Assembly: GCF_016612535.1 (NCBI RefSeq)
Contig: NZ_JAENXS010000004.1
Span: 124,001 to 188,000, forward strand
DNA: 64,000 bases
Source: Bradyrhizobium diazoefficiens
GTDB lineage: Bacteria > Pseudomonadota > Alphaproteobacteria > Rhizobiales > Xanthobacteraceae
Direction: 5' to 3'
Every line of letters begins with the position of its first letter. The first letter of the stretch is position 1. Both the position numbers and the translations under genes were made by a program. The notes beneath the pieces were generated by a model. It was not told the origin of the DNA, did no database searches, and saw nothing but the letters and a program-made list of their open reading frames with translations. Of this stretch, positions 1-64,000 are shown in pieces.

Positions 1-72
1 TGCAAACGCCAGGGCAATCATGAGGCCGGCGCCGGCCGCCAGGATCATCACAGGGACGCGTCGAGCACTCAT
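1..72 (-). CDS. traF: TraF-like conjugal transfer protein, N-terminus only
   Basis: Partial gene running off the left edge. Its ATG at 72-70 overlaps the traA stop in an ATGA junction, so the two are translationally coupled. The 24 visible residues are a short basic start (MSARR) followed by a hydrophobic stretch, as expected for the membrane-anchored signal-peptidase-like TraF that matures the conjugative pilin. The traA-traF order matches Ti-type traAFB operons. The assignment rests on position plus this N-terminus, because the catalytic region is outside the window. Confidence 0.6.
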   Translation of the reverse strand, partial: MSARRVPVMILAAGAGLMIALAFA

Positions 73-3000
73 TTCAGAGTCTGTCCCTGGCGCTGCGTCA
101 GGCGCTGCGCTTCGGCCTGCTTGAGAGCCTGCGCGGTGCGTTCCCCTGCTGCGAGTTGCTGCGCGGCACGCATCGCGGGCCAGGCCTCTTTCAGTTGGTC
201 GCGACGCGCAGGATCCATGCCGGCCGCTGCCTTCTCGAAGGCCTGGCCGTTCGGCTCTCTGGCGGCGTTCGGCAGGAAGGTCCGATCGCCGAACCGCTCG
301 GCGACCGCCTTGTTGAAGCCTTCGATTTCCGCCTTCACCATCCGGTCCGCCAGCGCGAACTCCAGGGCGCTCGGCAGGTCGTTCCGGTCAATGGCATCGC
401 GCACGCGCTCGAGCACACGGCGCGCATCGCGCGACAGAGCAGGGACGTCGATGGCGACGCGGTGCCGGATCGCGCGCTCCTCAGCCGCATGCTTGTGCTC
501 GGCCTCGGCGCGAAGACGTAAGTAGCGCTCGATATCCTTCTTCAGTGCGGGCGCATTGGCCTCGGCCCGTTGGCGCTCTTGGCTTTTGGCCTTACCCGCC
601 AGCAGACCGACCTTGCCGCGGAGCGCCCCAAAGGATTCGGGGTTCAAAGCCAGACGCTGGAGCGTCGAAGTGGCCGCGGCGGGATCCTTCAGGATGGCGT
701 CAAAGTTTGCCGTCCTGAACGCCCGCTCGGGATCGGCAAAGACGAGACGGAAGCGCGCGGAGACATCCTCCCATTGCTTCTTGACGGCGGGGTCGGCGAG
801 GATCTTATCCTCGACCGTATCGACCAGGGACTTGGGGAACGTGGTGACGCCGGCGACCATGGGTGGGGCCTCCTTCCTTGTGGCGGTGACGGTTGATGTG
901 CGTGCTTTGGCCAGCCCTAGTTTTTCGCCGACGACGCGCAAGCGTCGTGCGAGTCGGGCCACCTTGTCCTTCTGGCGGATGGTCCAGCGGACACGGTCGC
1001 GGACGAGCGTGCGGGCGACCTGGACGATGTGCAGGCCGCGGTTGGAGGCGAAGCGCAGCGCGTCGCGAAAGAGGCGGCCGCCGGCATAATCGAGGGTGGT
1101 TTCCTTGGCGTTTAGCCGTGAGAGGACTGCGATCAGCCCGTCGTTGAAGCCGAACGACCGACGGCCGTAATAGAGCGCCACGTCCTCGCGATGCCGGGTC
1201 ATCGCGACATAGGTCAGGTGGCGGTCGAGCGAGAGGCTCGCCAGCACTTTCACCCGGTCGACGGTCGCGCCCTGGGATTTGTGAATGGTGGTGGCGTAGC
1301 CGTGATCGACGTGGCGATAGAACCGCTGATCGACCTCGACCCGCTGACGATGCTCGCCCTCGCCGAGCTCGGCGATGAAGCGCCTGGGCTCGGCTTCCAC
1401 GACCTTGCCGATCATGCCGTTCTTGACACCAAGCGAGCCCTCGTTCTGCAGAAACATGATCTGATCGCCGACGGCAAAGCGGCGCTCGCCGTCCGCGGTC
1501 CGGAACGCATGTCCTTCCTCGAGGAGGCCGCGCTCGATCAGCTTGCCGCGTGCCAGGTCATTGAGGGCGCGCACATCGCGGCGCAGATGCGCCAGGATCA
1601 GTGAGGTCTTGGCCGAATCGTAATCGCGGTTCCAGTCCGCGATCAGGTTGTCAATCGCCTGGGCCTTGAGCTCGGAGCCGAGAATGCGGCCCTGGGCGCC
1701 ATAGGCCGAGAGGGCATCGGCGATGCGTCCGCGCGCGAGATCGAGCGAAGCGTCCCGCATCCATTGCTCGCGCTGGCGATAGATGGTCTCGAGCTCGGCA
1801 TAGCCGATGCGCTCGGAGATCGACCGGAAGGCGGCGCCCGCCTCGATCGGCTGGAGCTGGTCGGGATCGCCGACCAGAACCAGTTTTGCCCCAGTCCGCG
1901 ATACGGCTTCCACAAAGGTCGCCATCTGCCGCGAAGCGATCATGCCGGCCTCGTCGATCACCATGACGGTCCGCCCATCGAGGGCGTCACGGCCGTTCTG
2001 CCAGCGCAGCTCCCACGACGCCAGCGTATGCGAGACGATCCCCGCTTCGCGCGACAGGCCTTCGGCAGCCTTGCCGGCAAGCGCCGCGCCGACGACGCGG
2101 TGCCCGGCCGCTTCCCACACTTCGCGCGCCGCGCGCATCATCGTCGTCTTGCCGGCGCCAGCGCGGCCAATCACGGCCGCGATCCGCGCCGGCGCCATGA
2201 CATGCTCAATCGCCGCGCGCTGCTCCACCGAGAGCTGCGCATGCCGCGCCAGCACCTCGCCCAAGACCTTCTCCTGGACACCGAAGCTATCGGTCCTGGC
2301 GAGGCCGATCGCGCGTCGCGCCATATCGGCTTCCAGCCGGATCAGCTCGCGCGTCGTAAGCTTCGCCGGCACCCGCGCGCCGGTTGCAAAGTCAATGCTA
2401 TCGGCCTGCAACCGTACGACATCCGGGCTCTCGAGGATGCGGTGCAGGAGGAGCTGGAAGGTGCCGGGATCATCGACATAGCGATGCAGCACCTTGGCGA
2501 TATCGCGCTGGTCGAAGACGCTCTTCTCGCGGCTGACGAGGTCGAGCACGATTTCCGGCCGGCGCTCGATGCGGCGGGCGTTCTCGGCCCGGCTCTCATC
2601 GAAGACCGCCAGCCGATCAAGCCCCGGCCCCGCACCCTCAAGCTTCGCCTTCCGATCGATCGCTTTTGCCGCGACACCGATATGGGTGGTCGGGACGAGG
2701 TCGATGCCGCGCTCGGCATAGGAACGGCCATCGACACGAACGTCGAGGCCGGCGAGTGCAAGATGGTAGTTTTGCAGATCGATCCACCGCGCCCGTTGCG
2801 CCAGGAACTCCTGCTTGTCACCGGCCCAGAGCGCATAGCGGATTTTGCCGGCCTCGGTGCGGAGTGGAGTGCCGTCTTCGCCGAGCAGAGCGATCCTCTT
2901 GCCGCCGAAACCGTCCTCTGTCAGGGGCCGCAGCGTCGTCATCAGGTGGACATGCGGATTGCCTGACACGTCGTGATAGACCCAGTCGGCGACCTGTCCA

Positions 3001-3377
3001 CGCGACAAAATCTCCTGCGCCACGAACTGGCGCATGAGAGCGATATTCTGTTCAGTCGTGAGCTCCACCGGCAGGGCGATGATCGCTTCGCGAGCGAACT
3101 GCGCATCGGATCGTTTCTCGAAGGCTTCGACCTTGTTCCAGAACGCTTCGGCCGCGCCCGCCACGGAGCGGTCGGCGATCAGCGTGCGGGCCCAGACCGG
3201 CGCGTCCGCTGGCAGGAGGAATTCTTCATGCGCCAGGCCGCGCTTGTTCGAGTAGTCGACGGCCCTGGCCTCCGCCTCGTGCTCCATGCGGGCGCAATGG
3301 CGGTACGCGGCCGACAGAACGGCGCTGCGTCCGCTGGCGCGGCCGATGATCTGGACGGTGAAATGGGTGATAGCCAC
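69..3377 (-). CDS. traA: Ti-type conjugative relaxase/helicase TraA
   Basis: About 1,102 residues from a GTG start at 3377 (reading VAITHF, matching the MAIxHF start of the family); the frame is open ten codons further upstream. The N-terminus is a MobA/MobL relaxase with the HUH-type metal motif in GNPHVHL near residue 143, which nicks oriT and stays covalently bound to the strand. A RecD/TraI-type helicase follows: Walker A GRAGAGKTT near residue 400, Walker B VIDEAG near 480, and a UvrD-type C-terminal helicase motif (YATTIHKSQGAT). The C-terminal 300 residues are charged and probably helical. Its substrate is the adjacent oriT, and TraG is the expected coupling partner. Length and domain order are normal for rhizobial TraA, and no disruption is seen. 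Confidence 0.96.
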   Translation of the reverse strand: MAITHFTVQIIGRASGRSAVLSAAYRHCARMEHEAEARAVDYSNKRGLAHEEFLLPADAPVWARTLIADRSVAGAAEAFWNKVEAFEKRSDAQFAREAIIALPVELTTEQNIALMRQFVAQEILSRGQVADWVYHDVSGNPHVHLMTTLRPLTEDGFGGKRIALLGEDGTPLRTEAGKIRYALWAGDKQEFLAQRARWIDLQNYHLALAGLDVRVDGRSYAERGIDLVPTTHIGVAAKAIDRKAKLEGAGPGLDRLAVFDESRAENARRIERRPEIVLDLVSREKSVFDQRDIAKVLHRYVDDPGTFQLLLHRILESPDVVRLQADSIDFATGARVPAKLTTRELIRLEADMARRAIGLARTDSFGVQEKVLGEVLARHAQLSVEQRAAIEHVMAPARIAAVIGRAGAGKTTMMRAAREVWEAAGHRVVGAALAGKAAEGLSREAGIVSHTLASWELRWQNGRDALDGRTVMVIDEAGMIASRQMATFVEAVSRTGAKLVLVGDPDQLQPIEAGAAFRSISERIGYAELETIYRQREQWMRDASLDLARGRIADALSAYGAQGRILGSELKAQAIDNLIADWNRDYDSAKTSLILAHLRRDVRALNDLARGKLIERGLLEEGHAFRTADGERRFAVGDQIMFLQNEGSLGVKNGMIGKVVEAEPRRFIAELGEGEHRQRVEVDQRFYRHVDHGYATTIHKSQGATVDRVKVLASLSLDRHLTYVAMTRHREDVALYYGRRSFGFNDGLIAVLSRLNAKETTLDYAGGRLFRDALRFASNRGLHIVQVARTLVRDRVRWTIRQKDKVARLARRLRVVGEKLGLAKARTSTVTATRKEAPPMVAGVTTFPKSLVDTVEDKILADPAVKKQWEDVSARFRLVFADPERAFRTANFDAILKDPAAATSTLQRLALNPESFGALRGKVGLLAGKAKSQERQRAEANAPALKKDIERYLRLRAEAEHKHAAEERAIRHRVAIDVPALSRDARRVLERVRDAIDRNDLPSALEFALADRMVKAEIEGFNKAVAERFGDRTFLPNAAREPNGQAFEKAAAGMDPARRDQLKEAWPAMRAAQQLAAGERTAQALKQAEAQRLTQRQGQTLK

Positions 3378-3449
3378 GGCAGGCGCGATCCCGAAGCGAA
3401 CGAACACTCTGTTCGTCCGGATCGGCCTCGCCTATTCGGGGCGGGAAGC

Positions 3450-3490
3450 AGGACGTCGCGCCAGCGACGTATAACTGCGCCCTTGGAAGC
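3450..3490. other. oriT: Origin of transfer (oriT) between traA and traC
   Basis: In the divergent traA-traC gap lies an inverted repeat ACGTCGC (3453-3459) / GCGACGT (3464-3470), followed directly by ATAACTGCGCCCTTGG (3471-3486). The core TAACTGCGCCCT differs at one base from the RSF1010-type nick region TAAGTGCGCCCT, and hairpin-then-nick is the arrangement of Ti-plasmid oriTs. The rest of 3408-3628 holds the divergent promoters and no gene. Confidence 0.85.
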
Positions 3491-3628
3491 CGCTCCTTCG
3501 GAACGGCGGGATGATCTTCCAAAGCGTCGGCTTCGCCGACCCCGTTAATTACCCGGGTCGCGCTTCGCGCTCACCCCGGCTTTCCTGTCTGGCGCTTCGC
3601 GCAAAGCAGATAGGAAAGGTCTTCCGGA

Positions 3629-3889
3629 ATGAAGAAACCCTCGCGGCAGATCAGGGACGAAATCGCTCGCCTCCAGGAGCAGCTGAAGCAGGCTGAAACG
3701 CGGGAGGCCGAGCGGATCGGCCGGATCGCGCTGAAGGCCGGCATCGGCGAGTTCGAGATTGACGAGGAGGCGCTGCTGTCGGCCTTCGAGGAGATCGCCA
3801 ACCGCTTTCGCGCGGGTGGCTCCCGAACCACGAAGACGCCTCCGACGGTCACGTTTGGCGCGTCTTCGGGCGTGGCTGAACAGGGCTGA
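3629..3889 (+). CDS. traC: Conjugal transfer protein TraC
   Basis: An 86-residue protein starting [21 protein letters not shown]: a basic N-terminus, then a predicted coiled coil (residues 5-35), an acidic middle and a low-complexity tail. This is the TraC of Ti-type traCDG operons, thought to help TraA process oriT. It is the first gene to the right of oriT, traD begins 4 bases after its stop, and traG overlaps traD, so the three form one operon. Confidence 0.85.
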
Positions 3890-3893
3890 ACGC

Positions 3894-4109
3894 ATGCGCC
3901 GCTCCGACGCTACTGACGTCCGCAAGAAGGACACGCGGGAGAAGATCGAGCTCGGTGGCCTGATCGCCAAGGCCGGGCTGCGCTACGAGAAGCGCGCGCT
4001 GCTGCTGGGTCTGCTGATCGACGCCAAGGAGCGGCTTCGCGGCAATGAGTCGGAACGCGAGCGCCTGATGGCGATCGGCGCGAAGGCGTTCGGCCATGAA
4101 GGCAAATAA
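3894..4109 (+). CDS. traD: Conjugal transfer protein TraD
   Basis: A 71-residue protein starting at ATG 3894 ([20 protein letters not shown]) with the conserved TraD core [20 protein letters not shown] in the middle. This is the small Ti-type TraD, not the F-plasmid coupling protein of the same name. It is an accessory factor for DNA transfer. Its last 14 bases overlap traG, indicating translational coupling. Confidence 0.9.
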
Positions 4110-6027
4110 GATCGCGCTGGCGATCGCGCCGACCGTTCTGATGGCGGGTTTATGCCTTGCCGCCACCGGCGTCGAAGCCTGGTTTGCGAAGTTCGGAGCA
4201 ACGCCGAACGCGCGCCTGGTGCTTGGCCGGATTGGCATCGCCATGCCCTATGTGTTGGCCGCCGCGAGCGGGGTGGTCTTCCTGTTCGCGGCCGCTGGCG
4301 CGACGGCGATCCGCTCCGCCGGCTGGGGCGTCGTGTTCGGCGGCGTGATTGTCGTCGCGATCGCCGCTTCACGGGAGACCGCGCGCCTGCACTCCTTCGC
4401 CGGCGCGGTGCCGACCCGAGACCGCCTTCTCGCCTACGCCGATCCGGCGACCATCGTGGGCGCGACCATCGTGGCGCTCGTGGCTGTATTCGGGCTGCGC
4501 GTCGCGATGAAGGGCAACACCGCCTTCGCGGCCGCCGCTCCGCGCCGTGTCCGCGGCCGGCGAGCCATCCATGGCGAGTCCGACTGGATGACAATGACCG
4601 AGGCTGCGCGGCTGTTCCCGGAGTCAGGTGGCATCGTGGTCGGGGAGCGCTATCGCGTCGATCGGGATGCCGTCGCCGACCAGTCCTTCCGCGCCGATGA
4701 TGCCGAGACATGGGGCGTCGGCGGCAAGTCGCCTTTGCTCTGTTTCGATGGCTCCTTCGGCTCGTCGCACGGCATTGTGTTCGCCGGTTCCGGCGGGTTC
4801 AAGACAACATCGATCACGGTGCCGACAGCCCTCAAATGGGGCGGCGGGCTGGTCGTCCTCGACCCCTCCAACGAGGTCGCGCCAATGGTGAGCGCGCACC
4901 GGCGGGACGCAGGCCGGCAGGTCTTTGTCCTTGACCCGCGCTCCTCGACAATCGGCTTCAATGTGCTCGATTGGATCGGCCAGCACGGCGCGACCAAGGA
5001 AGAGGACATTGCCGCCGTCGCATCATGGGTCATGACCGACACTCCGCGCCAGGGCTCGGCGCGGGACGACTTCTTTCGTGCCTCGGCGTTGCAGCTGCTG
5101 ACCGCACTGATCGCCGATGTCTGCCTGTCCGGTCATACGGAAAAGAAGGACCAGCACCTTCGCCAGGTCCGCGCCAATTTGTCCGAGCCGGAACCGAAAT
5201 TGCGCCAGCGGCTTCAGACGATTTACGACAACTCGGAGTCCGGATTCGTGAAGGAGAATGTCGCGCCCTTCATCGCCATGACGCCGGAGACCTTCAGCGG
5301 CGTCTACGCAAATGCGGTGAAGGAAACCCACTGGCTCTCCTATGCCAACTATGCCGCGCTGGTGTCTGGGGCGAGCTTCACGACGGCCGAGCTCGCGGAT
5401 GGCGGTGCGGACATCTTCATCAATCTCGACCTGAAGACGCTGGAGAACCATGCCGGTCTCGCCCGGGTCGTCATCGGCTCGCTGCTCAACGCCATCTACA
5501 ATCGCAATGGCGAAGTAAACGGTCGCACCCTGTTCCTGCTCGATGAGGTCGCCCGTCTCGGGTACTTACGCATTCTCGAAACTGCGCGCGATGCGGGACG
5601 CAAATACGGCATCACCCTACTGATGCTCTACCAGTCGATCGGCCAGATGCGGGAGGCCTATGGCGGGCGCGACGCGACCAGCAAATGGTTCGAAAGCGCG
5701 TCATGGATCTCCTTCTCGGCGATCAATGATCCCGAGACGGCCGACTATATCTCGAAGCGTTGCGGCGACACGACGGTCGAGGTTGACCAGCTGAGCCAGT
5801 CCTCGCAGATGTCCGGTTCCTCCCGGACGCGATCCAAGCAGCTCGCGCGCCGGCCGCTCATACTGCCACACGAGGTCCTGCGGATGCGGACCGATGAGCA
5901 GATCATCTTCACCGCCGGGAACCCACCGCTGCGATGCGGACGCGCCATCTGGTTCCGGCGCGCCGACATGCGGGCGAGCGTCGGAGAGAATAGATTCTAC
6001 CGGAAAGAAGCTGGCCGCCGTCGCTGA
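4096..6027 (+). CDS. traG: Type IV coupling protein TraG (VirD4 family)
   Basis: A 643-residue inner-membrane ATPase that brings the relaxase-DNA complex to the type IV secretion channel. Hydrophobic segments occupy roughly residues 5-25, 50-65, 75-95 and 120-140. Walker A is GSGGFKTTS near residue 235; Walker B is in [11 protein letters not shown] near 480; the C-terminal VirD4/TraG signature with [12 protein letters not shown] follows. The ATG at 4096 lies inside traD. Length and motifs are normal, so the transfer module looks intact. The mating-pair (trb) genes are not in the window. Confidence 0.95.
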
Positions 6028-6392
6028 TCATCGTGAAGTCGCCGATGACCCACGAGAGGATCGTCACGCGAATGGGCGGAGACCGCGTGCGGACTCCGGG
6101 AGAGCCGTTCCGTGGCGCCACTAGAGCCGTCCTCGAAGGGGCTCGCACGATCCCTCATTGATCACGGGAGGAGTATTGCGCGATCTTCGTTGTCATCGAG
6201 GAAGTCGAAATGGAAACTTGGGCCTGGGCCGGCATGTCCGTGCCGGATATCGGAACACGCTCGCAAAGGCGTCCGGCGCCTGATATTGTGTGGCCGCAGG
6301 CGGGCCTCTGACCCGCCGTCTTGCATGCACCCAGAAAACCTAGCGCCGGGTTCCCTGTTGCCGTATTGTAATCGATTTCGGGGAGCGAGATT
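6028..6392. other. Intergenic region after traG, no clear gene
   Basis: About 365 bases. The only notable item is a 19-base stretch at 6059-6077 that matches 35998-36016 at 17 of 19 positions and would read IVTRMG in both places, suggesting remnants of one coding family. No frame with credible composition crosses the region. Confidence 0.4.
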
Positions 6393-6605
6393 ATGACTGA
6401 ACGGAAAGGGATTGCCAGAACGCCGCGCGAGCATTTCAGGCGAACCGCAGAAGACGAGCTAGAGAAGTTTGTACGCAAAGAAATTGCATTTCAGCAAGCC
6501 GAGCGCAGCGAGCGCGCAAGGGAGCTGCGCCTTCCTGTTCAGAAGGAGACCGAGTTTTCCCGGTCTGAGCCGAGTTCGAAGCCGGTTACACGGCGATTCC
6601 TCTGA
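6393..6605 (+). CDS. Small hypothetical protein, 70 aa
   Basis: The ATG at 6393 is preceded by a GGGGAGCGAG ribosome-binding site. The product is highly charged and predicted helical (DELEKFVRKEIAFQQAERSE) with no recognised domain, signal peptide or membrane segment. It lies alone between traG and a broken acetyltransferase. The ribosome-binding site and amphipathic composition favour a real gene, but no function can be given. Confidence 0.4.
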   Translation: MTERKGIARTPREHFRRTAEDELEKFVRKEIAFQQAERSERARELRLPVQKETEFSRSEPSSKPVTRRFL

Positions 6606-6658
6606 TTGCGTCCCAACTCAAGCGCTCATGATGATGGGCGCCCGGCGGCCCCGTGATC

Positions 6659-6867
6659 GCCGCGATACGGCTTGCCTTGCAGGTGTCGGGACTCGGCCCT
6701 CGGCTGTTGAGATCGGGCTAGCGCAGGCGCGGGCGGGCCAGACTCGAGGCGACGATCGACGCCAAGGCCTTCTACCAACGATGCGATTTTCGAAGCGTGA
6801 GCCGAAACTTTCTGCCTCATGGGCTCGGCGGTGAGCCGATCGAATTGTGCGGATGGAATTGTGAACT
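6659..6867 (+). pseudogene. GNAT acetyltransferase, C-terminal remnant
   Basis: One reading frame gives SGLGPRLLRSG, a TAG stop at 6719-6721, then LEATIDAKAFYQRCDFRSVS and HGLGGEPIEL. This parallels the intact GNAT protein at 27088-27567 (RGLGRRLLEAG, ESTLNAQGFYERHGF, GVGGEPIE), so it is the acetyl-CoA-binding and C-terminal part of the same subfamily. The N-terminal half is missing and there is an in-frame stop. Confidence 0.65.
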
Positions 6868-6994
6868 TCGACGTTCACCGGTCGCAAAGCCCAACCTTGA
6901 ACATCAAGGCGGCAGATCATCCCTCACATCGTTTCGGCCGTCAGTCTCAGGGAGACAGCGGAGGTCCGATACGCCCCTCCGAAAGCATGAGCAC

Positions 6995-8185
6995 TCAAAT
7001 GCGCGGGCGTCTGCCGCGGCCGGTCCATAGGCCAACGAGCGCGGTGGCGATGAAGATCGTCACCCCACAGGCCACGTAGAGGCCAGCTTCAGTTGCGTTG
7101 GGGACCAAGGTTGGCAGAAGGAAGATGACCCCACCGAGACCGCCCGTCAGCAAAGTCGTGAACGCCTGAACGCGTCCGATCAGCGCCGAATCCACAACGG
7201 TCAAAAGATCTCCGTTCGCGGCTGCCCGTGACAGGTTCCAAAGCATTCCAGCAACTGCATACAGCACAATAGCAACCAGCGGGTTGGTCACGAAGGATAG
7301 CGCGATCAAGGCGGCCGCGGCGCCAGCGAGAATGGTCGCTGTTGCTCCGGCCAGTTTCCTGGCGAACATCGGCATCCCAGCGATAGCGAGAGCGGCCATG
7401 CCGGCGATCGCGGCCGTCATCTCAAGTGTGCCGAAGAGATTGCTGCCCCCACCAAGCGAATGGATAACGAAGCCAGGCAACAACAGATTTGTGATCTGGA
7501 TCACGGCGAACGCCAGCCCCACCGTGACCGCGGCGGACAGGCTTTGCGGCTCGTTCAGAAGATAGCGCAACGCTTCACGCGAGGCGGAAAGCGGGGTCAG
7601 GCCTTTCATCGACCTGTGACCGCTTGGGGTCCGCGTGAGCGTCCCGAGCAGAGGCAGAATGGCCAACGCAATGCAGGCAGACAGGACCGCCGCAGTCGTG
7701 CTGCCGAGGCGATCGATTGCGTAGCCAGCGGCACCTGTCCCTATGGCAAGCCCCGCCTGATTGAAGAAGGACAGCCGCATGTTGGATATCATGCGCTCGG
7801 CTTCGGGAATGAGTGACTGGAGCAGGCCGCTCATCGCGCCTGCCAGCAGCGCGTAGCCTAACGCCCCGAGAACGGCTGATAAAACCAGGAGTGGACGTGA
7901 GAGCCCTTCGGGCAGGACTTGCACCAAGGACAAGACAAGAAGACCGGAAGCCCTGATCGCTTGTCCCGCCGCGGTGACTGTGAGACGGCTGTATCGGTCG
8001 ACGATGTACCCGCTGAGCGGCGCGAGAACGAATCCAGCGACGCTCGAGGTTAGCAACACAACGCCAACCAGGCTCGATCCGCCCGCGTGGAACGCGATCC
8101 AGGCCGGCAAGACGATGCCGACGCCGACAATGAAGAATGACGCCGAGGAAAAACCAACAAAGCAGATTCGTTGTGTCGCTTGCAT
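6995..8185 (-). CDS. Major facilitator superfamily transporter
   Basis: A 396-residue polytopic membrane protein from ATG 8185 (an in-frame TTG is two codons upstream), with GGGGAG about 11 bases before it. Around twelve hydrophobic segments are visible. The loop between helices 2 and 3 carries GYIVDRYSR, the MFS motif-A equivalent. It resembles exporters of the drug/metabolite-efflux type. It is isolated from its neighbours, and the substrate is unknown. Confidence 0.85.
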   Translation of the reverse strand: MQATQRICFVGFSSASFFIVGVGIVLPAWIAFHAGGSSLVGVVLLTSSVAGFVLAPLSGYIVDRYSRLTVTAAGQAIRASGLLVLSLVQVLPEGLSRPLLVLSAVLGALGYALLAGAMSGLLQSLIPEAERMISNMRLSFFNQAGLAIGTGAAGYAIDRLGSTTAAVLSACIALAILPLLGTLTRTPSGHRSMKGLTPLSASREALRYLLNEPQSLSAAVTVGLAFAVIQITNLLLPGFVIHSLGGGSNLFGTLEMTAAIAGMAALAIAGMPMFARKLAGATATILAGAAAALIALSFVTNPLVAIVLYAVAGMLWNLSRAAANGDLLTVVDSALIGRVQAFTTLLTGGLGGVIFLLPTLVPNATEAGLYVACGVTIFIATALVGLWTGRGRRPRI

Positions 8186-8583
8186 ATCCAATTCGCTCCC
8201 CGCGCTCTCCTGGAGGACCGCTACGCCGTTCCCTCAAGTCGCCCCGGGCACGGCCACTTCAAGGCGGAAGGGCCAGAACACGACATGACATGTCGGACCG
8301 TTCCTTGTCTTTACGGGCTTGCTCGGTAGCATTGGCTTGATGGCCCCCACTCCTCGTCAGCGAGCTTGTCACGCGTGATTCGTGCCCCTGATCACGGGGT
8401 TGAATCACGACTTGGAGGTCAGGCTCAGCCTGGCTCGCCGAGGAAACGTATGGTCGCTGTCCGCCTCGTAGCCGACGCATTATACTCTCTCGGAGTTTTG
8501 GCGTTCATGACCCCAGTGCTGACCTTCACTGGAAGGCGTCTGTTTGATATAGGGGAGACATCGCAAGATGAGGTCGTTCGGCC
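8186..8583. promoter_or_regulatory. Divergent intergenic region with a short palindrome
   Basis: About 400 bases between the minus-strand MFS gene and the plus-strand serine hydrolase, so it should hold both promoters. A 6-3-6 palindrome CGACATGACATGTCG sits at 8281-8295, about 96 bases upstream of the MFS start; it could be an operator, but no regulator is adjacent. No convincing coding frame was found. Confidence 0.3.
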
Positions 8584-9711
8584 GTGCCAAATCGTCGCCA
8601 GATACTTTCAGGACTAGGAGCAGCAGCCGTGGTGTCCGCCAATCCTGCGGGCGTTGCGGCAGCAACGGCTCAATTCCCGCCTGATAAATTCGCCACTGAC
8701 GTGATCCGACGGCTCGATCAAGCAGTCGCTGAGCGGCGCGTGTGGAATATCCATGGTGTCGTTGTTTTTCAGAACGGAAAGCTGATCGTCGAGCGCTATT
8801 TCGAAGGTCAGGATCGCGAGAGAGGTGTTGGCGACCTCGGAACGGTTAAGTTTACAGCGGAGACGCTCCATGATCTGCGATCCTGCTCGAAGAGCATCGT
8901 GGCTTTGCTTTATGGGATCGCTCTTCAACAAGGGAGGGTACCTGCGCCGGAGGCGAGCCTGCTTTCCGGATTCCCTGAGTATCGTGATATTGCCAATGAG
9001 GAACGCTCGCGCGTGACCGTCCATCACGCGCTCTCAATGACGATGGGCACGGATTGGGATGAGAGCAGCTTACCTTATGTCGATCCGCGCAACAGCGAAA
9101 CCGCAATGGACAACGCTGCCGACCGTTATCGTTACATTTTGGAGCGACCAATTGTCGATAGGCCCGGTGCGCACTGGAGCTATTGTGGCGGAGCGACTGC
9201 GTTGCTCGCGCGCTTAATCGCAAAAGGGTCAGGGAAGTCACTGCATGACTTCGCACGCGAGTTTCTTTTCGATCCGCTCGGCATGGGACCGACGCAATGG
9301 GCCAGTGGGCCTGATGGCGAGCCATTCGCCGCGTCAGGCGCCCGCATGTCGGTTCGCGACCTCTCACGGGTCGGAACGTTGATGCTCTCCGCGGGGCAGC
9401 TTGATGGCCAACAGATCGTTCCCGCGGAGTGGATCACGCGCTGCACGACGCCGGTGATCAGTTCCGACGAGCTTCGCCGTTACGGATATCAATGGTTTCT
9501 TCTCGATGTAGCTTTTGGGAAGCCGAAGGGGTGGGCGGCCGGCCGCCTAGAGCGCATGTGGATGGCACAGGGGGAAGGCGGTCAACGCCTGTTCATCATT
9601 CCTGCGTTGCAGCTCGTGATCGCTTTGACGGCCGGAAACTACGGGGCCGAAGATCAGTGGATTCCGCCGACGCGCGTACTACGGGAGATCGTTTTGGCGA
9701 GCATATCCTAG
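8584..9711 (+). CDS. Serine hydrolase of the class C beta-lactamase fold
   Basis: 375 residues. The N-terminus (MPNRRQILSGLGAAAVVSA) resembles an export signal, suggesting a periplasmic location. The nucleophile motif SxxK is S100-C-S-K103 (RSCSKS). The second motif is YCGG near residue 200, with Gly where classical beta-lactamases have Asn. A GEGGQRLF segment near 335 replaces the KTG motif. This pattern fits the esterase/6-aminohexanoate-dimer-hydrolase-like branch rather than antibiotic resistance. The substrate is unknown. GGGGAGAC lies about 14 bases before the start. Confidence 0.8.
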   Translation: MPNRRQILSGLGAAAVVSANPAGVAAATAQFPPDKFATDVIRRLDQAVAERRVWNIHGVVVFQNGKLIVERYFEGQDRERGVGDLGTVKFTAETLHDLRSCSKSIVALLYGIALQQGRVPAPEASLLSGFPEYRDIANEERSRVTVHHALSMTMGTDWDESSLPYVDPRNSETAMDNAADRYRYILERPIVDRPGAHWSYCGGATALLARLIAKGSGKSLHDFAREFLFDPLGMGPTQWASGPDGEPFAASGARMSVRDLSRVGTLMLSAGQLDGQQIVPAEWITRCTTPVISSDELRRYGYQWFLLDVAFGKPKGWAAGRLERMWMAQGEGGQRLFIIPALQLVIALTAGNYGAEDQWIPPTRVLREIVLASIS

Positions 9712-9823
9712 CCTTCTACACGTCGACATTTGCCCTTCTTTGACCATGGGCAATGTCTGCTCTTCGGCCGATCGCTTAATGAGTACATACCCCAGCCAAT
9801 TCCACAGCGAAGGTGCGCTATCC

Positions 9824-10642
9824 ATGAATGATCCATCAGCTGGTCCGAATGGAGAGTGCGAGCAGCTATATCGAATAGAGCGACCAGCTCCGAAGAAATC
9901 CCTCCCCGTCATTGCCAGCATACCACACAGCGGCACCTTCGTCCCGCTATCAATCGCCGATGCATTCACGCCACTTCATCTGAACTGGCTGAGAAACACT
10001 GACTGGCATCTCCCGCTGATCTACGATTTCCTGCCTGAATTGGGCGTTACGACTATTGCGGCTACACACAGTCGGTATGTCACCGATCTAAACCGAGATC
10101 CTGAAGGATTGTTATTTGGTTCCTTCAACGAGGCCGTGATTTCCGATTCGATGTTTGATGGAACGCCCATCTATCGGAAGCCTCCGGATGAACAGAGTCT
10201 TCGGCAACGGCTGGTGAAGTATCACTCACCTTACCATGAAGCGCTGTCCGAGCTTATTGACCGCATGCTGATAGTTTGTGAGCGGGTTCTGCTCCTTGAC
10301 TTGCACGCGTTCTTTGGACCGATCGCAGACGATGTCTGCATCGGTGACCTACGGAGCACGTCGTGTCGGCAAGAGACGGCCAGTTTGGCAAGCAATGCTT
10401 TCAAGCGACAACGCTTCCGGACGGTCTGCAACGAGCCGTTCTCGGGGGGCTACCTGATCCGGAGACACCACAACTCTTCGACGGAAGCGCTACAGATCGA
10501 ACTGCGCTACACCACGTATCTGGATTGCACGCACATAGACAAGCCGATCCGACCGCAAGTCGATCCGATGCGGCTTGCGAAGCTAAAGCCACGGCTTCGC
10601 GAGGTATTCCGAGAAATTGTCGAGGTTTGGCGCAATACGTAA
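9824..10642 (+). CDS. N-formylglutamate amidohydrolase family protein
   Basis: 272 residues from ATG 9824 (MNDPSAGPNGE); the frame is open to 9740 but an AAGGTG site precedes 9824. Family features are IASIPHSGTFVP near residue 30, the ATHSRYVTDLNRDPEG motif near 85 and LLLDLHAFF near 160, giving the His/Asp/Glu metal ligands of the carboxypeptidase-like FGase fold. The enzyme class hydrolyses N-formyl-L-glutamate in histidine breakdown, but no hut genes are nearby, so the true substrate is uncertain. It follows the serine hydrolase by 112 bases on the same strand and may be co-transcribed. Confidence 0.8.
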   Translation: MNDPSAGPNGECEQLYRIERPAPKKSLPVIASIPHSGTFVPLSIADAFTPLHLNWLRNTDWHLPLIYDFLPELGVTTIAATHSRYVTDLNRDPEGLLFGSFNEAVISDSMFDGTPIYRKPPDEQSLRQRLVKYHSPYHEALSELIDRMLIVCERVLLLDLHAFFGPIADDVCIGDLRSTSCRQETASLASNAFKRQRFRTVCNEPFSGGYLIRRHHNSSTEALQIELRYTTYLDCTHIDKPIRPQVDPMRLAKLKPRLREVFREIVEVWRNT

Positions 10643-10736
10643 TCGTGCGTCCTGAGAGACCGTCTTGGGAGATAATTTGTCTGAGTCGAGGAATGCCCTG
10701 TGTGAGACGGCTTAGCGCGATCGAAAATCAGCCCGA

Positions 10737-11615
10737 TCATTTCAGGACGGCGGCATCTGCTTCGGCGGCGTCGCGTTCCAACCAAAACCCTCCCGCTTGA
10801 AACCAGACCTTTTCGGCATCGTCAGAGCTGGGATCACCGACATGCAGTGCGCGAATCGGAACTTTGCCGGGCGGCAGGCCTTCGAGCACGACGTGCAGAC
10901 GTCTTCCCGCCTCGTCGTCCCGTCCGCCGATGCAAGGATAGACAGAAACGGCACCAATCGAAGAGGCCTCGAACCGGTCTCGACGCCGGATCACGCGAAG
11001 AACAAAGCCCCTCCAGCAAGGGTCGGTCAGCGGCATCAGAAGCCGGCCGCCTCCGACCAGGCGATCAAGCCAGAGGCGGGATGGGTGGGTGGATCCGGCG
11101 AATACGACGATGACGTCAAGTTCACCAACATCCACCGTCCGACCGTCGCCTGCGACGACATTGACCTGCGGCCAGTTCACGAGATTCGCTCGGGCCTGCG
11201 AAGCCAGCATTGGGTCGGTTTCAACTGCGGTCACGCGGCCAGCGGGTCCGACAATCTCAGCCAGCACGGCGGAATAATATCCGGTCCCGGCACCGACCTG
11301 GAGCACGCGTTCTCCGCGTGCGATGTCGAGATGCTCCAAGTTGCGGGCCCAGAAGCTTGGCATGCCATTGTTGAGATTGCGGCTCGCATCGATCGTCACG
11401 AGAACGTCATGGTAAAGCCAGCGCGGGTCGATATCTGGGGTCAGGAACGCGTCGCTGTACGGGTCCGAGATGATGCGCCACGGTCCGGAGCCGACGAATT
11501 GCTCACGCGGAACAGAGGCAAACGCCTCGATCAGCTGCGGGTTACGCAAGACCGGGACTTTGTATCGCAGGTCTTCGGCGTACCAGCGGCGCGCTGCTGC
11601 CAGCGTGTTGTCCAT
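10737..11615 (-). CDS. PCMT-like SAM-dependent methyltransferase
   Basis: 292 residues from ATG 11615, with GGGGAG upstream. The SAM-binding motif I is VLQVGAGTGYYSAVLAE near residue 105, followed by VTAVETDP (motif post I), as in protein-L-isoaspartate O-methyltransferases. The C-terminal third, rich in acidic and aromatic residues, is not part of the core family. It is convergent with the FGase-like gene and divergent from the sigma-like gene. The methyl acceptor cannot be inferred. Confidence 0.75.
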   Translation of the reverse strand: MDNTLAAARRWYAEDLRYKVPVLRNPQLIEAFASVPREQFVGSGPWRIISDPYSDAFLTPDIDPRWLYHDVLVTIDASRNLNNGMPSFWARNLEHLDIARGERVLQVGAGTGYYSAVLAEIVGPAGRVTAVETDPMLASQARANLVNWPQVNVVAGDGRTVDVGELDVIVVFAGSTHPSRLWLDRLVGGGRLLMPLTDPCWRGFVLRVIRRRDRFEASSIGAVSVYPCIGGRDDEAGRRLHVVLEGLPPGKVPIRALHVGDPSSDDAEKVWFQAGGFWLERDAAEADAAVLK

Positions 11616-11731
11616 GAAGGCTCCCCTGTTGCGATACAGACGATGCGCCTGAAGTCCGCCCACGCGGACACGTCAATAGTTTTTCAACCGCTGTCCGCGC
11701 TGCGCCAGGAGAAGCGCATAATGGTGTGACC

Positions 11732-12316
11732 ATGGAACGATTGACGATAGCTTACAGGGCTGATGACGCAGTTGGCCGCGCGGCCGACGTTGCAGCCGCC
11801 ATCGATGCACTGTCCAATCTCGAGCTCGTGCGGCTCAAAGCTCTGGCGCGGTTGTGGAGCCGCGATCTGCCGGGAGGGCTGGGCTGGAGCGATATCCTCC
11901 ACGAGGCGATTGCACGTGTCCTCGATGGCTCGCGTTCCTGGCCGCCCGACGTCCCCATCCTGGCGTTCCTATCCGGTGTGATGCGCAGCATCTGCAACGA
12001 CCATTGGCGGCGTGCGCGGCTCGAGCAACGGCTGCTTGTGAGCCGCGATGATCCGGACCAGCGAAGCTGGCCCAGCGAGGAGGCCGATGAAGTGCCCGAT
12101 CCGGAGCGGGTCCTGGCCGCCGCGCAGACGTTGGCCAACGTCTATCGGCTGTTCGAAGACGATCCGCTGGCGCTGAAGATCATTGCGGGCATGGCCGACG
12201 GTCTGGCGGCCAGAGAGATCTGCAAAGTCAACGGCATATCCGAGCTCGACTACGACACGACGCGACGGCGGATGCGACGGGCTCTGCTGCGCGAGCAACG
12301 GATCTGGAGCAAGTGA
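11732..12316 (+). CDS. ECF-like RNA polymerase sigma factor
   Basis: About 194 residues from ATG 11732; a GTG at 11726 is also possible. Region 2-like sequence (LARLWSRDLPGGLGWSDILHE then LSGVMRSICNDHWRR) is followed by an acidic linker and a C-terminal helix-turn-helix-like half (GLAAREICKVNGISELDYDT, then a basic RRRMRRALLREQR tail). It resembles a divergent sigma-70/ECF protein found in rhizobial mobile elements. It overlaps the next gene by one base (TGATG), so the pair is an operon; the partner could be a regulator, but that is inference. Confidence 0.65.
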   Translation: MERLTIAYRADDAVGRAADVAAAIDALSNLELVRLKALARLWSRDLPGGLGWSDILHEAIARVLDGSRSWPPDVPILAFLSGVMRSICNDHWRRARLEQRLLVSRDDPDQRSWPSEEADEVPDPERVLAAAQTLANVYRLFEDDPLALKIIAGMADGLAAREICKVNGISELDYDTTRRRMRRALLREQRIWSK

Positions 12317-12606
12317 TGACACGCTGGCATCCAAGCCTCGATCTGGCCCGCCTGCTCGAAGCACTGAGCGAGGAAATCCTCGCTGCGACCGATGAGGAGG
12401 TCCAGGAGACATCCGGCCTGCAAGGATGGACAACCGCCAACACGGCCCTCGAAGTCAGAAGCCTGATCAGGATCGCGCGCGCGGATGTAGAGGACAATCT
12501 TGAGCAAGATGTTGATCAGAACTTGAGCGACGAGCTGGGCGAATCCGGAGCAGGGTTGCGCCCGAAGCGGCGCCGCCGGTGCTGGTCGCACAATCAGCGG
12601 CATTGA
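12316..12606 (+). CDS. Hypothetical protein paired with the sigma-like gene
   Basis: 96 residues from ATG 12316, which overlaps the sigma stop by one base. The N-terminal half is predicted helical and acidic (LARLLEALSEEILAATDEEV); the C-terminus is basic (PKRRRRCW). There is no membrane segment or known domain. The tight coupling suggests joint function with the sigma-like protein, possibly as a partner or inhibitor. Confidence 0.55.
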   Translation: MTRWHPSLDLARLLEALSEEILAATDEEVQETSGLQGWTTANTALEVRSLIRIARADVEDNLEQDVDQNLSDELGESGAGLRPKRRRRCWSHNQRH

Positions 12607-12789
12607 GCGCGAGTACGGAGGACGTCAAGTGCGGCCGACCTTGAGCGGCGAGGCGTTTTTTCACCCGTGTTGGCGCCTTAGGGCTGTGGCTACAAGATCA
12701 ATTCCGCGAGTGTGGATTTCTCGAGCCGGCCGAAGCAGACCGAATTCGAGAATGACATCCCTGTCCCATGCGGACGGCCCAACATCCGG

Positions 12790-13191
12790 CTACGCATCGG
12801 GGAAGTTGGTGCGTAAATAGTCAGTTGCTGCTTCCGCCGTAGGGAACGTCGCCAGTTGCTGCGGCGCCTCATCTGGCCGCTGCGCCTGCCGGACCACCAA
12901 GACCTGATCGGCATCGAAGCAAACGCAGGGGCGCTCCCGGAACTTGAGCCACTCCGCCTGCTTCGCCTCGGCCAATGCGCATGCCGCATCGTAATCGTCC
13001 GCGACGCCCAAATGAGTCGAGCGGTCCCACGCGCCCCCATTCAGGCACCGCACCTCGATGCGGCCATCCGCCAACGTGACACCATAAGGACGATCCCACC
13101 ATTGATCGAGCTGCGCCTGGCTTCGCGCGTCGTTCGGCGTCTCGTTGAAAGCCCTCGGCAGTTTAGGGTCGAGCGGAATTCGGTTAGGCAT
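12790..13191 (-). CDS. Hypothetical protein, 133 aa
   Basis: Starts at ATG 13191 (MPNRIPLDPKLP), with GGAG six bases upstream; an ATG two codons earlier is too close to that site. The protein is soluble with several Trp residues (LDQWWDRPYGVTLADGRIEVRCLNGGAWDRS) and a C-terminal helix. It resembles conserved hypothetical proteins on rhizobial elements. No function can be assigned. Confidence 0.6.
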   Translation of the reverse strand: MPNRIPLDPKLPRAFNETPNDARSQAQLDQWWDRPYGVTLADGRIEVRCLNGGAWDRSTHLGVADDYDAACALAEAKQAEWLKFRERPCVCFDADQVLVVRQAQRPDEAPQQLATFPTAEAATDYLRTNFPDA

Positions 13192-13515
13192 TGTCATCTC
13201 CTGATCAGGCCGAAATTGCCAGAACGCGAGCTAAATTGGGAGAGCTAGATTTGGGGCTACGCCGGTGATCATGTCACTCACGGTCCGCGCCCGCCGCCTG
13301 GCTCTTTTCGACCGCGCCGTGACCCTTAGCGGGATCTATCATCGTTCCAGGCGAGATCACAGACCTGTGAGATACCGTCGTCTGAACCTCAGGGAAGCCA
13401 CCCTGGGGATTGGTGAGGACTTCTCTCGCCGTCGAGCATGTTGGGGGCGATTGGCATATGTGGCGGTTATCGCGTCGCACCCCGACATCCTGACCGAGAC
13501 ATTCGCCGTCTTCGT

Positions 13516-13779
13516 ATGAAGAGCAGAATTGTGGACATCGATGCGCCGGAATTGAGCCCGCCGCGTTGTGAAGCGGAGCCAGCCAAGGGCGAAGATGCAA
13601 GATTCCTCCTGCAGAAACTCCTCAACCGGGGAGCGTTCTCGCTCGCCGGCAACGTGATGGACGAGGATCGATATGGCCGCAAGCTGGGACGGTAACCGCG
13701 CAACGGCCGCCCGATCAGGGAAGTGTTTTCCAAAGGACTGGCGCGACATCGCGGTGCGATTGATGCATTAAAAAAATGA
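13516..13779 (+). pseudogene. Thermonuclease (SNase-like) remnant with an in-frame stop
   Basis: The frame from ATG 13516 reads VDIDAPELSPPRC, then DEDRYGRKLGR, a TAA stop at 13693-13695, then NGRPIREVFSKGLARH in the same frame to a TGA at 13779. These are the staphylococcal-nuclease-family blocks IDAPE, DRYGR and GLAR. The N-terminal strand carrying the first catalytic Asp/Arg region is missing and a nonsense codon interrupts the C-terminal half, so it is not expected to be active. Confidence 0.7.
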
Positions 13780-13846
13780 ATCGAACTGCCTGTTCGATTC
13801 AAAGAAGTCATTGGACCTCGCGTCCGCAGGAAGCGAGAATCCGTGC

Positions 13847-14104
13847 ATGCCGAAACTCAAGCCAGGGCCGCTTCACCTTCGCCGCATCGACGCCACCCGC
13901 AACATGCGGCGGTTCTACTTGCTTTCGATCCAGCCGACCCTGTTCGGCGGGGTCTCGCTAATCCGCAACTGGGGCCGGATTGGCACGAGCGGGCAGGTCA
14001 TGATGCGAACCTTCGAGGACAGCGCGGAAGCGGGCGAGGCGTTCGAACGGCTGGAGCGCGCCAAGCGCAGGCGCGGATACGCCTCTGCTGAGGAGAAGGT
14101 CTGA
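13847..14104 (+). CDS. WGR domain protein
   Basis: 85 residues from ATG 13847 (MPKLKPGPLHLRRID). It is essentially one WGR domain: NMRRFYLLSIQPTLFGG, then NWGRIG (the Trp-Gly-Arg signature), then a C-terminal helix. WGR domains bind nucleic acid ends, as in PARP proteins. Small stand-alone WGR proteins are common on rhizobial plasmids and ICEs; their role is not established. Confidence 0.85.
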   Translation: MPKLKPGPLHLRRIDATRNMRRFYLLSIQPTLFGGVSLIRNWGRIGTSGQVMMRTFEDSAEAGEAFERLERAKRRRGYASAEEKV

Positions 14105-14216
14105 GGTTTTGTCAGTTTTCCGGGGATTACGGCTCCCGCTTCCGATGTCTGCTCTGTTCGTCCGGCGGTCTTGGTGTCAGACGGAAGAAAATCGAAGCAA
14201 GATGGAGCCTGTTCCC

Positions 14217-14495
14217 ATGACCACCGCCAATGAGATTGCCGAGAAGATTGCCGCCGAGAACAGCCTGACAAAGACACAGGCGAAAGCAATCGTCGACGGC
14301 GTGTTCAAGGCCATCGCCGATGCAGCCGCGAGCGGGTCCGAGACAAGTATCGCTGGCTTCGGCAAGTTCAAGGTCAAGGACACGCCTGCCCGTGAGGGCC
14401 GCAATCCGTCGACCGGCGCAACGATCGCGATCGCAGCTTCCAAGAAGCTCACCTTCACGTCAGCCAAAGCCATCAAGGACGTCCTCAACGGATGA
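14217..14495 (+). CDS. HU family DNA-binding protein
   Basis: 92 residues from ATG 14217 ([12 protein letters not shown]); another ATG at 14202 is in frame. The fold is complete: N-terminal helices, the [20 protein letters not shown] segment with the DNA-intercalating Pro, and a C-terminal helix ([12 protein letters not shown]). Such histone-like proteins bend DNA and assist recombination, replication and transfer. It is probably an element-specific copy. Confidence 0.93.
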
Positions 14496-14532
14496 GCGGA
14501 GCTGTTGCACGCCGTGCGGTAAGTCGCTCGAC

Positions 14533-14552
14533 GAGGGGGCTTACGCCCCCTC
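14533..14552. terminator. Possible shared hairpin between convergent genes
   Basis: GAGGGGGC (14533-14540) and GCCCCCTC (14545-14552) form an 8-bp stem with a TTAC loop. It sits between the HU gene and the convergent small gene and overlaps the latter's stop. There is no strong T-tract, so termination is only likely. Confidence 0.4.
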
Positions 14553-14687
14553 CTCCTTCGGCGCGAGTGCTTCGTTCCGCTGGCGGATGAGGTCGGCCAG
14601 TTCGGCTTCGAGCGCCTTGCGCTCCGCGGGCGTGAACAGGCATTCCCGCAGCTCGGCGCGCAATTCCTCGATGGTGTCGACGGTCAT
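14541..14687 (-). CDS. Small hypothetical protein, 48 aa
   Basis: Begins ATG 14687 ([20 protein letters not shown]) and ends at TAA 14541. It is entirely helical and charged, with the core [29 protein letters not shown] precedes the start. Short proteins of this type accompany DUF736 genes on rhizobial elements. It lies downstream of the DUF736 gene on the same strand, separated by a terminator. No function is known. Confidence 0.6.
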
Positions 14688-14702
14688 GAGGGCGTCTCCA
14701 AT

Positions 14703-14736
14703 TGAAAGGAAGAAGGCCCCGCCTCGCGGCGGAGCC
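14703..14736 (-). terminator. Rho-independent terminator after the DUF736 gene
   Basis: On the minus strand GGCTCCGCC, loop GCGA and GGCGGGGCC (14715-14736) pair with one mismatch and are followed by TTCTTCCTTTC. This fits an intrinsic terminator for the DUF736 transcript. Confidence 0.65.
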
Positions 14737-14750
14737 CTCTGGCTGTGGCC

Positions 14751-15062
14751 TCAGTCCCGGTTCGGCCGGGACCAGATCAGCTGCAGGCCTTCCTCGCCTT
14801 CGACCTGGATCAAGGTGGCGTAGATCGGAGCGGGGAAGCTCGGGTCGTCCAGCTTGACCGAGAGGTAGTCGCGGCCCTCGTTGGAGACCTTCTGCCAGGC
14901 GGCGCCCAGTTCGACGCTCGCCCCCGCGAAGATGCGGAAGTGCGGGCCCTTCTCGGAGGGGTTCTCGACGCGGACCAGCTTGGCCTTGACGTTGAGGTTC
15001 AAAGTTTTGATGACGCCGGAGAAGCCGTTGCCCGTGGAGGTAAATGTGCCGATGGTAGCCAT
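14751..15062 (-). CDS. DUF736 family protein
   Basis: 103 residues starting [21 protein letters not shown], the family's typical opening, followed by [20 protein letters not shown] and a C-terminal [21 protein letters not shown]736 proteins are small, single-domain and almost diagnostic of alphaproteobacterial conjugative elements; their biochemical role is unknown. An AAGGGAATGAG ribosome-binding region precedes the ATG. It is transcribed toward HU. Confidence 0.93.
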
Positions 15063-15812
15063 TGTCTCATTCCCTTGGTTTTCTCGGGCCGCGCCTATCG
15101 CGACCTCGATGGCGGTCGTGAGACCGGAGGCGATCGACCTGCACCCGAAGGGCCGAAACAACGTGGAGGGCGGCCGGCAGCGACTTTCTTGAACCGCGAG
15201 GAATGGCGCGCAGCGCCAGGGGAAGAAAGTCGAGGACGGACGTTGCGGGGACAAGATCGAGAGCCCGCGTAGCGGGATCGGCCTTCGGTCAGACCAGCCT
15301 CTATCGAGGACGCAGATGGGTGTGCCCGTCGCGAAAGCACGTGGAATGAAGACAGGCGCCGCTGGCCATTCGGATCTCGAGGCAACGAGCACAGGCAACG
15401 AGACGCGGTTTTCCTCAACCAGGCACTTTGGCGCCGCGCATCCCCTCGCGAGGGATCGCCGCTGTCAGCATTCTCGGCGCGTCTATCGAGGTCGCTGCGG
15501 CAAGATCGCCAACGAGCCTGCCGACGTGCTTGTCCTGCGGATGAACCTCACCGCACCATTCGATGCCGCCGATCAATTGCGGAGGCGCCATCCTCGGTGA
15601 TCTGCCATAACGCAATGGCGAACGGCATCCGCGAGAATCGGCCGCGAGGCGGGGCCTCCTTTCAATTCGACTTAGCTTGCGACCTACAAAGACGCCAGGC
15701 GCAACGAGCGCGACGAGCATGGTGGAATGCGCGACCGCGCGAGGGGACATCGCGCACCGGGCGTTTGGGGAGGGCATGACGCCCACCCCTCGCGCGCGCG
15801 GAGCATGAGACA
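15063..15812. other. Long G+C-rich leader of the DUF736 gene
   Basis: About 750 bases without a credible gene. Immediately upstream of DUF736 is a G+C-rich leader with a segment (15141-15173) repeated upstream of the ArdC gene. The minus-strand frame at 15415-15813 has low-complexity Arg/Pro composition and no recognised domain, so I do not call it. Confidence 0.5.
15141..15173. repeat. Leader repeat, copy 1 (upstream of DUF736)
   Basis: Reads GCACCCGAAGGGCCGAAAC, then AACGTGGAGGGCGG. The same block, with a few differences, occurs at 16817-16848 in the leader of the ArdC gene, in the same orientation relative to its gene. It is probably a shared regulatory or duplicated leader segment. Confidence 0.55.
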
Positions 15813-16739
15813 TCAGGCCGCTTCCCGCTCGCTTTCGGCTCGTGGCTGAAGGCTATGGAGATACGCAACCGCGCGCTGCGCATGGGCCGCAGCGGAGAAG
15901 ATTGCACGCCTATCGTTGCAAAGAACGGTTAGCCAGCTTGCCACATAAGCCGCGTGGTCGGACCTAGGCTCGAGTTCAGGGACGATGCCAAGATCGGCGC
16001 AAACGAGCGCCGCCCCAATTTCGGCGACAAGTTCTTCCCGCGCCGTCTCGCTGCGATCTTTCGCGTAGCGGCTGAGATCGCGGCCGACGCGACGGGAATC
16101 CGCCGTCCAATGAATGTGCTCGTGGCTCAGCACCGCCACGTATGACGCGGCATCACGGAAGCTCTCAAATTTCGGCATCTGGATATGATCGCTCGACGGC
16201 GAATAGAACGCTCGCGAACCGCCATGCCGGATTACGGAGCCGGTGTTGGCGAAGAAACGATCGGCGTGCTCGATCCGCTCGACGGGATCGAGGATCGGCG
16301 CCGGCCGGTTATAAAAGTGTTCCGGCAGACCATTGATCTGTTCGACGTTGAACACGCTGTAGGCCTTGAGAAACGGGATGTCCCGTTCGATCTCACTGCC
16401 GTGTTCGTCCGTCTCTGTCTTGGTAAACCGGCTGGCATAGATGACCGTCGAACCCGACTCACCTTTGCGGACATGGGCTCCGAGCTCGATCGACTGCCTG
16501 AAGGTCATCCAGATCGGCGAGGTGAACCCGCGCGCCAACCCTTCTGACCACAACAGCAGCACATTCATCCCCGTATAAGGCTCGCCATTGTGGCGCAGCG
16601 GTCGGGTGATCCGGCCGGTCGCATTACCGGCGCTCCAGGGCTGCACCCAAGGCCGCACGCCATTCTCCAGGTCGGCGACGATGCGATCGGTGATCCGCGC
16701 GTACACGTCAGTGCGGCTTTGTTCTTTCTTCCTGCTCAT
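15813..16739 (-). CDS. ArdC-like antirestriction protein
   Basis: 308 residues. The N-terminal half is the ArdC/DUF1738 ssDNA-binding domain (TDVYARITDRIVADLENGVRPWVQPW, split here by its Trp residues; GEPYTGMNVLLLW; HVRKGESGSTVIY). The C-terminal half is a zincin-like metallopeptidase with HEHIH near residue 207 as the HExxH zinc site and an acidic E-x-x-E-x-x-A helix (REELVAEIGAAL). Such proteins protect incoming DNA from host restriction during conjugation, which fits its place in the element core. Confidence 0.9.
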   Translation of the reverse strand: MSRKKEQSRTDVYARITDRIVADLENGVRPWVQPWSAGNATGRITRPLRHNGEPYTGMNVLLLWSEGLARGFTSPIWMTFRQSIELGAHVRKGESGSTVIYASRFTKTETDEHGSEIERDIPFLKAYSVFNVEQINGLPEHFYNRPAPILDPVERIEHADRFFANTGSVIRHGGSRAFYSPSSDHIQMPKFESFRDAASYVAVLSHEHIHWTADSRRVGRDLSRYAKDRSETAREELVAEIGAALVCADLGIVPELEPRSDHAAYVASWLTVLCNDRRAIFSAAAHAQRAVAYLHSLQPRAESEREAA

Positions 16740-17025
16740 TTTCTGAACCTCCGTTGGAGGCCGCGCTCATCGCGGCCCGTCACGGGGTCCGAAGCCGGGG
16801 AATTCAGGGGGCCGGCGCACCCATAGGCCGAAACGAAGTGGAGGGCGGCGGAGCCGCTGCGCCGACCACCGGCCCCGGCAAGACCGACAGCGGGACGGGA
16901 TGCGATCGGCATCCCTCACCTTCCCTCACCGCCCCTTTCGCCCCCTGCCTTCTTCCTGGCATCGTGATCCGGAAGTTCGACATTGCGGACAGATTTCCGC
17001 CGAGGTGAGGCGGGCGAGCCGCCAT
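16740..17025. other. G+C-rich leader of the ardC gene
   Basis: About 290 bases upstream of the ArdC start with no credible gene, containing the second leader repeat (16817-16848). It probably holds the ardC promoter. Confidence 0.45.
16817..16848. repeat. Leader repeat, copy 2 (upstream of ardC)
   Basis: Reads GCACCCATAGGCCGAAAC, then GAAGTGGAGGGCGG, and aligns with 15141-15173 with few mismatches and a one-base gap. Both copies lie 80-110 bases upstream of the gene they precede. Confidence 0.55.
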
Positions 17026-17157
17026 GCTCCGCCCGTGACCGACACGATGCTCGCCGCGACCGCGATCGAGCACGATCTCTACCTGGTCACACGCAACGTG
17101 AAGGATACGAACTCGCCTGGCGCGATGGTGTTCGATCCGTGGAACGACGATGCATAG
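17026..17157 (+). pseudogene. VapC-like PIN-domain toxin, C-terminal remnant
   Basis: The frame ends with VTDTMLAATAIEHDLYLVTR, then NVKDTNSPGAMVFDPW. This is the C-terminal third of a PIN-domain ribonuclease: the TDxxIAATA helix with an active-site Asp, the LVTRN strand, and the xxDPW end seen in FitB/VapC proteins. The N-terminal two thirds and any antitoxin gene are absent, so this is debris of a toxin-antitoxin locus. Confidence 0.7.
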
Positions 17158-17591
17158 ATGTTTCCCTTGAGTCCGCGTGCTGCGCGGCACCCATAGCGAC
17201 ATGACAGATGAAGAGCATCGAACTCTACGCGACCAAAGGTCGTGCCACCGGTCAAAGAAATGGTGGCGGAGGCAAAAGCGCCCGTGTGAGCTTGCGAGCC
17301 GTGCCACGACCGAGGCCGGTTTGATCTGAGCTCCCTCGCACATATTTCGTGCTGTGCATGGCGCGCTAGCGGACCTGAACGGCCCCGCCGGGCGTTCAGG
17401 TGTCGTCGAAGCGGCCGGGCGTTCCGCATCTGCCGAATCGCAGTGAGGGTTAGCTTGCTTCTGCAGCCGCGGAGCTGGTTCTTTTGAAAGGCAGAACGAG
17501 CCGTCCTGCACGTCAACCCGCTACCTCAGACGGGCAGAATTCTTCGGACATATTTCTTCCCACAGATTGACGTCGATGAGGACGCAAGCGG
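17158..17591. other. Intergenic stretch, nothing recognised
   Basis: About 430 bases between the toxin remnant and the convergent exporter gene. Open frames here have Arg/Pro-rich compositions and no domain match I recognise. Confidence 0.4.
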
Positions 17592-18452
17592 TCAGGCGAA
17601 GCGCTTGGCGCCGGCCACGCACAGTACGACGACGATCGTGGATGCCATCATGGTCCAGGTGATCGGTTCATGAAGGAACACGGCCGCCAGTGTCAGCCCG
17701 AAGAAAGGCTGAAGGAGCTGTAACTGGCCCACACCGGCGATGCCGCCGAGAGCAAGACCGCGATACCAGAAGACGAACCCAACCAGCATACTGAAGATCG
17801 AGACATAGGCGAGGCCGATCCAGGCGGAAGCGCCAACGCCGTCCCAGTTCTGCGGCAGAGTGAAGAGGGCAATCGCGGCCATCAGCGGAAGCGACAGCAA
17901 TAACGCCCAGGAGATGACCTGCCAGCCGCCGAGCCGGCGCGAAAGCGTCGCGCCTTCGGCATAGCCGAGCCCGCAGAGCAGAATGGCGGCGATCATCAAA
18001 AAATCGCCGACGAGCGATCCGCCGTCACTTCGCGAAAGCGCAAAGCCGGCGACCGTCGCCGCTCCAACGATCGAGAACAGCCAAAAAGCCGGTTGCGGTT
18101 GCTCCCCGCCACGCAGGACGCCGAAGATGGCTGTCGCGAGCGGCAGCAGGCCGATGAAGACGATCGAGTGCGCCGCCGTGACGTGTTGAAGCGCGAGCCC
18201 CGTCAGCAGCGGAAAGCCGATCACCACGCCGAGCGCCACGATGGCTAACGAGAATGCATCCCTGCGTCCGGGGCGCGCCTGCCGAAACGCGAACAGGAAG
18301 ACCGCGCCCAGCAAAGCGGCGATCGCCGCGCGCGCGGAGGTAAGGAACAGCGGCGAAAAATCCAGGACGGCGACGCGCGTTGCTGGCAGCGATCCGCTGA
18401 AGATGATCACGCCCATGAGACCGTTGCCCCATCCCGCAGTTGTTCGTTCCAT
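17592..18452 (-). CDS. EamA/DMT family exporter
   Basis: 286 residues from ATG 18452, with a GGGAGG site. Ten hydrophobic helices form two EamA repeats (residues about 5-130 and 145-280), as in RhaT/YdcZ-type drug/metabolite transporters. It is divergent from a MocR-type regulator with a shared operator region, an arrangement common when the regulator senses the exported or degraded amino compound. The substrate is unknown. Confidence 0.88.
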   Translation of the reverse strand: MERTTAGWGNGLMGVIIFSGSLPATRVAVLDFSPLFLTSARAAIAALLGAVFLFAFRQARPGRRDAFSLAIVALGVVIGFPLLTGLALQHVTAAHSIVFIGLLPLATAIFGVLRGGEQPQPAFWLFSIVGAATVAGFALSRSDGGSLVGDFLMIAAILLCGLGYAEGATLSRRLGGWQVISWALLLSLPLMAAIALFTLPQNWDGVGASAWIGLAYVSIFSMLVGFVFWYRGLALGGIAGVGQLQLLQPFFGLTLAAVFLHEPITWTMMASTIVVVLCVAGAKRFA

Positions 18453-18535
18453 CGAATCCTCCCTTTGCTCGACCCTTGCAATAACGGTCGGAAGTTGGCG
18501 CGAACAGGAACAGTGTGGTACAATTTTGCCAATCT

Positions 18536-18572
18536 GTATGGATAACATTACCCATACGGTGGTGATCCATAC
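18536..18572. promoter_or_regulatory. Putative MocR operator with three CCATAC half-sites
   Basis: Between the divergent exporter and regulator lie GTATGGAT (18536-18543), CCATAC (18552-18557) and ATCCATAC (18565-18572): one inverted and two direct copies of CCATAC. MocR/PdxR regulators typically bind direct repeats overlapping divergent promoters, so this is the likely operator for both genes. Confidence 0.6.
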
Positions 18573-18584
18573 AGTTGGCCGGGC

Positions 18585-19991
18585 TTGATCGTGACGAACG
18601 GAGAGATGACGCGGACGGAAGCGCTGATGAGCGTCATCCGCGCCAAAATTGCGAGCAGGGTGCTTGGCCCTGGGGACCGCCTGCCCTCGGTTCGCCGCTT
18701 CTCCGAGAGCATGCGCGTCTCGCCGTCCACGGTGGTCGAGGCTTACGACCGCCTGGAAGCCGAGGGCATCATCCGAGCGCGGCGCAGCTCCGGGTTCTAC
18801 GTGACCGGCGCCAATGTGCCGCCGATGGCCTTGGCCGAAATGGGGCCGTCGCGCCAGCGCAGCGTCGATCCCTTTTGGGTCTCCAAGCAGTCACTCGATG
18901 CCGACCCCTCCGTCCTCAAGCCTGGTTGCGGGTGGCTGCCCGCCGATTGGATGCCGAACGCCGCGCTGCGCAGAGGGTTGAGGGCGCTTGGTCGGGCCGA
19001 TGACGCCGTACTTTCCGATTATGGGAGCACACGCGGCTCTCTCGTCCTGCGCCGCCTGTTGCTCGGCCGGTTTGCCGACGAGGGCATCACTGCGACGGCG
19101 GATCAGATCATGCTGACGGCTTCGGGGACCCAGGCAATCGACCTGATATGCCGTTTGCTGCTGCGGCCTGGTGACACCGTTCTGGTGGACGACCCCTGCT
19201 ACTTCAATTTCCAGGCGCTGTTGCGCGCGCATCTTGTCAGAATTGTCGGCATTCCCTTTACGCCAACTGGTCCAGACACATCTGCCTTCGAGCAGGCCAT
19301 CGTCGATGAGAGTCCTCGCCTTTACATTACCAATTCGGCGCTCCACAATCCTACGGGTGCCAGTATCTCGCCTCAAACCGCGCATCGTCTGCTGAGTGCG
19401 GCCGCTGGCCATGGCCTGACAATCGTTGAAGACGACATCTTCGCGGATTTCGAGCCAACATTGTCACCGCGCCTCTCCATTTTGGACGGCCTCAACCGCG
19501 TCATCAGGATCGGCAGCTTCTCCAAGACGCTCTCTGCCTCCGTGCGTTGCGGCTATATCGCCGCCCGCGCGGATTGGATCGAGGGCATTGTCGATCTTCA
19601 GGTCGCTACGAGTTTCGGCGGCCCGAGCCCGGTGGCGACCGAACTGATCGCCGGCGTTCTTGCCGGCGGCAGCTATCGCAAGCATATGGATGAAGTGCGT
19701 CAGCGTCTGACGCGCGCCCGAAAGGAGGCGATAGATCGGCTCGCGCAACTCGGTCTCGCTCCCTGGATCATACCGCGCGGCGGCTTTTATCTATGGTGCC
19801 GCCTGCCCGACGGTCACGATTCGGCTGTGATCGCGCAACGCAGCATCGAGGAGAAAGTCGTTCTCGCGCCAGGAAACGTGTTCAGCGTGTCGCAGTCCGC
19901 GACGTCGTTCCTGCGCTTCAACGTGGCTCAACTCAGCGATAAGCGTATCTTTGCGGTGATCAAGAGAGCGATGGAGAGATGCACGCGATAA
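18585..19991 (+). CDS. MocR/PdxR-type PLP-dependent transcriptional regulator
   Basis: About 468 residues; the frame opens with TTG 18585, GTG 18591 and ATG 18606, and the exact start is unclear. Residues about 8-75 are a GntR winged helix-turn-helix (PGDRLPSVRRFSESMRVSPS, TVVEAYDRLEAEGIIRARR). The rest is a class I aminotransferase-like domain with ASGTQAIDLICRLL, HNPTGASISP and the PLP-lysine motif GSFSKTLSASVRCGYI. Such proteins use PLP plus an amino acid or amine as effector. The neighbour is the divergent EamA exporter. Confidence 0.92.
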   Translation: MIVTNGEMTRTEALMSVIRAKIASRVLGPGDRLPSVRRFSESMRVSPSTVVEAYDRLEAEGIIRARRSSGFYVTGANVPPMALAEMGPSRQRSVDPFWVSKQSLDADPSVLKPGCGWLPADWMPNAALRRGLRALGRADDAVLSDYGSTRGSLVLRRLLLGRFADEGITATADQIMLTASGTQAIDLICRLLLRPGDTVLVDDPCYFNFQALLRAHLVRIVGIPFTPTGPDTSAFEQAIVDESPRLYITNSALHNPTGASISPQTAHRLLSAAAGHGLTIVEDDIFADFEPTLSPRLSILDGLNRVIRIGSFSKTLSASVRCGYIAARADWIEGIVDLQVATSFGGPSPVATELIAGVLAGGSYRKHMDEVRQRLTRARKEAIDRLAQLGLAPWIIPRGGFYLWCRLPDGHDSAVIAQRSIEEKVVLAPGNVFSVSQSATSFLRFNVAQLSDKRIFAVIKRAMERCTR

Positions 19992-20443
19992 TGATCATGA
20001 TCGAGATGCTTGCGAGGCATAGTGGCCGAAGCCTTTGGAGAAGCCGCCGCAGCATGCTGGCTCGCACGGATGCGCCGGATTGGCGCAGACTCCTTAAGGG
20101 GCGAGGGCACCACGACCTTCAGGATGGCGCGACACATGAAGGTCGTGCGGCCCGGGGCCGATTTGAATATCGGAGCGATCTCACAGTTGAGCTCCATCAA
20201 TGAGCGTTGGGCGATGGCAGTTAGCCTTTGGCTCGTCTTCTGTTCAGGTCGACCATGCACTGTACCCCGCTGAGGCAGGCCATTCTTTGCAAAGTCCTGA
20301 TCTTGCTGATCGCAGTACTCGGGTGCACCCCCTCGGGAGTGCAGAAACGCTGGTGGAACAGCGACACAATTGACCGCCCTCAACGTCCGTTCCGCGGTAA
20401 GATGTCTGCGGCGATATCCGATCGCGGAGCTGACGCCTCGCGC
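19992..20443. other. Intergenic stretch, nothing recognised
   Basis: About 450 bases after the MocR gene. Short frames exist on both strands, but none has recognisable domain content or a good ribosome-binding site. Confidence 0.4.
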
Positions 20444-20977
20444 CTAGGCACCGAGGGTGGTCAGGACGAAGTCAGCACGGGCGGAGGCGGTCGCCTTGGG
20501 TAGGATGACGACCTCGTAGCCAAGTTTGGGAAGCTCCCTCTCCAGTCGTTCGTACTCGTCGATGCCAGCCTCAAAGGCGTGGCGTCGTTCGGAGTCCATC
20601 ACATAAATTTCCTGCCATGGCGGCGCGAGGAAGACGCGCCGGTAATAGGGATGCTGCGCGTTCAGCGCGGCCAACACAGGTTCCTCAGTCAACCGCTGCA
20701 GCGCCAAGGCGGCATCGATTAGTCCGCGGTCGAAAAACACCCATCCCGAACTGGCGTTCGCCGCATCACGGTCGGCAAGAGCGGTGGCAATAGCCAGACG
20801 CGTGAACGCCAGCGCGTCTTCCCACGGCAGCGCCCGGCCGCCGGTATCAAGTTCATGCTTCACGATGCGACGGCCAGGCTCTTCAACGATCTGATGACCG
20901 CGCATATGAAGTTCGCCGAGCAGCGTCGACTTGCCGCCGCCTGAACAGCCAGAGATCAATACAAACCGCTCGTGCAA
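20444..20977 (-). CDS. AAA_28-type P-loop ATPase/kinase-like protein
   Basis: 177 residues. Walker A is GCSGGGKST at residues 10-18; FFDRG near 94 carries a DRx motif, and PPWQEIYVMDSERR near 128 is the lid-like region. This matches the small AAA_28 ATPases, predicted nucleoside/nucleotide-kinase-like proteins of unknown substrate. It is a single-gene unit with no obvious partner. Confidence 0.8.
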   Translation of the reverse strand: MHERFVLISGCSGGGKSTLLGELHMRGHQIVEEPGRRIVKHELDTGGRALPWEDALAFTRLAIATALADRDAANASSGWVFFDRGLIDAALALQRLTEEPVLAALNAQHPYYRRVFLAPPWQEIYVMDSERRHAFEAGIDEYERLERELPKLGYEVVILPKATASARADFVLTTLGA

Positions 20978-21233
20978 AGCTCTCGCCTTTCATTGTACGT
21001 GCCGACTCGGCCTTGGACCGCGATAGTCAGCAGTTTCGTGGGAAGGGGTGTCGCTCGGAGACAGCGCTCGACGAGCAGTCGGCATGCTACATCCTGCCCG
21101 CTATGACCGCAATCCGCCCTATCAGTCATTGATCACTCAAAGTGACCATGCCTCGCAGATAACATAAGCGACTGAAAGCATTACTGATGTTTCCAGTAGG
21201 TGCGAACACCCTTAGAATCCGCGCAGCAGAGAA
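20978..21233. other. Short intergenic region, nothing recognised
   Basis: About 255 bases holding the promoter of the AAA_28 gene. No gene or repeat is evident. Confidence 0.4.
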
Positions 21234-21255
21234 GGGCGAGGCCGAAGCCTCGCCC
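21234..21255 (-). terminator. Intrinsic terminator with a UUCG loop
   Basis: On the minus strand GGGCGAGGC, TTCG, GCCTCGCCC form a perfect 9-bp stem with a UUCG tetraloop, followed by TTCTC. It lies nine bases after the stop of the gene at 21264-21851. Confidence 0.75.
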
Positions 21256-21263
21256 GGTGCGGC

Positions 21264-21851
21264 TCAACGGAACGCCGCCATCTGCACCTCGGCTGCCTTG
21301 CGACCGATGGTCTGCCCCGGCTTGTCGAGCGGACGCTCGAAGGGCTTCCAGGCCTCACCAACGACCTGCTCGTAGGCTGCGACGGCGCCTTCGGCCGCCA
21401 TGCGCAGCGCGTGCGACTGCAGGGCCATGTCGGCGGCGAACTCACGCTTGCGCTGCGCGGTGCTGTCGAAGCCAACGGGACCGTCGAGGTCCTCGTCACG
21501 AGTGTCGTTGGCGGTCTTGGCCGTGGCGTCGCGGGCTTCCGTCACCGCGCGGCTGTAGAACTGGCCGGCCCCGTGGGCGGAGCCGACATAGGCGCCGACG
21601 ATCCGCTGGAGATGGATCTGCATCGCCCGCTCGCCCATGCCTTCACTGAGTGCGCCGGCCGTCTCGATGATCAGGCGCTCATGGAGATCGCGGATGCCGT
21701 CGCTATCGAGGACAATGAGGCCGAAGCTTTCGGCGATGAGGGCAGCCTGGGCGGCGTCGGGGCAGGCAAGCCTGACCATTTCGAGGGTGGTGCCCTTGCG
21801 GAGCTGGACGACCTTGGCAGGCTGACGTGGAGTGCGAGCGGTCTTGGTCAT
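21264..21851 (-). CDS. Hypothetical ICE-core protein, 195 aa
   Basis: Starts at ATG 21851 (MTKTARTPRQPAKVVQLRKG), with AAAGGAAAGG at suitable distance; an ATG three codons upstream lies too close to it. The protein is basic at the N-terminus, then helical (CPDAAQAALIAESFGLIVLD, HERLIIETAGALSEGMGERA) with a long C-terminal helix region. It is conserved next to DUF7007 and ParB-like genes on rhizobial elements by my recollection, but it has no recognised domain. A G+C-rich leader of about 390 bases precedes it. Confidence 0.65.
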   Translation of the reverse strand: MTKTARTPRQPAKVVQLRKGTTLEMVRLACPDAAQAALIAESFGLIVLDSDGIRDLHERLIIETAGALSEGMGERAMQIHLQRIVGAYVGSAHGAGQFYSRAVTEARDATAKTANDTRDEDLDGPVGFDSTAQRKREFAADMALQSHALRMAAEGAVAAYEQVVGEAWKPFERPLDKPGQTIGRKAAEVQMAAFR

Positions 21852-22240
21852 GGGGAACATCCTTTCCTTTGGTTTTTCCCGGAAGGCTTGGGCCGGCTCC
21901 TGCCGGTCCTCCCTTCGGGTGCGATCGGAAAAAACCGGCGGAAAGACGGGCGCTTCAAGGTCCGGGCCTGCCGAATCGAGCGGAGCGGGTTTGCGGACAA
22001 GCAGGGCTTTTCGCCCTAGCGCAGGACGCGGACCCGCTTTGCCGAGAGCGGCGGTCCCGGCCGCAACGCGGCGCAATAGCGGCCTTGAAGCGCCCGGCCG
22101 CCGGTTTACGAGCGCGACAAACCCGAGGGGAGATCCGGCGGACCGGAACGGTGAAGAAAAAACCGGACGGAAAGGATCGCCATGACCTGCCGCGAACTCA
22201 TGCATCGCCTCAGGTCGAGAACGGGGCAGCTTCTTTGATG

Positions 22241-22912
22241 TCAGGCGATTCCGACTGTGCGCGTCCAGACCTCCGGCCGCCAGAGCCTGAGGTCCTCGCT
22301 CTCGGCGCGGTAGACCTCAGGATATTTCCCCGACTGGAGATTCGGAGAGGCGGTGCACGACAGTTGCCATGCTGCGGGCATGTTGTGATCCACAGCGAAG
22401 ATGTCGGACACGTCGAATCCGCCGAGGTTGTCGACATCCTACCAGGCCAGAATGAAAGTCGCGACGCGCGCACGACTGGCCGGTGTTGCTCTTGTCAATG
22501 CGGAGCGGTCGTTCGAACGCGCACGCGTGTTGTTATCCATGGTCGCGATCCCCACAGATGCGCGATGGCACAGCAAGGCCGGCCCGATGCACGGAACGCC
22601 AGCATCAAGCCGATCGGAGGGAAGCCCGTCGCGAACACAGTGCGCCTCTGTCGCAGCATCCTGCCGGGCGAGCTTGCAGGACAGTGCGTCGATCTCCGGC
22701 TGGCGTTCTGTCGTGATCGCCGCAAGATCCGAGCGATACGCTCGAGGAAAGCACTCGGGTCCGGCGCCCTGCCCCGCCGGTAACTGGCGCGTCTCGGCGT
22801 CAGCTGCGGGATCAGTGCCTTCATCCGCTGCATGATCTGGCGATCGATCAACTCGAGCTGGCGCCTCCTGCATGCGGTGAAGAAGCGCCAGGCCACCCGG
22901 GGATGGGGTCAT
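22241..22912 (-). pseudogene. DUF7673-like protein interrupted by an in-frame TAG
   Basis: The ATG at 22912 overlaps the stop of the DUF7007-type gene (ATGA), and the frame begins MTPSPGGLALLHRMQEAP. It runs to VATFILAW, then TAG at 22441-22439, and continues in frame as DVDNLGGFDVSDIFAVDHNM to a TGA at 22241. The family pattern as I recall it is FILAWWNADxxGGFDxxDxFAVD, so the TAG replaces the second Trp of the conserved WW. About 120 residues between the N-terminal block and the VATFILAW block look unrelated to the family. An internal ATG at 22540 (MDNNTRARS) could start a shorter product but would still meet the stop. The DUF number is from memory. Confidence 0.5.
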
Positions 22913-23832
22913 GTGACCCTCCCGGTCTGCCAGCCAATGAAGTCCGATGGCCCGCCATAGAGCTGGTGCCGGGTCGGGTCGATCACGAAGCCAAAGCGTC
23001 CAACCTCATAATCGGAGGATGGAACAAGGAAGCGCCGCTCCTCCGTTCCAGCTCCGCGCCTGCCGCCAGGCGTTGCAACGCACTCCACGAAGCCTTCGCA
23101 GCGACTTGAGCTGATCGCCGAAATGACGATCCAGTCGTTGGCATGTTTTAGCGTGAAGCTGCGACGATCCTTTTCGTAGGACTCTCCCGGTGCGAGCACC
23201 GTGCCGAAGATCCTCTCCCAGGCGTCCGGCCAGGACTCCTTGATCGTCCGTTCGGCGCAGCGGCGCTCGAACGCGGTGAAGAGATGCGGGAAGGTGATCG
23301 CAACGATCGCCCATTCGGAATCCTCCTCATACCACCCGCCCTTCGATCGCAGCGTGGGATGGACCTTGCGGTTTCGCTCGGCCGAGAGCCTGAAGCCTCC
23401 ATGTCCGGCCGTCGAGTGTCGCTCGACACCTTCGGCATATAGGGTCGCGCCCTGCGAGGCGCCCCAGGGCGTGTGGGCGCGCGAATACACCTCGACGCGG
23501 CCGAGCATTTTGAGCTCGCGCTGATGCTCGGCGTTTTCGAGTACGGCGACGCGGAATGCCGCCTCGTCGGCGATCTCGCCGGAATGGCCGTAGAAATCGC
23601 TGCGCTTCCATTCGGCCATCGGGCGGGAGATACGCCAGGCGGTGACAAGACAATGCCGGCCGTCGCGGCTAGGTGCCATCGCGAAAGCCGCCTCGCCGAC
23701 AAGCGCGACGAGAAGGCCGTCAGCGCCGCGGCCGAAAGCGACTTCGAGAGCTTCAGGCAAGGTTTGCTTCTGGTGTGCGGGAAATGACGCATCCATGCTG
23801 CGGTCCTGCTCCTCGGTGATTTGCGCGGACAT
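22909..23832 (-). CDS. DUF7007-like ICE-core protein
   Basis: 307 residues from ATG 23832, with GGAGG upstream. Recognisable blocks are HTPWGASQGATLYAEGVERH, STAGHGGFRLSAERN and GGWYEEDSEWAIVAITFP, typical of a large uncharacterised family found beside ParB-like and methylase-helicase genes on alphaproteobacterial elements. It is soluble with no catalytic motif I can name. It lies between the ParB-like gene (upstream) and the broken DUF7673-like gene (overlapping by 4 bases). Confidence 0.75.
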   Translation of the reverse strand: MSAQITEEQDRSMDASFPAHQKQTLPEALEVAFGRGADGLLVALVGEAAFAMAPSRDGRHCLVTAWRISRPMAEWKRSDFYGHSGEIADEAAFRVAVLENAEHQRELKMLGRVEVYSRAHTPWGASQGATLYAEGVERHSTAGHGGFRLSAERNRKVHPTLRSKGGWYEEDSEWAIVAITFPHLFTAFERRCAERTIKESWPDAWERIFGTVLAPGESYEKDRRSFTLKHANDWIVISAISSSRCEGFVECVATPGGRRGAGTEERRFLVPSSDYEVGRFGFVIDPTRHQLYGGPSDFIGWQTGRVT

Positions 23833-23870
23833 CGTGTCCTCCGTGTTTACTGATGTGTGAAAACAGAACC

Positions 23871-23891
23871 GCCGCCGGCATTGCCGGCGGC
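23871..23891 (-). terminator. Terminator after the ParB-like gene
   Basis: GCCGCCGGC and GCCGGCGGC pair perfectly (9 bp, loop of 3) and on the minus strand are followed by GGTTCTGTTTTC. It lies 32 bases after the ParB-like stop and 39 bases before the next start. Confidence 0.65.
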
Positions 23892-23922
23892 AGATCGTTC
23901 GGAACAAGAAAGCGGTGGGCTG

Positions 23923-25602
23923 TTATTCAGCCGCCTCCCTGAACGCGGCGGCGTCATCCTCGGCCGGGTCATCGCCGATGCCCGCTGTTTCATCATCCAC
24001 CTCGCCGGCGTCGTCCGCGACGGTCGAGCTTGACGACAGCCATGCGGAAAGCTTCGTCGGGTCCGGTGCGAAGAGCGCGGCGGAGTGGACAAAGCGGCCG
24101 TCCTTGAAGTGTTCGACAAGCGCAGCGCGGGTGTCCTTCGCGCGCTGACGCGGAAGGACCGCCGTGTCCTTGCACGACGCCTCGAGCGCGGGGCGCGATA
24201 GGCACGAGAGAAAGCCCTCAGTACCCATGTTGGGCAGGAAATCGTCCGCGCCTATCATCTCGCCGGCGATACGGGAGACGATGCCGCTGTTGGTGGCGTT
24301 CTCGCGGCACGAGAGCACATCGCCCAGCATGGCGCGGGCGGCGATGCGCAGCGCGTCCATGTCAAAGGCGAGCTTGCCGTCGCCGTCGAACAGCACCGCC
24401 GCGTGCTTCGCCAAGCGGCTCTGGCCGCAATAGAGACCACCGCCTCCCATCGTCACTGAGACGTTCTGGCCGGCGAAGGCGAGGATCAGCAGCGCCATCA
24501 GCGCGCCGTCCTCGATCGGCGCGCGGCCGAGCGCTTCGCGCAGCGCGTCCGTCCGGTAGTCGCCGATGATCTCGACGCCCTTGCGGGTGACGTCGGGGCG
24601 AGGCTTCGACACCCCACCGAGATCATCCGGAACGCTGACCGTGCCCGGTGCAGCCTTGCCCTTCGGCCTTTTTGCTTCGGGCATGCGGTAATGCGCCGTC
24701 TGCACGCGGCCCTCGCGGTCGAGATACATGGCGGTGCAATCGGACTTCGTCGGCTTGCCATGCACCCGTTCAGCCTTCGGCGGCAGCTTCACCTCTCCCC
24801 AGTTCGTGGTCTCGGCGATGATGCCCTTCTTCGGCAGGTTGTTCGCCATCCACTCATGCTGCGCGCCGAGAAAGGCCTCGACATTCGTGGTGTAGCGACT
24901 GTCCTCGTCGGCCGGAGCAAACAGGTCCTCGACCCACTGGATTCCGTACGCCTGTGCGAGATCGTCGCCGAAGCTGGCGTGCCGGGCATACATGCGCGTC
25001 TTCTGCAGAGCCTGGGCCACGCTCCACCAAGACACCTGCGGGTCCGCCTTCGATGGCTTATGCTTCTTCCAGACCTCCTTCTGCTCGTCGGGCGACGCAG
25101 CGGCGATAGTGCGCAGCTGCTGCTCGTTCGGCATGTCGCCCTTGGCCATGTGGTCGAGCATGGCGGGCAACACATTCGCGAGCAGACGCAGCTTCCTGAT
25201 CTGGCGTACGGGCAGCGTCAGCGCGACGCCGATCGCCTCCTCGGTCCAGCCAAGTGCCACGAGGCGCTCGATCGCCCGCCACTGGTCGACCGGGTTCAGC
25301 GGCTCGAAGGCGATATTCTCAACCATCGAGCGCATGGCGCCGTTGTCGTTGGCTGCCTCCTCGACGAGCACGTCGATTTCCTCGAGGCCGGCCGCGATCG
25401 CCTGTTTCACGCGGCGGTGGCCGGCATTGATGATGTAGGCGTTGCCGCCGTCGGATTCCGGCGTGATGAGGGGCGGCTGCACGATGCCGACGGCCTTGAT
25501 CGTCGCAAGCAGCAGCGCGTCCGCCTGCGCCGTGGATTTCGTCTGCCGCAGGGGGTTGGGGTTCTGCTTCAGCGCGCGCGGATCGACCTTGATGAGACGC
25601 AT
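23923..25602 (-). CDS. ParB/Srx-type DNA-binding protein
   Basis: 559 residues from ATG 25602 (MRLIKVDPRALKQNPNPLRQ). The N-terminal ParB-like nuclease fold has NAGHRRVKQAIAAG near residue 60 (the GxRR nucleotide-binding motif) and ENIAFEPLNPVDQWRAIERL, followed by a helix-turn-helix (GWTEEAIGVALTLPVRQIRK). The C-terminal half is not shared with partition ParB and is element-specific; the tail is acidic. Likely roles are element DNA binding in regulation or maintenance. There is no adjacent parA. Confidence 0.88.
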   Translation of the reverse strand: MRLIKVDPRALKQNPNPLRQTKSTAQADALLLATIKAVGIVQPPLITPESDGGNAYIINAGHRRVKQAIAAGLEEIDVLVEEAANDNGAMRSMVENIAFEPLNPVDQWRAIERLVALGWTEEAIGVALTLPVRQIRKLRLLANVLPAMLDHMAKGDMPNEQQLRTIAAASPDEQKEVWKKHKPSKADPQVSWWSVAQALQKTRMYARHASFGDDLAQAYGIQWVEDLFAPADEDSRYTTNVEAFLGAQHEWMANNLPKKGIIAETTNWGEVKLPPKAERVHGKPTKSDCTAMYLDREGRVQTAHYRMPEAKRPKGKAAPGTVSVPDDLGGVSKPRPDVTRKGVEIIGDYRTDALREALGRAPIEDGALMALLILAFAGQNVSVTMGGGGLYCGQSRLAKHAAVLFDGDGKLAFDMDALRIAARAMLGDVLSCRENATNSGIVSRIAGEMIGADDFLPNMGTEGFLSCLSRPALEASCKDTAVLPRQRAKDTRAALVEHFKDGRFVHSAALFAPDPTKLSAWLSSSSTVADDAGEVDDETAGIGDDPAEDDAAAFREAAE

Positions 25603-26047
25603 GGAAATGCTCCTGTTGGGGTTGCGGACCGGCTCGACCGGCCTTTTTCGTCTTCTTCCCGAAGACATCCCCCCGGCCCGCGGAGCGGACGGGCCGGTGC
25701 AACTGCGGCCGAGCACCCCTGCCCGGCAGGACCAGCAGGGCTTACAGCCCTGCGCAGGACGACGGGCCGGGATCGCACAGGCGGCGGTTGAGCTTCAGCG
25801 CCAGCGGTCCGCCCGATCTGCGAGCGGGCTGGTTTCCTGCTTTTCTCCCCTCCTCCCTTTCCTCGTCCAATTTCCCTTGAACTGCCATGGTGGCCTGTTG
25901 AGTTATGGGGGAAGAGGCATCTGACTTACGACCTCAAGGCGAGCAAGACGGCGTGTGGGTGGGTCGAGACCCTGCCCATTTGGCCGTGCGGAGCCCTGAT
26001 CGGCTTCGAAGACACACTGCTCGAAGACCCGCGGAGAAGAAACGTAG
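25603..26047. other. Divergent leader region, no gene
   Basis: About 445 bases, very G+C-rich near the ParB-like start and less so toward 26047. It should hold the promoters of the ParB-like gene and of the plus-strand gene at 26048. Nothing else was recognised. Confidence 0.4.
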
Positions 26048-26395
26048 ATGAACGACAAGACCGATCTCGAAAACAGAGTCGTCGAAGCAATACGACACTA
26101 TCGCGAAGCCCTCGCAGCGGTGGAACAGCTGGAACAAGAGGACGCTTGCGCACTCCAAGCCCTGAGGAACACGCTGCTGGATTTGGGGAGCGCCATGCAA
26201 GACGAAGCAGCGCCCTCTCCCAAGAATAGCCTGCTTGAGATTGGCTCGGCAGCGGTGTCGCGGTCGGACAAGGCGTGGGCCACCCTGAGTGAAGCGACTG
26301 CGAGATTGGATGCCATCCGCCTGACGTTGGCCGCCCTGGTGCAGCAACTGGGATATATTCCCGAAGTTGAGATGCGGGCTGGAGATCCAGCCTAG
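26048..26395 (+). CDS. Hypothetical coiled-coil protein, 115 aa
   Basis: ATG 26048 is preceded by GGAGAAGAAACGTAG. The product is predicted almost entirely helical with two coiled-coil-like segments (VVEAIRHYREALAAVEQLEQ; TLSEATARLDAIRLTLAALV) and no membrane segment. It could be an antitoxin-like or structural small protein, but nothing supports a specific role. Confidence 0.5.
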   Translation: MNDKTDLENRVVEAIRHYREALAAVEQLEQEDACALQALRNTLLDLGSAMQDEAAPSPKNSLLEIGSAAVSRSDKAWATLSEATARLDAIRLTLAALVQQLGYIPEVEMRAGDPA

Positions 26396-26526
26396 CTCAG
26401 GAGGTGCGCGAGCTCGACTGTACGGGATCGCTGTCTGGTGTCCATCGCCATGCGTTTCACAGCGCGCGGGCATAGATACCATCCACCGCACCGCAGGGTG
26501 GCGCCCAACATTGCGCAAAAACAAAC

Positions 26527-26558
26527 GGCCCTGCCACGGCTGAGAACGTGGCAGGGCC
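26527..26558 (-). terminator. Intrinsic terminator of the cold-shock gene
   Basis: GGCCCTGCCACG (26527-26538) and CGTGGCAGGGCC (26547-26558) form a perfect 12-bp stem. On the minus strand it is followed by GTTTGTTTTTGC, a classic T-tract. It lies about 100 bases beyond the cold-shock stop. Confidence 0.85.
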
Positions 26559-26657
26559 GGCATTCCAACTTGCAAAGGTTCGGGCAACTACCACGCTCGG
26601 CAACCGTAGGGCCGATATCCTAATCTAATGTTCTGACTCTGGGAACACCGAGCGGTG

Positions 26658-26864
26658 CTACCCAAGGCGAAGACTTTCTGCTGCTTGCTTGCCGCTGCGG
26701 TTCGTCCCCAGTTCATAGCTGACCTTCGCTCCTTCAGCGAGCGAAGTATAACCGGCCTTCTCTACCGCCGAGATGTGGACGAAAACATCATTGCCGCCGT
26801 CGTCCGGTGCAATGAACCCATAGCCTTTGGTCGGGTTGAACCATTTAACAGTCCCTAATGCCAC
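26658..26864 (-). CDS. Cold-shock domain protein (CspA family)
   Basis: 68 residues from a GTG start at 26864, with GGAG nine bases before it. It is a complete single cold-shock domain with RNP1 KGYGFI and RNP2 DVFVHI, binding single-stranded RNA/DNA as a chaperone. The A+T-richer leader upstream could be a regulatory 5-prime UTR, as is common for csp genes. A strong terminator follows. Confidence 0.95.
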   Translation of the reverse strand: MALGTVKWFNPTKGYGFIAPDDGGNDVFVHISAVEKAGYTSLAEGAKVSYELGTNRSGKQAAESLRLG

Positions 26865-27087
26865 GTCATTCGCTCCAAAAAAGAAAACACTTCGAAATCT
26901 AGATCAATCAACGCCGCGTCCGCAAGTCTCCTCAGCAGGATAGCCGCCTATCGAGGCCCAACGGCTTGCCATGCCTTTCAAGATTTTCTGGGAGCGATAT
27001 TTGTAACAGAAGGGCCGCAATTCTCTCGCGATTCCCGCGAATTTCTGTATCGATGGAGACTGGAGAGGCACGACGTCCATTGTGGAA

Positions 27088-27567
27088 CTATGTTTGTGCC
27101 ATTTCCATGAGGACGATTTCAATCGGCTCTCCCCCAACACCATGGGAGAAGTCTCCTTTCTGGATGGCCCTAAAGCCATGACGCTCATAGAACCCCTGCG
27201 CGTTTAGCGTGGACTCGATCTTGATCGGTCCTGAATGTCCCCTCGCCGCGTTCTCGACGCCGGCTTCGAGAAGTCGCCTACCAAGGCCCCGGCCTGCTGC
27301 CTTGGGCAATAGAAAGAGGCGCGTCACCTCGCCAGGATCTGAATCGACAAATCCCAACACCTCTCCACGCGCCTCGGCGATAATCGTGCGACCCTTCTTG
27401 ATGATGTCCTCGTAGTGCTGGGCTGTGCGTTCTCCCATCCACCCGGCGAGCTGCGAGCTCGTGTAGTGGCTCTTTCCGAGCCCCTGAACGGATTGCAAGG
27501 TCACGTCAAATAGCGACTGACCGTCGCCAGCACGAGCGGGACGCAAAACGATGTCGGGGTTGTTCAT
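27088..27567 (-). CDS. GNAT family N-acetyltransferase
   Basis: 159 residues (MNNPDIVLRPARAGDGQSLF). It is a complete GNAT fold: N-terminal strand-helix, DPGEVTRLFLLPKAAGRGLG with the Q/RxxGxG/A acetyl-CoA loop, and a C-terminal ESTLNAQGFYERHGFRA motif. It transfers acetyl from acetyl-CoA to an unknown amine. A broken relative lies at 6659-6867. It is transcribed toward csp but appears independent. Confidence 0.9.
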   Translation of the reverse strand: MNNPDIVLRPARAGDGQSLFDVTLQSVQGLGKSHYTSSQLAGWMGERTAQHYEDIIKKGRTIIAEARGEVLGFVDSDPGEVTRLFLLPKAAGRGLGRRLLEAGVENAARGHSGPIKIESTLNAQGFYERHGFRAIQKGDFSHGVGGEPIEIVLMEMAQT

Positions 27568-27771
27568 CAGCTACTTCCTGCAAACCAGGAACAGGAAGTC
27601 ACTCTCTCAGAGTCTGCCTGAAGCATTTCTGCAAAAATGTTGCGCAGAGTGAACGTTAGCCAGGCTTCCAAGACTACTTCCGCCGGATTGCTGCAACCGA
27701 GCGGCCCGACCAGTCAGTTGTCGCGGCTGCTCGGCCAGCACCTGAGCTGGCCGAGGAACGCGCGAGAGGGC

Positions 27772-30700
27772 CTAAGCGGCGATTGCCCCCGTCTCACCCG
27801 CCCCCTCGATGTCCGAGGCTAGCGTCTTCTCGATCTCCGCGAGGTGCCGGCGCTTGTCGGCGAGCTCGCCGGCGAAGGCGAAGTCGCCGCCCTCGCGCGA
27901 CCGGTAGGCGGCAAGGCGCCGATGAGCATCGGCAAGACGCTGGCGAAAGCGCTCCCGCTCCCCCTCGAAATCATCAAGCGCGTGCTCGAGGCGCGAGACT
28001 GCGCCGAGGGGCGTCACCGTGACCGGCAGTTCGATCTCGTCATCGGCGGCGCTGCGCATCAGCATGGTGGTGTAGCGATAGCCGTCGGTTCCGAAACGTT
28101 CGCCCGCATATTCGAGGTCGAAACCGCCGATCGAGGCGATGACGGTCTCGCCTTCCTGCTGAAGCTGCACGAGGTTGAGAATTTCCTTCATCAGCACGCG
28201 GCCGGCCTCCTTGCGTTCGCTATAGGCCCTGCCACTCACGTTCATCGCAAAGGCCTCGCCCGCCGTCGGCACAAGGCGTTCGATGTCCTGTCCGATCTGC
28301 GCGATGCGCCGGGCCGAGAACTCAATCTCGCGCTCGGCGTCGCGGATCTGGCGGCGCACGGCATGCTGATCATCGACATGAGCGGCGTGCAATCGCTCCA
28401 ACCGGGCGATATCGGCCTCCAAGCCCGCCTTCTGCATCAGGCGCGGGTCGCCCGAGGCGATTGCTTTGGCCATGGCGAACTGGTTCGCCTGCCCCTCGCC
28501 CAGGTCCTCGAGCCGGCGAATGGAGGTATCGCCCGAGAGCGCCGCGGCGATGAAGCGGGCCTTGCGCTCGTTGTTCTGCCACATCGTGGCATCGAGCGAG
28601 CCTTCGGTCGCATAGGCGAAGATATCGACCTCGTCGTGCTGGTTGCCCTGCCGCACGATGCGGCCCTCGCGCTGCTCGATCTGAGACGGCAACCAGGGGA
28701 CGTCGAGATGATGCAGGGCCTTGAGGCGCAACTGCGCATTAACCCCGGTGCCCATCGTGTCGGAGGAACCGATCAGGAAACGCACCTTGCCGGCGCGCAC
28801 ATCGCCGAACAGGCGCTGCTTGGCCTCGGACTTCTTGTAGTCCTGCATGAAGGCGATTTCCGATGCGGGCACGCCCTTGCGGATGAGCTCGTCGCGAATC
28901 CAGCGATAGGCCGAGAAGCCCCTGGTTTTCTCCACGCTGATCGTGCCGAGATCGGAAAAGATCATCTGCGCGGCGCCGGGAAGCTCGAATGGCTTGCCGT
29001 CCGGGCGCAAATAGGTATTTTCTGAGGCTTCTTTCCAGATGCGGTAGGCGTTCGCGATGAGATCGTTGAGCTTGTTGTCGTGCTCGTTGTCATTGTCAGC
29101 ATCGACCAGGCGCAGGTCGATCGCCGCGTGACGGCCGTCGGTGATGACGGAAAGCAGGATATCGTCGCCAGGCTCGGGCGGGCGATCGCGCATCTCGATC
29201 GCCTTGATGCGCTCGCCGAGCAGCACTTGGTAGCGCTTGAAGGCCGCGGTCGGCTTGGAGGTCAGAATCTGGCGCCTGCCGGTCGAGATCGCCGGCACCT
29301 TCACATATTGGCGTAAGTCTTCCGGCAGCACTACGTCGGCGAAGGAGCGGAACATGGCGATCAGTTCCGGCACGTTGACGAAGGTGGCGAAGCGCGTCAC
29401 TGGCTTGTATTTGCCGGAGGGCTGGAGCTCGAGCTCGGTCGAGACATCGCCGAAGGTTGACGCCCAGGCGTCGAATTCGTGCAAGCCACGCTGCGCCAGC
29501 GCCGCATAACCGAGATAGCGTTGCACCGAGAACATCTCGCCGAGCGTGTTGGTGATCGGCGTGCCGGAGGCAAGCACGAGTGCCCGGCCGGGGTTCTTGG
29601 TTTCGATGAAGCGCGACTTCACATATAGGTCCCAGGCGCGCTGCGAGCCATTGGGATCGACGCCCTTCAGGGTCGACATGTTGGTAGCGAAGGAGAGCTT
29701 GCGAAACTCCTGCGCCTCGTCGACAATGATCTGATCCACGCCGATTTCGGAGATAGTCAGGAGATCGTCCTTGCGCGTCGCAAGCGACTCCAGCCGCTCC
29801 TTCAGGCCCTCCTTCAACCGTTCGAGCCGCTTGCGCGAGACGCGGTCGTCGCTTTCGACCTTCGTCAGCAAGCTTTCGTAAAGCTCCAGCTCGTCTTGGA
29901 TCATCTGCTGCTCGAACGCCGACGGCACGGCGATGAAGCGAAACGCCGAATGCGTGATGATGATTGCGTCCCAGTTCGCCGTCGCGGCACGCGACAGGAA
30001 GCGATGCCGCTTGTCCTTGGTAAAATTGGTCTCGTCGGCGACGAGGATGCGGGCGCTGGGATAGAGCGCCAGGAACTCGCGCGCAACCTGCGCCAGGCAA
30101 TGACCGGGCACCACCATCATGGCTTTGGCGATCAGGCCAAGCCGCCGTTGCTCCATGATCGCGGCCGCCATGGTCATGGTCTTGCCGGCGCCAACCGCGT
30201 GGGCAAGATAGGTTGAGCCCGCCGACACGATCCGCCAGATACCGCGCTTCTGATGTCCATAAAGAACAAAGGCACCAGAGGCGCCCGGGAGCTGCAGATG
30301 CGAGCCGTCGAAGGCTCGCGGCGCGATGTTGTTGAAGCGATCGTTGTAGAGGCGCGCCAGACGGTCGGTGCGATCGGGATCGGACCAGATCCAGCGCTGG
30401 AAGGCGTCCTTGATCTTTTGCAGCTTTGCTTTCGCGGCCTCGGTGTCGACGACATTGAGCACCCGCCGCTCGCTGTCGCCATCCTTGACGGCGTCGAAGA
30501 TCTGCGGGACGCGACTATTCAGCGCATCCGCGAGCAGCTCGCCGGCATGCCGGCGGTCCGTGCCCCATTCCGACGTGCCGGCCGCCATCCATCTGAGCTG
30601 GCGCGCCTCGACGGTCCAGTAGGCCAGCTCTGGCATGTAATGGATCTTGATCTCGGCATCCATCGTCTCCTTGACGAAGGCGACGATATCGGCGGCCGGA

Positions 30701-32877
30701 ATCCAGGGCGCGCCGAGCCGCGCGGTGATATCGGAGGGGCGCAAATCAGCTGGCTGGACGCCCCGAAGCGCCGTGACGTTGCACTCGTAGGACGGATCGA
30801 GCGCAGCCGCCGCTTCCGCGGCTTTCAGCTTGTCGCGGACATGGCCCGACAGATAAGCGTCCGCCGTTTGCCACGATCCGTCCGCCGGATCGCGAAAGAT
30901 GGCGCTGCCGAGTTCGGCGGCAACATTCTGCCCGTCGCGATGCAGGAGTTCGGCGATATGGTCAATGTCGACGCGCCCACGTTCGTTGAGGACGACGGCG
31001 AGCGCATCGGCCGCGCTGGTGATCAACGGCGCCGTCGGTGGCGAGATCACGCGCTCGGTGAAGATCGGGCCGGGCTTTGCGGTATTGGTCTCGAGGTCAT
31101 AGTCCTCGATCGAGGCAACCAGCCAGCAATCGGGATCGTCGAGGAAGGGCTGGATGTTGGGGCGGCGATGCGTCTCGCGCACTTCGCCGGCTTCTTCATC
31201 CTCCAACAAAGAGACACTGGTGAAATTGATTGGGCCGAAGTCTCGGACGAAGGCGCCCCAAGCGATGCGCAGCCTGACCTGGGCCTCCTTCCAGGCCCGG
31301 TCGAGCTCCTGCGCCTTCAGCACCTCGCGTACCGCATCGCGGATCGGGATCAGCTTCCTGATGATCCGGACATGCTTCTCCGGGATGCCGTCGGCACTAC
31401 GGCCCTTGCGGGCCTTGACGGCGACGGACTGGCCGTCGAGAACCTGCATCAGGCCGTAGGCCTTGTCGTGGAAGAAGCTGCCCTCACGCACATGCCGATC
31501 GGATGGCAGCTCGCAGGAAACCGGATCACCGGCGTCCTCCAGATCGGGCTCGATCATGTCGGGTTCGCCGTCGTAGATGGCTTCCGGAAGACGGGCGATG
31601 GCGGCCGAGAGTGCGGCGCCGAGGTCCTCGCCATCGCGAGGACGGCATGTGTAGGTCTCGCCGAAGGGACCGGAGGCGAGCGCATGTGTGCCGAGCACAT
31701 GCCCCGGATGCTCGGCGAACCAGCGGTTTACGCGGATGGCATCCTCGTCCTCGGTCGCGGGGCGCACCTCGTCGACATCGAGCCAGGACCGATCGCCTTC
31801 CGGATCGCCGATCTTGCGCTTCCGGAAGAACAGGATGTCGACGACGACATCGGTGCCGGCGCTGGCGCGGAAGCTGCCCTCGGGCAGCCGGATGGCAGCG
31901 ACCAGGTCAGCCGTCTTGGCGATGTGTGCGCGCGCCGAGGCGTCCGCCTTCTCCATCGTGCCCGAGCTGGTCACGAAGACCGCGAGAGCGCCGGGCTTCA
32001 GAAGGTCGATCGCCCGCGCGACGAAATAGTCATGCAGGCGAAGACCGAGCGAGCGGTAGCCGCGATCCGAGCGCACGGTACGATCGGAGAACGGCGGATT
32101 GCCGATGGCGAGGTCGAAGTTTGCGGGCAGCGCCGTACGCGCGAAATCGCCGGTGATGATCCGTGCCCGCGGCTGCAACAGGCGCACGATGCGCGCCGTG
32201 ACCGGATCGAGCTCGATCCCGGTGACGTGCGAGATGTCACGAAACCCTTCCGGCATCAGCGCCGGAAACAGTCCCGTGCCGATGCCGGGCTCGAGCACGC
32301 GGCCACCGCGCCAGCCCAGGCGCTGCAGGCCTGCCCAGATCGCTCGAACGATGAACTCAGGCGTGAAATGGGCGTACTGTGTGCAGCGCGCGAGCGAGGC
32401 ATGGTCGAGATCGCGGACCGCATCCTGCAGGTCCTCGCCGATCGCCTCCCATCCTTGGCGAAACTCGGCCTCGCCCGGACGCCGGAACACGGCGTTGGCG
32501 AGCTCGGACGCGCCGAATCCTGTGAAGCGGATGAGCTGCTTCTGCTCCTCAGGCGTAGCCGCCCGCTCATCGGCCTCGATGGCGGCGGCAAGCCGGATCG
32601 CGGCGATATTGTCGCGCGCGCGATCCTTCCAGCCCTTCGCCAGCGCGTGGTCGCCGGCGAGATGGAAGTTCGCGCCGCGCTCATGATGGGTGGGCGACGT
32701 CGAGCGTGCGACCGCCGCGAACGGCATGGCCGGAGCGGGAGTCGCCGGATCGGGATCGTCATCATCGCCCGGCTCGACGGCGGGGCCTCCGGCGAAAGCG
32801 GTGACGCCGAGGCCAAGGCCGGACGACAGCGCAGTGTTGCCGAAGAGATCGAGGGTGAAGGGATCGTCTTGCGCCAT
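27772..32877 (-). CDS. Giant DNA methylase-helicase (DarB/strawberry-notch type)
   Basis: 1,701 residues from ATG 32877, with AAGGAG upstream. An N-terminal acidic linker is followed by an N6-adenine methyltransferase-like domain: VLEPGIGTGLF near residue 195 binds SAM and IGNPPF near 264 is the catalytic NPPF. After a linker of several hundred residues there is an SF2/SNF2 helicase: Walker A VGAGKTMTMA near 895, DEAQ near 1052, and motif VI QIEQREGRIVRQGNQ near 1396, then a coiled-coil C-terminus. This is the large element protein seen on many conjugative elements and resembles phage P1 DarB, which shields transferred DNA from restriction. Both enzymatic motif sets look intact. Confidence 0.9.
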   Translation of the reverse strand: MAQDDPFTLDLFGNTALSSGLGLGVTAFAGGPAVEPGDDDDPDPATPAPAMPFAAVARSTSPTHHERGANFHLAGDHALAKGWKDRARDNIAAIRLAAAIEADERAATPEEQKQLIRFTGFGASELANAVFRRPGEAEFRQGWEAIGEDLQDAVRDLDHASLARCTQYAHFTPEFIVRAIWAGLQRLGWRGGRVLEPGIGTGLFPALMPEGFRDISHVTGIELDPVTARIVRLLQPRARIITGDFARTALPANFDLAIGNPPFSDRTVRSDRGYRSLGLRLHDYFVARAIDLLKPGALAVFVTSSGTMEKADASARAHIAKTADLVAAIRLPEGSFRASAGTDVVVDILFFRKRKIGDPEGDRSWLDVDEVRPATEDEDAIRVNRWFAEHPGHVLGTHALASGPFGETYTCRPRDGEDLGAALSAAIARLPEAIYDGEPDMIEPDLEDAGDPVSCELPSDRHVREGSFFHDKAYGLMQVLDGQSVAVKARKGRSADGIPEKHVRIIRKLIPIRDAVREVLKAQELDRAWKEAQVRLRIAWGAFVRDFGPINFTSVSLLEDEEAGEVRETHRRPNIQPFLDDPDCWLVASIEDYDLETNTAKPGPIFTERVISPPTAPLITSAADALAVVLNERGRVDIDHIAELLHRDGQNVAAELGSAIFRDPADGSWQTADAYLSGHVRDKLKAAEAAAALDPSYECNVTALRGVQPADLRPSDITARLGAPWIPAADIVAFVKETMDAEIKIHYMPELAYWTVEARQLRWMAAGTSEWGTDRRHAGELLADALNSRVPQIFDAVKDGDSERRVLNVVDTEAAKAKLQKIKDAFQRWIWSDPDRTDRLARLYNDRFNNIAPRAFDGSHLQLPGASGAFVLYGHQKRGIWRIVSAGSTYLAHAVGAGKTMTMAAAIMEQRRLGLIAKAMMVVPGHCLAQVAREFLALYPSARILVADETNFTKDKRHRFLSRAATANWDAIIITHSAFRFIAVPSAFEQQMIQDELELYESLLTKVESDDRVSRKRLERLKEGLKERLESLATRKDDLLTISEIGVDQIIVDEAQEFRKLSFATNMSTLKGVDPNGSQRAWDLYVKSRFIETKNPGRALVLASGTPITNTLGEMFSVQRYLGYAALAQRGLHEFDAWASTFGDVSTELELQPSGKYKPVTRFATFVNVPELIAMFRSFADVVLPEDLRQYVKVPAISTGRRQILTSKPTAAFKRYQVLLGERIKAIEMRDRPPEPGDDILLSVITDGRHAAIDLRLVDADNDNEHDNKLNDLIANAYRIWKEASENTYLRPDGKPFELPGAAQMIFSDLGTISVEKTRGFSAYRWIRDELIRKGVPASEIAFMQDYKKSEAKQRLFGDVRAGKVRFLIGSSDTMGTGVNAQLRLKALHHLDVPWLPSQIEQREGRIVRQGNQHDEVDIFAYATEGSLDATMWQNNERKARFIAAALSGDTSIRRLEDLGEGQANQFAMAKAIASGDPRLMQKAGLEADIARLERLHAAHVDDQHAVRRQIRDAEREIEFSARRIAQIGQDIERLVPTAGEAFAMNVSGRAYSERKEAGRVLMKEILNLVQLQQEGETVIASIGGFDLEYAGERFGTDGYRYTTMLMRSAADDEIELPVTVTPLGAVSRLEHALDDFEGERERFRQRLADAHRRLAAYRSREGGDFAFAGELADKRRHLAEIEKTLASDIEGAGETGAIAA

Positions 32878-32970
32878 GGGAATTTCTCCTTGTGATGAGG
32901 GCGCGTGCCGTCGTCCCGCCGAGCTGCCTCGGCGGGTGCGGATGGTCACGGTGGATTGGGGATGGGGGCG

Positions 32971-33369
32971 CTAGCGCACGATGAGCGACAGAGAGATGTC
33001 TGTCTCGCTCAGCTGCAGGCGCAGATGCGTGTATCGAAAATCACGATTGATCAGAGGGATCAGCCGCTCGGCCTCGATGAACGCGATGCCGTCATCGCCG
33101 CCGAAATGGCGGCGCTTGTAGTCGAACCAGTCCGGATTGCCGACCGGATGGCATTCCTCGGAATAGACCACAAGCGGGCGACCGCCATCGCTGAGCTTGC
33201 CGTTCGACATGATGTAGACGCCGTTGTCACCGACAAGCCAGAGGCCGGGCTTCTCGCCCTCACCAGGCCTGAGGCCGTAGTAAGGATTGCGGAACCCGCC
33301 ATTGGCGGCGGCGTCGGATTTTCCGCGCTCGATCACCGTGCGGACGGAGGGGATGGGGAACGTGAACAT
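32971..33369 (-). CDS. DUF3085 family protein
   Basis: 132 residues from ATG 33369, with GGAGGTGGCG before it. Family blocks are GLWLVGDNGVYIMSNG, VVYSEECHPVGN and YKRRHFGGDDGIAFIEA. The function is unknown; it is a regular neighbour of DUF1419 and the methylase-helicase on rhizobial elements. It starts 11 bases after the DUF1419 stop and so belongs to one operon with it. Confidence 0.85.
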   Translation of the reverse strand: MFTFPIPSVRTVIERGKSDAAANGGFRNPYYGLRPGEGEKPGLWLVGDNGVYIMSNGKLSDGGRPLVVYSEECHPVGNPDWFDYKRRHFGGDDGIAFIEAERLIPLINRDFRYTHLRLQLSETDISLSLIVR

Positions 33370-33380
33370 CGCCACCTCCC

Positions 33381-33983
33381 TCACGCCGCGATCGCATCAG
33401 GCAGGTAGCGCAGATCCACCGGCAGCTTCGCCGCGATCTCCGCGTCGGTCAGCTGGTCGAGCAGCTTCAGCACGGTGCCGCGCTGGCCGTCGTAGACCAG
33501 CACTGTGCGCTCGCCGCGCAGATGCTCGGCCCAGCGGTCTCCGGCATAACCGCGATAATCATCATGCGCACTCGACCAGATGTGCTCAAGCCGCTCTTCG
33601 CGCGTCATCGCCGTCACGGGCCGCGATTCACGTTCGATGATCGCGGCGCGCATCCGATCCGGCGAGCCCTTGTCGCGAAGATCGCAATAGCCGTGTAAGT
33701 AGCGCGATCGGCGATCGATCGTCAGCGCGAAGAAAACGCCGGTGATGCTGCCGGTGAGGAACTCGCGCAACGCGAACATCTCAGCCTTCATCCAGAGCGG
33801 CGGCAGGATCTCGAACATATGGTCGTGGTCGGCCTGGCCGATCTCGAACCATTCGCCGCAATAGAGAGCGCTGTCGTCGTTTTCCCAACGGTTTGGCCGG
33901 CGCGCGTGGCGATCGAACATGCGGAACATCTGCCGGCGGTCGGCGATGCCCTGATAGACCTTGCGGATTGGAGGGAGGGTCAT
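33381..33983 (-). CDS. DUF1419 family protein
   Basis: 200 residues with the family opening IADRRQMFRMFDRHARRPNR, then YCGEWFEIGQADHDHMFEIL and MKAEMFALREFLTGSITGVF. It is soluble and of unknown function. AAGGAGCCCGCTC precedes the ATG. It is the middle gene of a Toprim/DUF3991, DUF1419, DUF3085, methylase-helicase string, all on the minus strand. Confidence 0.88.
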   Translation of the reverse strand: MTLPPIRKVYQGIADRRQMFRMFDRHARRPNRWENDDSALYCGEWFEIGQADHDHMFEILPPLWMKAEMFALREFLTGSITGVFFALTIDRRSRYLHGYCDLRDKGSPDRMRAAIIERESRPVTAMTREERLEHIWSSAHDDYRGYAGDRWAEHLRGERTVLVYDGQRGTVLKLLDQLTDAEIAAKLPVDLRYLPDAIAA

Positions 33984-34048
33984 GAGCGGGCTCCTTTCAG
34001 CCTCGTCGGGCTGAAGCGCAGCTCATCCTTCCGATTTCGCCATCGCCT

Positions 34049-35086
34049 TCAGCCCTTCCTGACCCCTCCTCCGCGGCCGCCTCTCCGATCGGCCGGGTCA
34101 AGGGCCGCGGCACGCGGGCGAAGCTTCACCCTTGACGCGGACGGCGGGCATGCGGCAGCCGGGTTTGCTTTCTCCTCCCTTTCCTTCTTCCTCTTGCTGC
34201 TTGGATGCAGCTGTTCATTCCAGTCCTCCGGCGCGGGCCGCAGCCGCTCATAGTCGCAGCCCACCTCCTGCGCGATCGCCGCGAGCCGATCGGCATAAAC
34301 CTCTCCCTGCCGGTTGTTGTCGGTCGCGGCGACGAGCCGCGCGGCCGGCCGCGCGCTCAGCGCCCGAATGGCGGCGACCGTGGCCGGCGCCCAGCCGCCG
34401 CCGGTGCTCAGATAGAGACTGTCCGGCCGCTGGTCTTCGATCGCAGCGAGGCTCATGGCGTCGATCGCGGCCTCGGTGACGCAGAGCCGGGTCGCGTTCG
34501 CCGGTCCGAAACGGAACAGCACCTTGCCGCCGCCGGTGGCGAAGCCGCGCCATTGCGGACCGCGCTCCTCCCAGCCCATGACCCTTCCATCATTGTCGAG
34601 ATGCGCCGCCCACATGCTGCCGTGAGGGCCTTCGCGCAACCGGTCATGCCGGATCGCAGCGCCGATGACGGCTTCCGGGATGCCACGCTCCTCGCGCAGA
34701 TAGCGCCAGGTCAGAGAATCTCGCCAAGGCCTGCGCCGCGAGCGCCAGCGATCCGCAGCGCCAAGATCGGGATCATAGGCGCGGGCTTCTCGTGTCCAGA
34801 CGGGCTCCGTCGGCACAAAGCCGACCAGGTCGGAGACTCGCTGCAGCACCTCGGGAAAGTTGATGCCATCGAGATGCTCCACCAGCGAGAACACGTCGCC
34901 TCTGGCGTCGGACAATGCGTCGAACCAGCCTCTCCCCTGATGGATCACGATGATGATGTCGCCGCCGCGGCGATATTTGGCGGCTTTGCGCGTGCTCTCC
35001 TTCAGATCGATCGCAAAGCCGGCCTTCTCGAGCACGGCGGCGCAGGCCACGCGATTCTTCAGCTCTTCGATATCCTTCTTTTCCAT
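34049..35086 (-). CDS. DUF3991/Toprim domain protein (primase-like)
   Basis: 345 residues. The N-terminus resembles the zinc-finger-like part of mobile-element primases but without clear Cys ligands (LKNRVACAAVLEKAGFAIDL; GDVFSLVEHLDG). DUF3991 spans about 110-190, and a Toprim-like domain with CVTEAAIDAMSLAAIE near 200 and VAATDNNRQGEVYADRLAAI near 265 follows. In classical Toprim the second motif is DxD; here it is DNNRQG, typical of this subfamily. It probably acts in DNA processing during transfer or replication. The C-terminus is basic and low-complexity. Confidence 0.8.
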   Translation of the reverse strand: MEKKDIEELKNRVACAAVLEKAGFAIDLKESTRKAAKYRRGGDIIIVIHQGRGWFDALSDARGDVFSLVEHLDGINFPEVLQRVSDLVGFVPTEPVWTREARAYDPDLGAADRWRSRRRPWRDSLTWRYLREERGIPEAVIGAAIRHDRLREGPHGSMWAAHLDNDGRVMGWEERGPQWRGFATGGGKVLFRFGPANATRLCVTEAAIDAMSLAAIEDQRPDSLYLSTGGGWAPATVAAIRALSARPAARLVAATDNNRQGEVYADRLAAIAQEVGCDYERLRPAPEDWNEQLHPSSKRKKEREEKANPAAACPPSASRVKLRPRAAALDPADRRGGRGGGVRKG

Positions 35087-35308
35087 CTCCGAATCCCGGC
35101 GTTGCCGCGCCGGACCTTTCCCGCTTGAATTGCCTTCTCCCGCAGCTTGCGGGACCCACTCGCCCCGCCCGCGAAGAGCGAAGGGGGCAAGGGCGCGGCT
35201 GGCAATTGATGAATTATGCGGGGCATTCGACGCTCAGCGTCGGCCGGCCGCGGCGCAGCTTCCCTTGCCGCCGCCCGCTCGCAAGCGGCACACAAGGGAA
35301 AATCCGGT
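35087..35308. other. G+C-rich leader, no gene
   Basis: About 220 bases upstream of the Toprim gene, rich in short inverted G+C repeats. No coding frame is supported. Confidence 0.4.
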
Positions 35309-35491
35309 TCAACGAGCCGTGCTGAATTCGTGCGGATCGTATTCATGCACGAGGACCACATCGGCATCATCGAGTTCGTCACTCGGCATCACGCCGTATG
35401 CGCCGTCGACCTGGAAGAGCGTGACCGGGACCATCAGGGTGCGGGCGAGCTCGAACGCGTTGGACTGGGCGAGGGAAAGATCGTGCAACAT
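35309..35491 (-). CDS. Small hypothetical protein, 60 aa
   Basis: Starts ATG 35491, with GGAG seven bases upstream. It reads as a compact soluble protein (MLHDLSLAQSNAFELARTLM, FQVDGAYGVMP, DDADVVLVHEYDPHEF). It resembles short conserved proteins of the same element family. Function unknown. Confidence 0.6.
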   Translation of the reverse strand: MLHDLSLAQSNAFELARTLMVPVTLFQVDGAYGVMPSDELDDADVVLVHEYDPHEFSTAR

Positions 35492-36432
35492 TTGAGGGCT
35501 CCATCTTGAGCGAGGCCGATCCCCGCTCGATGGCGTCCGTCAGTATCCTCAACCGGCCGCGATCACCGCGAAGCCGAAGGCGTAGCGGCGGCATGCTCGC
35601 ATAGCCGACCCCTTGAGGGTTGATCGTGGAAGGCCGGGCTGAGGACAAGGAAAGCCATCCATGGAGAGCGGGGTCGTGCCTGCTCAACGATGGCCATCGC
35701 CCCCTGGTGCACGCCCCTTTCCGGCCGCAGATTCATTGCGTCGGGCCCGCGGATAGTCGGTCCCGGCCGCGGATCAGGTCGCACTAGGGAGATATGCGTT
35801 ATTGGCCCAAGCGATCTCGCCGCATCTGCTCAATCGCTCCTCGCGAACATCCGGTCCGCGTCGAATCTCCCGCTGGCGCCCCCAGCCATCGTCGCAGCGC
35901 GCCGAAGGTCAACTGCCGCCTCTGCGCCAAAGCGCATCGCAGAGCGAGGCTTCTGCGAGCGGGAATAGAAGCGTGACCCGGACGCAGCTGGCAGAGTGAT
36001 CGTCACCCGCATGGGCCGAAACCGCCGCAAGCGGGTTCGGTCGAAGGCCGTCGTACGGCCGGAGATAGAGCACGGTCGCGCGCAAGCGCGGCTGCCACTT
36101 ACGCTTCCTCCGCAGCGACAGAGCGCGGCGGTCGTGCTTGACGATAGGCAACGCCATCGAGAAATCAGCTATCTTCGCAATGCTACTATAGCACGGCGTC
36201 CTGGGACTCCGCCGAAGCCCGGACCAAGTAACGTACATTCATGACGTCAACTGTGACATCCGACGGCTGAATCGGCTCATACAAAAGCTCGCCAATGGCG
36301 ATCCAGTGATATGCATCGACCCGGCCTTATGGCCTAGACTGGAGATTACCTGATCTGATCAGGCTCGCTTGGCGGCGCTGCCATGCGACATGTAGTTCAG
36401 CGTCTTGCGACCAACCCGCTAACGCAAAAGCA
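35492..36432. other. Degenerate region between ICE core and cargo
   Basis: About 940 bases with only low-quality frames on both strands. It contains the 19-base match to 6059-6077 (at 35998-36016). This looks like decayed DNA at the edge of the conserved element core. No gene is supported. Confidence 0.4.
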
Positions 36433-36468
36433 AAAACCGGCAACGCATTGATTTGCATCGTCGGTTTT
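36433..36468 (+). repeat. Hairpin element, copy 1
   Basis: A 15-base left arm (36433-36447, AAAACCGGCAACGCA) pairs with 36454-36468 (TGCATCGTCGGTTTT) around the loop TTGATT: 12 Watson-Crick pairs, one G-T and two mismatches. The inner half and loop are the same as in the copy at 37013-37048, while outer pairs differ in a compensating way. The two copies flank the gene at 36580-36951. Confidence 0.7.
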
Positions 36469-36579
36469 CGGTAGGGGCATCTGACCGATCTGTTCAGTTC
36501 TGACCAGCTATCGATTGACTCGGCGCCCTTTCGTAACCACTTGATGGCCGTATCGACACAATCAATTGGCAGGGGAAGC

Positions 36580-36951
36580 ATGAAGTCTCTGATGCAGCGC
36601 GAGAAAGAACTCAACGAGGATAAGCAAGCCAAAACCAGAAAAGAGGAAGAGTGCAAACAGCGCGAGGCCGCAGCTATCAGGGAGCTGTCTGAAAACATTA
36701 ACGCCTACACCGGGACCAAGGGACTGGTGGTCGATCAGGTCGTCAAAAGCGGTACGCTCCTTCTAAGCCGGCACAGCGACGCCCGGACAGAGCACAAGCT
36801 GATCATCACCGCAGCTGAACAGGACGGCGGAAGTTTCCTGTACACGATCGGCACGCCACCTAATTTCAAAGACTGGGTCGATGTAACTGGCGCCGACAGG
36901 CCAGAAGATGACGTGCTCGCGGGCCTGATACGTTGGTTCAAGCACCCTTAG
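36580..36951 (+). CDS. Hypothetical protein, 123 aa
   Basis: From ATG 36580, with AGGGGAAGC just before. Residues 1-45 are a highly charged, probably coiled-coil segment rich in Lys/Glu (MQREKELNEDKQAKTRKEEE); the remainder is a compact alpha/beta domain (GTLLLSRHSDARTEHKLIIT, FKDWVDVTGADRPEDDVLAG). No known family. It sits between two copies of the hairpin element, which may mark it as a small cassette. Confidence 0.55.
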   Translation: MKSLMQREKELNEDKQAKTRKEEECKQREAAAIRELSENINAYTGTKGLVVDQVVKSGTLLLSRHSDARTEHKLIITAAEQDGGSFLYTIGTPPNFKDWVDVTGADRPEDDVLAGLIRWFKHP

Positions 36952-37437
36952 ATTTTGCATATGGCAGGATTTTTGCCGCCTCGATGCGCCCTATGTGGGG
37001 CCTAAGCAAAAACAGGCACGGCAACGCATTGATTTGCATTGCCGTGCTTCGCTACGCCATCACTCGAGACGGCGGCTTCACATATCCAACAGACGGCTGG
37101 GATTTCGCGTTGATCAAGCTGAGCGAATCGGAACGCTTGCCGGGCCCGGTTAGCGTATTGGCGAGCGCTGACGCCGTTGTGGCCTGCAAGAGTTCTATGA
37201 TCGCCCGGGCTAATGCGGGGTACCGTAACGCTTAGCCGAGCGTTGTCTCTGGGCAAGGCGATCGGTTGCCTGTCGCAGGCGCGGCCGGGGTCAGCGACAA
37301 CGACCTTCCCGATCGTTCAACCGATTGTGAGAGCACATCGACGCGCAGTGCGGAGACAGGTCGCGGGTTACAGCTTATCGTAGCCGCCGTTTTTGGTAAA
37401 AATCCTTTGAGAAATCGTTTTTGGCGGGGGTATTGCG
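36952..37437. other. Intergenic region with hairpin copy 2
   Basis: About 485 bases. A plus-strand frame ending at 37235 contains protein-like sequence (DGGFTYPTDGWDFALIKL) but its only starts lie before or inside the hairpin, so it may be a remnant rather than a gene. The 37300-37437 part probably holds the promoter of the DUF4403 gene. Confidence 0.35.
37013..37048 (+). repeat. Hairpin element, copy 2
   Basis: The left arm AGGCACGGCAACGCA (37013-37027) pairs with TGCATTGCCGTGCTT (37034-37048) around TTGATT: 13 Watson-Crick pairs, one G-T and one mismatch. It shares GGCAACGCATTGATTTGCAT with copy 1, while outer pairs 3, 4 and 5 are replaced on both arms, keeping the pairing. Confidence 0.7.
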
Positions 37438-39042
37438 ATGAGCTATTCCAGGCTCACTAGCCTTGTTGTCTTTGCCGTGGCGTTGGGAGCCTATCTTCAA
37501 TTCGAAACGCCAGCTCGGGCAGGCTTCTTCGACCACGAAGTATCGGCGAAGCCAGAGCACTCCGCGAGTGCGCCGCCGGCCCTAACTGAAACGTCCTCGA
37601 TCGGAGCGAGCGCTTCGATTTCCTATCAGGCGCTTACAAATGCCTTGAGCTCGGCCCTCCCGAAGACGTTCAGCACGAGCGGCCGTCAACAGGTCTGTGC
37701 GGATCTGACGGAAGCAGTTCAGCACACAATTCAGCAGAGGATCGGCGGCGATGTCGGCCGATTCGTGGGTGGCGCTGTAAGCTTTGTCACGCGAGTCGTG
37801 ACGGTCAATCAGGTTCGCAAGGTCTGCCAGGATGTGGACTACAACGTGCAGGTGGATCGTACGAGTCCGGTGACGATTTCCGCGGGAATTAACAAGGTTC
37901 ACGTGGTTACGAACGTGACGGTTACGGGGCAAGCTGGGTTTTCGGGCGATGTGGCGAAGGCGCTTGCACTCGACAAGAAGAATTTCAGAGGCGGCATAGA
38001 AGCGAGCGCTGACATTGCGCTTGATGTCGATGAAAAGTGGTGTCCGAAACTGCAGGCTTCGGCCGCCTACAGATGGACCGACAGGGCGCAATTGGAGATC
38101 ATTCACAACATTTGGCTTGGGATTGAAGGACAGGTCGGCGACAAGCTGAAGGATCAGCTCAATAGCGCGGTGGCAAAGCTTCAGTCGAGCCTGAGCTGTT
38201 CTTCGGTCACCAACGCCGTGAAGGACGTATGGCATCCCTATTCCTTCCCGGTCTCCATTCCCGGCGTTCAGGGAACAGCGGCCTACGTGAACTTCACGCC
38301 CGCGGGAGCCGGCTTTTCGGGCGTAAGCTATGGGCCGTCCGATCTCAGCCTTGCCCTGTCACTCACCGGAAAGACGGAAGCCGGCACCGCTCCTCTCGAA
38401 AGCAATCAAGCGGGCGACTTGCCGAATCTGACGCGCATTCCCGCTGCAACCGACAAGATCACGATCGTCTTGCCGGTGAAGATCGGCTATGGGGACGCGA
38501 GCAAGGCTGTCGGAGATTACCTGATGGGCCGCGACTTCGAGGCAGAGACACCAGCCGGACATGTGAAGCTCAATATCAGAGATGTTCAGCTTTATCCCTC
38601 GGCGGGTAAACTGGCCGTCGTCCTAGGGTTCGCCGCTTCGACGGGTCACCATATCCTGGATACCAAGGGTACCGTTTATCTGTTGGCCACACCGAGTCTC
38701 GATACGGAGCAACAGATCGTTTCATTCAAGGACGTTTCGTTCACAGCCGTCACCGACAATGCATTATGGTCGACGGTGGCGAGTGTGCTGAACGGCCCGA
38801 TCAAGACCCTGATCGAGCAGAAGGCGAACTATGATCTAAGGCCGAAGATATCGGAGCTGCGCGCGAAGCTGACGCAGCTGAGCGCTGCTGCCGCCAAGCA
38901 GAACGTTGCCCTGAGCCTCAATCAGGGAGCCGTTGGGCTTCGCGGCATTCAGCTCGAAGAGAAAACGCTGACCGTGGTCGCCGGATTTGATGGAAAGGCA
39001 GATCTCGTGGTGCGGGAGATCACCATTCCGGCGATACATTAG
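37438..39042 (+). CDS. DUF4403 family secreted protein
   Basis: 534 residues. A signal peptide covers about residues 1-28 (LTSLVVFAVALGAYLQFETP, cleavage after ARA). The rest fits DUF4403: repeated lipid-binding-like (TULIP-like) beta-rich halves, with IPATDKI-type strands and a C-terminal LRGIQLEEKTLTVVAGFDGK. It is predicted periplasmic or outer-membrane associated, function unknown. GGGGG precedes the ATG. It is convergent with, and overlaps by 4 bases, the membrane protein at 39039. Confidence 0.8.
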   Translation: MSYSRLTSLVVFAVALGAYLQFETPARAGFFDHEVSAKPEHSASAPPALTETSSIGASASISYQALTNALSSALPKTFSTSGRQQVCADLTEAVQHTIQQRIGGDVGRFVGGAVSFVTRVVTVNQVRKVCQDVDYNVQVDRTSPVTISAGINKVHVVTNVTVTGQAGFSGDVAKALALDKKNFRGGIEASADIALDVDEKWCPKLQASAAYRWTDRAQLEIIHNIWLGIEGQVGDKLKDQLNSAVAKLQSSLSCSSVTNAVKDVWHPYSFPVSIPGVQGTAAYVNFTPAGAGFSGVSYGPSDLSLALSLTGKTEAGTAPLESNQAGDLPNLTRIPAATDKITIVLPVKIGYGDASKAVGDYLMGRDFEAETPAGHVKLNIRDVQLYPSAGKLAVVLGFAASTGHHILDTKGTVYLLATPSLDTEQQIVSFKDVSFTAVTDNALWSTVASVLNGPIKTLIEQKANYDLRPKISELRAKLTQLSAAAAKQNVALSLNQGAVGLRGIQLEEKTLTVVAGFDGKADLVVREITIPAIH

Positions 39043-39629
39043 GCCCTGCGCATGCGCCATTTTCGTAAGGTCCAGGCGGTTATCGCGGCTCCGGCGATCG
39101 GAACGCATAGCTGGAGCCAGCCCTGAACCATCGGAGGATTCAGCAGCCACGGTAGTGAACGCTGCGTCTCGTCTGACACGCCCATGCAATATTCGGGTTG
39201 AAAAGCACGCAGGGTGAAGTCGACGAGGTAGCGCCACCTATCGAAGGTCAAACATTCGCCTTTGGGGGCGAGCAGGAGGAAGAATTGCAAGGCGATGAAG
39301 GCTGCTGACAACGCGGGCAACAGCATGATGACAGTGGACGAGAGGTCCGCGTTCGCGGGGCGACCCGCTCGCCGACCAGCGCCGGATGAAGCCCAGAGAA
39401 TCCCCAACAGCAGCAAAGACGGCCCAAAAATGAGGACGTATCCGGCATTCAGGTTCAGCTCTATCCCTGTGCCTGGGGCGCTAAATTTTCCAAGGATGGT
39501 CGGTGCCCGAGCGATGATGCAGCCCAGCAGTCCAACAGCACCGACTATGGCAAACCTGCGCACTGTGTGATCGGAAAGGAGGCCCCAAGCGTCGGGGTCC
39601 ACTGCGCGATTCCGGTCGTGTGCGCTCAT
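39039..39629 (-). CDS. Integral membrane protein of unknown function
   Basis: 196 residues from ATG 39629, with GGGGTTGCTCA upstream. Four hydrophobic segments are visible near residues 27-43, 62-80, 97-117 and 167-188, with a Cys-containing loop (APKGECLTFDRWRYL ... QPEYCMG) between the last two that may form a disulfide outside the membrane. No family is recognised. It is convergent with DUF4403. Confidence 0.6.
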   Translation of the reverse strand: MSAHDRNRAVDPDAWGLLSDHTVRRFAIVGAVGLLGCIIARAPTILGKFSAPGTGIELNLNAGYVLIFGPSLLLLGILWASSGAGRRAGRPANADLSSTVIMLLPALSAAFIALQFFLLLAPKGECLTFDRWRYLVDFTLRAFQPEYCMGVSDETQRSLPWLLNPPMVQGWLQLCVPIAGAAITAWTLRKWRMRRA

Positions 39630-40209
39630 TGAGCAACCCCTCTGTAGGTTGCCGATGATAAGCTGACTGTGCGAACTGCACAACCGTTCCCAGAGTTGGC
39701 CACCATTGTCGAGGGGAGATCTGCAGGCGACACCGCGACAGCCGATTGAGCAGCATTTCCGACTTCGCGAGGCGATGAGCTATCGATAGCTGGTCTATTA
39801 CACTTCCGATCACCGACGCTAATTCATCGGGACCAGACGGCGGCTACTTCTTCAGTTTTGTTGCGGGCAATCTCGCGGATTTCTTGGAAGCCGTCGCTTT
39901 GGCCCTTCACCAAGGTTGGTTTCACGAGACTGTGTGGGAACGAACTTGGTCTCTGATGCTCTCCGCCGAAGCTAGGCGCAGGAGCTTCCATTCCCAGTCG
40001 CTAGGATCACGCGCGATTGGCACTTAACAGGAAGGCGCGGGAACTTCTTCAAGCCTTCAACTCGGAAGCCTATGGAACAGCGCGACCGGGCGCCCGACGG
40101 AGCACTGTCTTCCGAGATTGTCAGTCAGGCGAGCTTTGTCTTTGCCATTTTTGATCGTGTCCGAAAACAGCGAGACGAGATGCGTGTTCCGTGCAATAAA
40201 TGCGGAATT
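39630..40209. other. Intergenic region, nothing recognised
   Basis: About 580 bases. The frame of the repair gene is open to 40072, but family alignment puts its start at 40210 (or ATG 40180). The rest has no gene I can support. Confidence 0.4.
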
Positions 40210-41727
40210 ATGGATCTTGATCACGCCGCATCCTACCGTGCACTCGCGACGAGGGACGTCCGGTTTGACGGTCGGCTGTTTATCGGAGTGCGGACCACCG
40301 GCATATATTGCCGGCCGATCTGTCCCGCGCGAACCCCCAAGATCGAAAACGTTATGTTTTTCCGTTCGGCGGCGGAGGCTCAGGAAGCCAAATTCCGTCC
40401 GTGCTTACGGTGTCGCCCTGAAACCGCACCAGACTTCGGCGCCTGGCGGGGAACTGCGAACACTGTCTCGCGCGCCCTGTCGCTGATTGAAGCAGGCGCG
40501 CTCGACTCCGCAAGCATGAGCGATCTTGCCAGCCGGCTGGGAGTTGGAGAGCGCCAGCTTCGTCGGCTCTTCGACAAGCACCTGGGAGCGTCGCCGATCA
40601 CAGTCGCGCAAACGCATAGAGTCTTACTTGCGAAGCAGCTCATTCATGACACGCAGCTTTCGATGACGGACGTGGCCTTGGCTGCCGGGTTCGGGAGCGT
40701 GCGCCAATTTAACGAGGTCTTTCAGCGCCTCTACGGACGTCCTCCTAATTCTCTGCGCCGTACCAAACCGCCAGCATCGGCGGCTACGCCTTCCACCGAA
40801 ATCACGCTCCGTCTCAGTTATCGGCCGCCATATGATTGGGCCGCTATTCTCTGCTATCTGCAGACCTTCGCCATTCCCGAGGTCGAACTGGTTGATGGGT
40901 TTGCCTACTGCCGCACCATCGACCTGGATGGAGCGATAGGGTCTATCACTGTTCGGCCATCGGGCGACCACGCGTTGGAAGCCGTCGTGCAATTCCCGCG
41001 GCTTGCGACGCTGCCGGCTATCCTCTCGCGGCTACGGCGCGTCTTCGACCTTTCTGCCGACCCCGAACCGATAGCGCGTCACCTCGCGCAAGACCCGTTG
41101 CTTGCGCCTCTCGTGGCCGCGTGGCCCGGATTGCGGGTCTCGGGCGCATGGGATGGGTTCGAGTTCGCGGTTAGGACGATCCTCAGCGACGGGGATACGG
41201 GTTCGCAGGCGAGGGCCAGCATCAGGAACGTCGTGAGCACCTATGGGGCTTCGCTGACGGTGACAGGATCGGGGAAAGATAGCCTCAGGCGAACATTCCC
41301 GCGTCCAAAGACACTTGCGATGGCCGACCTCACGGAACTCGGCATCCCCGGCGCCAAGGCGACGGCAATTGCAGCACTGGCGCGTATGGCATCGAGCAGC
41401 AGGGATCCGTTTAGGACAGGGCAAAGCCTCGAAGACATGATTGCCCAGCTTCGCGAAATCCCGGAAATTGGTGACGCGATAGCGCAATACATCGCCATGC
41501 GGCAGTTTCGCGAGCCGGATGCATTTCCGCCAGCGATCGATGAGTTTGTACGATTGCTTGGCCGAGAGCACGTTCCGATTCACGAATTGTCCACCCATAT
41601 GGAAGCATGGCGACCGTGGCGCGCCTACGCTGCGCAGTATCTGTGGTACGCGCAGAACGCCGCCGAGGGAGAGCGGCAGCCTTTTCGATCTCCGGTCGCC
41701 GCGACGGCGAACCTCGCGGCATCTTAA
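40210..41727 (+). CDS. Ada N-terminal/AraC/AlkA-type DNA repair regulator
   Basis: 505 residues from ATG 40210 (MDLDHAASYRALATRDVRFD). An Ada metal-binding domain has the four Cys C34, C38, C65 and C68 with the Ada spacing, so methyl-phosphotriester sensing is plausible. An AraC-type helix-turn-helix follows (about 90-180), then an AlkA-like 3-methyladenine glycosylase domain (about 195-490). The helix-hairpin-helix reads PEIGDAIAQYIAMR where the family has PGIGPWTAxYIAMR, and the catalytic block DAFPPAID places Asp one position later than the usual DAFPxxD. The glycosylase may therefore be weakened or shifted in specificity. Confidence 0.9.
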   Translation: MDLDHAASYRALATRDVRFDGRLFIGVRTTGIYCRPICPARTPKIENVMFFRSAAEAQEAKFRPCLRCRPETAPDFGAWRGTANTVSRALSLIEAGALDSASMSDLASRLGVGERQLRRLFDKHLGASPITVAQTHRVLLAKQLIHDTQLSMTDVALAAGFGSVRQFNEVFQRLYGRPPNSLRRTKPPASAATPSTEITLRLSYRPPYDWAAILCYLQTFAIPEVELVDGFAYCRTIDLDGAIGSITVRPSGDHALEAVVQFPRLATLPAILSRLRRVFDLSADPEPIARHLAQDPLLAPLVAAWPGLRVSGAWDGFEFAVRTILSDGDTGSQARASIRNVVSTYGASLTVTGSGKDSLRRTFPRPKTLAMADLTELGIPGAKATAIAALARMASSSRDPFRTGQSLEDMIAQLREIPEIGDAIAQYIAMRQFREPDAFPPAIDEFVRLLGREHVPIHELSTHMEAWRPWRAYAAQYLWYAQNAAEGERQPFRSPVAATANLAAS

Positions 41728-42106
41728 CGAACGGCTGCAGGCTTGCACGAAACACCACTTGTGTTTCAGCAAACCGCACCATCTTGAGCTCGTGGCGACG
41801 CGTTCTGGGAACGCTTATCGCTTTAACCGCTCCAGGATGCGTGCACTTCATGAAGTACGAGCCGAATCGTGGCGCTCGCTGTGAGCTTACGTCATCAAAC
41901 TCGTTGCTCTCAATCACATTGCTCTGCCGAGCTGAGTAGTTTCAGAATCCACATTGAGGTCCGAATCTCGCGAGCAGCAAGAGAGCGACGCGGCTATCGT
42001 ATGCTCACGTTGGGATGGCTGCTCTGAGAGTTCCGGCGCGTGACGCATACTTACGATTGGCACGCACCATCCGATGTTGACGACAGTCGGCTATGGAGAT
42101 TGCGTT
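41728..42106. other. Promoter region of the acyl-CoA synthetase gene
   Basis: About 380 bases with no supported gene. It contains the likely promoter of the acyl-CoA synthetase gene, the first plus-strand gene of the metabolic cluster. Confidence 0.4.
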
Positions 42107-43732
42107 ATGATCGGAGCCGCCTCCTCGAACGAACGCGATCCTGATCCTGCGACTTTGGGTAAGTTTCTTATGCGAGCGGCGGAAGCGTACGCTGCACGGC
42201 CTGCCGTCGTTTGGAATGCTCGGACGCTGAGTTTCGCCGACTTGCTGCACGAGAGTGCCTGCGTCGCAAACGGCTTATCCGCGCTCGGCATACGATCCGG
42301 TGACCGGATCGCCATCTGGATGCCCAATGCGCCAGCGTGGCTAGCGCTTCACTTCGCGTCGGCAATGCTTGGGGCAATCCTCGTGGCTATCAATCCGCGA
42401 TTTCGCAGTCACGAAGTGGGAGACATTATCGCGCGATCCGGCTCAAAATTGCTCGTGATATGGCCCCGCTTCAGAGGCCTCGATTTTGTCGGCATGCTGG
42501 ACGAAATCGATCCCAATCTGTTAGAGCCCCTCGAAACAGTGGTGCTCTACGGTGAGGACGATGCACATCTGGTCCGCGAGCGCTTAGCCAAGCGCGCAGT
42601 ACCTTACACCGAGCTTGCAAAAGCGATCCCGGTCGCCTCCGACTTGGGCAGTTCAGCCCTTGGCTCCAACATCTTCACGACGTCCGGCACGACGAGCGTT
42701 CCAAAATTCGTCCTTCATAGCCAACAGGCGATCGTTACACATGCAAACTGGGTTGCCAAGGCCGCGGCTTATTCACCCGACAGCGTCCAACTGTTGTGTT
42801 TGCCGCTATGCGGAATCTTTGGGTTCGTTCAGGCAATGGCTGCCTTGGCATCGGGTTCCTGTTTAGTAATGCAGGCGAGCTTCGACGCAAAAGGCGCAGT
42901 AGAACTTATTCGGGCAAACAAGGTAGCGACTCTATGCGCGTCTGATGAAATGCTGGCACGTCTCTTTGCAGAATCGACAGAGCAAATTCCGTTTCCCTCC
43001 CTTCAGTGTGCTGCTTTTGGAAGCTTTTCTCCTGAGCTATCGGATCTTCCATTGCAGCTCTCGCAAAGGGGAGTACGTCTCGTTGGCATCTATGGATCAA
43101 GCGAGATGCAGGCGATTTTCACGCATCAGCCGATACGGGCCGAGTTACCTGGAAGAGCCATGGCTGGTGGCCTTTTGGTAGCGCCCACCGCTCAGGTTCG
43201 CGTCCGCGACAGCTCGACGGGGAAATTGGTCGGACTAGACACTCCAGGGGAGCTCGAGGTGAAAGGGCCCAGCCTAATGCTTAGATATTTTGGCGATGAG
43301 CGTGCAACTGAGCAGGCGTTTTCGCCGGATGGCTTTTTCCGTACCGGCGACCTTGCTCGGGTATTGCCTGGCGACAGCGTCGTATTTATGGGGCGAATGC
43401 GAGACGTTCTTCGCTTGGGGGGATATCTCGTCGCGCCGGCCGAGATAGAGTCTTATGTTCAGCAGCACCGGTCGGTTGACGCGTGCCAGGTGGTCGATGT
43501 GGCCGGACCATCCGGCACGATCGCGGTCGCGTTCGTAACGCTGCGGCCCAATGAGAGCTTCAGCGCCACCGCGCTGCAAGAATTTTGCAATCAAAGGCTG
43601 GCCAAATTCAAAGTACCGCGATCATTTGTCTGCATCGACGCGTTCCCGGTAACATCGGGACCGAATGGCACTAAGGTGCAACGCACGAAGCTGCGCGACA
43701 TCGCAGCCCAGAGGATCGCCGCGGGTCAGTAG
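42107..43732 (+). CDS. AMP-forming acyl-CoA synthetase/ligase
   Basis: 541 residues from ATG 42107, with GGAGA eight bases upstream; an in-frame ATG at 42074 lacks a good site. ANL-superfamily motifs are complete: A3 FTTSGTTSVPK near 195, A5 GIYGSSE near 330, A7 GFFRTGDL near 410, and the C-terminal catalytic Lys region NGTKVQRTKLRD near 525. It adenylates a carboxylate and probably loads CoA; no carrier protein is in the window. In this cluster it could activate an acid for the thioesterase and acyl-CoA dehydrogenase steps. It is convergent with the FAD oxidase gene. Confidence 0.88.
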   Translation: MIGAASSNERDPDPATLGKFLMRAAEAYAARPAVVWNARTLSFADLLHESACVANGLSALGIRSGDRIAIWMPNAPAWLALHFASAMLGAILVAINPRFRSHEVGDIIARSGSKLLVIWPRFRGLDFVGMLDEIDPNLLEPLETVVLYGEDDAHLVRERLAKRAVPYTELAKAIPVASDLGSSALGSNIFTTSGTTSVPKFVLHSQQAIVTHANWVAKAAAYSPDSVQLLCLPLCGIFGFVQAMAALASGSCLVMQASFDAKGAVELIRANKVATLCASDEMLARLFAESTEQIPFPSLQCAAFGSFSPELSDLPLQLSQRGVRLVGIYGSSEMQAIFTHQPIRAELPGRAMAGGLLVAPTAQVRVRDSSTGKLVGLDTPGELEVKGPSLMLRYFGDERATEQAFSPDGFFRTGDLARVLPGDSVVFMGRMRDVLRLGGYLVAPAEIESYVQQHRSVDACQVVDVAGPSGTIAVAFVTLRPNESFSATALQEFCNQRLAKFKVPRSFVCIDAFPVTSGPNGTKVQRTKLRDIAAQRIAAGQ

Positions 43733-43810
43733 CAACCGTTTTACTCTATCAAAATGGCGAGCTCATCCCGCCGCCTATCGTACGTCCGGGCCGTCGAGGC
43801 TTCCCGATCC

Positions 43811-45112
43811 CTAGATGCCTACCGCGTCGCGAAGGCGCTGCCACGCGACGACCGGGCGGAGAAACCAAGGATCGCCATAGTAGAGGGGACGCGTCTGGAA
43901 TTCGAGATTGTCGTAGGCCGTTCGGCCCTCAGGATCTTGCAGAACCTTCAGTGCAATCTTGTGGCCGAGCCATGTGGACCGACCTATCCCCGAACCGCAA
44001 CAGCCCAGGGCATAGTGAACGCCTGCCACCTCTCCAAGGTGGGGCAGCAGGTCGAAGGTATACGCTATGAGGCCCGACCACGCGAATTCTGCTCTCACAC
44101 CAGCCAACTCTGGAAATACCCGGAGCATGGCGGCGTAGAGATCAAGGCTATTCGCGATAGCCCCGTCTCCTGGACTTACGGCACGACCGCCAAAAATGAG
44201 ACGCGCTCCATCGGGTGACGTTCGATAGTAATAGAGCACGCGGCGCTTCTCTTCTACGAGCCGCTGCCCCGGCATCAAACGTCGCATTTGGTCGTTTGGA
44301 AGCGGTTCTGTGGCAATCAAGGCGCTGCCGATCGGCACGATACGCCGACGAAGATATTGGCTCACGTTGCCGGTGTAGCCATTCGTTGCGATAATAACAT
44401 TCCTGGATCGAATTTGCCCACGAGACGTGGTGACGCGGTGCGTGGCGCCCGTAGCGGCGATATCAAGCACAGCCGTATCTGGCACGAGGGATACGCCGGA
44501 TTTTAGAGCAACAGACACCAATCCGTCATGATATAATGCCGGGTTGAGAGAGCTATCGCGCTCGAGGAGCATGCCCCCGCAATAGAGGTCGCTTCCGATC
44601 TCAGAGCGCTGTTCGGCACGGGGTATCATGCGCGCGGCTATGCCAAAGCGCTCTTTGAGAACTGCAGCATGATGTCCCAGGTCGTCGTAGTCTTTCGGCC
44701 TCAGAGCGGCTACGAGGCGGCCTACCTCGGCAAGGCCACATTCAATTCCTTCATCCTCAATGAATCGTCTCGTATACGTCAGGGCATTCAAACTCTCATC
44801 CATGAGAGCCTGGGCCGCCATGTTCCCATAGGCTCTGATGAGTCCAGGCAAGCCGCGTTTCGGAAAGCTCGGTCCAAGCATGCCGGAGTTACGTGAACTG
44901 GCGCCAAATCCAATTTGTCGCGCTTCCAGCACGAGCACATGGCGCCCCCGCCGGGCCAGCGTTATCGCCGCGACCAGGCCCGTATAGCCTGACCCGACCA
45001 CGATGACATCAGCGTTGTCGGGAAGGTCGCAATCCATCTGCGCGGTGCGCGGCCGTCCCGTCCACCACAGCGGAGCACGTGTCGCACCCTGGACAAATTT
45101 CTTATACTGCAT
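43811..45112 (-). CDS. Glycine-oxidase-like FAD-dependent amine oxidase (DAO family)
   Basis: 433 residues. The FAD-binding Rossmann motif is VIVVGSGYTGLVAAITLARR near 37-56, followed by FGASSRNSGMLGPSF; C-terminal GCCGSGIGRSTWLG closes the FAD site. It belongs to the DAO family with gamma-glutamylputrescine and glycine oxidases, which oxidise C-N bonds. In the triacsin pathway a DAO-family oxidase (Tri27) cleaves the lysine-glycine hydrazine to hydrazinoacetate; an equivalent role here is inference from context. Its first 11 bases overlap the GST gene, and NMO1 lies upstream in the same direction. Confidence 0.85.
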   Translation of the reverse strand: MQYKKFVQGATRAPLWWTGRPRTAQMDCDLPDNADVIVVGSGYTGLVAAITLARRGRHVLVLEARQIGFGASSRNSGMLGPSFPKRGLPGLIRAYGNMAAQALMDESLNALTYTRRFIEDEGIECGLAEVGRLVAALRPKDYDDLGHHAAVLKERFGIAARMIPRAEQRSEIGSDLYCGGMLLERDSSLNPALYHDGLVSVALKSGVSLVPDTAVLDIAATGATHRVTTSRGQIRSRNVIIATNGYTGNVSQYLRRRIVPIGSALIATEPLPNDQMRRLMPGQRLVEEKRRVLYYYRTSPDGARLIFGGRAVSPGDGAIANSLDLYAAMLRVFPELAGVRAEFAWSGLIAYTFDLLPHLGEVAGVHYALGCCGSGIGRSTWLGHKIALKVLQDPEGRTAYDNLEFQTRPLYYGDPWFLRPVVAWQRLRDAVGI

Positions 45113-45761
45113 CCGCTCGAGCTCCGGCTTCAGCCGGGATCGACGTCAGTATCGCTTCAGGTGGCTGCCAGCGATCGAGCCTCCGGATATCGGCCAACCA
45201 ACGCGCGACGTTGGCGTACTTCGAGAGGTCCAGTTTCGCCTGATCCGCCCAAAACAGGTAGCCCGAGCAGGATATGTCGGCAATCGTCAGGGAGGAGCCA
45301 ACAATGAATTTAGCGCCTTCCAAGTGCGCATTGAGCCGCCCCAACGCATCCTCTGCCCGTCGCCTGTAGAGCGATACAACGTCGGACGGAGGATTGGTCT
45401 CAAACCGCAGGGCAAATCGCAAGTTGGCAACGCCAAGGTTCAATCGGCTCATCTCCCAAAATAACCATTCGTTGATCGCAGCGCGGCTCCTCCGGTCCGT
45501 CCCGCCGAACGAGCCCGTTTGCTCGGCCAAATAGGACAAGATTGCGTTCGACTGGCTAATGCACAAGCCGTCATGAACCAATACCGGCACCTCACCGTAT
45601 CGGCTGACGTGCCGGAATTCGGTGGGACGGCTCGACGGCTCCGCAAAGACGTCAATCATCCTGTACTGATAGCGGAGCCGCGCCAGCTCGAGGAAGAGGC
45701 AGACCTTGTACGAGTGCCCGGAGTCGTGATGGCCATAGACCGCGTATTCGGGTTGTTCCAT
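45102..45761 (-). CDS. Glutathione S-transferase family protein
   Basis: 219 residues from ATG 45761, with GGAG eight bases upstream. The N-terminal thioredoxin-like domain includes YGHHDSGHSYKVCLFLELAR and VPVLVHDGLCISQSNAILSY (the cis-Pro and Ser-glutathione motif); an all-helical C-terminal domain has LTIADIS. It probably handles or isomerises a reactive intermediate using glutathione. Its place between the N-hydroxylase and the FAD oxidase suggests work on, or protection from, an N-oxidised intermediate. Confidence 0.88.
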   Translation of the reverse strand: MEQPEYAVYGHHDSGHSYKVCLFLELARLRYQYRMIDVFAEPSSRPTEFRHVSRYGEVPVLVHDGLCISQSNAILSYLAEQTGSFGGTDRRSRAAINEWLFWEMSRLNLGVANLRFALRFETNPPSDVVSLYRRRAEDALGRLNAHLEGAKFIVGSSLTIADISCSGYLFWADQAKLDLSKYANVARWLADIRRLDRWQPPEAILTSIPAEAGARADAV

Positions 45762-45855
45762 TGAATAGCTCCATGTCATTAGCCCACTCGCGAAGCACGG
45801 TCAGCGTTTCGCTCGCCGACCCGCCGCACGTCGGCTTTTAGGCGGCGCGGCTCGA

Positions 45856-47211
45856 TTAGAGAGAAATGAGCCTTGGTGTGCCTGCACGAACGGGCTGCAC
45901 TTCGGATGCTTGCGATCCGCTGAGGACGGAATTAACGATTGCCTCGGCTCGAAGCGCGACCATGCTGAAACTCTGGCCATCGCCGATACCGTGCGAGTGC
46001 TCGCAAAGCCCGTTCAGATAGATGCGCGCGCGTGACGGCTCGGTCAACGCGAGGCTGTAGTCTCGATTCACGACGGGCTGTCCGCAATCATTCGTTCGGA
46101 TCAACGAGCGAACATTCTGGAGGAAGCCCGGCAGAGGATTCACGTGAAAACCGGTCGCCAAGACGACTACCTCGCCGGATATCACGTCGGCAGCATCGCT
46201 ATTCACTTCTTTCACCGATAGATCTATGCCGCGTTGCGTCCTGTGCACTTGAGAAACGGCCCGTCTCGTGAGCAACGTGATACGCGGCGTCTGAGCGACG
46301 GCATCCTCGTAGATTTGCTGGTACAGAGCGGAGCAGATCTCGGCGTCGAGACCCGAATAGTTGGTCCGCAATGTCTCGGCGAACGCGGCGGCTTTTCGCT
46401 CTGGCGGCAAGCCAAAGAAGTAGTCTGTTTCCGGCGGACAATAGACCCCATTGCTGAATTGGCTGAGGTCGTAGAGCTTGAAACCCGAAGACCGCTGAAG
46501 GCCAGCTATCGATGCGTTTGGGAACCGCCGGCGCAAATCGAGGATCGCTTCGCCTGCGCTCTGGCCAGCGCCAATGACCACGATCGATCTAACCGTTTGC
46601 GGTAGGCGAACGACGCGCCGTTCGTACTCGGACGTATGAAACACGCGATCTCCGAGAAGCGCTCTAAACGGCTCTGGGATCGTCGGCTCGGCACCGACCG
46701 ACACAACCAGGTTGGTTGTCGAAACTCGTCCGGACCGGGCGCCGATTGTGAGCTCGACCAGCTCGTCGCCCTCAAACCGCGGGTTCACGTCTCGGATGGG
46801 GTCGTCATAGCTGGCGTATGTCGCCAGCTGTGCCGCCACCCACTGGACGTAGTCTGACCATTCCTGACGGCTCGGGGCCCGGCCTAATCGGCCAAAGTCA
46901 TACAGTCGTCCTCTGGCCTTCAAATAATTCACGAAAGTGTAGCGACTGCGGGGATCGCGCGGTGTCGCGAGATCGCGCAAGAAGTGATGGTTTATGTCAC
47001 TGCCAGCCAAAATGAAATTCGGATGCCATGCACTGGATGTTCTTGCCTCGAAGAATCTTGACGATAGCCGGACGGCACGAGCATCGTCTCCGCACTCTTC
47101 GATCGCGGCGGCAACCGCTATGCCGGAGGGGCCGAAGCCCACGCAAACTAGATCCACTCGCTCTTGATCAGGCGCGGCGTCCATCTCGACCTCCGGTGTA
47201 TCCGTTCCCAT
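45856..47211 (-). CDS. Lysine/ornithine N-monooxygenase-like flavoenzyme, NMO1
   Basis: 451 residues from ATG 47211. Class B N-hydroxylating monooxygenase features: FAD motif GFGPSG at 25-30, the substrate/flavin loop SAWHPNFILAGSDINHHFLR, the NADPH Rossmann motif VIGAGQSAGEAILDL near 215, ATGFHVNP near 370 and C-terminal NGLCEHSHGIGDGQSFS. The family N-hydroxylates the side-chain amine of lysine, ornithine or a related diamine. It leads an operon with GST and FAD oxidase and is divergent from a PLP-enzyme operon. It is clearly distinct from NMO2, so the two probably have different substrates. Confidence 0.88.
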   Translation of the reverse strand: MGTDTPEVEMDAAPDQERVDLVCVGFGPSGIAVAAAIEECGDDARAVRLSSRFFEARTSSAWHPNFILAGSDINHHFLRDLATPRDPRSRYTFVNYLKARGRLYDFGRLGRAPSRQEWSDYVQWVAAQLATYASYDDPIRDVNPRFEGDELVELTIGARSGRVSTTNLVVSVGAEPTIPEPFRALLGDRVFHTSEYERRVVRLPQTVRSIVVIGAGQSAGEAILDLRRRFPNASIAGLQRSSGFKLYDLSQFSNGVYCPPETDYFFGLPPERKAAAFAETLRTNYSGLDAEICSALYQQIYEDAVAQTPRITLLTRRAVSQVHRTQRGIDLSVKEVNSDAADVISGEVVVLATGFHVNPLPGFLQNVRSLIRTNDCGQPVVNRDYSLALTEPSRARIYLNGLCEHSHGIGDGQSFSMVALRAEAIVNSVLSGSQASEVQPVRAGTPRLISL

Positions 47212-47445
47212 GCACGGGCCTTTGCTAGCGAACTGCGACACCGACCCGAGAGCGTTCAGATGCTCTTCTCATCGTTCTCGCAGCACATCCGCTTGCTGCC
47301 TACCTGTACAATCCAACAGGGCCAGTTCGCGCGTCAGTTGCGCTAGATTTGGGTTGTCTCGGGGCACCGTTATTGAGCGATCCTACATGAGAATTGTCGA
47401 ACACGGGCGTCAGGCGGGACGGCGAGCGTGAGGAGGAACAGCTAG
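47212..47445. promoter_or_regulatory. Divergent promoter region between NMO1 and PLP-enzyme operons
   Basis: About 230 bases with both starts facing outward. The plus-strand gene has a strong AGGAGGAACAGCTAG ribosome-binding site. No clear operator palindrome was found by eye. Confidence 0.4.
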
Positions 47446-48675
47446 ATGCAAGCCGAAACGCAGAGCGACTTTCAATCAATATGTTGCGTGGATCAGACGC
47501 CGGGGAGTCGGACAACCCCTCATGTGCAGCCGATCTATGCGACATCGACATTTGTCTATCCACCCGCCGAAGAAGCGATGGAAATATTCGCCGAGTTGAA
47601 GGAGCGGCCGCATCTCTACAATCGCTGGGGAACGCCGAATTCCGCGCTTGTTGAACAGAAGATCGCAGCTCTCGAAAGCCATGGTCTCTCCGAAAATGGG
47701 AAGCCGTTGCAACTTGAAGCCGTTTTATTCAGTTCGGGAATGGCCGCTGTCTCGTCCCTGTTTCTGTCGTTGGGCCTCAAGCCCGGTGATCACATCGTGA
47801 CGCAGGGAAACATCTACGGGACCACAACCGAATTCCTGGACGCCATGCTCGCGCCGATTGGCGTCCGGATCATCTACGGCGACTTACATGACATGGAATG
47901 GGTCGAAAAGCAGCTCCGGGCGCATTCTCCGGTTCGTCTCATTTACCTCGAGACGCCGACAAATGCGACGGCACGATGTTACGACATTGCGCAACTGGCT
48001 CAGACTGCACACAAGTACGGCGCAAAATGCGCGGTAGATGGCACTTTGGGGACGCCTTATCTCCAGCAACCGTTTGCGCATGGTGCAGACTTCGTCGTTC
48101 ATTCCGCGACGAAATTCCTCAATGGCCACTCGAACTCCCTCACGGGCGTCGTCATCGGCCGCGACGGAGCGTTCGTCAAGACGGAAGTATGGAAGATGCG
48201 CAAGTTGCTTGGCGGCTGCGCCGGCTCCTTTGATGCGTGGTTGCTCAACATGGGGCTCAAGACGCTTCCCCTGCGCATGGAGCGACATTGCAACAACGCC
48301 ATGCGCATCGCCAAGGCCCTGGAGGGCCACGACGTGATACGTCGGGTGCGGTATCTTGGTCTGGAGGGACATCCCGACCACAAGATCGCCGCGCGTCAAA
48401 TGCGGGCATTCGGTGGCGTCCTCAGCGTCGAGGTGGCCGGAGGGCTCGAAGCTGCGGTACGCGTCCTGAGAAACGTACGGCGCTGCACGGTCACGGCGAC
48501 GCTGGGCGCGATGGACACCTTGATACAGCATCCCGCATCCATGACTCACGTCAAGGTGCCCAGAGAGCAGAGGGAGGCACACGAGATCACGGACGGCTTA
48601 CTTCGGCTTTCCGTCGGTATCGAGGATCCAGAGACGATCATAGCCGACCTTCGGCAAGCCCTCGAGGCATCGTAG
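47446..48675 (+). CDS. Cys/Met-metabolism PLP enzyme, gamma-lyase/synthase-like
   Basis: 409 residues of fold type I, related to methionine gamma-lyase and cystathionine gamma-synthase. It has YNRWGTPNSALVEQKIAALE (phosphate-binding Tyr/Arg), SSGMAAVSSLFLSL, ETPTNATARC and the PLP-lysine motif HSATKFLNGHSN. Two conserved blocks differ: the usual VDNT is VDGT, and GHSD is GHSN, so the substrate or reaction may be altered. Family reactions are gamma-elimination or replacement on C4 amino acids such as O-acylhomoserine. It begins an operon with an aminotransferase. Confidence 0.82.
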   Translation: MQAETQSDFQSICCVDQTPGSRTTPHVQPIYATSTFVYPPAEEAMEIFAELKERPHLYNRWGTPNSALVEQKIAALESHGLSENGKPLQLEAVLFSSGMAAVSSLFLSLGLKPGDHIVTQGNIYGTTTEFLDAMLAPIGVRIIYGDLHDMEWVEKQLRAHSPVRLIYLETPTNATARCYDIAQLAQTAHKYGAKCAVDGTLGTPYLQQPFAHGADFVVHSATKFLNGHSNSLTGVVIGRDGAFVKTEVWKMRKLLGGCAGSFDAWLLNMGLKTLPLRMERHCNNAMRIAKALEGHDVIRRVRYLGLEGHPDHKIAARQMRAFGGVLSVEVAGGLEAAVRVLRNVRRCTVTATLGAMDTLIQHPASMTHVKVPREQREAHEITDGLLRLSVGIEDPETIIADLRQALEAS

Positions 48676-48783
48676 AGCGTCGATCTGTGCGACTTCGGAC
48701 AACCACGGCTCCGCGCCTGCCGCAGACCAGGCGCGCCCCCGGTGATCACAAAATTGCTGCGATAACCACGACCGGAGATTTCG

Positions 48784-49929
48784 ATGCTGGATATCGTTTC
48801 AGTGCCTGGATCACAAATCATACAGGTTGCCAGAGCCTCGGCAATGTATCGTGACGTCGCGTTTCTTTGTTTTGGTGAGAGCGACGTCAGCAGTCCCGCA
48901 TCCGCCCGGGTGGCGCTCAAACGTGCGCTCGACGAGGGGGACACCCGATACCCCGATGTCCGCGGCCTCCCTGAACTTCGCGAAGCAATAGCCTCGTACT
49001 TGACCGATCTTCACGCGCTCCCGGTATCGGAAGGGCAGATACAAGTCGTTGCTTCAGGAATGGCGGCAATATCCGTTGCGTTGGCGGTTACAGCCCGCGC
49101 CGGTGATCGCGTCCTTGTGCATAGCCCGGTATGGCCGAATATCCTGAATGCAGCTCGACTGCGGCAAACAGAGGTGACGCAAATCGCACTTCGTGGGTAC
49201 GAGTCTGGCAAATTTGCACTGGATATGGATGAGCTTTCCTCGGCCTTGCCCGGGCACCGTGCATTCATCTTGAACTCGCCAAACAATCCTACCGGATGGA
49301 CGGCTTCGCGTGAGGAGCTCGAGGACATCCTTGCACTTTGCCGGCGCCACGGTGTGTGGCTGATTTCCGACGAGGTCTATTCGCGTCTGATCTATTCCGG
49401 CGCACGTGCGGCGCCATCACTTCTGGATATCATCTCGGGTGATGACCGCGTCGTTGTTTGTAATAGTTTTAGCAAGACTTGGGCGATGACGGGGTGGCGC
49501 GTGGGTTGGCTGGTATTGCCGAAGGGCCTTCGAGATCCCGTCTCGAACGTAGTAGAGGTGATCCATTCTGGGGTGGCTCCATTCTCCCAGCGCGGCGCGT
49601 TGGCAGCAATCACCGACCACCGCTTCGCGCGCGAGTTTGTCAAGCATTGTACGACGGGCCGGTCGCTAACGGCAGAAGCGTTCGCGGGACTGGATCGAAT
49701 AAGTTACTCCGTTCCCGATGGGAGCTTCTTCGCCTTCATTCGCGTCGATGGCATTCAAAACAGCCTCGAACTCGCCCTGAAGTTGGTCGAGAAGCATGGC
49801 GTTGCCGTTGCCCCGGGGAGCGCCTTCGGTCCCGCTGGCGAGGGGCATATCCGGATTTGTTTTGGGCTGGAAGGCGAACGGCTCGGTCATGCCCTCTCGC
49901 GACTTCGGACAGGCTTGCATGACGTTTGA
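48784..49929 (+). CDS. Class I/II PLP-dependent aminotransferase
   Basis: 381 residues with an aspartate-aminotransferase fold: TRYPDVRGLPELREAIASYL, NSPNNPTGWTASREEL (cofactor-binding Asn), WLISDEVYSRLIY (Asp to the PLP ring), the PLP-lysine motif SFSKTWAMTGWRVGWL, and HIRICFG carrying the carboxylate-binding Arg. The substrate is unknown. It is 108 bases after the gamma-lyase-like gene on the same strand, so the two may act in sequence on one amino acid. Confidence 0.85.
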   Translation: MLDIVSVPGSQIIQVARASAMYRDVAFLCFGESDVSSPASARVALKRALDEGDTRYPDVRGLPELREAIASYLTDLHALPVSEGQIQVVASGMAAISVALAVTARAGDRVLVHSPVWPNILNAARLRQTEVTQIALRGYESGKFALDMDELSSALPGHRAFILNSPNNPTGWTASREELEDILALCRRHGVWLISDEVYSRLIYSGARAAPSLLDIISGDDRVVVCNSFSKTWAMTGWRVGWLVLPKGLRDPVSNVVEVIHSGVAPFSQRGALAAITDHRFAREFVKHCTTGRSLTAEAFAGLDRISYSVPDGSFFAFIRVDGIQNSLELALKLVEKHGVAVAPGSAFGPAGEGHIRICFGLEGERLGHALSRLRTGLHDV

Positions 49930-50355
49930 TTGTTGCCTCCTGATGAAGCCTACTGCGGCAGGTGGTAGATCATTCTCTTCTTGGTCGCGGATGAGTGGCG
50001 CGATTGATCTTGGCTTCGAGCGCAATCGTGTTGCCGATCAGCGCCTGGACCGCGATCACGCCGCACATTCTCTTTGACGACATTACACTGCAGAGCAAGC
50101 TCCTCATTGTCCAATAAGCGGCTCGCGTGGAATGGTATCTTTGCTACATGCGCCGAATAGTGGATTCGGCGACAGCCCCGACTTCGCGCGAGGTCAAGGG
50201 CCAGGCCGCCACACAGCAACGATCGGCCGATCTGATAAGGCAATCTCTTGAGCTGCGGGTATGACCACGTCCGAAAACCGCCAGAAGTACCCGGTGCCTG
50301 CCGTTAAGAGAGGGAGAGGGCAAACCGACGGTTCTGACAGGAGATCAAGCGCCTC
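49930..50355. other. Intergenic region, nothing firm
   Basis: About 425 bases before the exporter gene. A minus-strand frame of about 37 codons (ALIGNTIALEAKIN) has some protein character but no context. A GGAGATC site precedes the exporter. Confidence 0.35.
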
Positions 50356-51261
50356 ATGCGATCGGAGACCGCCTTTGGGGTTCTGTGTGGCCTGGCAGCA
50401 GTCTTTATCTGGTCTGCATTTATTATCGCGTCCCGTTTTGGCGTGAGGGCACACCTGAGCCCGTGGGACATCGTCGCGATCCGATTTGCGGTGGCCGGGG
50501 CCGTCCTGCTGCCGTACCTGATCCGCAAAGGACTAGTTCTTGAGAGGCTCGGCTGGGCCGGCTTGGCCGCGATCGTCATCGGATGCGGAGCTCCCTGCGT
50601 TCTGCTTGTCAATGCGGGGCTGTTGTTCGCCCCGGCCGCTCAAGCGGGCGCACTTTATCCCGGCGGAACTCCTCTAATGGTTGCGGCGCTTGCGATCGTT
50701 TTTCTCGGCGAGACGCCATCCCCGTCCAAGACGATTGGGTTGTCTCTAATCGTCCTTGGGGCGCTCTGCCTCGTATTCGGGAACGGCGGCACCGTCGGAA
50801 CTCAGCAGAACCTCGGCCAGACGCTGTTCCTCGCAGCCGCATTCGTCTGGGGCGGCTACACGATCGCGATGCGCAAGGCGCAGCTGGATGGCTTGCACGC
50901 CGCCGCCATTGCAGCGGTCCTGTCAATGGCCCTCTATCTGCCTCCCTATCTGTACTTCAACGGATTAAGGGTCTTCTCGGCGCCGGCGACAGAACTGACG
51001 CTCCAAGCAGTTGTGCAGGGCCTGCTAACGGCTATCGTTGCGCTCCTACTGTACGGCCGAACCGTCAGGATTCTTGGCGCTACCCGCGCAGCTGCGTTTG
51101 TCGCTCTGACGCCCGTGGTCACCGCGATACTTTCGATCCCTACGCTCGGTGAATGGCCCTCTTTGGCAGACTGGGTATCCATCGCCATAATTTCCGCCGG
51201 CGTGTACGTCGTCGGCGGCGGTCGCCTGCCCGCGAGAATGGCGCGAGCCAATGCTGCATGA
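50356..51261 (+). CDS. EamA/DMT family exporter of the metabolic cluster
   Basis: 301 residues with ten hydrophobic helices in two EamA repeats; the second repeat begins near residue 150 (LGQTLFLAAAFVWGGYTIAM). Helix boundaries and Gly/Pro-rich turns are typical of the 10-TMS drug/metabolite exporters. Its position inside the cluster, after the PLP-enzyme pair, makes it the best candidate for export of, or self-protection against, the cluster product. It is unrelated in detail to the DMT protein at 17592. Confidence 0.87.
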   Translation: MRSETAFGVLCGLAAVFIWSAFIIASRFGVRAHLSPWDIVAIRFAVAGAVLLPYLIRKGLVLERLGWAGLAAIVIGCGAPCVLLVNAGLLFAPAAQAGALYPGGTPLMVAALAIVFLGETPSPSKTIGLSLIVLGALCLVFGNGGTVGTQQNLGQTLFLAAAFVWGGYTIAMRKAQLDGLHAAAIAAVLSMALYLPPYLYFNGLRVFSAPATELTLQAVVQGLLTAIVALLLYGRTVRILGATRAAAFVALTPVVTAILSIPTLGEWPSLADWVSIAIISAGVYVVGGGRLPARMARANAA

Positions 51262-51385
51262 TCTTAGGCATTTTTGCGCGGGATATTGTCTCAATGCAGG
51301 CTGACGCAGGCGTCAGCACTGTGCTTTAGAAAGCGTGCCGCATGGCGCGCGTTGAGATATGGGGACTCTGGCATGCGATGGAACG

Positions 51386-52117
51386 TTATACGTCGGAAAT
51401 TTGGTTAAACCGCATCGCTTCAACGACAGCCTGGGTGATGGTCTGCGCACCCAAGCGCGATCGGGCATCCTGGAGATGATACAATACCGTGCGCTCCGAT
51501 ATTCCCAATATGGTCCCAGTCTCTGACATCGTCTTTCCCCGAGCCGACCATGTCAGGCACTGCCGCTGCCTAAAGGTTAGCAGACGTGCTGTAGCCAAGT
51601 TCTGCCTGCTTGGACTCATTGCGAACCGTGCATGAAGTTGGAATGCGGTCAGATGAATCGCTGCAAGCGCGGTTTGGATTTCGGATTGTGTCGGTCGGTC
51701 GGCAGTTTTTTCGGCAAAGATCATGGCAGCGAATTTGCTGTATCCAACATAGACCGGGATCGCGAGTCCGTTCCGAATTCCGTGCCGAGCAGCTTCCTGT
51801 GTAAACCGATCGTCAGGAGTCAGTCGGCACGTGGCTTCATCCGAATCGCCCCAGAAGAATGGCATGCGCGCGATACGGGCATGTCGGACAATCGGATCCG
51901 CATCACTGAGCCTATCCTTGACGTAAAGTTGCGCGAGCGCATCTGGATAGGACGAAATAAGTTCAGGGTTGCCCCCGCTTATGCGCAAATAAGCGAACCA
52001 TTGGAAACCTAGGTCTCTTGTGATTTTGACTGCGACACCGCGAAGCTCGTCGACCGTACTTTCCAACGGGATCATGTCCCAGATATCTTCTAGGGCAGAC
52101 GAAATGCTCAAGCTCAT
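51386..52117 (-). CDS. LuxR-type regulator with autoinducer-binding domain, no cognate luxI seen
   Basis: 243 residues. Residues about 15-165 are an autoinducer-binding domain and 175-240 a LuxR helix-turn-helix (LTFRQRQCLTW, SERTVLYHLQDARSRLGAQT). By comparison with TraR, Tyr61, Asp70, Pro71 and Trp85 are present, but the position of Trp57 is Leu (SYPDALAQLYV). No luxI-like synthase is in the window, so it looks like an orphan receptor that may sense an atypical ligand. GAGGTGCGGGA precedes the ATG. It sits in the middle of the cluster and is its likely regulator. Confidence 0.88.
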   Translation of the reverse strand: MSLSISSALEDIWDMIPLESTVDELRGVAVKITRDLGFQWFAYLRISGGNPELISSYPDALAQLYVKDRLSDADPIVRHARIARMPFFWGDSDEATCRLTPDDRFTQEAARHGIRNGLAIPVYVGYSKFAAMIFAEKTADRPTQSEIQTALAAIHLTAFQLHARFAMSPSRQNLATARLLTFRQRQCLTWSARGKTMSETGTILGISERTVLYHLQDARSRLGAQTITQAVVEAMRFNQISDV

Positions 52118-52223
52118 TCCCGCACCTCGACGCCAATATCACTCGTTTGATCGCCGACGTTTTGTGTCGCCGACCTGCAAGCGCGTGTATCGCCACCACC
52201 CGGCTTATACTTACGAGCCAAAT

Positions 52224-52241
52224 GTGACCGCCGGTTGTCAC
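52224..52241. promoter_or_regulatory. 18-bp dyad upstream of luxR
   Basis: GTGACCGCCGGTTGTCAC is an 18-bp imperfect palindrome (7 of 9 positions per half), about 107 bases upstream of the luxR start. Its size fits a LuxR-family binding site, possibly for autoregulation. The sequence was found by eye only. Confidence 0.4.
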
Positions 52242-52361
52242 TTTATGATACCGCATCCCACGCGCGAATTTGAATCCGGCTGAATTTTGTTGCTTGGTGT
52301 GTGTCGAATGCCAACACCACCCTCGATCGGCTAAGTCAAAGGAGTCTGTTGCGAGGCAGAC

Positions 52362-53423
52362 TTATCGCTCAGCGATTGCGCGCGCTGGAATCATCTTCCA
52401 ACGATAGCCTTTCAGTCGCCGATTCTCAGAAAAGCTGAGCAGTCCAAAGGGCGACTGCCAGGCATTCCCAAGGATGTATCTTAGGACCGCCAAGGGATCA
52501 TCAGACCCGACTTCCCGCCAAGCGACGGCGAGCGCGCGGGCAGCAAGATAGCTGGTCTCGAAGTAGGGGCCGGCTGATCTTCCGAGCAGGCGCCGCGCTC
52601 GGTGACGCAACTCGGTGACCTGCCGATCTATGAGCATACCGGACTGCTTCTCAAGGAAAGCGACCGAGCAGCGGGAGGCAAGGTCACTCTCCCGGAAAAG
52701 AGAAGGCGTGAAGCAGTCGTCGGACATTAGGATCTCACCGAGCGCGACGGCACTAAGAGCGCCGGTAAACAGTCGCGCAGCAAAGTCGTGAGGTCCGAGG
52801 ATCAACAACACATCACGCGCCTCGACAGCCACGGGTAGCCTGCCGGGCGGTTCTTCATTGAAGTACAAGGCGGTGAGCTTTCGGCAACATGGTGCAAGCC
52901 GCGGCACGAGGCCCGCTGCCAGGCGAGCTCCATAGGTGCCTGTCTGGCTGAGCAGTAGGATTGATCGGCCGAGCTCAATCGCCGCCCGCGCGAGGCACTC
53001 CAACTGCTCGTCGTCGGTTCCGAATAGCTGTACGGTCGTTGTCGATACTGACGTGCAAAGGTCGGGTGCGGATGTTCCTGGCGCCAGAAAGACTATCCCC
53101 CGATCGCCATAGATACGACTGGCAGCAAGCGCAGCTGGTGTGCTGAAGTGGCCAACAACGTATTTAGTCCCGCTGGCAGCGATTTCACTTGCGACTTCCT
53201 GGGCACGCCTCCCGGAGCGCTGGTCGTTGTAGTAAAAGGTGCGGGCTGACGTGCCTTCATCGCTGAGCCCTAGCTCGATAGCGACTCGGAGGTCTGCCGC
53301 GTGCGGACCAGCAGTGCCGCAGATGGCGAGGAGAGGAGCGGCGACCGCTTGCGTTTCGGTTGGCTCATGCGCCGTGGTGGCGACGCCTTCCAAATCGAAT
53401 GTCACTGCCCTCTCCGTTTTCAT
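52362..53423 (-). CDS. Cytosolic type I periplasmic-binding-fold protein
   Basis: 353 residues from ATG 53423 (MKTERAVTFDLEGV), 25 bases after the MetRS-like stop. The protein follows the Leu/Ile/Val-binding/AmiC pattern (Peripla_BP_6): DLRVAIELGLSDEG, YVVGHFSTPAALAASRIYGD, FLAPGTSAPDL, LLLSQTGTYGARLAAGL and a C-terminal lobe. There is no signal peptide and no ABC permease or ATPase nearby, so it should be cytosolic. Roles could be a ligand sensor, carrier or product-binding self-protection protein. As last gene of the hydrazine-synthetase-like operon, it probably binds a pathway amino acid or product. Confidence 0.7.
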   Translation of the reverse strand: MKTERAVTFDLEGVATTAHEPTETQAVAAPLLAICGTAGPHAADLRVAIELGLSDEGTSARTFYYNDQRSGRRAQEVASEIAASGTKYVVGHFSTPAALAASRIYGDRGIVFLAPGTSAPDLCTSVSTTTVQLFGTDDEQLECLARAAIELGRSILLLSQTGTYGARLAAGLVPRLAPCCRKLTALYFNEEPPGRLPVAVEARDVLLILGPHDFAARLFTGALSAVALGEILMSDDCFTPSLFRESDLASRCSVAFLEKQSGMLIDRQVTELRHRARRLLGRSAGPYFETSYLAARALAVAWREVGSDDPLAVLRYILGNAWQSPFGLLSFSENRRLKGYRWKMIPARAIAER

Positions 53424-53448
53424 TCGTGCCAACTGTCCGGCGCGGACC

Positions 53449-55023
53449 CTACGCGCCGGCGGCGTAGCGAGCCTCCGTCCTGGGATAGGCTGACTCCACG
53501 TCCTCTCGTACTTGGAACAACCCATCGGGGATTGGTCTCGGGTGGCTCTCGGGAGCCATATCCAACAGATTTAAATCCTTGCCCGTGAGCGCCCAGAAAA
53601 GTCGTTGAGCGTCGATTGGCATCAGAGGGAAGGCGGCTTGAGCAAACGCCTTCAGCGCGAAAGCAAGATCACTTGCACTGGAACCCGGCGCACAAAGCTC
53701 TGCCCGAATATACCCGAGGAAATGCAGGAGATCTTCGGCTGCTTGCCGTAGGTGGAAGCGGTCCAGTGAAAGACTGTCAAGAATTCGGGTGACCGCCGCC
53801 GACGCGGCGTGACGTACTTCGGTGGAGACCGCGGCATTTCGGTCAGCGCCTGCCGAGAGCCTGTCGTACGCTTGGTGGACCTCAAGCCAAGGTTGTGACA
53901 GTGCTGCGTCAGTCTGCGTGACCATCTCGGCTTCGTTGAAATTCGCTCGCTCGAATCCGGGAGAATTGAGCAGGGTGTGAAACCTGATGCAGTCAGTCGA
54001 ATGACGGGTTGCAAGATCGCGCGCCCAAATGACGTGGTTTCGACTCGTTGAGAACTTGCTGTGGTCGAGGTTGTAGAACTCGTTTGTGATGGACCCGGAT
54101 GGCAGCCAGTCCTGCTCTCCGCTGGCGATGAGCAGCGCGGCGTGAACGATTGCGTAGAAATAGGTGTTGTCGAATCCCAGGAAGTTCACCACCTTTGGTG
54201 TGGGATATCCGTCTCGCGAACGACGCTTGTGATCCAGCAACTGATGGACGACCAGTTCTGGCCAGGCGTTGATGACTTGACCGGGGAATTCGTCATGTTG
54301 TATCGGAATGCCCCAACTGCCTTCGACCGTGACGGGAAAATCAGGCAGCCGCGCAGCAAGCGCATCGGCCACAAGCCATCCGTAACGGGGGCGGTATCGC
54401 CCGTTACCTCGGTAGAACTCGCGAATTTTTTCGCGAAATCGCTCCATCTCGAATACGAGTAGGGGCACCATCCGCACCTGCAACCGACGGCTGCCCGTCA
54501 CCGTATCGCGCGGCGCGATGAGGCTGTTGGGATCGCATAAGAAGCCGCACGACTCGCAGATGCCACATTTGCATTCGTCAAGGCACTTCGGGCAGTAGCC
54601 GGAGACTCCCGCCTCGTCCAAAGCCATGCCGCGGTCGGGTGAGAAGAACGTCGGAAACTCCTTTCGTACGAGGATGCCCCGGCGGTAGAGCTCGAGAAAG
54701 AACTGGCGCACCTGTTCGCATTCAGCGGCATTTGGTATCGCGAACTCGCTCACTTCGACTTGATACAAGGCCATGGTCTCGTGAATATCGGCCGAGCATT
54801 GTTGCGCAAGCTCCGACGGCTGCACCTTCCGGCGCTCTGCGGTAACGCGGACATACGACTGGTTCACGTCGCTGAACGTCGTATAGGCATAACTCCCCCC
54901 GCGTAGTTTCAGCTGCTTCACGAATGCATCAGCGGCAAGATAAGGGCCGCTGAGGTGACCCACATGAAGCCCGCCATTTGGCGTAGGCGGTGGAACGGTG
55001 ACGATCCAATCGTTGTTAAGCAT
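53449..55023 (-). CDS. Stand-alone MetRS-like ligase, putative hydrazine synthetase subunit
   Basis: 524 residues resembling the catalytic half of class I methionyl-tRNA synthetase. The HIGH motif is H20-V-G-H23 after PPPTPNGGL; a Cys cluster (C144, C147, C151, C153, C156, C159, C163) forms the zinc-knuckle insert; FLGFDNTYFYAIVHAALL corresponds to the amino-acid pocket helix; KFSTS at 323-327 replaces KMSKS. The C-terminal part is short for a housekeeping MetRS. In Spb40, Tri28 and PyrN-type enzymes such a domain, fused to a cupin, activates an amino acid and joins it to an N-hydroxylated amine to form an N-N bond. Here cupin and N-hydroxylase are separate genes just upstream. Confidence 0.85.
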   Translation of the reverse strand: MLNNDWIVTVPPPTPNGGLHVGHLSGPYLAADAFVKQLKLRGGSYAYTTFSDVNQSYVRVTAERRKVQPSELAQQCSADIHETMALYQVEVSEFAIPNAAECEQVRQFFLELYRRGILVRKEFPTFFSPDRGMALDEAGVSGYCPKCLDECKCGICESCGFLCDPNSLIAPRDTVTGSRRLQVRMVPLLVFEMERFREKIREFYRGNGRYRPRYGWLVADALAARLPDFPVTVEGSWGIPIQHDEFPGQVINAWPELVVHQLLDHKRRSRDGYPTPKVVNFLGFDNTYFYAIVHAALLIASGEQDWLPSGSITNEFYNLDHSKFSTSRNHVIWARDLATRHSTDCIRFHTLLNSPGFERANFNEAEMVTQTDAALSQPWLEVHQAYDRLSAGADRNAAVSTEVRHAASAAVTRILDSLSLDRFHLRQAAEDLLHFLGYIRAELCAPGSSASDLAFALKAFAQAAFPLMPIDAQRLFWALTGKDLNLLDMAPESHPRPIPDGLFQVREDVESAYPRTEARYAAGA

Positions 55024-55051
55024 CGCTTCTTCCCCTTTCTCTGTTCAATAT

Positions 55052-55432
55052 TCACTGTCCGCTGCCGCCGAGATCCCAATATATGTCCACCATCACAAAT
55101 GGATCCGACCCGGCGTTGCGTAGGGAGTGCTTGGCGGATCGAGGAATGTAGGCCACGTCGGTCGGATAGAGCTCGGTCGTATTGCCGTCGACTTCCAAGG
55201 TTGCGCTTCCGCCGATCACAATGAAGGTTTCCTCTTCGTCGTGATCGTGCAGATCGACCTGTTTGCCGGGCTCCAGGGTGACGATCATGCAGCCAAATTC
55301 GGTCAGGGGGCGCTTGGTATTCGCGACCTCCCTCCAGGGAAACAGGCGACGGATCCTACAGTTATACTCGTTGGTACAAGTGCTGGACGCGCCACGGCGC
55401 ACGAGCCGCTCTACACCATTCTCTTCAGGCAC
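55052..55432 (-). CDS. Stand-alone cupin, putative hydrazine synthetase subunit
   Basis: 126 residues from a GTG start at 55432, chosen because ACGGAG lies eight bases before it and it follows the NMO2 stop by 16 bases; the frame is open further into NMO2 but would then overlap it. It is a single cupin: motif 1 ligands H62, H64, E68 (LHDHDEEET) and motif 2 H102 (IPRSAKHSLRN), a complete metal site. In known hydrazine synthetases the zinc-binding cupin domain carries out the rearrangement that makes the N-N bond. The gene ends 28 bases before the MetRS-like gene, and together they equal the fused enzyme. Confidence 0.85.
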   Translation of the reverse strand: MPEENGVERLVRRGASSTCTNEYNCRIRRLFPWREVANTKRPLTEFGCMIVTLEPGKQVDLHDHDEEETFIVIGGSATLEVDGNTTELYPTDVAYIPRSAKHSLRNAGSDPFVMVDIYWDLGGSGQ

Positions 55433-55448
55433 TGGACTTGCTCCGTTT

Positions 55449-56798
55449 TTAGCCGACGGCGACCGCCGCAGGCAGTTGGCGAGAACCCGCTGGGTGGACC
55501 TGCGAAGAAAGGTATTCGATGAGCGAGCCGGCAATCATCTGCGAGCGCAGGGAAAGAAGGCTGAATGAGCCGGCATCGCCGAAGCCGTGGCTCGACTCGC
55601 ATAGCCCATTGATAAAGATCGGCAGCGGACGGGAGCCATCCATCATTCGATAATCGCGCGACAACGAGAGGACGGCGCGCTGATCATCGAGGGTCGCCGC
55701 GACCTGTCGCAGGAGAAGCGGAAATCGTTCTTCGTTTTCGCGCACGCCGAAGTTTCGAAAGCCTGTTGCGAGCACGACCGCATCGACCGACAGACCGGTC
55801 CGCCCGAAGCTTCCACGATCCTCCAGCGTCAAATCGAACGCGCCGTTGTTCGCCTGGCCTACCGCGACGATGTTGCAGTTTGTACGGAGCGATATTTGAT
55901 GCTGGCCATCCAGACCGTGCTCGTAGAGCTTGCAATAGAGTTGATCGATGACATCCTGATCCGCTGATCCATAGTTGCTGCGGCGTAACTCTGCCCAGAG
56001 CTCTCGCCGCCTGAAGTCGCTATATTGGTAGAACTCATCGACAAATTCCGGGAAGTAAATCTCCTCGGTAAACGGACTGGTATCCTTTAGCTGATAGCCG
56101 AAGCCCCGATGCAAGTTGAGTATCTGGATCTGCGGCGTGACGCTCGCCAGATCGAGTGTGATCTCAACCGCACTTTGGCTGCCGCCGACGACGCAGACCG
56201 ACTTAACTGCCCCCTGTCGCCGCCATCGCTCCCGAGCCGGCAGATAGTCTGTGAAGTGAACGACACGATCCCCGAGGTGCGGCGAAAACACGTCTGGGAT
56301 CGCCGGAGTACGGCCTGGCGCGAACGATATCGCTCGCGCCCGAATGGTACGGCCGTCAGCCAAATGCAGCGCCGCAATGGGCGATGCCCGCTGCTGGGAG
56401 ACGTCCTCCAGCGAAACATCCACCACGTCAGACTGGTATGACACGAGATGGGTGAAGTGATTGGCAACCCATCTCACGTAGGCTGCATAATCTTTTCGTA
56501 ACGGAAAGGCTGTGGGCAGATTGAGATACTGAAAGAGACGGTTCTCGGACTTGAGAAAATTGAGAAAGCTGAATCGGCTTGAAGGGTTGCGTGGCGTAAC
56601 GAAATCCCGCAACGGATTGTGCTGTATGTCGGCACCGTCGAGCAACATTCCGGGTTGCCAGTCTGGCGTAGTGCGACGTTCCAGAAATAATGCGGACCCT
56701 TCCCATCCGATCTCGTCGAGAGCGACGGTCAAGCCAATATTTGCCGGACCGAACCCGATCCCAACAAGATCGTAGAGGTCTGTTTGTTGTCTGGTCAT
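55449..56798 (-). CDS. Lysine/ornithine N-monooxygenase-like flavoenzyme, NMO2
   Basis: 449 residues from ATG 56798 (MTRQQTDLYDLVGIGFGPAN), with AGAGGA upstream. It has FAD motif GIGFGPANIGL at 13-23, DWQPGMLLDGADIQHNPLRD and the RFSFLNFLK block as in IucD/PvdA/SidA, NADPH motif VVGGSQSAVEITLDL near 190, ATGFRN near 345 and INGLCESSHGFGDAGSFS near 400. It N-hydroxylates a side-chain amine using NADPH, O2 and FAD. Its position between a diaminobutyrate-type aminotransferase and the cupin/MetRS pair makes it the Spb38/Tri26-equivalent of this operon. Whether its substrate is lysine or 2,4-diaminobutyrate cannot be read from sequence. Confidence 0.9.
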   Translation of the reverse strand: MTRQQTDLYDLVGIGFGPANIGLTVALDEIGWEGSALFLERRTTPDWQPGMLLDGADIQHNPLRDFVTPRNPSSRFSFLNFLKSENRLFQYLNLPTAFPLRKDYAAYVRWVANHFTHLVSYQSDVVDVSLEDVSQQRASPIAALHLADGRTIRARAISFAPGRTPAIPDVFSPHLGDRVVHFTDYLPARERWRRQGAVKSVCVVGGSQSAVEITLDLASVTPQIQILNLHRGFGYQLKDTSPFTEEIYFPEFVDEFYQYSDFRRRELWAELRRSNYGSADQDVIDQLYCKLYEHGLDGQHQISLRTNCNIVAVGQANNGAFDLTLEDRGSFGRTGLSVDAVVLATGFRNFGVRENEERFPLLLRQVAATLDDQRAVLSLSRDYRMMDGSRPLPIFINGLCESSHGFGDAGSFSLLSLRSQMIAGSLIEYLSSQVHPAGSRQLPAAVAVG

Positions 56799-56921
56799 CT
56801 GGAGAATTTCCTCTGGGCAGCCACCGCGGTCAGCAGACACACGACGTTGGTCGAAAAGTAGCGGCTGCATTGATTCCTACCCAAGTCCGTCGGCTCTGCC
56901 GCCGACGCGAAGGACCGAACG

Positions 56922-58214
56922 CTAGCTCGCCCGCCGCCGTAACGGCTCTGCAACACCATCCTTCGCCGGACACTCCAGCTCGATAATCTCCTCCAACCGG
57001 CCAAGAGCCTCGGTCAGCGTCGCTGATGGAATGTTGAGCGCCGGCAGGAATTTGAGGACGTGATCCCGACCACCACTTACCTCGATGATGACATCGCGTT
57101 CGAATGCCTTTTTGGCGACGACAGTCGCCAGGCCCTCATCAGCGAAAGCCAAGCCTCGCAGCAAGCCGCGGCCCCGGGCTTCAGCGGCGCTAGGGGGCAA
57201 GCGTTCGATGACCGCCGAAAGCCACTCGTTGAGGATGGCGATGTTGCGGTCCAGACCTTGCAAGAACTCTGGTTGTCTCCAGTATGCGAGCGCCACTCGG
57301 CCCGCGACGAACGCAAGGTTATGGCCCCGAAACGTTCCGTTATGCTCACCGGGATCGAACGCATCGTGGCTCGGCTTGATCAGCAATAAAGACATTGGCA
57401 GGCCGTAGCCGCTGATTGATTTCGAGAGGCAAACGATGTCGGGATAAATGCCTGCCGCCTCAAAACTCAAGAAGTTTCCTGTTCGACCGCACCCCGCCTG
57501 GATATCATCCACGATCAACAAACTGCCGTGCTTTCTCGCGATACCCGCCAGGCGTCTCAACCACTCGTCGTCCGCGGCGTTCACGCCTCCTTCGCCCTGA
57601 ACGGTCTCGACGATAAACGCCGCGGGCGGGTCGAAACCACTGCTGGGATCACTCAAAAGGGTAGAGATCAGATCGATCGTATCTACTTTGGCGCCGAAAT
57701 AGTTGCAGTACGGGTAACGATCGCCGAGGGAAAGAGGAATACCGGCACCACGACGTTTGCGTGTAGAGCCCGTAGCGGCGAGCGCACCCAGGGACATGCC
57801 ATGGAAGCCGTTTGTGAAGCACGCAACGTTGGCTCTCCTCGTCACCTTGCGCGCAAGCTTCAAAGCTGCTTCGACAGCATTCGTCCCGGTCGGCCCCGGA
57901 AACATCAGCCTATAATCGAGTTGCTTCGGACGGAGGATCAGGGTGTTGAAGTCGGACAGAAAGTTGTTCTTCGCTTCCGTACGAAGATCCAGCCCATGCA
58001 CGATTCCGTCGGCAGCCAGATAATCCAACAAATGCTGTTTGATTTCCTGGGGGTTGTGCCCATAGTTGAGCGCTCCCGCTCCCGAGAACAGATCGATATA
58101 CTGACGGCCGTTCGCATCCCACATGAAGGAACCGCGCCCACGCGAGAACTCTGTCGGAAATGATCGGCAATAGTAGCGGACGTTCGACTCAAGCTCGTCG
58201 CTCACGTGCTGCAT
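56922..58214 (-). CDS. Diaminobutyrate-2-oxoglutarate aminotransferase (EctB type)
   Basis: 430 residues from ATG 58214, with GGGGAGAG before it. It is a class III aminotransferase closely following EctB/Dat: FSGAGALNYGHNPQEIKQHL, DGIVHGLDLRTEAKNNFL, FPGPTGTNAVEAALKLARKV, FTNGFHGMSLGALAATGSTR, VETVQGEGGVNAADDEWLRR, VDDIQAGCGRTGNF and the PLP-lysine motif LSKSISGYGLP. The reaction is L-aspartate semialdehyde plus glutamate to L-2,4-diaminobutyrate. There is no ectA or ectC, so this is not an ectoine operon. As first gene of the operon it most simply supplies diaminobutyrate to the pathway. Confidence 0.93.
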   Translation of the reverse strand: MQHVSDELESNVRYYCRSFPTEFSRGRGSFMWDANGRQYIDLFSGAGALNYGHNPQEIKQHLLDYLAADGIVHGLDLRTEAKNNFLSDFNTLILRPKQLDYRLMFPGPTGTNAVEAALKLARKVTRRANVACFTNGFHGMSLGALAATGSTRKRRGAGIPLSLGDRYPYCNYFGAKVDTIDLISTLLSDPSSGFDPPAAFIVETVQGEGGVNAADDEWLRRLAGIARKHGSLLIVDDIQAGCGRTGNFLSFEAAGIYPDIVCLSKSISGYGLPMSLLLIKPSHDAFDPGEHNGTFRGHNLAFVAGRVALAYWRQPEFLQGLDRNIAILNEWLSAVIERLPPSAAEARGRGLLRGLAFADEGLATVVAKKAFERDVIIEVSGGRDHVLKFLPALNIPSATLTEALGRLEEIIELECPAKDGVAEPLRRRAS

Positions 58215-58599
58215 TCTTCTCTCCCCGTATGATCCTCGTTCGTGGCGTGCAATCGGCTGCGTTCTTTGCTCACGAGCTTCATTGTGGCTGGCGTCGTTAA
58301 TGCCGAGCAGACAAGAGCACATCGCAATCTGGATTGCCCCTGTCTGAAGCTACAGGTGCCGCCGGGACGATGACGAGGCGGTCATAGATGTCGGCGGCAT
58401 TGATTGATCGCGTCCGAAAACCGCGAGATCGATTTGCGACAACACGCTAGCATCGAGCGTGACGACGAATGCGCAGCGAACGCTTGTGCTCGGCTTCCTG
58501 GTTGGATGTTTGCACAATGCAGGGACTTGGGTCGCGTACGAAGGTGACGGCTGCGCTCGCGCTCCGCATAACAACTGATTGGAACGCCTGGAGGATAGC
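58215..58599. promoter_or_regulatory. Divergent control region of the two right-hand operons
   Basis: About 385 bases between the aminotransferase (minus) and thioesterase (plus) starts. It contains a 6-7-6 palindrome CACGCTAGCATCGAGCGTG at 58443-58461, a candidate site for the cluster LuxR regulator or another factor. No gene is supported inside it. Confidence 0.4.
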
Positions 58600-59046
58600 A
58601 TGGATCAAGAAGTTAGAGATCGGATCGCAGACTGCAGCTTCCGCATCTACCATCGCGACATCGATATGCGGGGATTGGTGCATACCGGAACCTACGTCGC
58701 GTATTTCGAGTCGGCCGCGAACGACATGCTTCGACGTTCAGGCGTCCTTGGGTTCTTTAAGCCGCAGCCTGGTGCCTTTGCGTGGGTCGTGCGGCGGGTC
58801 GAGCTAACGTTTCACCGCCCTCTCGCAATCGATGACTTGCTCCATGTGAGCGTTACCGTAGCTCGTGTCGGAAAGAGTAGCCTGCTCTTCGACGGTCGAA
58901 TTGATCGTGACGGAGACGCCCTCGGTGACGATCCCAGCGTGTCAGCGTCAATCGTATGGGTTTACGTCGATGCGAGCGCGCAGGGGGCCGCGCCTATCCC
59001 CGACGAGGCGCGGGCAGCTCTTCTCCCTCTCGCGTCGACCGGTTGA
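58600..59046 (+). CDS. Hotdog-fold acyl-CoA thioesterase (4HBT family), TE1
   Basis: 148 residues from ATG 58600, with GGAGGA four bases upstream. The family core is FRIYHRDIDMRGLVHTGTYV, then FESAANDMLRRSG; the Asp of YxxTDxxG-type enzymes is represented by DIDMRG. It hydrolyses a small or aromatic acyl-CoA. It leads an operon with a second thioesterase and two acyl-CoA dehydrogenases. Confidence 0.82.
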   Translation: MDQEVRDRIADCSFRIYHRDIDMRGLVHTGTYVAYFESAANDMLRRSGVLGFFKPQPGAFAWVVRRVELTFHRPLAIDDLLHVSVTVARVGKSSLLFDGRIDRDGDALGDDPSVSASIVWVYVDASAQGAAPIPDEARAALLPLASTG

Positions 59047-59109
59047 TGGCGCAACGTTTCGAGCCGAGTACAAGCGAAATTGATATGACGACAGGGAAAG
59101 GGCACCAAA

Positions 59110-59538
59110 ATGGATCAGCAACCGAACAGCAAGAGCTATCCCCTGATGAGCGATGAAAAGCTGCGTTATGCGGACACGGACCGTTTGGGACACATAAATA
59201 ATACCGTGTTCGCCATGCTATTCGAGACAGGTTATGTTGAGCTGCTCTACGGCGACCGCGCTCCCAAAATTGAAGTGCAAAGCCTGTTCAGGGTTTCTCG
59301 GCTGGCGATCGAGTTCGTGGGTGAAACGGTGTGGCCCGGCGAGGTCCAGATCGGCACCCGTGTCAGCGAGATTGCCGACAGCTCCGTTGAGCTCGAACAG
59401 GCCATGTTTCAGGAGGATCGCTGTGTCGCGACGGCCAAATGCGCCGTTGTTCTGTTTGACAGGGCCACGAGCCGCCCGTGCTCGTTGTCTCCGCTCGTTC
59501 GGCAGCATCTCGCGCAATCTATGAGGGTCGAAAACTAG
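59110..59538 (+). CDS. Hotdog-fold acyl-CoA thioesterase (4HBT family), TE2
   Basis: 142 residues with the classical 4HBT opening LRYADTDRLGHINNTVFAML, where the Asp of DTDRLGHINN is the catalytic-position residue. It is more canonical than TE1, and the two share the fold but differ along their length. Two adjacent thioesterases suggest a heteromer or two release steps. AAAGGGCACC lies before the ATG. Confidence 0.85.
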   Translation: MDQQPNSKSYPLMSDEKLRYADTDRLGHINNTVFAMLFETGYVELLYGDRAPKIEVQSLFRVSRLAIEFVGETVWPGEVQIGTRVSEIADSSVELEQAMFQEDRCVATAKCAVVLFDRATSRPCSLSPLVRQHLAQSMRVEN

Positions 59539-59639
59539 GCTGCTCGGCAACTTTCGAGCGCTGCTGGGGTCTGCCCGAATCTGGGGCCGGCTGAACAGTG
59601 ACAGCGGGCGGGATGTCCACGAGCCAAGGTTTCCGTGCA

Positions 59640-60857
59640 ATGTACCTTCAGTTGACACCGAGAGAGCTTACGTTTCGCGATGAAGTACGCGCCTTTTTGT
59701 CGAGTTCCGTGCCGCGAGACATTCGTGAGAAGATGCTAAACGACGGTCGCCTCTCGAAGGAGGACATCGTACGGTGGCAACGGATACTCAATGTCAAGGG
59801 ATGGGCTGTCCCACACTGGCCGGTGGAGTGGGGCGGCACTAATTGGACGGCAGTAGAGCGCTACATTTTTCGCGAGGAGATGCAAGCGTTTCCAGCCCCT
59901 CCCCCGCTCGATTTTGCCGTCGACATGATAGGCCCCGTGCTCATTGCTCATGGCTCAGATGAGCAGAAGCGACAATTTCTCCCGCGAATTGCGAACCTGG
60001 ACGACTGGTGGTGCCAAGGGTTTTCAGAACCTGGTGCGGGATCCGATCTTGCTGCGTTGAAGACGGCGGCCCGCCGCGATGGTGATGAATACGTTCTAAA
60101 CGGGCAGAAGATTTGGACAACCATGGCGCACTATGCCGATTGGATGTTCTGCCTGGTCCGAACCGCCCGTGGGGAGAAGAAGCAGAACGGAATTTCATTC
60201 CTGCTGGTGAATATGAAATCAGAGGGCATTACCGTACGCCCGATCATTACGATGGAGGGCGACCACGAAGTAAACGAAGTGTTCTTTGATGATGTGCGGG
60301 TTCCCGCTGCGAATCTCGTCGGGGAGCAGGATCGTGGGTGGGACTATGCAAAATTCCTGCTCAGCAACGAGCGAGCGACCATCGCGCGAGTCGGTGTATC
60401 GAAGGCCCGCATACGTCGAATTAAGGAGCTTGCAGCTTCGGAGTATTGTATGGGTCGGCCAATGATCGAGAACCGTCGGTTTCGCGAGAAACTAGCCGCG
60501 GTAGAGGTCGAACTCAAGGCACTCGAGATGACGCAGCTGCGCCTCGTTGCCGGCGAGGAAGGCAACGGCAGGACTGGCTCGTCGGACGCCACAGCTTCGT
60601 TGCTGAAAATCAAGGGCGCGGAGATTCAACAGGCGACGACGGAGCTGCTGGTGGAGCTTGCGGGCCACTTTGCCATGCCATTCATTGACAACGAAAGCCA
60701 GGAGCTCGTCGGCGATTGCTGGAATGGTCCTTTTGTTACACCAGAGTGGGCGGCTCGAGCGGCGCCCACTTACTTTCATTGGCGCAAGATGTCGATTTAC
60801 GGCGGCTCCGATGAGATTCAGCGCAACGTCCTCGCGAGGGGAATCTTTGGCAGATAG
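59640..60857 (+). CDS. Acyl-CoA dehydrogenase, catalytic-type subunit (ACAD1)
   Basis: About 405 residues from ATG 59640 (MYLQLTPRELTFRDEVRAFL); an ATG at 59613 is in frame. FAD and substrate blocks: WCQGFSEPGAGSDLAALKT, NGQKIWTTMAHYADWMFCLV, VFFDDVRVPAANLVGEQDRG. At the C-terminus IYGGSDEIQRNVLARGI carries Gly where medium-chain enzymes have the catalytic Glu, but LLSNERATIA has Glu at the alternative (isovaleryl-CoA-dehydrogenase-like) position. It oxidises an acyl-CoA to the enoyl-CoA, passing electrons to ETF. It pairs with ACAD2, 11 bases downstream. Confidence 0.9.
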   Translation: MYLQLTPRELTFRDEVRAFLSSSVPRDIREKMLNDGRLSKEDIVRWQRILNVKGWAVPHWPVEWGGTNWTAVERYIFREEMQAFPAPPPLDFAVDMIGPVLIAHGSDEQKRQFLPRIANLDDWWCQGFSEPGAGSDLAALKTAARRDGDEYVLNGQKIWTTMAHYADWMFCLVRTARGEKKQNGISFLLVNMKSEGITVRPIITMEGDHEVNEVFFDDVRVPAANLVGEQDRGWDYAKFLLSNERATIARVGVSKARIRRIKELAASEYCMGRPMIENRRFREKLAAVEVELKALEMTQLRLVAGEEGNGRTGSSDATASLLKIKGAEIQQATTELLVELAGHFAMPFIDNESQELVGDCWNGPFVTPEWAARAAPTYFHWRKMSIYGGSDEIQRNVLARGIFGR

Positions 60858-60868
60858 GACGGACAATC

Positions 60869-62068
60869 ATGGATTTCCGGCTTACAGACGAGCAGCGCTT
60901 GCTGAAGGATACCTTGAACCGACTTATTGCCGAACAGTATCCATTTGATCGGCGCAGGCAGTATCAATCTGAAAAAGACGGGTGGAGCCGCGCGGCGTGG
61001 GCACGCTTGGCTGACCTGGGTATTTTGGGGGTCTTGCTCCCGGAGCGCTACGGCGGCGCAGGGGGCGGTCCGATCGAAGCCATGATCATCATGAGCGCTT
61101 TCGGCCGCGGCCTCCTTCTTGAACCCTTTTTTGCGACGGTGGTGCTTGGGGGAAATCTTCTCACGCTGGGTGCCAGCGAAGCGCAAAAGGTGCTGCTGTT
61201 GCCAGCCTTGGCGAGTGGAAAGCTCTTGCTGGGATTTGCGCACACGGAGCGGCATTCGCGACATGACCTGGCAAACGTCGCCACCAGGGCGAGACGGGAT
61301 GGCTTGCAGTGGGTATTGGACGGCGAAAAATGCGTCGTTCTCCATGGCGACGTCGCAGACAAGCTATTGGTCTCGGCTCGATCTGGTGGCGAGGATCAGT
61401 ACGATGAGGACGGCATAAGTCTATTCTTGGTTGATGCTGAGGCCTCCGGCGTCAGCCGGAGAGACTACCGGACCCAGGATGGATTGCGGGCAGCGTCGGT
61501 GTCGTTAACGGACGTTCATGTCAGTTCTGATGCACTGATCGGGACCTCCGACGCGGCTTTCCCGCTGATCGAGGAGGTCGCTCACCACGCCATTGCGGCC
61601 ATTTGTGCCGAGATGGTCGGAGCCATGGAGGAGATGCAGGAACAGACGGTCGAATATCTCAAAACGCGTGTTCAGTTCGGCGCGCCATTGAGCAAGTTTC
61701 AGGTGCTCCAACATCGGGCCGTCGACATGCTGATGGCGCTTGAGCAGGCCAGGAGCATGGCGATGTTCGCGACCATGATGCTCGGCGAGAAGGATTTGAC
61801 CGAACGCCGTCGGGCGATGTCAGCGGCCAAGATTCAACTCGGCCGCTCGAGTCGCTTTGTCGGTCAGCAGGCCATCCAGCTCCATGGTGGCATCGGCATG
61901 ACCATGGATTGCAAAATTGGGCACTACTTCAAACGGACGACGATGCTGGATCTGCAATTCGGCGGCGCCGATCTTCACTTGCAGGAGCTTGCGGAGATGG
62001 GAGGGCTGATCTCACCGGGCGCGCCGTTACCCCGCATGGATCGTCCTATCGTGGGGCGGTCGCTATAA
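60869..62068 (+). CDS. Acyl-CoA dehydrogenase, probable non-catalytic partner (ACAD2)
   Basis: 399 residues, starting 11 bases after ACAD1. The fold is complete (RLTDEQRLLKDTLNRLI; LLPERYGGAGGGPIEAMIIM; QFGAPLSKFQVLQHRAVDML; IQLHGGIGMTMDCKIGHYFK). Neither catalytic Glu position is kept: the loop reads IEEVAHHAIAAIC and the C-terminus lacks an IYEGT-like motif (MLDLQFGGADLHLQEL). This matches heteromeric alpha2beta2 acyl-CoA dehydrogenases, as in actinobacterial steroid side-chain breakdown, where one subunit is catalytic. The two genes probably make one enzyme. Confidence 0.87.
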   Translation: MDFRLTDEQRLLKDTLNRLIAEQYPFDRRRQYQSEKDGWSRAAWARLADLGILGVLLPERYGGAGGGPIEAMIIMSAFGRGLLLEPFFATVVLGGNLLTLGASEAQKVLLLPALASGKLLLGFAHTERHSRHDLANVATRARRDGLQWVLDGEKCVVLHGDVADKLLVSARSGGEDQYDEDGISLFLVDAEASGVSRRDYRTQDGLRAASVSLTDVHVSSDALIGTSDAAFPLIEEVAHHAIAAICAEMVGAMEEMQEQTVEYLKTRVQFGAPLSKFQVLQHRAVDMLMALEQARSMAMFATMMLGEKDLTERRRAMSAAKIQLGRSSRFVGQQAIQLHGGIGMTMDCKIGHYFKRTTMLDLQFGGADLHLQELAEMGGLISPGAPLPRMDRPIVGRSL

Positions 62069-62400
62069 ATGGAAGCGACGGTGGCGCCGCCAGCGCGATG
62101 CAGGACAAGCGAAGCAACTTCCGCCGCCCGCATCCAGCTTTCACGTGATATAGCCGCATGGGTTGAGGCGCGGCTTCTGCACCCACGCCTGCCGCGCCGC
62201 GACGGAGCTCGCGAAGCGCCTTGAACCCGCAAAAGGCCAACATCGATGCCCCCGCCTCGATGGGCAAGTAATAGTCATGGCAAAAGTCGTCATCTCGAGC
62301 AGGCCTTTTGCTATCCGATGGGATCAGGCGGCTAGACCCGCGAGGATGGACGCCCCTTGATGGACAGGCAATGAAGCAAGCGTACGTCATCAGTGATCCT
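62069..62400. other. Intergenic region, nothing recognised
   Basis: About 330 bases after the last cluster gene, with only short low-quality frames. It separates the metabolic cluster from gene remnants. Confidence 0.4.
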
Positions 62401-62599
62401 CAGAGATGAACAAGCAAGAGTACTGCCGCGCCCATGAGGATGACGAGCGGTACCATTCCGAGTGGCCATGCTTCCAATAAGCCGCGCGCTCGAGTTTCGG
62501 TTCTCCGACAAGGGCGCACCCCACGGCCACGCGCACCGGGGACAGCATGGTCAAAGCGGCGGAGGTTGTGTTCTGGATGGCCGCCAACAAGGACTGCGC
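62401..62599 (-). pseudogene. L-lactate-permease-like (LctP) C-terminal remnant
   Basis: On the minus strand one frame reads LAAIQNTTSAALTMLSPVRV, then AVGCALVGEPKLERAAYW; after a frameshift the next reads AWPLGMVPLVILMGAAVLLL to a TGA near 62401. This resembles the end of LctP/LldP-type permeases (conserved SP-V-VA region, then a terminal membrane helix). The N-terminal bulk is missing. The family name is from pattern memory and is moderately sure. Confidence 0.5.
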
Positions 62600-63117
62600 A
62601 CTTCGTAGGGGTACCGCAGCAGCGTACCGACCAGGCCCTTGTCCATCGGCTCAAGCGCGATGACGTGCTCGCGGTTAGTCAGCACGACGCGGCCGATCGC
62701 AATCTTGTCCATTTCGTGGATGGTTTCGCGGATTACGGCGAAGGCGTCATGACCTACCTTGCCATCGGGCCGCAAATAGTAGGGCCGGATCAGGTAGCGC
62801 GGGTCAATATCCGCTTTGTCGACGAACTCGCCGATCTTGATGGTCCGCATGGATTCCAGCGCAACCTCCTCGAGTTCTTCCTTGGTCACTTCGATGAAGG
62901 TGTCCTTGTCCAGCATGTGGCCTTTCACGATGTCTTCGTTCGACACCTCGTCACCGGTGTCGGCATCGACCTTCAGGTACTTGATGCGATGACCGGTCTG
63001 CCGGTTGAGCTGATTGAATGAGATCTTCTCGGCCTCGGATGTGGCCGGGTAGAGCGCCACCGGGCAGGTGACGAGCGAGAGACGCATAAACCCTTTCCAA
63101 TTAGCTCGCGGGGCCAT
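62551..63117 (-). pseudogene. Truncated Ku DNA-end-binding protein
   Basis: From ATG 63117 the frame gives a normal Ku start (MAPRANWKGFMRLSLVTCPV), KISFNQLNRQTGHRIKYLKV, DADTGDEVSNEDIVKG, IRPYYLRPDGKVGHDAFAVI and LEPMDKGLVGTLLRYPYEVR. At about 62600 the Ku match stops abruptly and the frame runs 13 codons into the permease-like remnant. The protein would be 188 residues rather than about 260-300, losing the C-terminal dimerisation and LigD-interaction region. It is probably a non-functional fragment created by recombination. Confidence 0.8.
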
Positions 63118-63288
63118 GTACGCAGAACTCCGGTCGGACGGCTCGGATTCAAGGCGAACGCGGCGGCTTGGTTCCGACATGTCGGCCGCCCGGACCGGAT
63201 TCGTCCCACGGCGACCGGGGGCTACGCCAGGGAATCCGCAGCCGACGGCCTGACCGGCCTTGACTCGCCTGGGAACAGATAGGGAACA

Positions 63289-63504
63289 TTGGCTGGCATG
63301 CCCGCAGTCCCCGAGAACTCATCGCCCCCATCGGTCGATCCGGAAGCGGCCACGCACCAGGCCATCGTGGCATGCGGCGGCGACGCCCGGGAGCAGTTGC
63401 GCCCTAATACGTCTGGTTTCGATCGACGCAGGATCAGGGACACCGCCATTGCCGCGATGGACCGGCGGCTCGGCGAGTCCGACGATCCGGATTTCGTCCC
63501 TTGA
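63289..63504 (+). CDS. Small hypothetical protein, 71 aa
   Basis: Starts MAGMPAVPENSSPPSVDPEA; another ATG at 63298. The segment THQAIVACGGDAREQL resembles the opening of short rhizobial hypothetical proteins (xxAIxACGGDxREAxKAL), after which it diverges, so it may be a rearranged version. No function known. Confidence 0.35.
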   Translation: MAGMPAVPENSSPPSVDPEAATHQAIVACGGDAREQLRPNTSGFDRRRIRDTAIAAMDRRLGESDDPDFVP

Positions 63505-64000
63505 GGCTCGACTGGGTCCGCAACGAGATCACGCGGCTGCGCGGCAGATCCGCGCCCAGGAGCCCGAGATCCGGGTGCTGCAGCGCGCCAGCGTCCCGAG
63601 TGCGCCAACGGAGCTGCTGCTGTCGCGAATGCGGGCGACGGACGACGGGCGACGAACGACGGCCTGTGCCGCGCGCGATAGCCTACGAAAAGCAATCAAG
63701 TCGCAAATACCGCGAAGTTGACGTGGCTCAAAGCGAACGGCCGGCTTAGGCTTACAGTTGAATCCGTACCGAGCGGCACGAACACGCTCAGGTGCCGTTT
63801 CGGTTGCGGCACCCCGGACTCCTAGGCACTCCGGGGCTCCGCTTCTAAAGCGATGCGTCGAGCGACCGCGAACAGGAAGTTGGCTCCGGAGAGCGGCTCC
63901 GCCGGAACGAAAGCCGGCACCGCGTGTTGCGATCTCACAGCCCGGCAAACGGACTAGTGAACAATTGGCCTCGGCACTCCTATCGGAGTCCGGGGCTGGT
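63505..64000. other. Right-edge region, no gene; one hairpin
   Basis: About 495 bases without a supported gene. CCCCGGA (63812-63818) and TCCGGGG (63830-63836) form a 7-bp hairpin, and a related G+C-rich stretch is at 63972-64000. This may be a terminator or repeat continuing beyond the window. Confidence 0.35.

Follow-up and report, generated by a model that had tools for sequence, protein, structure and literature searches.

The DNA analysed here, a stretch of 64,000 nucleotides from Bradyrhizobium diazoefficiens referred to as the window, probably carries a gene cluster for a hydrazine-derived metabolite, with a core at 43.8–58.3 kb that possibly extends to about 62 kb, built on a split hydrazine synthetase. 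The assignment was made by comparison of family, active-site residues, gene order and association, from which we infer every chemical step. The synthetase itself is supported as a two-polypeptide cupin/MetRS-like enzyme by its sequence, tree and predicted fold, in agreement with the original prediction. The genes for an N-hydroxylase (NMO1), a cupin and a MetRS-like protein were found in tandem on the minus strand at 53449–56798 with intergenic distances of 16 and 28 bases, as had been described, and a gene for an aminotransferase adjoins them:

53449..55023, minus strand: MetRS-like protein of the hydrazine-synthetase family, predicted to activate an amino acid (524 aa; tRNA-synt_1g, 9.6e-52)
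55052..55432, minus strand: single-domain cupin, predicted to catalyse the N-N bond-forming rearrangement (GTG start, 126 aa; metal site H62/H64/E68/H102)
55449..56798, minus strand: NMO1, flavin N-hydroxylase of the IucD/SidA/PvdA type, predicted to act on N4 of L-diaminobutyrate (Lys_Orn_oxgnase PF13434, 1.1e-85)
56922..58322, minus strand: EctB-type L-2,4-diaminobutyrate (DABA) aminotransferase (TIGR02407, 573.9 bits against a cut-off of 552.2)

The N-hydroxylase expected beside a hydrazine synthetase is NMO1, whose gene ends 16 bases before the cupin gene; the protein has 449 aa when read from an inner ATG, the ORF opening at 56870. Chance is excluded as the origin of this arrangement because the same cassette recurs in dozens of loci. 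The novelty that had been claimed for the split did not hold, as split, proteobacterial and rhizobial members are already in print and the synthetase is split at 66 of the 83 related loci examined. Among these loci the split is the common arrangement and no oddity, and the window adds one more such synthetase to those known.

The closest solved structure to the MetRS-like protein was the C-terminal domain of PyrN (9l8v) in both sequence and fold searches, and in a quickly built tree with long branches the protein stood apart from the tRNA-charging MetRS, the grouping with which would have spoken against a synthetase. The class I HIGH- and KMSKS-type motifs, including the catalytic lysine (K323), are present in the forms HVGH and KFSTS noted earlier, and H20, G22, H23 and K323–S327 were invariant across 33 aligned sequences including that of the window. 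PyrN has KFSTG at the place of KFSTS, and its K458A variant was reported to have negligible activity (PMC8664883). The residue following the PPTPNG motif was Gly in 18/18 rows of the window's clade, Asp in 77/77 other readable MetRS-like rows and Glu in PyrN, the acidic residue being a regularity seen here that is neither a published criterion nor defining. The change from Asp to Gly marks one synthetase clade. No MetRS-like match above 36% identity was found in the other genomes among the 149 searched (own included), and no match of at least 60% was found among the plasmid and phage records listed or counted, from which the records of the window's own genome were possibly left out. The position of the MetRS-like paralogue beside a biosynthetic cluster, in a genome that encodes another MetRS, would also suit a drug-resistant second MetRS guarding the producer. 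We consider this exceedingly improbable, as the closest solved relative, PyrN, is no MetRS, the APW motif is missing, and the paralogue was reported to occur "without exception" with a cupin and an N-hydroxylase (PMC2922099).

The metal ligands of the cupin fall at the four residues originally named, were invariant in 26/26 aligned cupins and have the (H/D)-H-E-H pattern required of the family with the same spacing as in PyrN and RHS1, E68 corresponding to E69 of RHS1. The cupin alignment proposed with Spb40 was made instead with RHS1 (5uqp, E 1e-4), and all four ligand positions aligned. In the sequence search RHS1 ranked below the top solved matches, which were 4rd7, oxalate decarboxylases and, further, 4mv2. 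The fold search gave 4rd7, 4mv2 and general cupins as the nearest, the absence of RHS1 among the best 50 matches listed being uninformative either way. A stable interface between the cupin and the MetRS-like protein is not required, because product was formed when two PyrN variants that were inactive on their own were mixed (Zhao 2021, PMC8664883). When the longer ORF was scanned against Pfam, the cupin matched Cupin_2 (1.5e-16), and MannoseP_isomer, Auxin_BP and Cupin_3 were also among its matches. These matches do not include ectoine synthase (EctC), which argues against a hydroxamate siderophore or ectoine pathway lying next to an unrelated cupin and a spare MetRS. That NMO1 and a second N-hydroxylase of the window (NMO2) belong to the siderophore N-hydroxylase family and that EctB is an ectoine enzyme would be in line with such a pathway; however, no GNAT acyltransferase, IucA/IucC, condensation or carrier domain was found in 30 window proteins scanned (more ORFs exist), and the NMO–cupin–MetRS-like cassette recurs across phyla, so that we regard it as very improbable.

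With the EctB-type gene adjoining NMO1, a gene for DABA supply is thus part of the cluster. NMO1 carries Arg and Glu at the positions of K69 and N254 of PvdA. The pair of Arg with Asp or Glu was found in 18/21 N-hydroxylases at DABA-aminotransferase loci against 2/61 elsewhere, a code confounded by relatedness since its N-hydroxylases may form one clade. As the signature of NMO1 is common at DABA-aminotransferase loci, its substrate is likely DABA, and the hydroxylamine donor is predicted to be N4-hydroxy-diaminobutyrate rather than the N6-hydroxylysine of the systems first named for comparison. The code has exceptions: two loci (L009 and L024, the latter an 8.9-kb contig) have it with no DABA aminotransferase in the DNA examined, L045 has the aminotransferase gene yet an NMO2-type hydroxylase (R/N), and one more hydroxylase, with R/S, is present in each of L007 and L008. 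The same synthetase may take another diamine donor (lysine, ornithine, 1,3-diaminopropane or putrescine), with the DABA aminotransferase serving some other step. Several characterised members use N6-hydroxylysine, the reported scope includes N4-OH-putrescine and N3-OH-1,3-diaminopropane (both PMC11705231; N3-OH-DAPN there read as diaminopropane), and L009 combines the NMO1 code with no linked DABA aminotransferase in the DNA examined. This option is nevertheless rather unlikely, as 36/61 N-hydroxylases from loci with no DABA aminotransferase nearby have a K/N pair, which NMO1 lacks, and NMO1-type genes lie close to EctB-type genes in 5/5 other genus genomes. In four of these five, no cupin or MetRS-like genes were present in the 18–20 kb examined. 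A PF04299 gene was found in 3/4 NMO1/DABA-aminotransferase loci without cupin and MetRS-like genes, and the PF04299 protein of one locus (L130) scored 87.9 bits with the solved "N-hydroxylamine dehydratase" NohD against 78.2 bits with piperazate synthase; no paper using the name of the former enzyme turned up in the literature searched. One idea is that such loci might make cyclic hydrazines via a piperazate-synthase relative.

The remaining genes assigned to the cluster, or considered possible members of it, are as follows:

42074..43732, plus strand: AMP-binding (acyl-CoA/acid) ligase, possible member (PF00501, 2.1e-58)
43811..45112, minus strand: FAD-dependent DAO-family oxidoreductase, candidate hydrazine-cleaving oxidase (PF01266, 2e-56)
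45102..45779, minus strand: glutathione S-transferase-like protein (GST_N, 3.9e-11)
45856..47241, minus strand: NMO2, second flavin N-hydroxylase (PF13434, 9e-84)
47446..48675, plus strand: Cys/Met-metabolism PLP enzyme, gamma-lyase/synthase-like (PF01053, 1.2e-111)
48784..49929, plus strand: PLP aminotransferase class I/II (PF00155, 1.3e-60)
50356..51261, plus strand: EamA transporter, possible exporter (PF00892)
51386..52117, minus strand: LuxR-type regulator with autoinducer-binding domain (PF03472, 2.1e-25)
52362..53423, minus strand: periplasmic-binding-protein-like protein (PF13458, 2.4e-8; inner ATG, ORF opens at 53525)
58579..59046, plus strand: hotdog thioesterase 1, possible member (PF03061, 2.7e-13)
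59110..59538, plus strand: hotdog thioesterase 2, possible member (PF13279, 6.7e-12)
59598..60857, plus strand: acyl-CoA dehydrogenase, possible member (sources annotate its homologues as pimeloyl-CoA dehydrogenase large subunit)
60869..62068, plus strand: second acyl-CoA dehydrogenase, possible member (best match outside its own copy 57–58% in 40 genus genomes)

The periplasmic-binding-protein-like gene starts 25 bases past the MetRS-like stop and has homologues in nine other loci; no signal peptide was seen in its product by eye. Homologues of the DAO-family oxidoreductase with about 33% identity sit beside MetRS/NMO genes in two loci (L002 and L020), and in the window its gene is 8 kb away from the core with other genes in between. 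The copy of the Cys/Met PLP enzyme in this genome was the sole match at E ≤ 1e-100 among 98 genus genomes (own included). Several NMO2 homologues sit on contigs identical in size to those of MetRS-like homologues, equal size being only a proxy for the same contig, and 5/10 NMO2 homologues on contigs of at least 15 kb had no such partner among the matches listed. NMO2 appears to travel with the synthetase. The first acyl-CoA dehydrogenase appears to do so less surely, its homologues having three contig sizes in common with MetRS-like homologues and four others not. The association of NMO2 would fit a role for it, instead of NMO1, in feeding the synthetase, or the feeding of different hydroxylamines by both, and an NMO2-type enzyme (R/N) is the only hydroxylase found near the cupin and MetRS-like genes in L015, L016, L026, L029 and L045. 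NMO1, in contrast, shares an operon with the cupin, MetRS-like and DABA-aminotransferase genes, and NMO2 lies about 6 kb off, beyond opposite-strand genes, which makes such a role for NMO2 improbable.

In the pathway that we propose, the EctB-type aminotransferase would form L-diaminobutyrate, which NMO1 would hydroxylate at N4. The MetRS-like protein would adenylate a second amino acid and transfer it to the hydroxylamine oxygen, and the unstable ester would be rearranged by the metal-bound cupin with formation of the N-N bond. The FAD oxidase may then cut one C-N bond to free the hydrazine, which would be tailored by NMO2 and the PLP enzymes, with a possible contribution from the thioesterases and acyl-CoA dehydrogenases. 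More tentatively, a DABA-derived hydrazine from this Gly-clade synthetase might undergo a second N-oxygenation by NMO2 and CoA-bound desaturation by the ligase, acyl-CoA dehydrogenases and hotdog thioesterases to give a hydrazone, diazo, azoxy or pyridazinone product. Desaturation in the hydrazone-forming azaserine, triacsin and dob pathways is reported to occur on a carrier protein (PMC13061610). Our estimate for this extended route was lowered because four of the NMO2/MetRS-like contig matches were missing from the acyl-CoA dehydrogenase matches. If it is true, Gly after PPTPNG would mean a different amino-acid or hydroxylamine pocket.

The cluster is held in a stretch of foreign-looking composition:

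36000..62000, no strand: low-GC stretch (57–60% GC, composition profile at 2-kb resolution)

The mobile element claimed originally is partly shown, by the atypical GC and the conjugation genes that lie beside the stretch, and no ends were found for it. The window and the 20 kb flanking it at each end contained no tRNA. One direct repeat of 16 bases, with copies at 36907 and 62659, was considered as island ends and treated as chance; its right copy lies in the ku reading frame, and no ku-like sequence surrounds the left copy.

No description of this cluster was found in the literature searched, most subscription papers being outside its reach. The interesting part is the setting, with a DABA aminotransferase, a second N-hydroxylase, an FAD oxidase and a low-GC stretch. 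The genes of a hydrazine-forming module in a probable rhizobium make it worth looking for a metabolite related to symbiosis or competition. DABA N-hydroxylases may be recognisable by Arg and an acidic residue where PvdA has K69 and N254, and this rule and that of the residue after PPTPNG could both help to choose N-N biocatalysts.

Among known systems, rhizobia were already named in the 2010 discovery paper on systems of a MtRS paralogue, a cupin and a lysine N6-monooxygenase, which were predicted there as peptide ligases and for which the main text does not mention an aminotransferase (PMC2922099). The split pairs Dpn5-6, Bac1-2, Col1-2, Kit1-2, Cor1-2 and Ral1-2 (Table 2 of PMC11705231) and Q8KGM6 of Mesorhizobium japonicum R7A are likewise two-gene synthetases, one of them rhizobial. 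The clade of the window's protein also includes a Colwellia protein (P0060), possibly one of the Col pair, and one locus of our set (L040) comes from the Corallococcus strain named in that table. PyrN of pyrazomycin and the RHS1 system join N6-hydroxylysine and glutamate, RHS1 of Rhodococcus jostii RHA1 being a stand-alone N-N cupin with a stand-alone MetRS-like partner (Zhao 2021, PMC8664883). The window resembles both in the cupin ligand pattern, the MetRS-like fold and the linked N-hydroxylase, and the RHS1 system also in being split, whereas it differs in the added DABA aminotransferase, in the Arg/Glu of NMO1 and, from PyrN, in having Gly instead of Glu after PTPNG. For Apy9/Apy10/Apy11 of actinopyridazinone, N4-hydroxy-DABA was deduced as the hydroxylamine, with Ala as the second amino acid of Apy9, and the FAD oxidase Apy10, of one family with Spb39 and Tri27, was deduced to cleave the hydrazine, as also reported for Spb39 (PMC11705231). 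By this description the window is alike in its predicted N4-hydroxy-DABA and its candidate hydrazine-cleaving FAD oxidase, a DAO-family protein, and differs in its second N-hydroxylase and acyl-CoA dehydrogenases, which are not mentioned for apy in the part of that source considered.

The three consecutive minus-strand genes of the core were found with the positions and spacing first described, gaps of 16 bases between NMO1 and the cupin gene and 28 bases between the cupin and MetRS-like genes, in a genome of 7.99 Mb, of which the window covers positions 124001–188000 of one contig:

55449–56798, minus strand, NMO1, N-hydroxylase of the core
55052–55432, minus strand, cupin (GTG start)
53449–55023, minus strand, MetRS-like protein, synthetase partner of the cupin

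Homology gives good support, at the family level, to a predicted hydrazine-synthetase function of the cupin/MetRS-like pair. Among the matches listed, the closest named MetRS-like homologue was that of Bradyrhizobium sp. ORS 375 (80%), which points to a probable rhizobium as host, and the solved folds nearest to the cupin were PDB 4rd7 and 4mv2 (plu4264), neither of them listed under a functional name; the RLxPW motif of the cupin is also present in 4rd7, so both structures may be hydrazine-synthetase cupins. When 102 MetRS-like rows were compared (two unreadable, five differing outgroup rows), the residue after PPTPNG was Gly in all 18 rows of the window's clade, Asp in all 77 other readable rows and Glu in PyrN. 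This Gly was not linked to the L-2,4-diaminobutyrate (DABA) aminotransferase, because DABA loci outside the clade retain Asp.

An EctB-type diaminobutyrate aminotransferase is encoded directly upstream of NMO1 (573.9 bits against a cut-off of 552.2). NMO1 matches of at least 45% were found in 6 of 265 genomes of the genus, its own included; in all five others the DABA aminotransferase adjoined the match or lay one small ORF off, and in one of the five the stretch examined also held genes for a cupin and a MetRS-like protein. At the equivalents of PvdA K69 and N254 (offset from the alignment), NMO1 has Arg and Glu. Among 82 N-hydroxylases from related loci, NMO1 and NMO2 excluded, Arg paired with Asp or Glu was observed in 18 of 21 at DABA loci (DABA aminotransferase at ≥40% identity) versus 2 of 61 elsewhere, where the Lys/Asn pair occurred in 36. 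The Fisher p of 4e-13 ignores kinship among the sequences, so the association is a correlation and not proof. DABA N-hydroxylation has precedent, because Apy11 of the actinopyridazinone pathway is described in a review as acting on DABA with lysine not hydroxylated (PMC11705231). Three loci of the same genus (L130, L131 and L132) carry an NMO1-type Arg/Asp hydroxylase in the vicinity of a DABA aminotransferase and of a member of PF04299 (piperazate synthase/NohD family); in L131 and L132 the PF04299 protein is fused to an MFS transporter. The 20 kb examined gave no match to the cupin or the MetRS-like protein, and these loci are a candidate second route from N4-hydroxy-DABA.

Profile searches around the core identified a DAO-family FAD oxidase, a GST, NMO2, a Cys/Met-type PLP enzyme, an aminotransferase, an EamA transporter, a LuxR-type regulator and a PBP-like protein, with two thioesterases and two acyl-CoA dehydrogenases on the opposite flank. 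The best solved match of NMO2, the second N-hydroxylase, was 5cqf (328 bits). NMO2 shares its R/N pair with the sole hydroxylase found in the related loci L015, L016, L026, L029 and L045, and the window cluster therefore has two hydrazine-type N-hydroxylases. Co-occurrence of homologues was scored from the best 120 matches per search, with proteins clustered at 90% and equal contig size as a proxy for the same contig. Among the matches listed, NMO2 and MetRS-like homologues shared contig sizes of 81458, 56298 (both from ORS 375), 30003, 35851, 46818 and 142331 bases; on contigs 15 kb or longer, four of five MetRS-like homologues (≥60%) had an NMO2 partner and 5 of 10 NMO2 homologues (≥55%) a MetRS-like partner. 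The first acyl-CoA dehydrogenase shared sizes of 11320, 56298 and 46818 bases with MetRS-like homologues among the matches listed, and 81458, 30003, 35851 and 142331 were absent among its best 120 matches. Because of the best-120 lists, the 90% clustering and the size proxy, NMO2 is graded a likely member of the hydrazine cluster and the acyl-CoA dehydrogenase a less sure one.

A DAO-type oxidase lay no more than 10 kb from the core in seven of the eight closest loci (L002, L003, L007 and L009 by Pfam; L005, L006 and L008 through clustering with Pfam-tested members), and none was noticed within that distance in L004 among the part of its ORFs scanned. Spb39 and Apy10, of the same family as Tri27, cut the hydrazine according to the same review (PMC11705231). 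Homologues of the PBP-like protein (52362–53423; L002–L004, L007–L009, L015, L016 and L027) adjoin hydrazine-synthetase genes in Proteobacteria and Bacillota; no obvious signal peptide was seen by eye in the readable N-termini, and the protein may serve in binding or sensing within the cytoplasm. A family of ~180–220 aa, whose single scanned member (in L004) matched DUF3291, occurs near the core in nine loci (L003, L004, L007–L009, L027, L030, L040 and L042), and clustering gave no homologue in 41–63.5 kb of the window. In an Agrobacterium relative (L006:11540–14491), an HpaB-type oxygenase, a GST and a 2OG-Fe dioxygenase directly follow the MetRS-like gene.

The GC content was 57–60% over 36–62 kb, 63% beyond 62 kb and mostly 61–66% in 1–35 kb, except 58–59% at 8–12 kb and 26–28 kb. 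In the left part of the window lie genes for a TraG-type coupling protein, ArdC, a ParB-domain protein and the following relaxase:

69–3407, MobA/MobL relaxase-helicase, 1112 aa, C-terminal BID domain (Pfam Bep_C_terminal)

NMO2 had no match above 40% among 264 other genomes of the genus, and the PLP enzyme none at 1e-100 among 97. The original prediction placed the cluster on a mobile element; given the low GC, the conjugation genes to the left and the lack of close matches within the genus, acquired DNA is likely, and it may belong to one mobile element. At the right border of the low-GC stretch lies a Ku ORF (62551–63180) that looks cut off, its Pfam match ending short of the model end and its last residues from ~62595 being un-Ku-like by eye.

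The split arrangement, first put forward as new, is already known, and novelty of the split in the window gene pair is not supported. A 2010 paper has stand-alone cupins adjoining a MetRS paralogue, with Sinorhizobium meliloti and Mesorhizobium loti among the organisms mentioned (PMC2922099), and a 2024 review gives many synthetase gene pairs as well as a member from Mesorhizobium japonicum R7A (PMC11705231). The sample of loci, made up of the 80 best among 369 confirmed relatives and three loci from further genomes, is biased to kin of a split protein. In it the two proteins were encoded by separate ORFs in 66 of 83 loci and fused in seven; the other ten were left unassigned, several having a MetRS-like ORF long enough for a fusion. 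It is the cluster setting around the window synthetase that merits biochemical work. One homologue, P0068 (620 aa), is a MetRS-like/cupin fusion with the cupin C-terminal, the reverse of the domain order of PyrN and Spb40, whose cupin is described as N-terminal.
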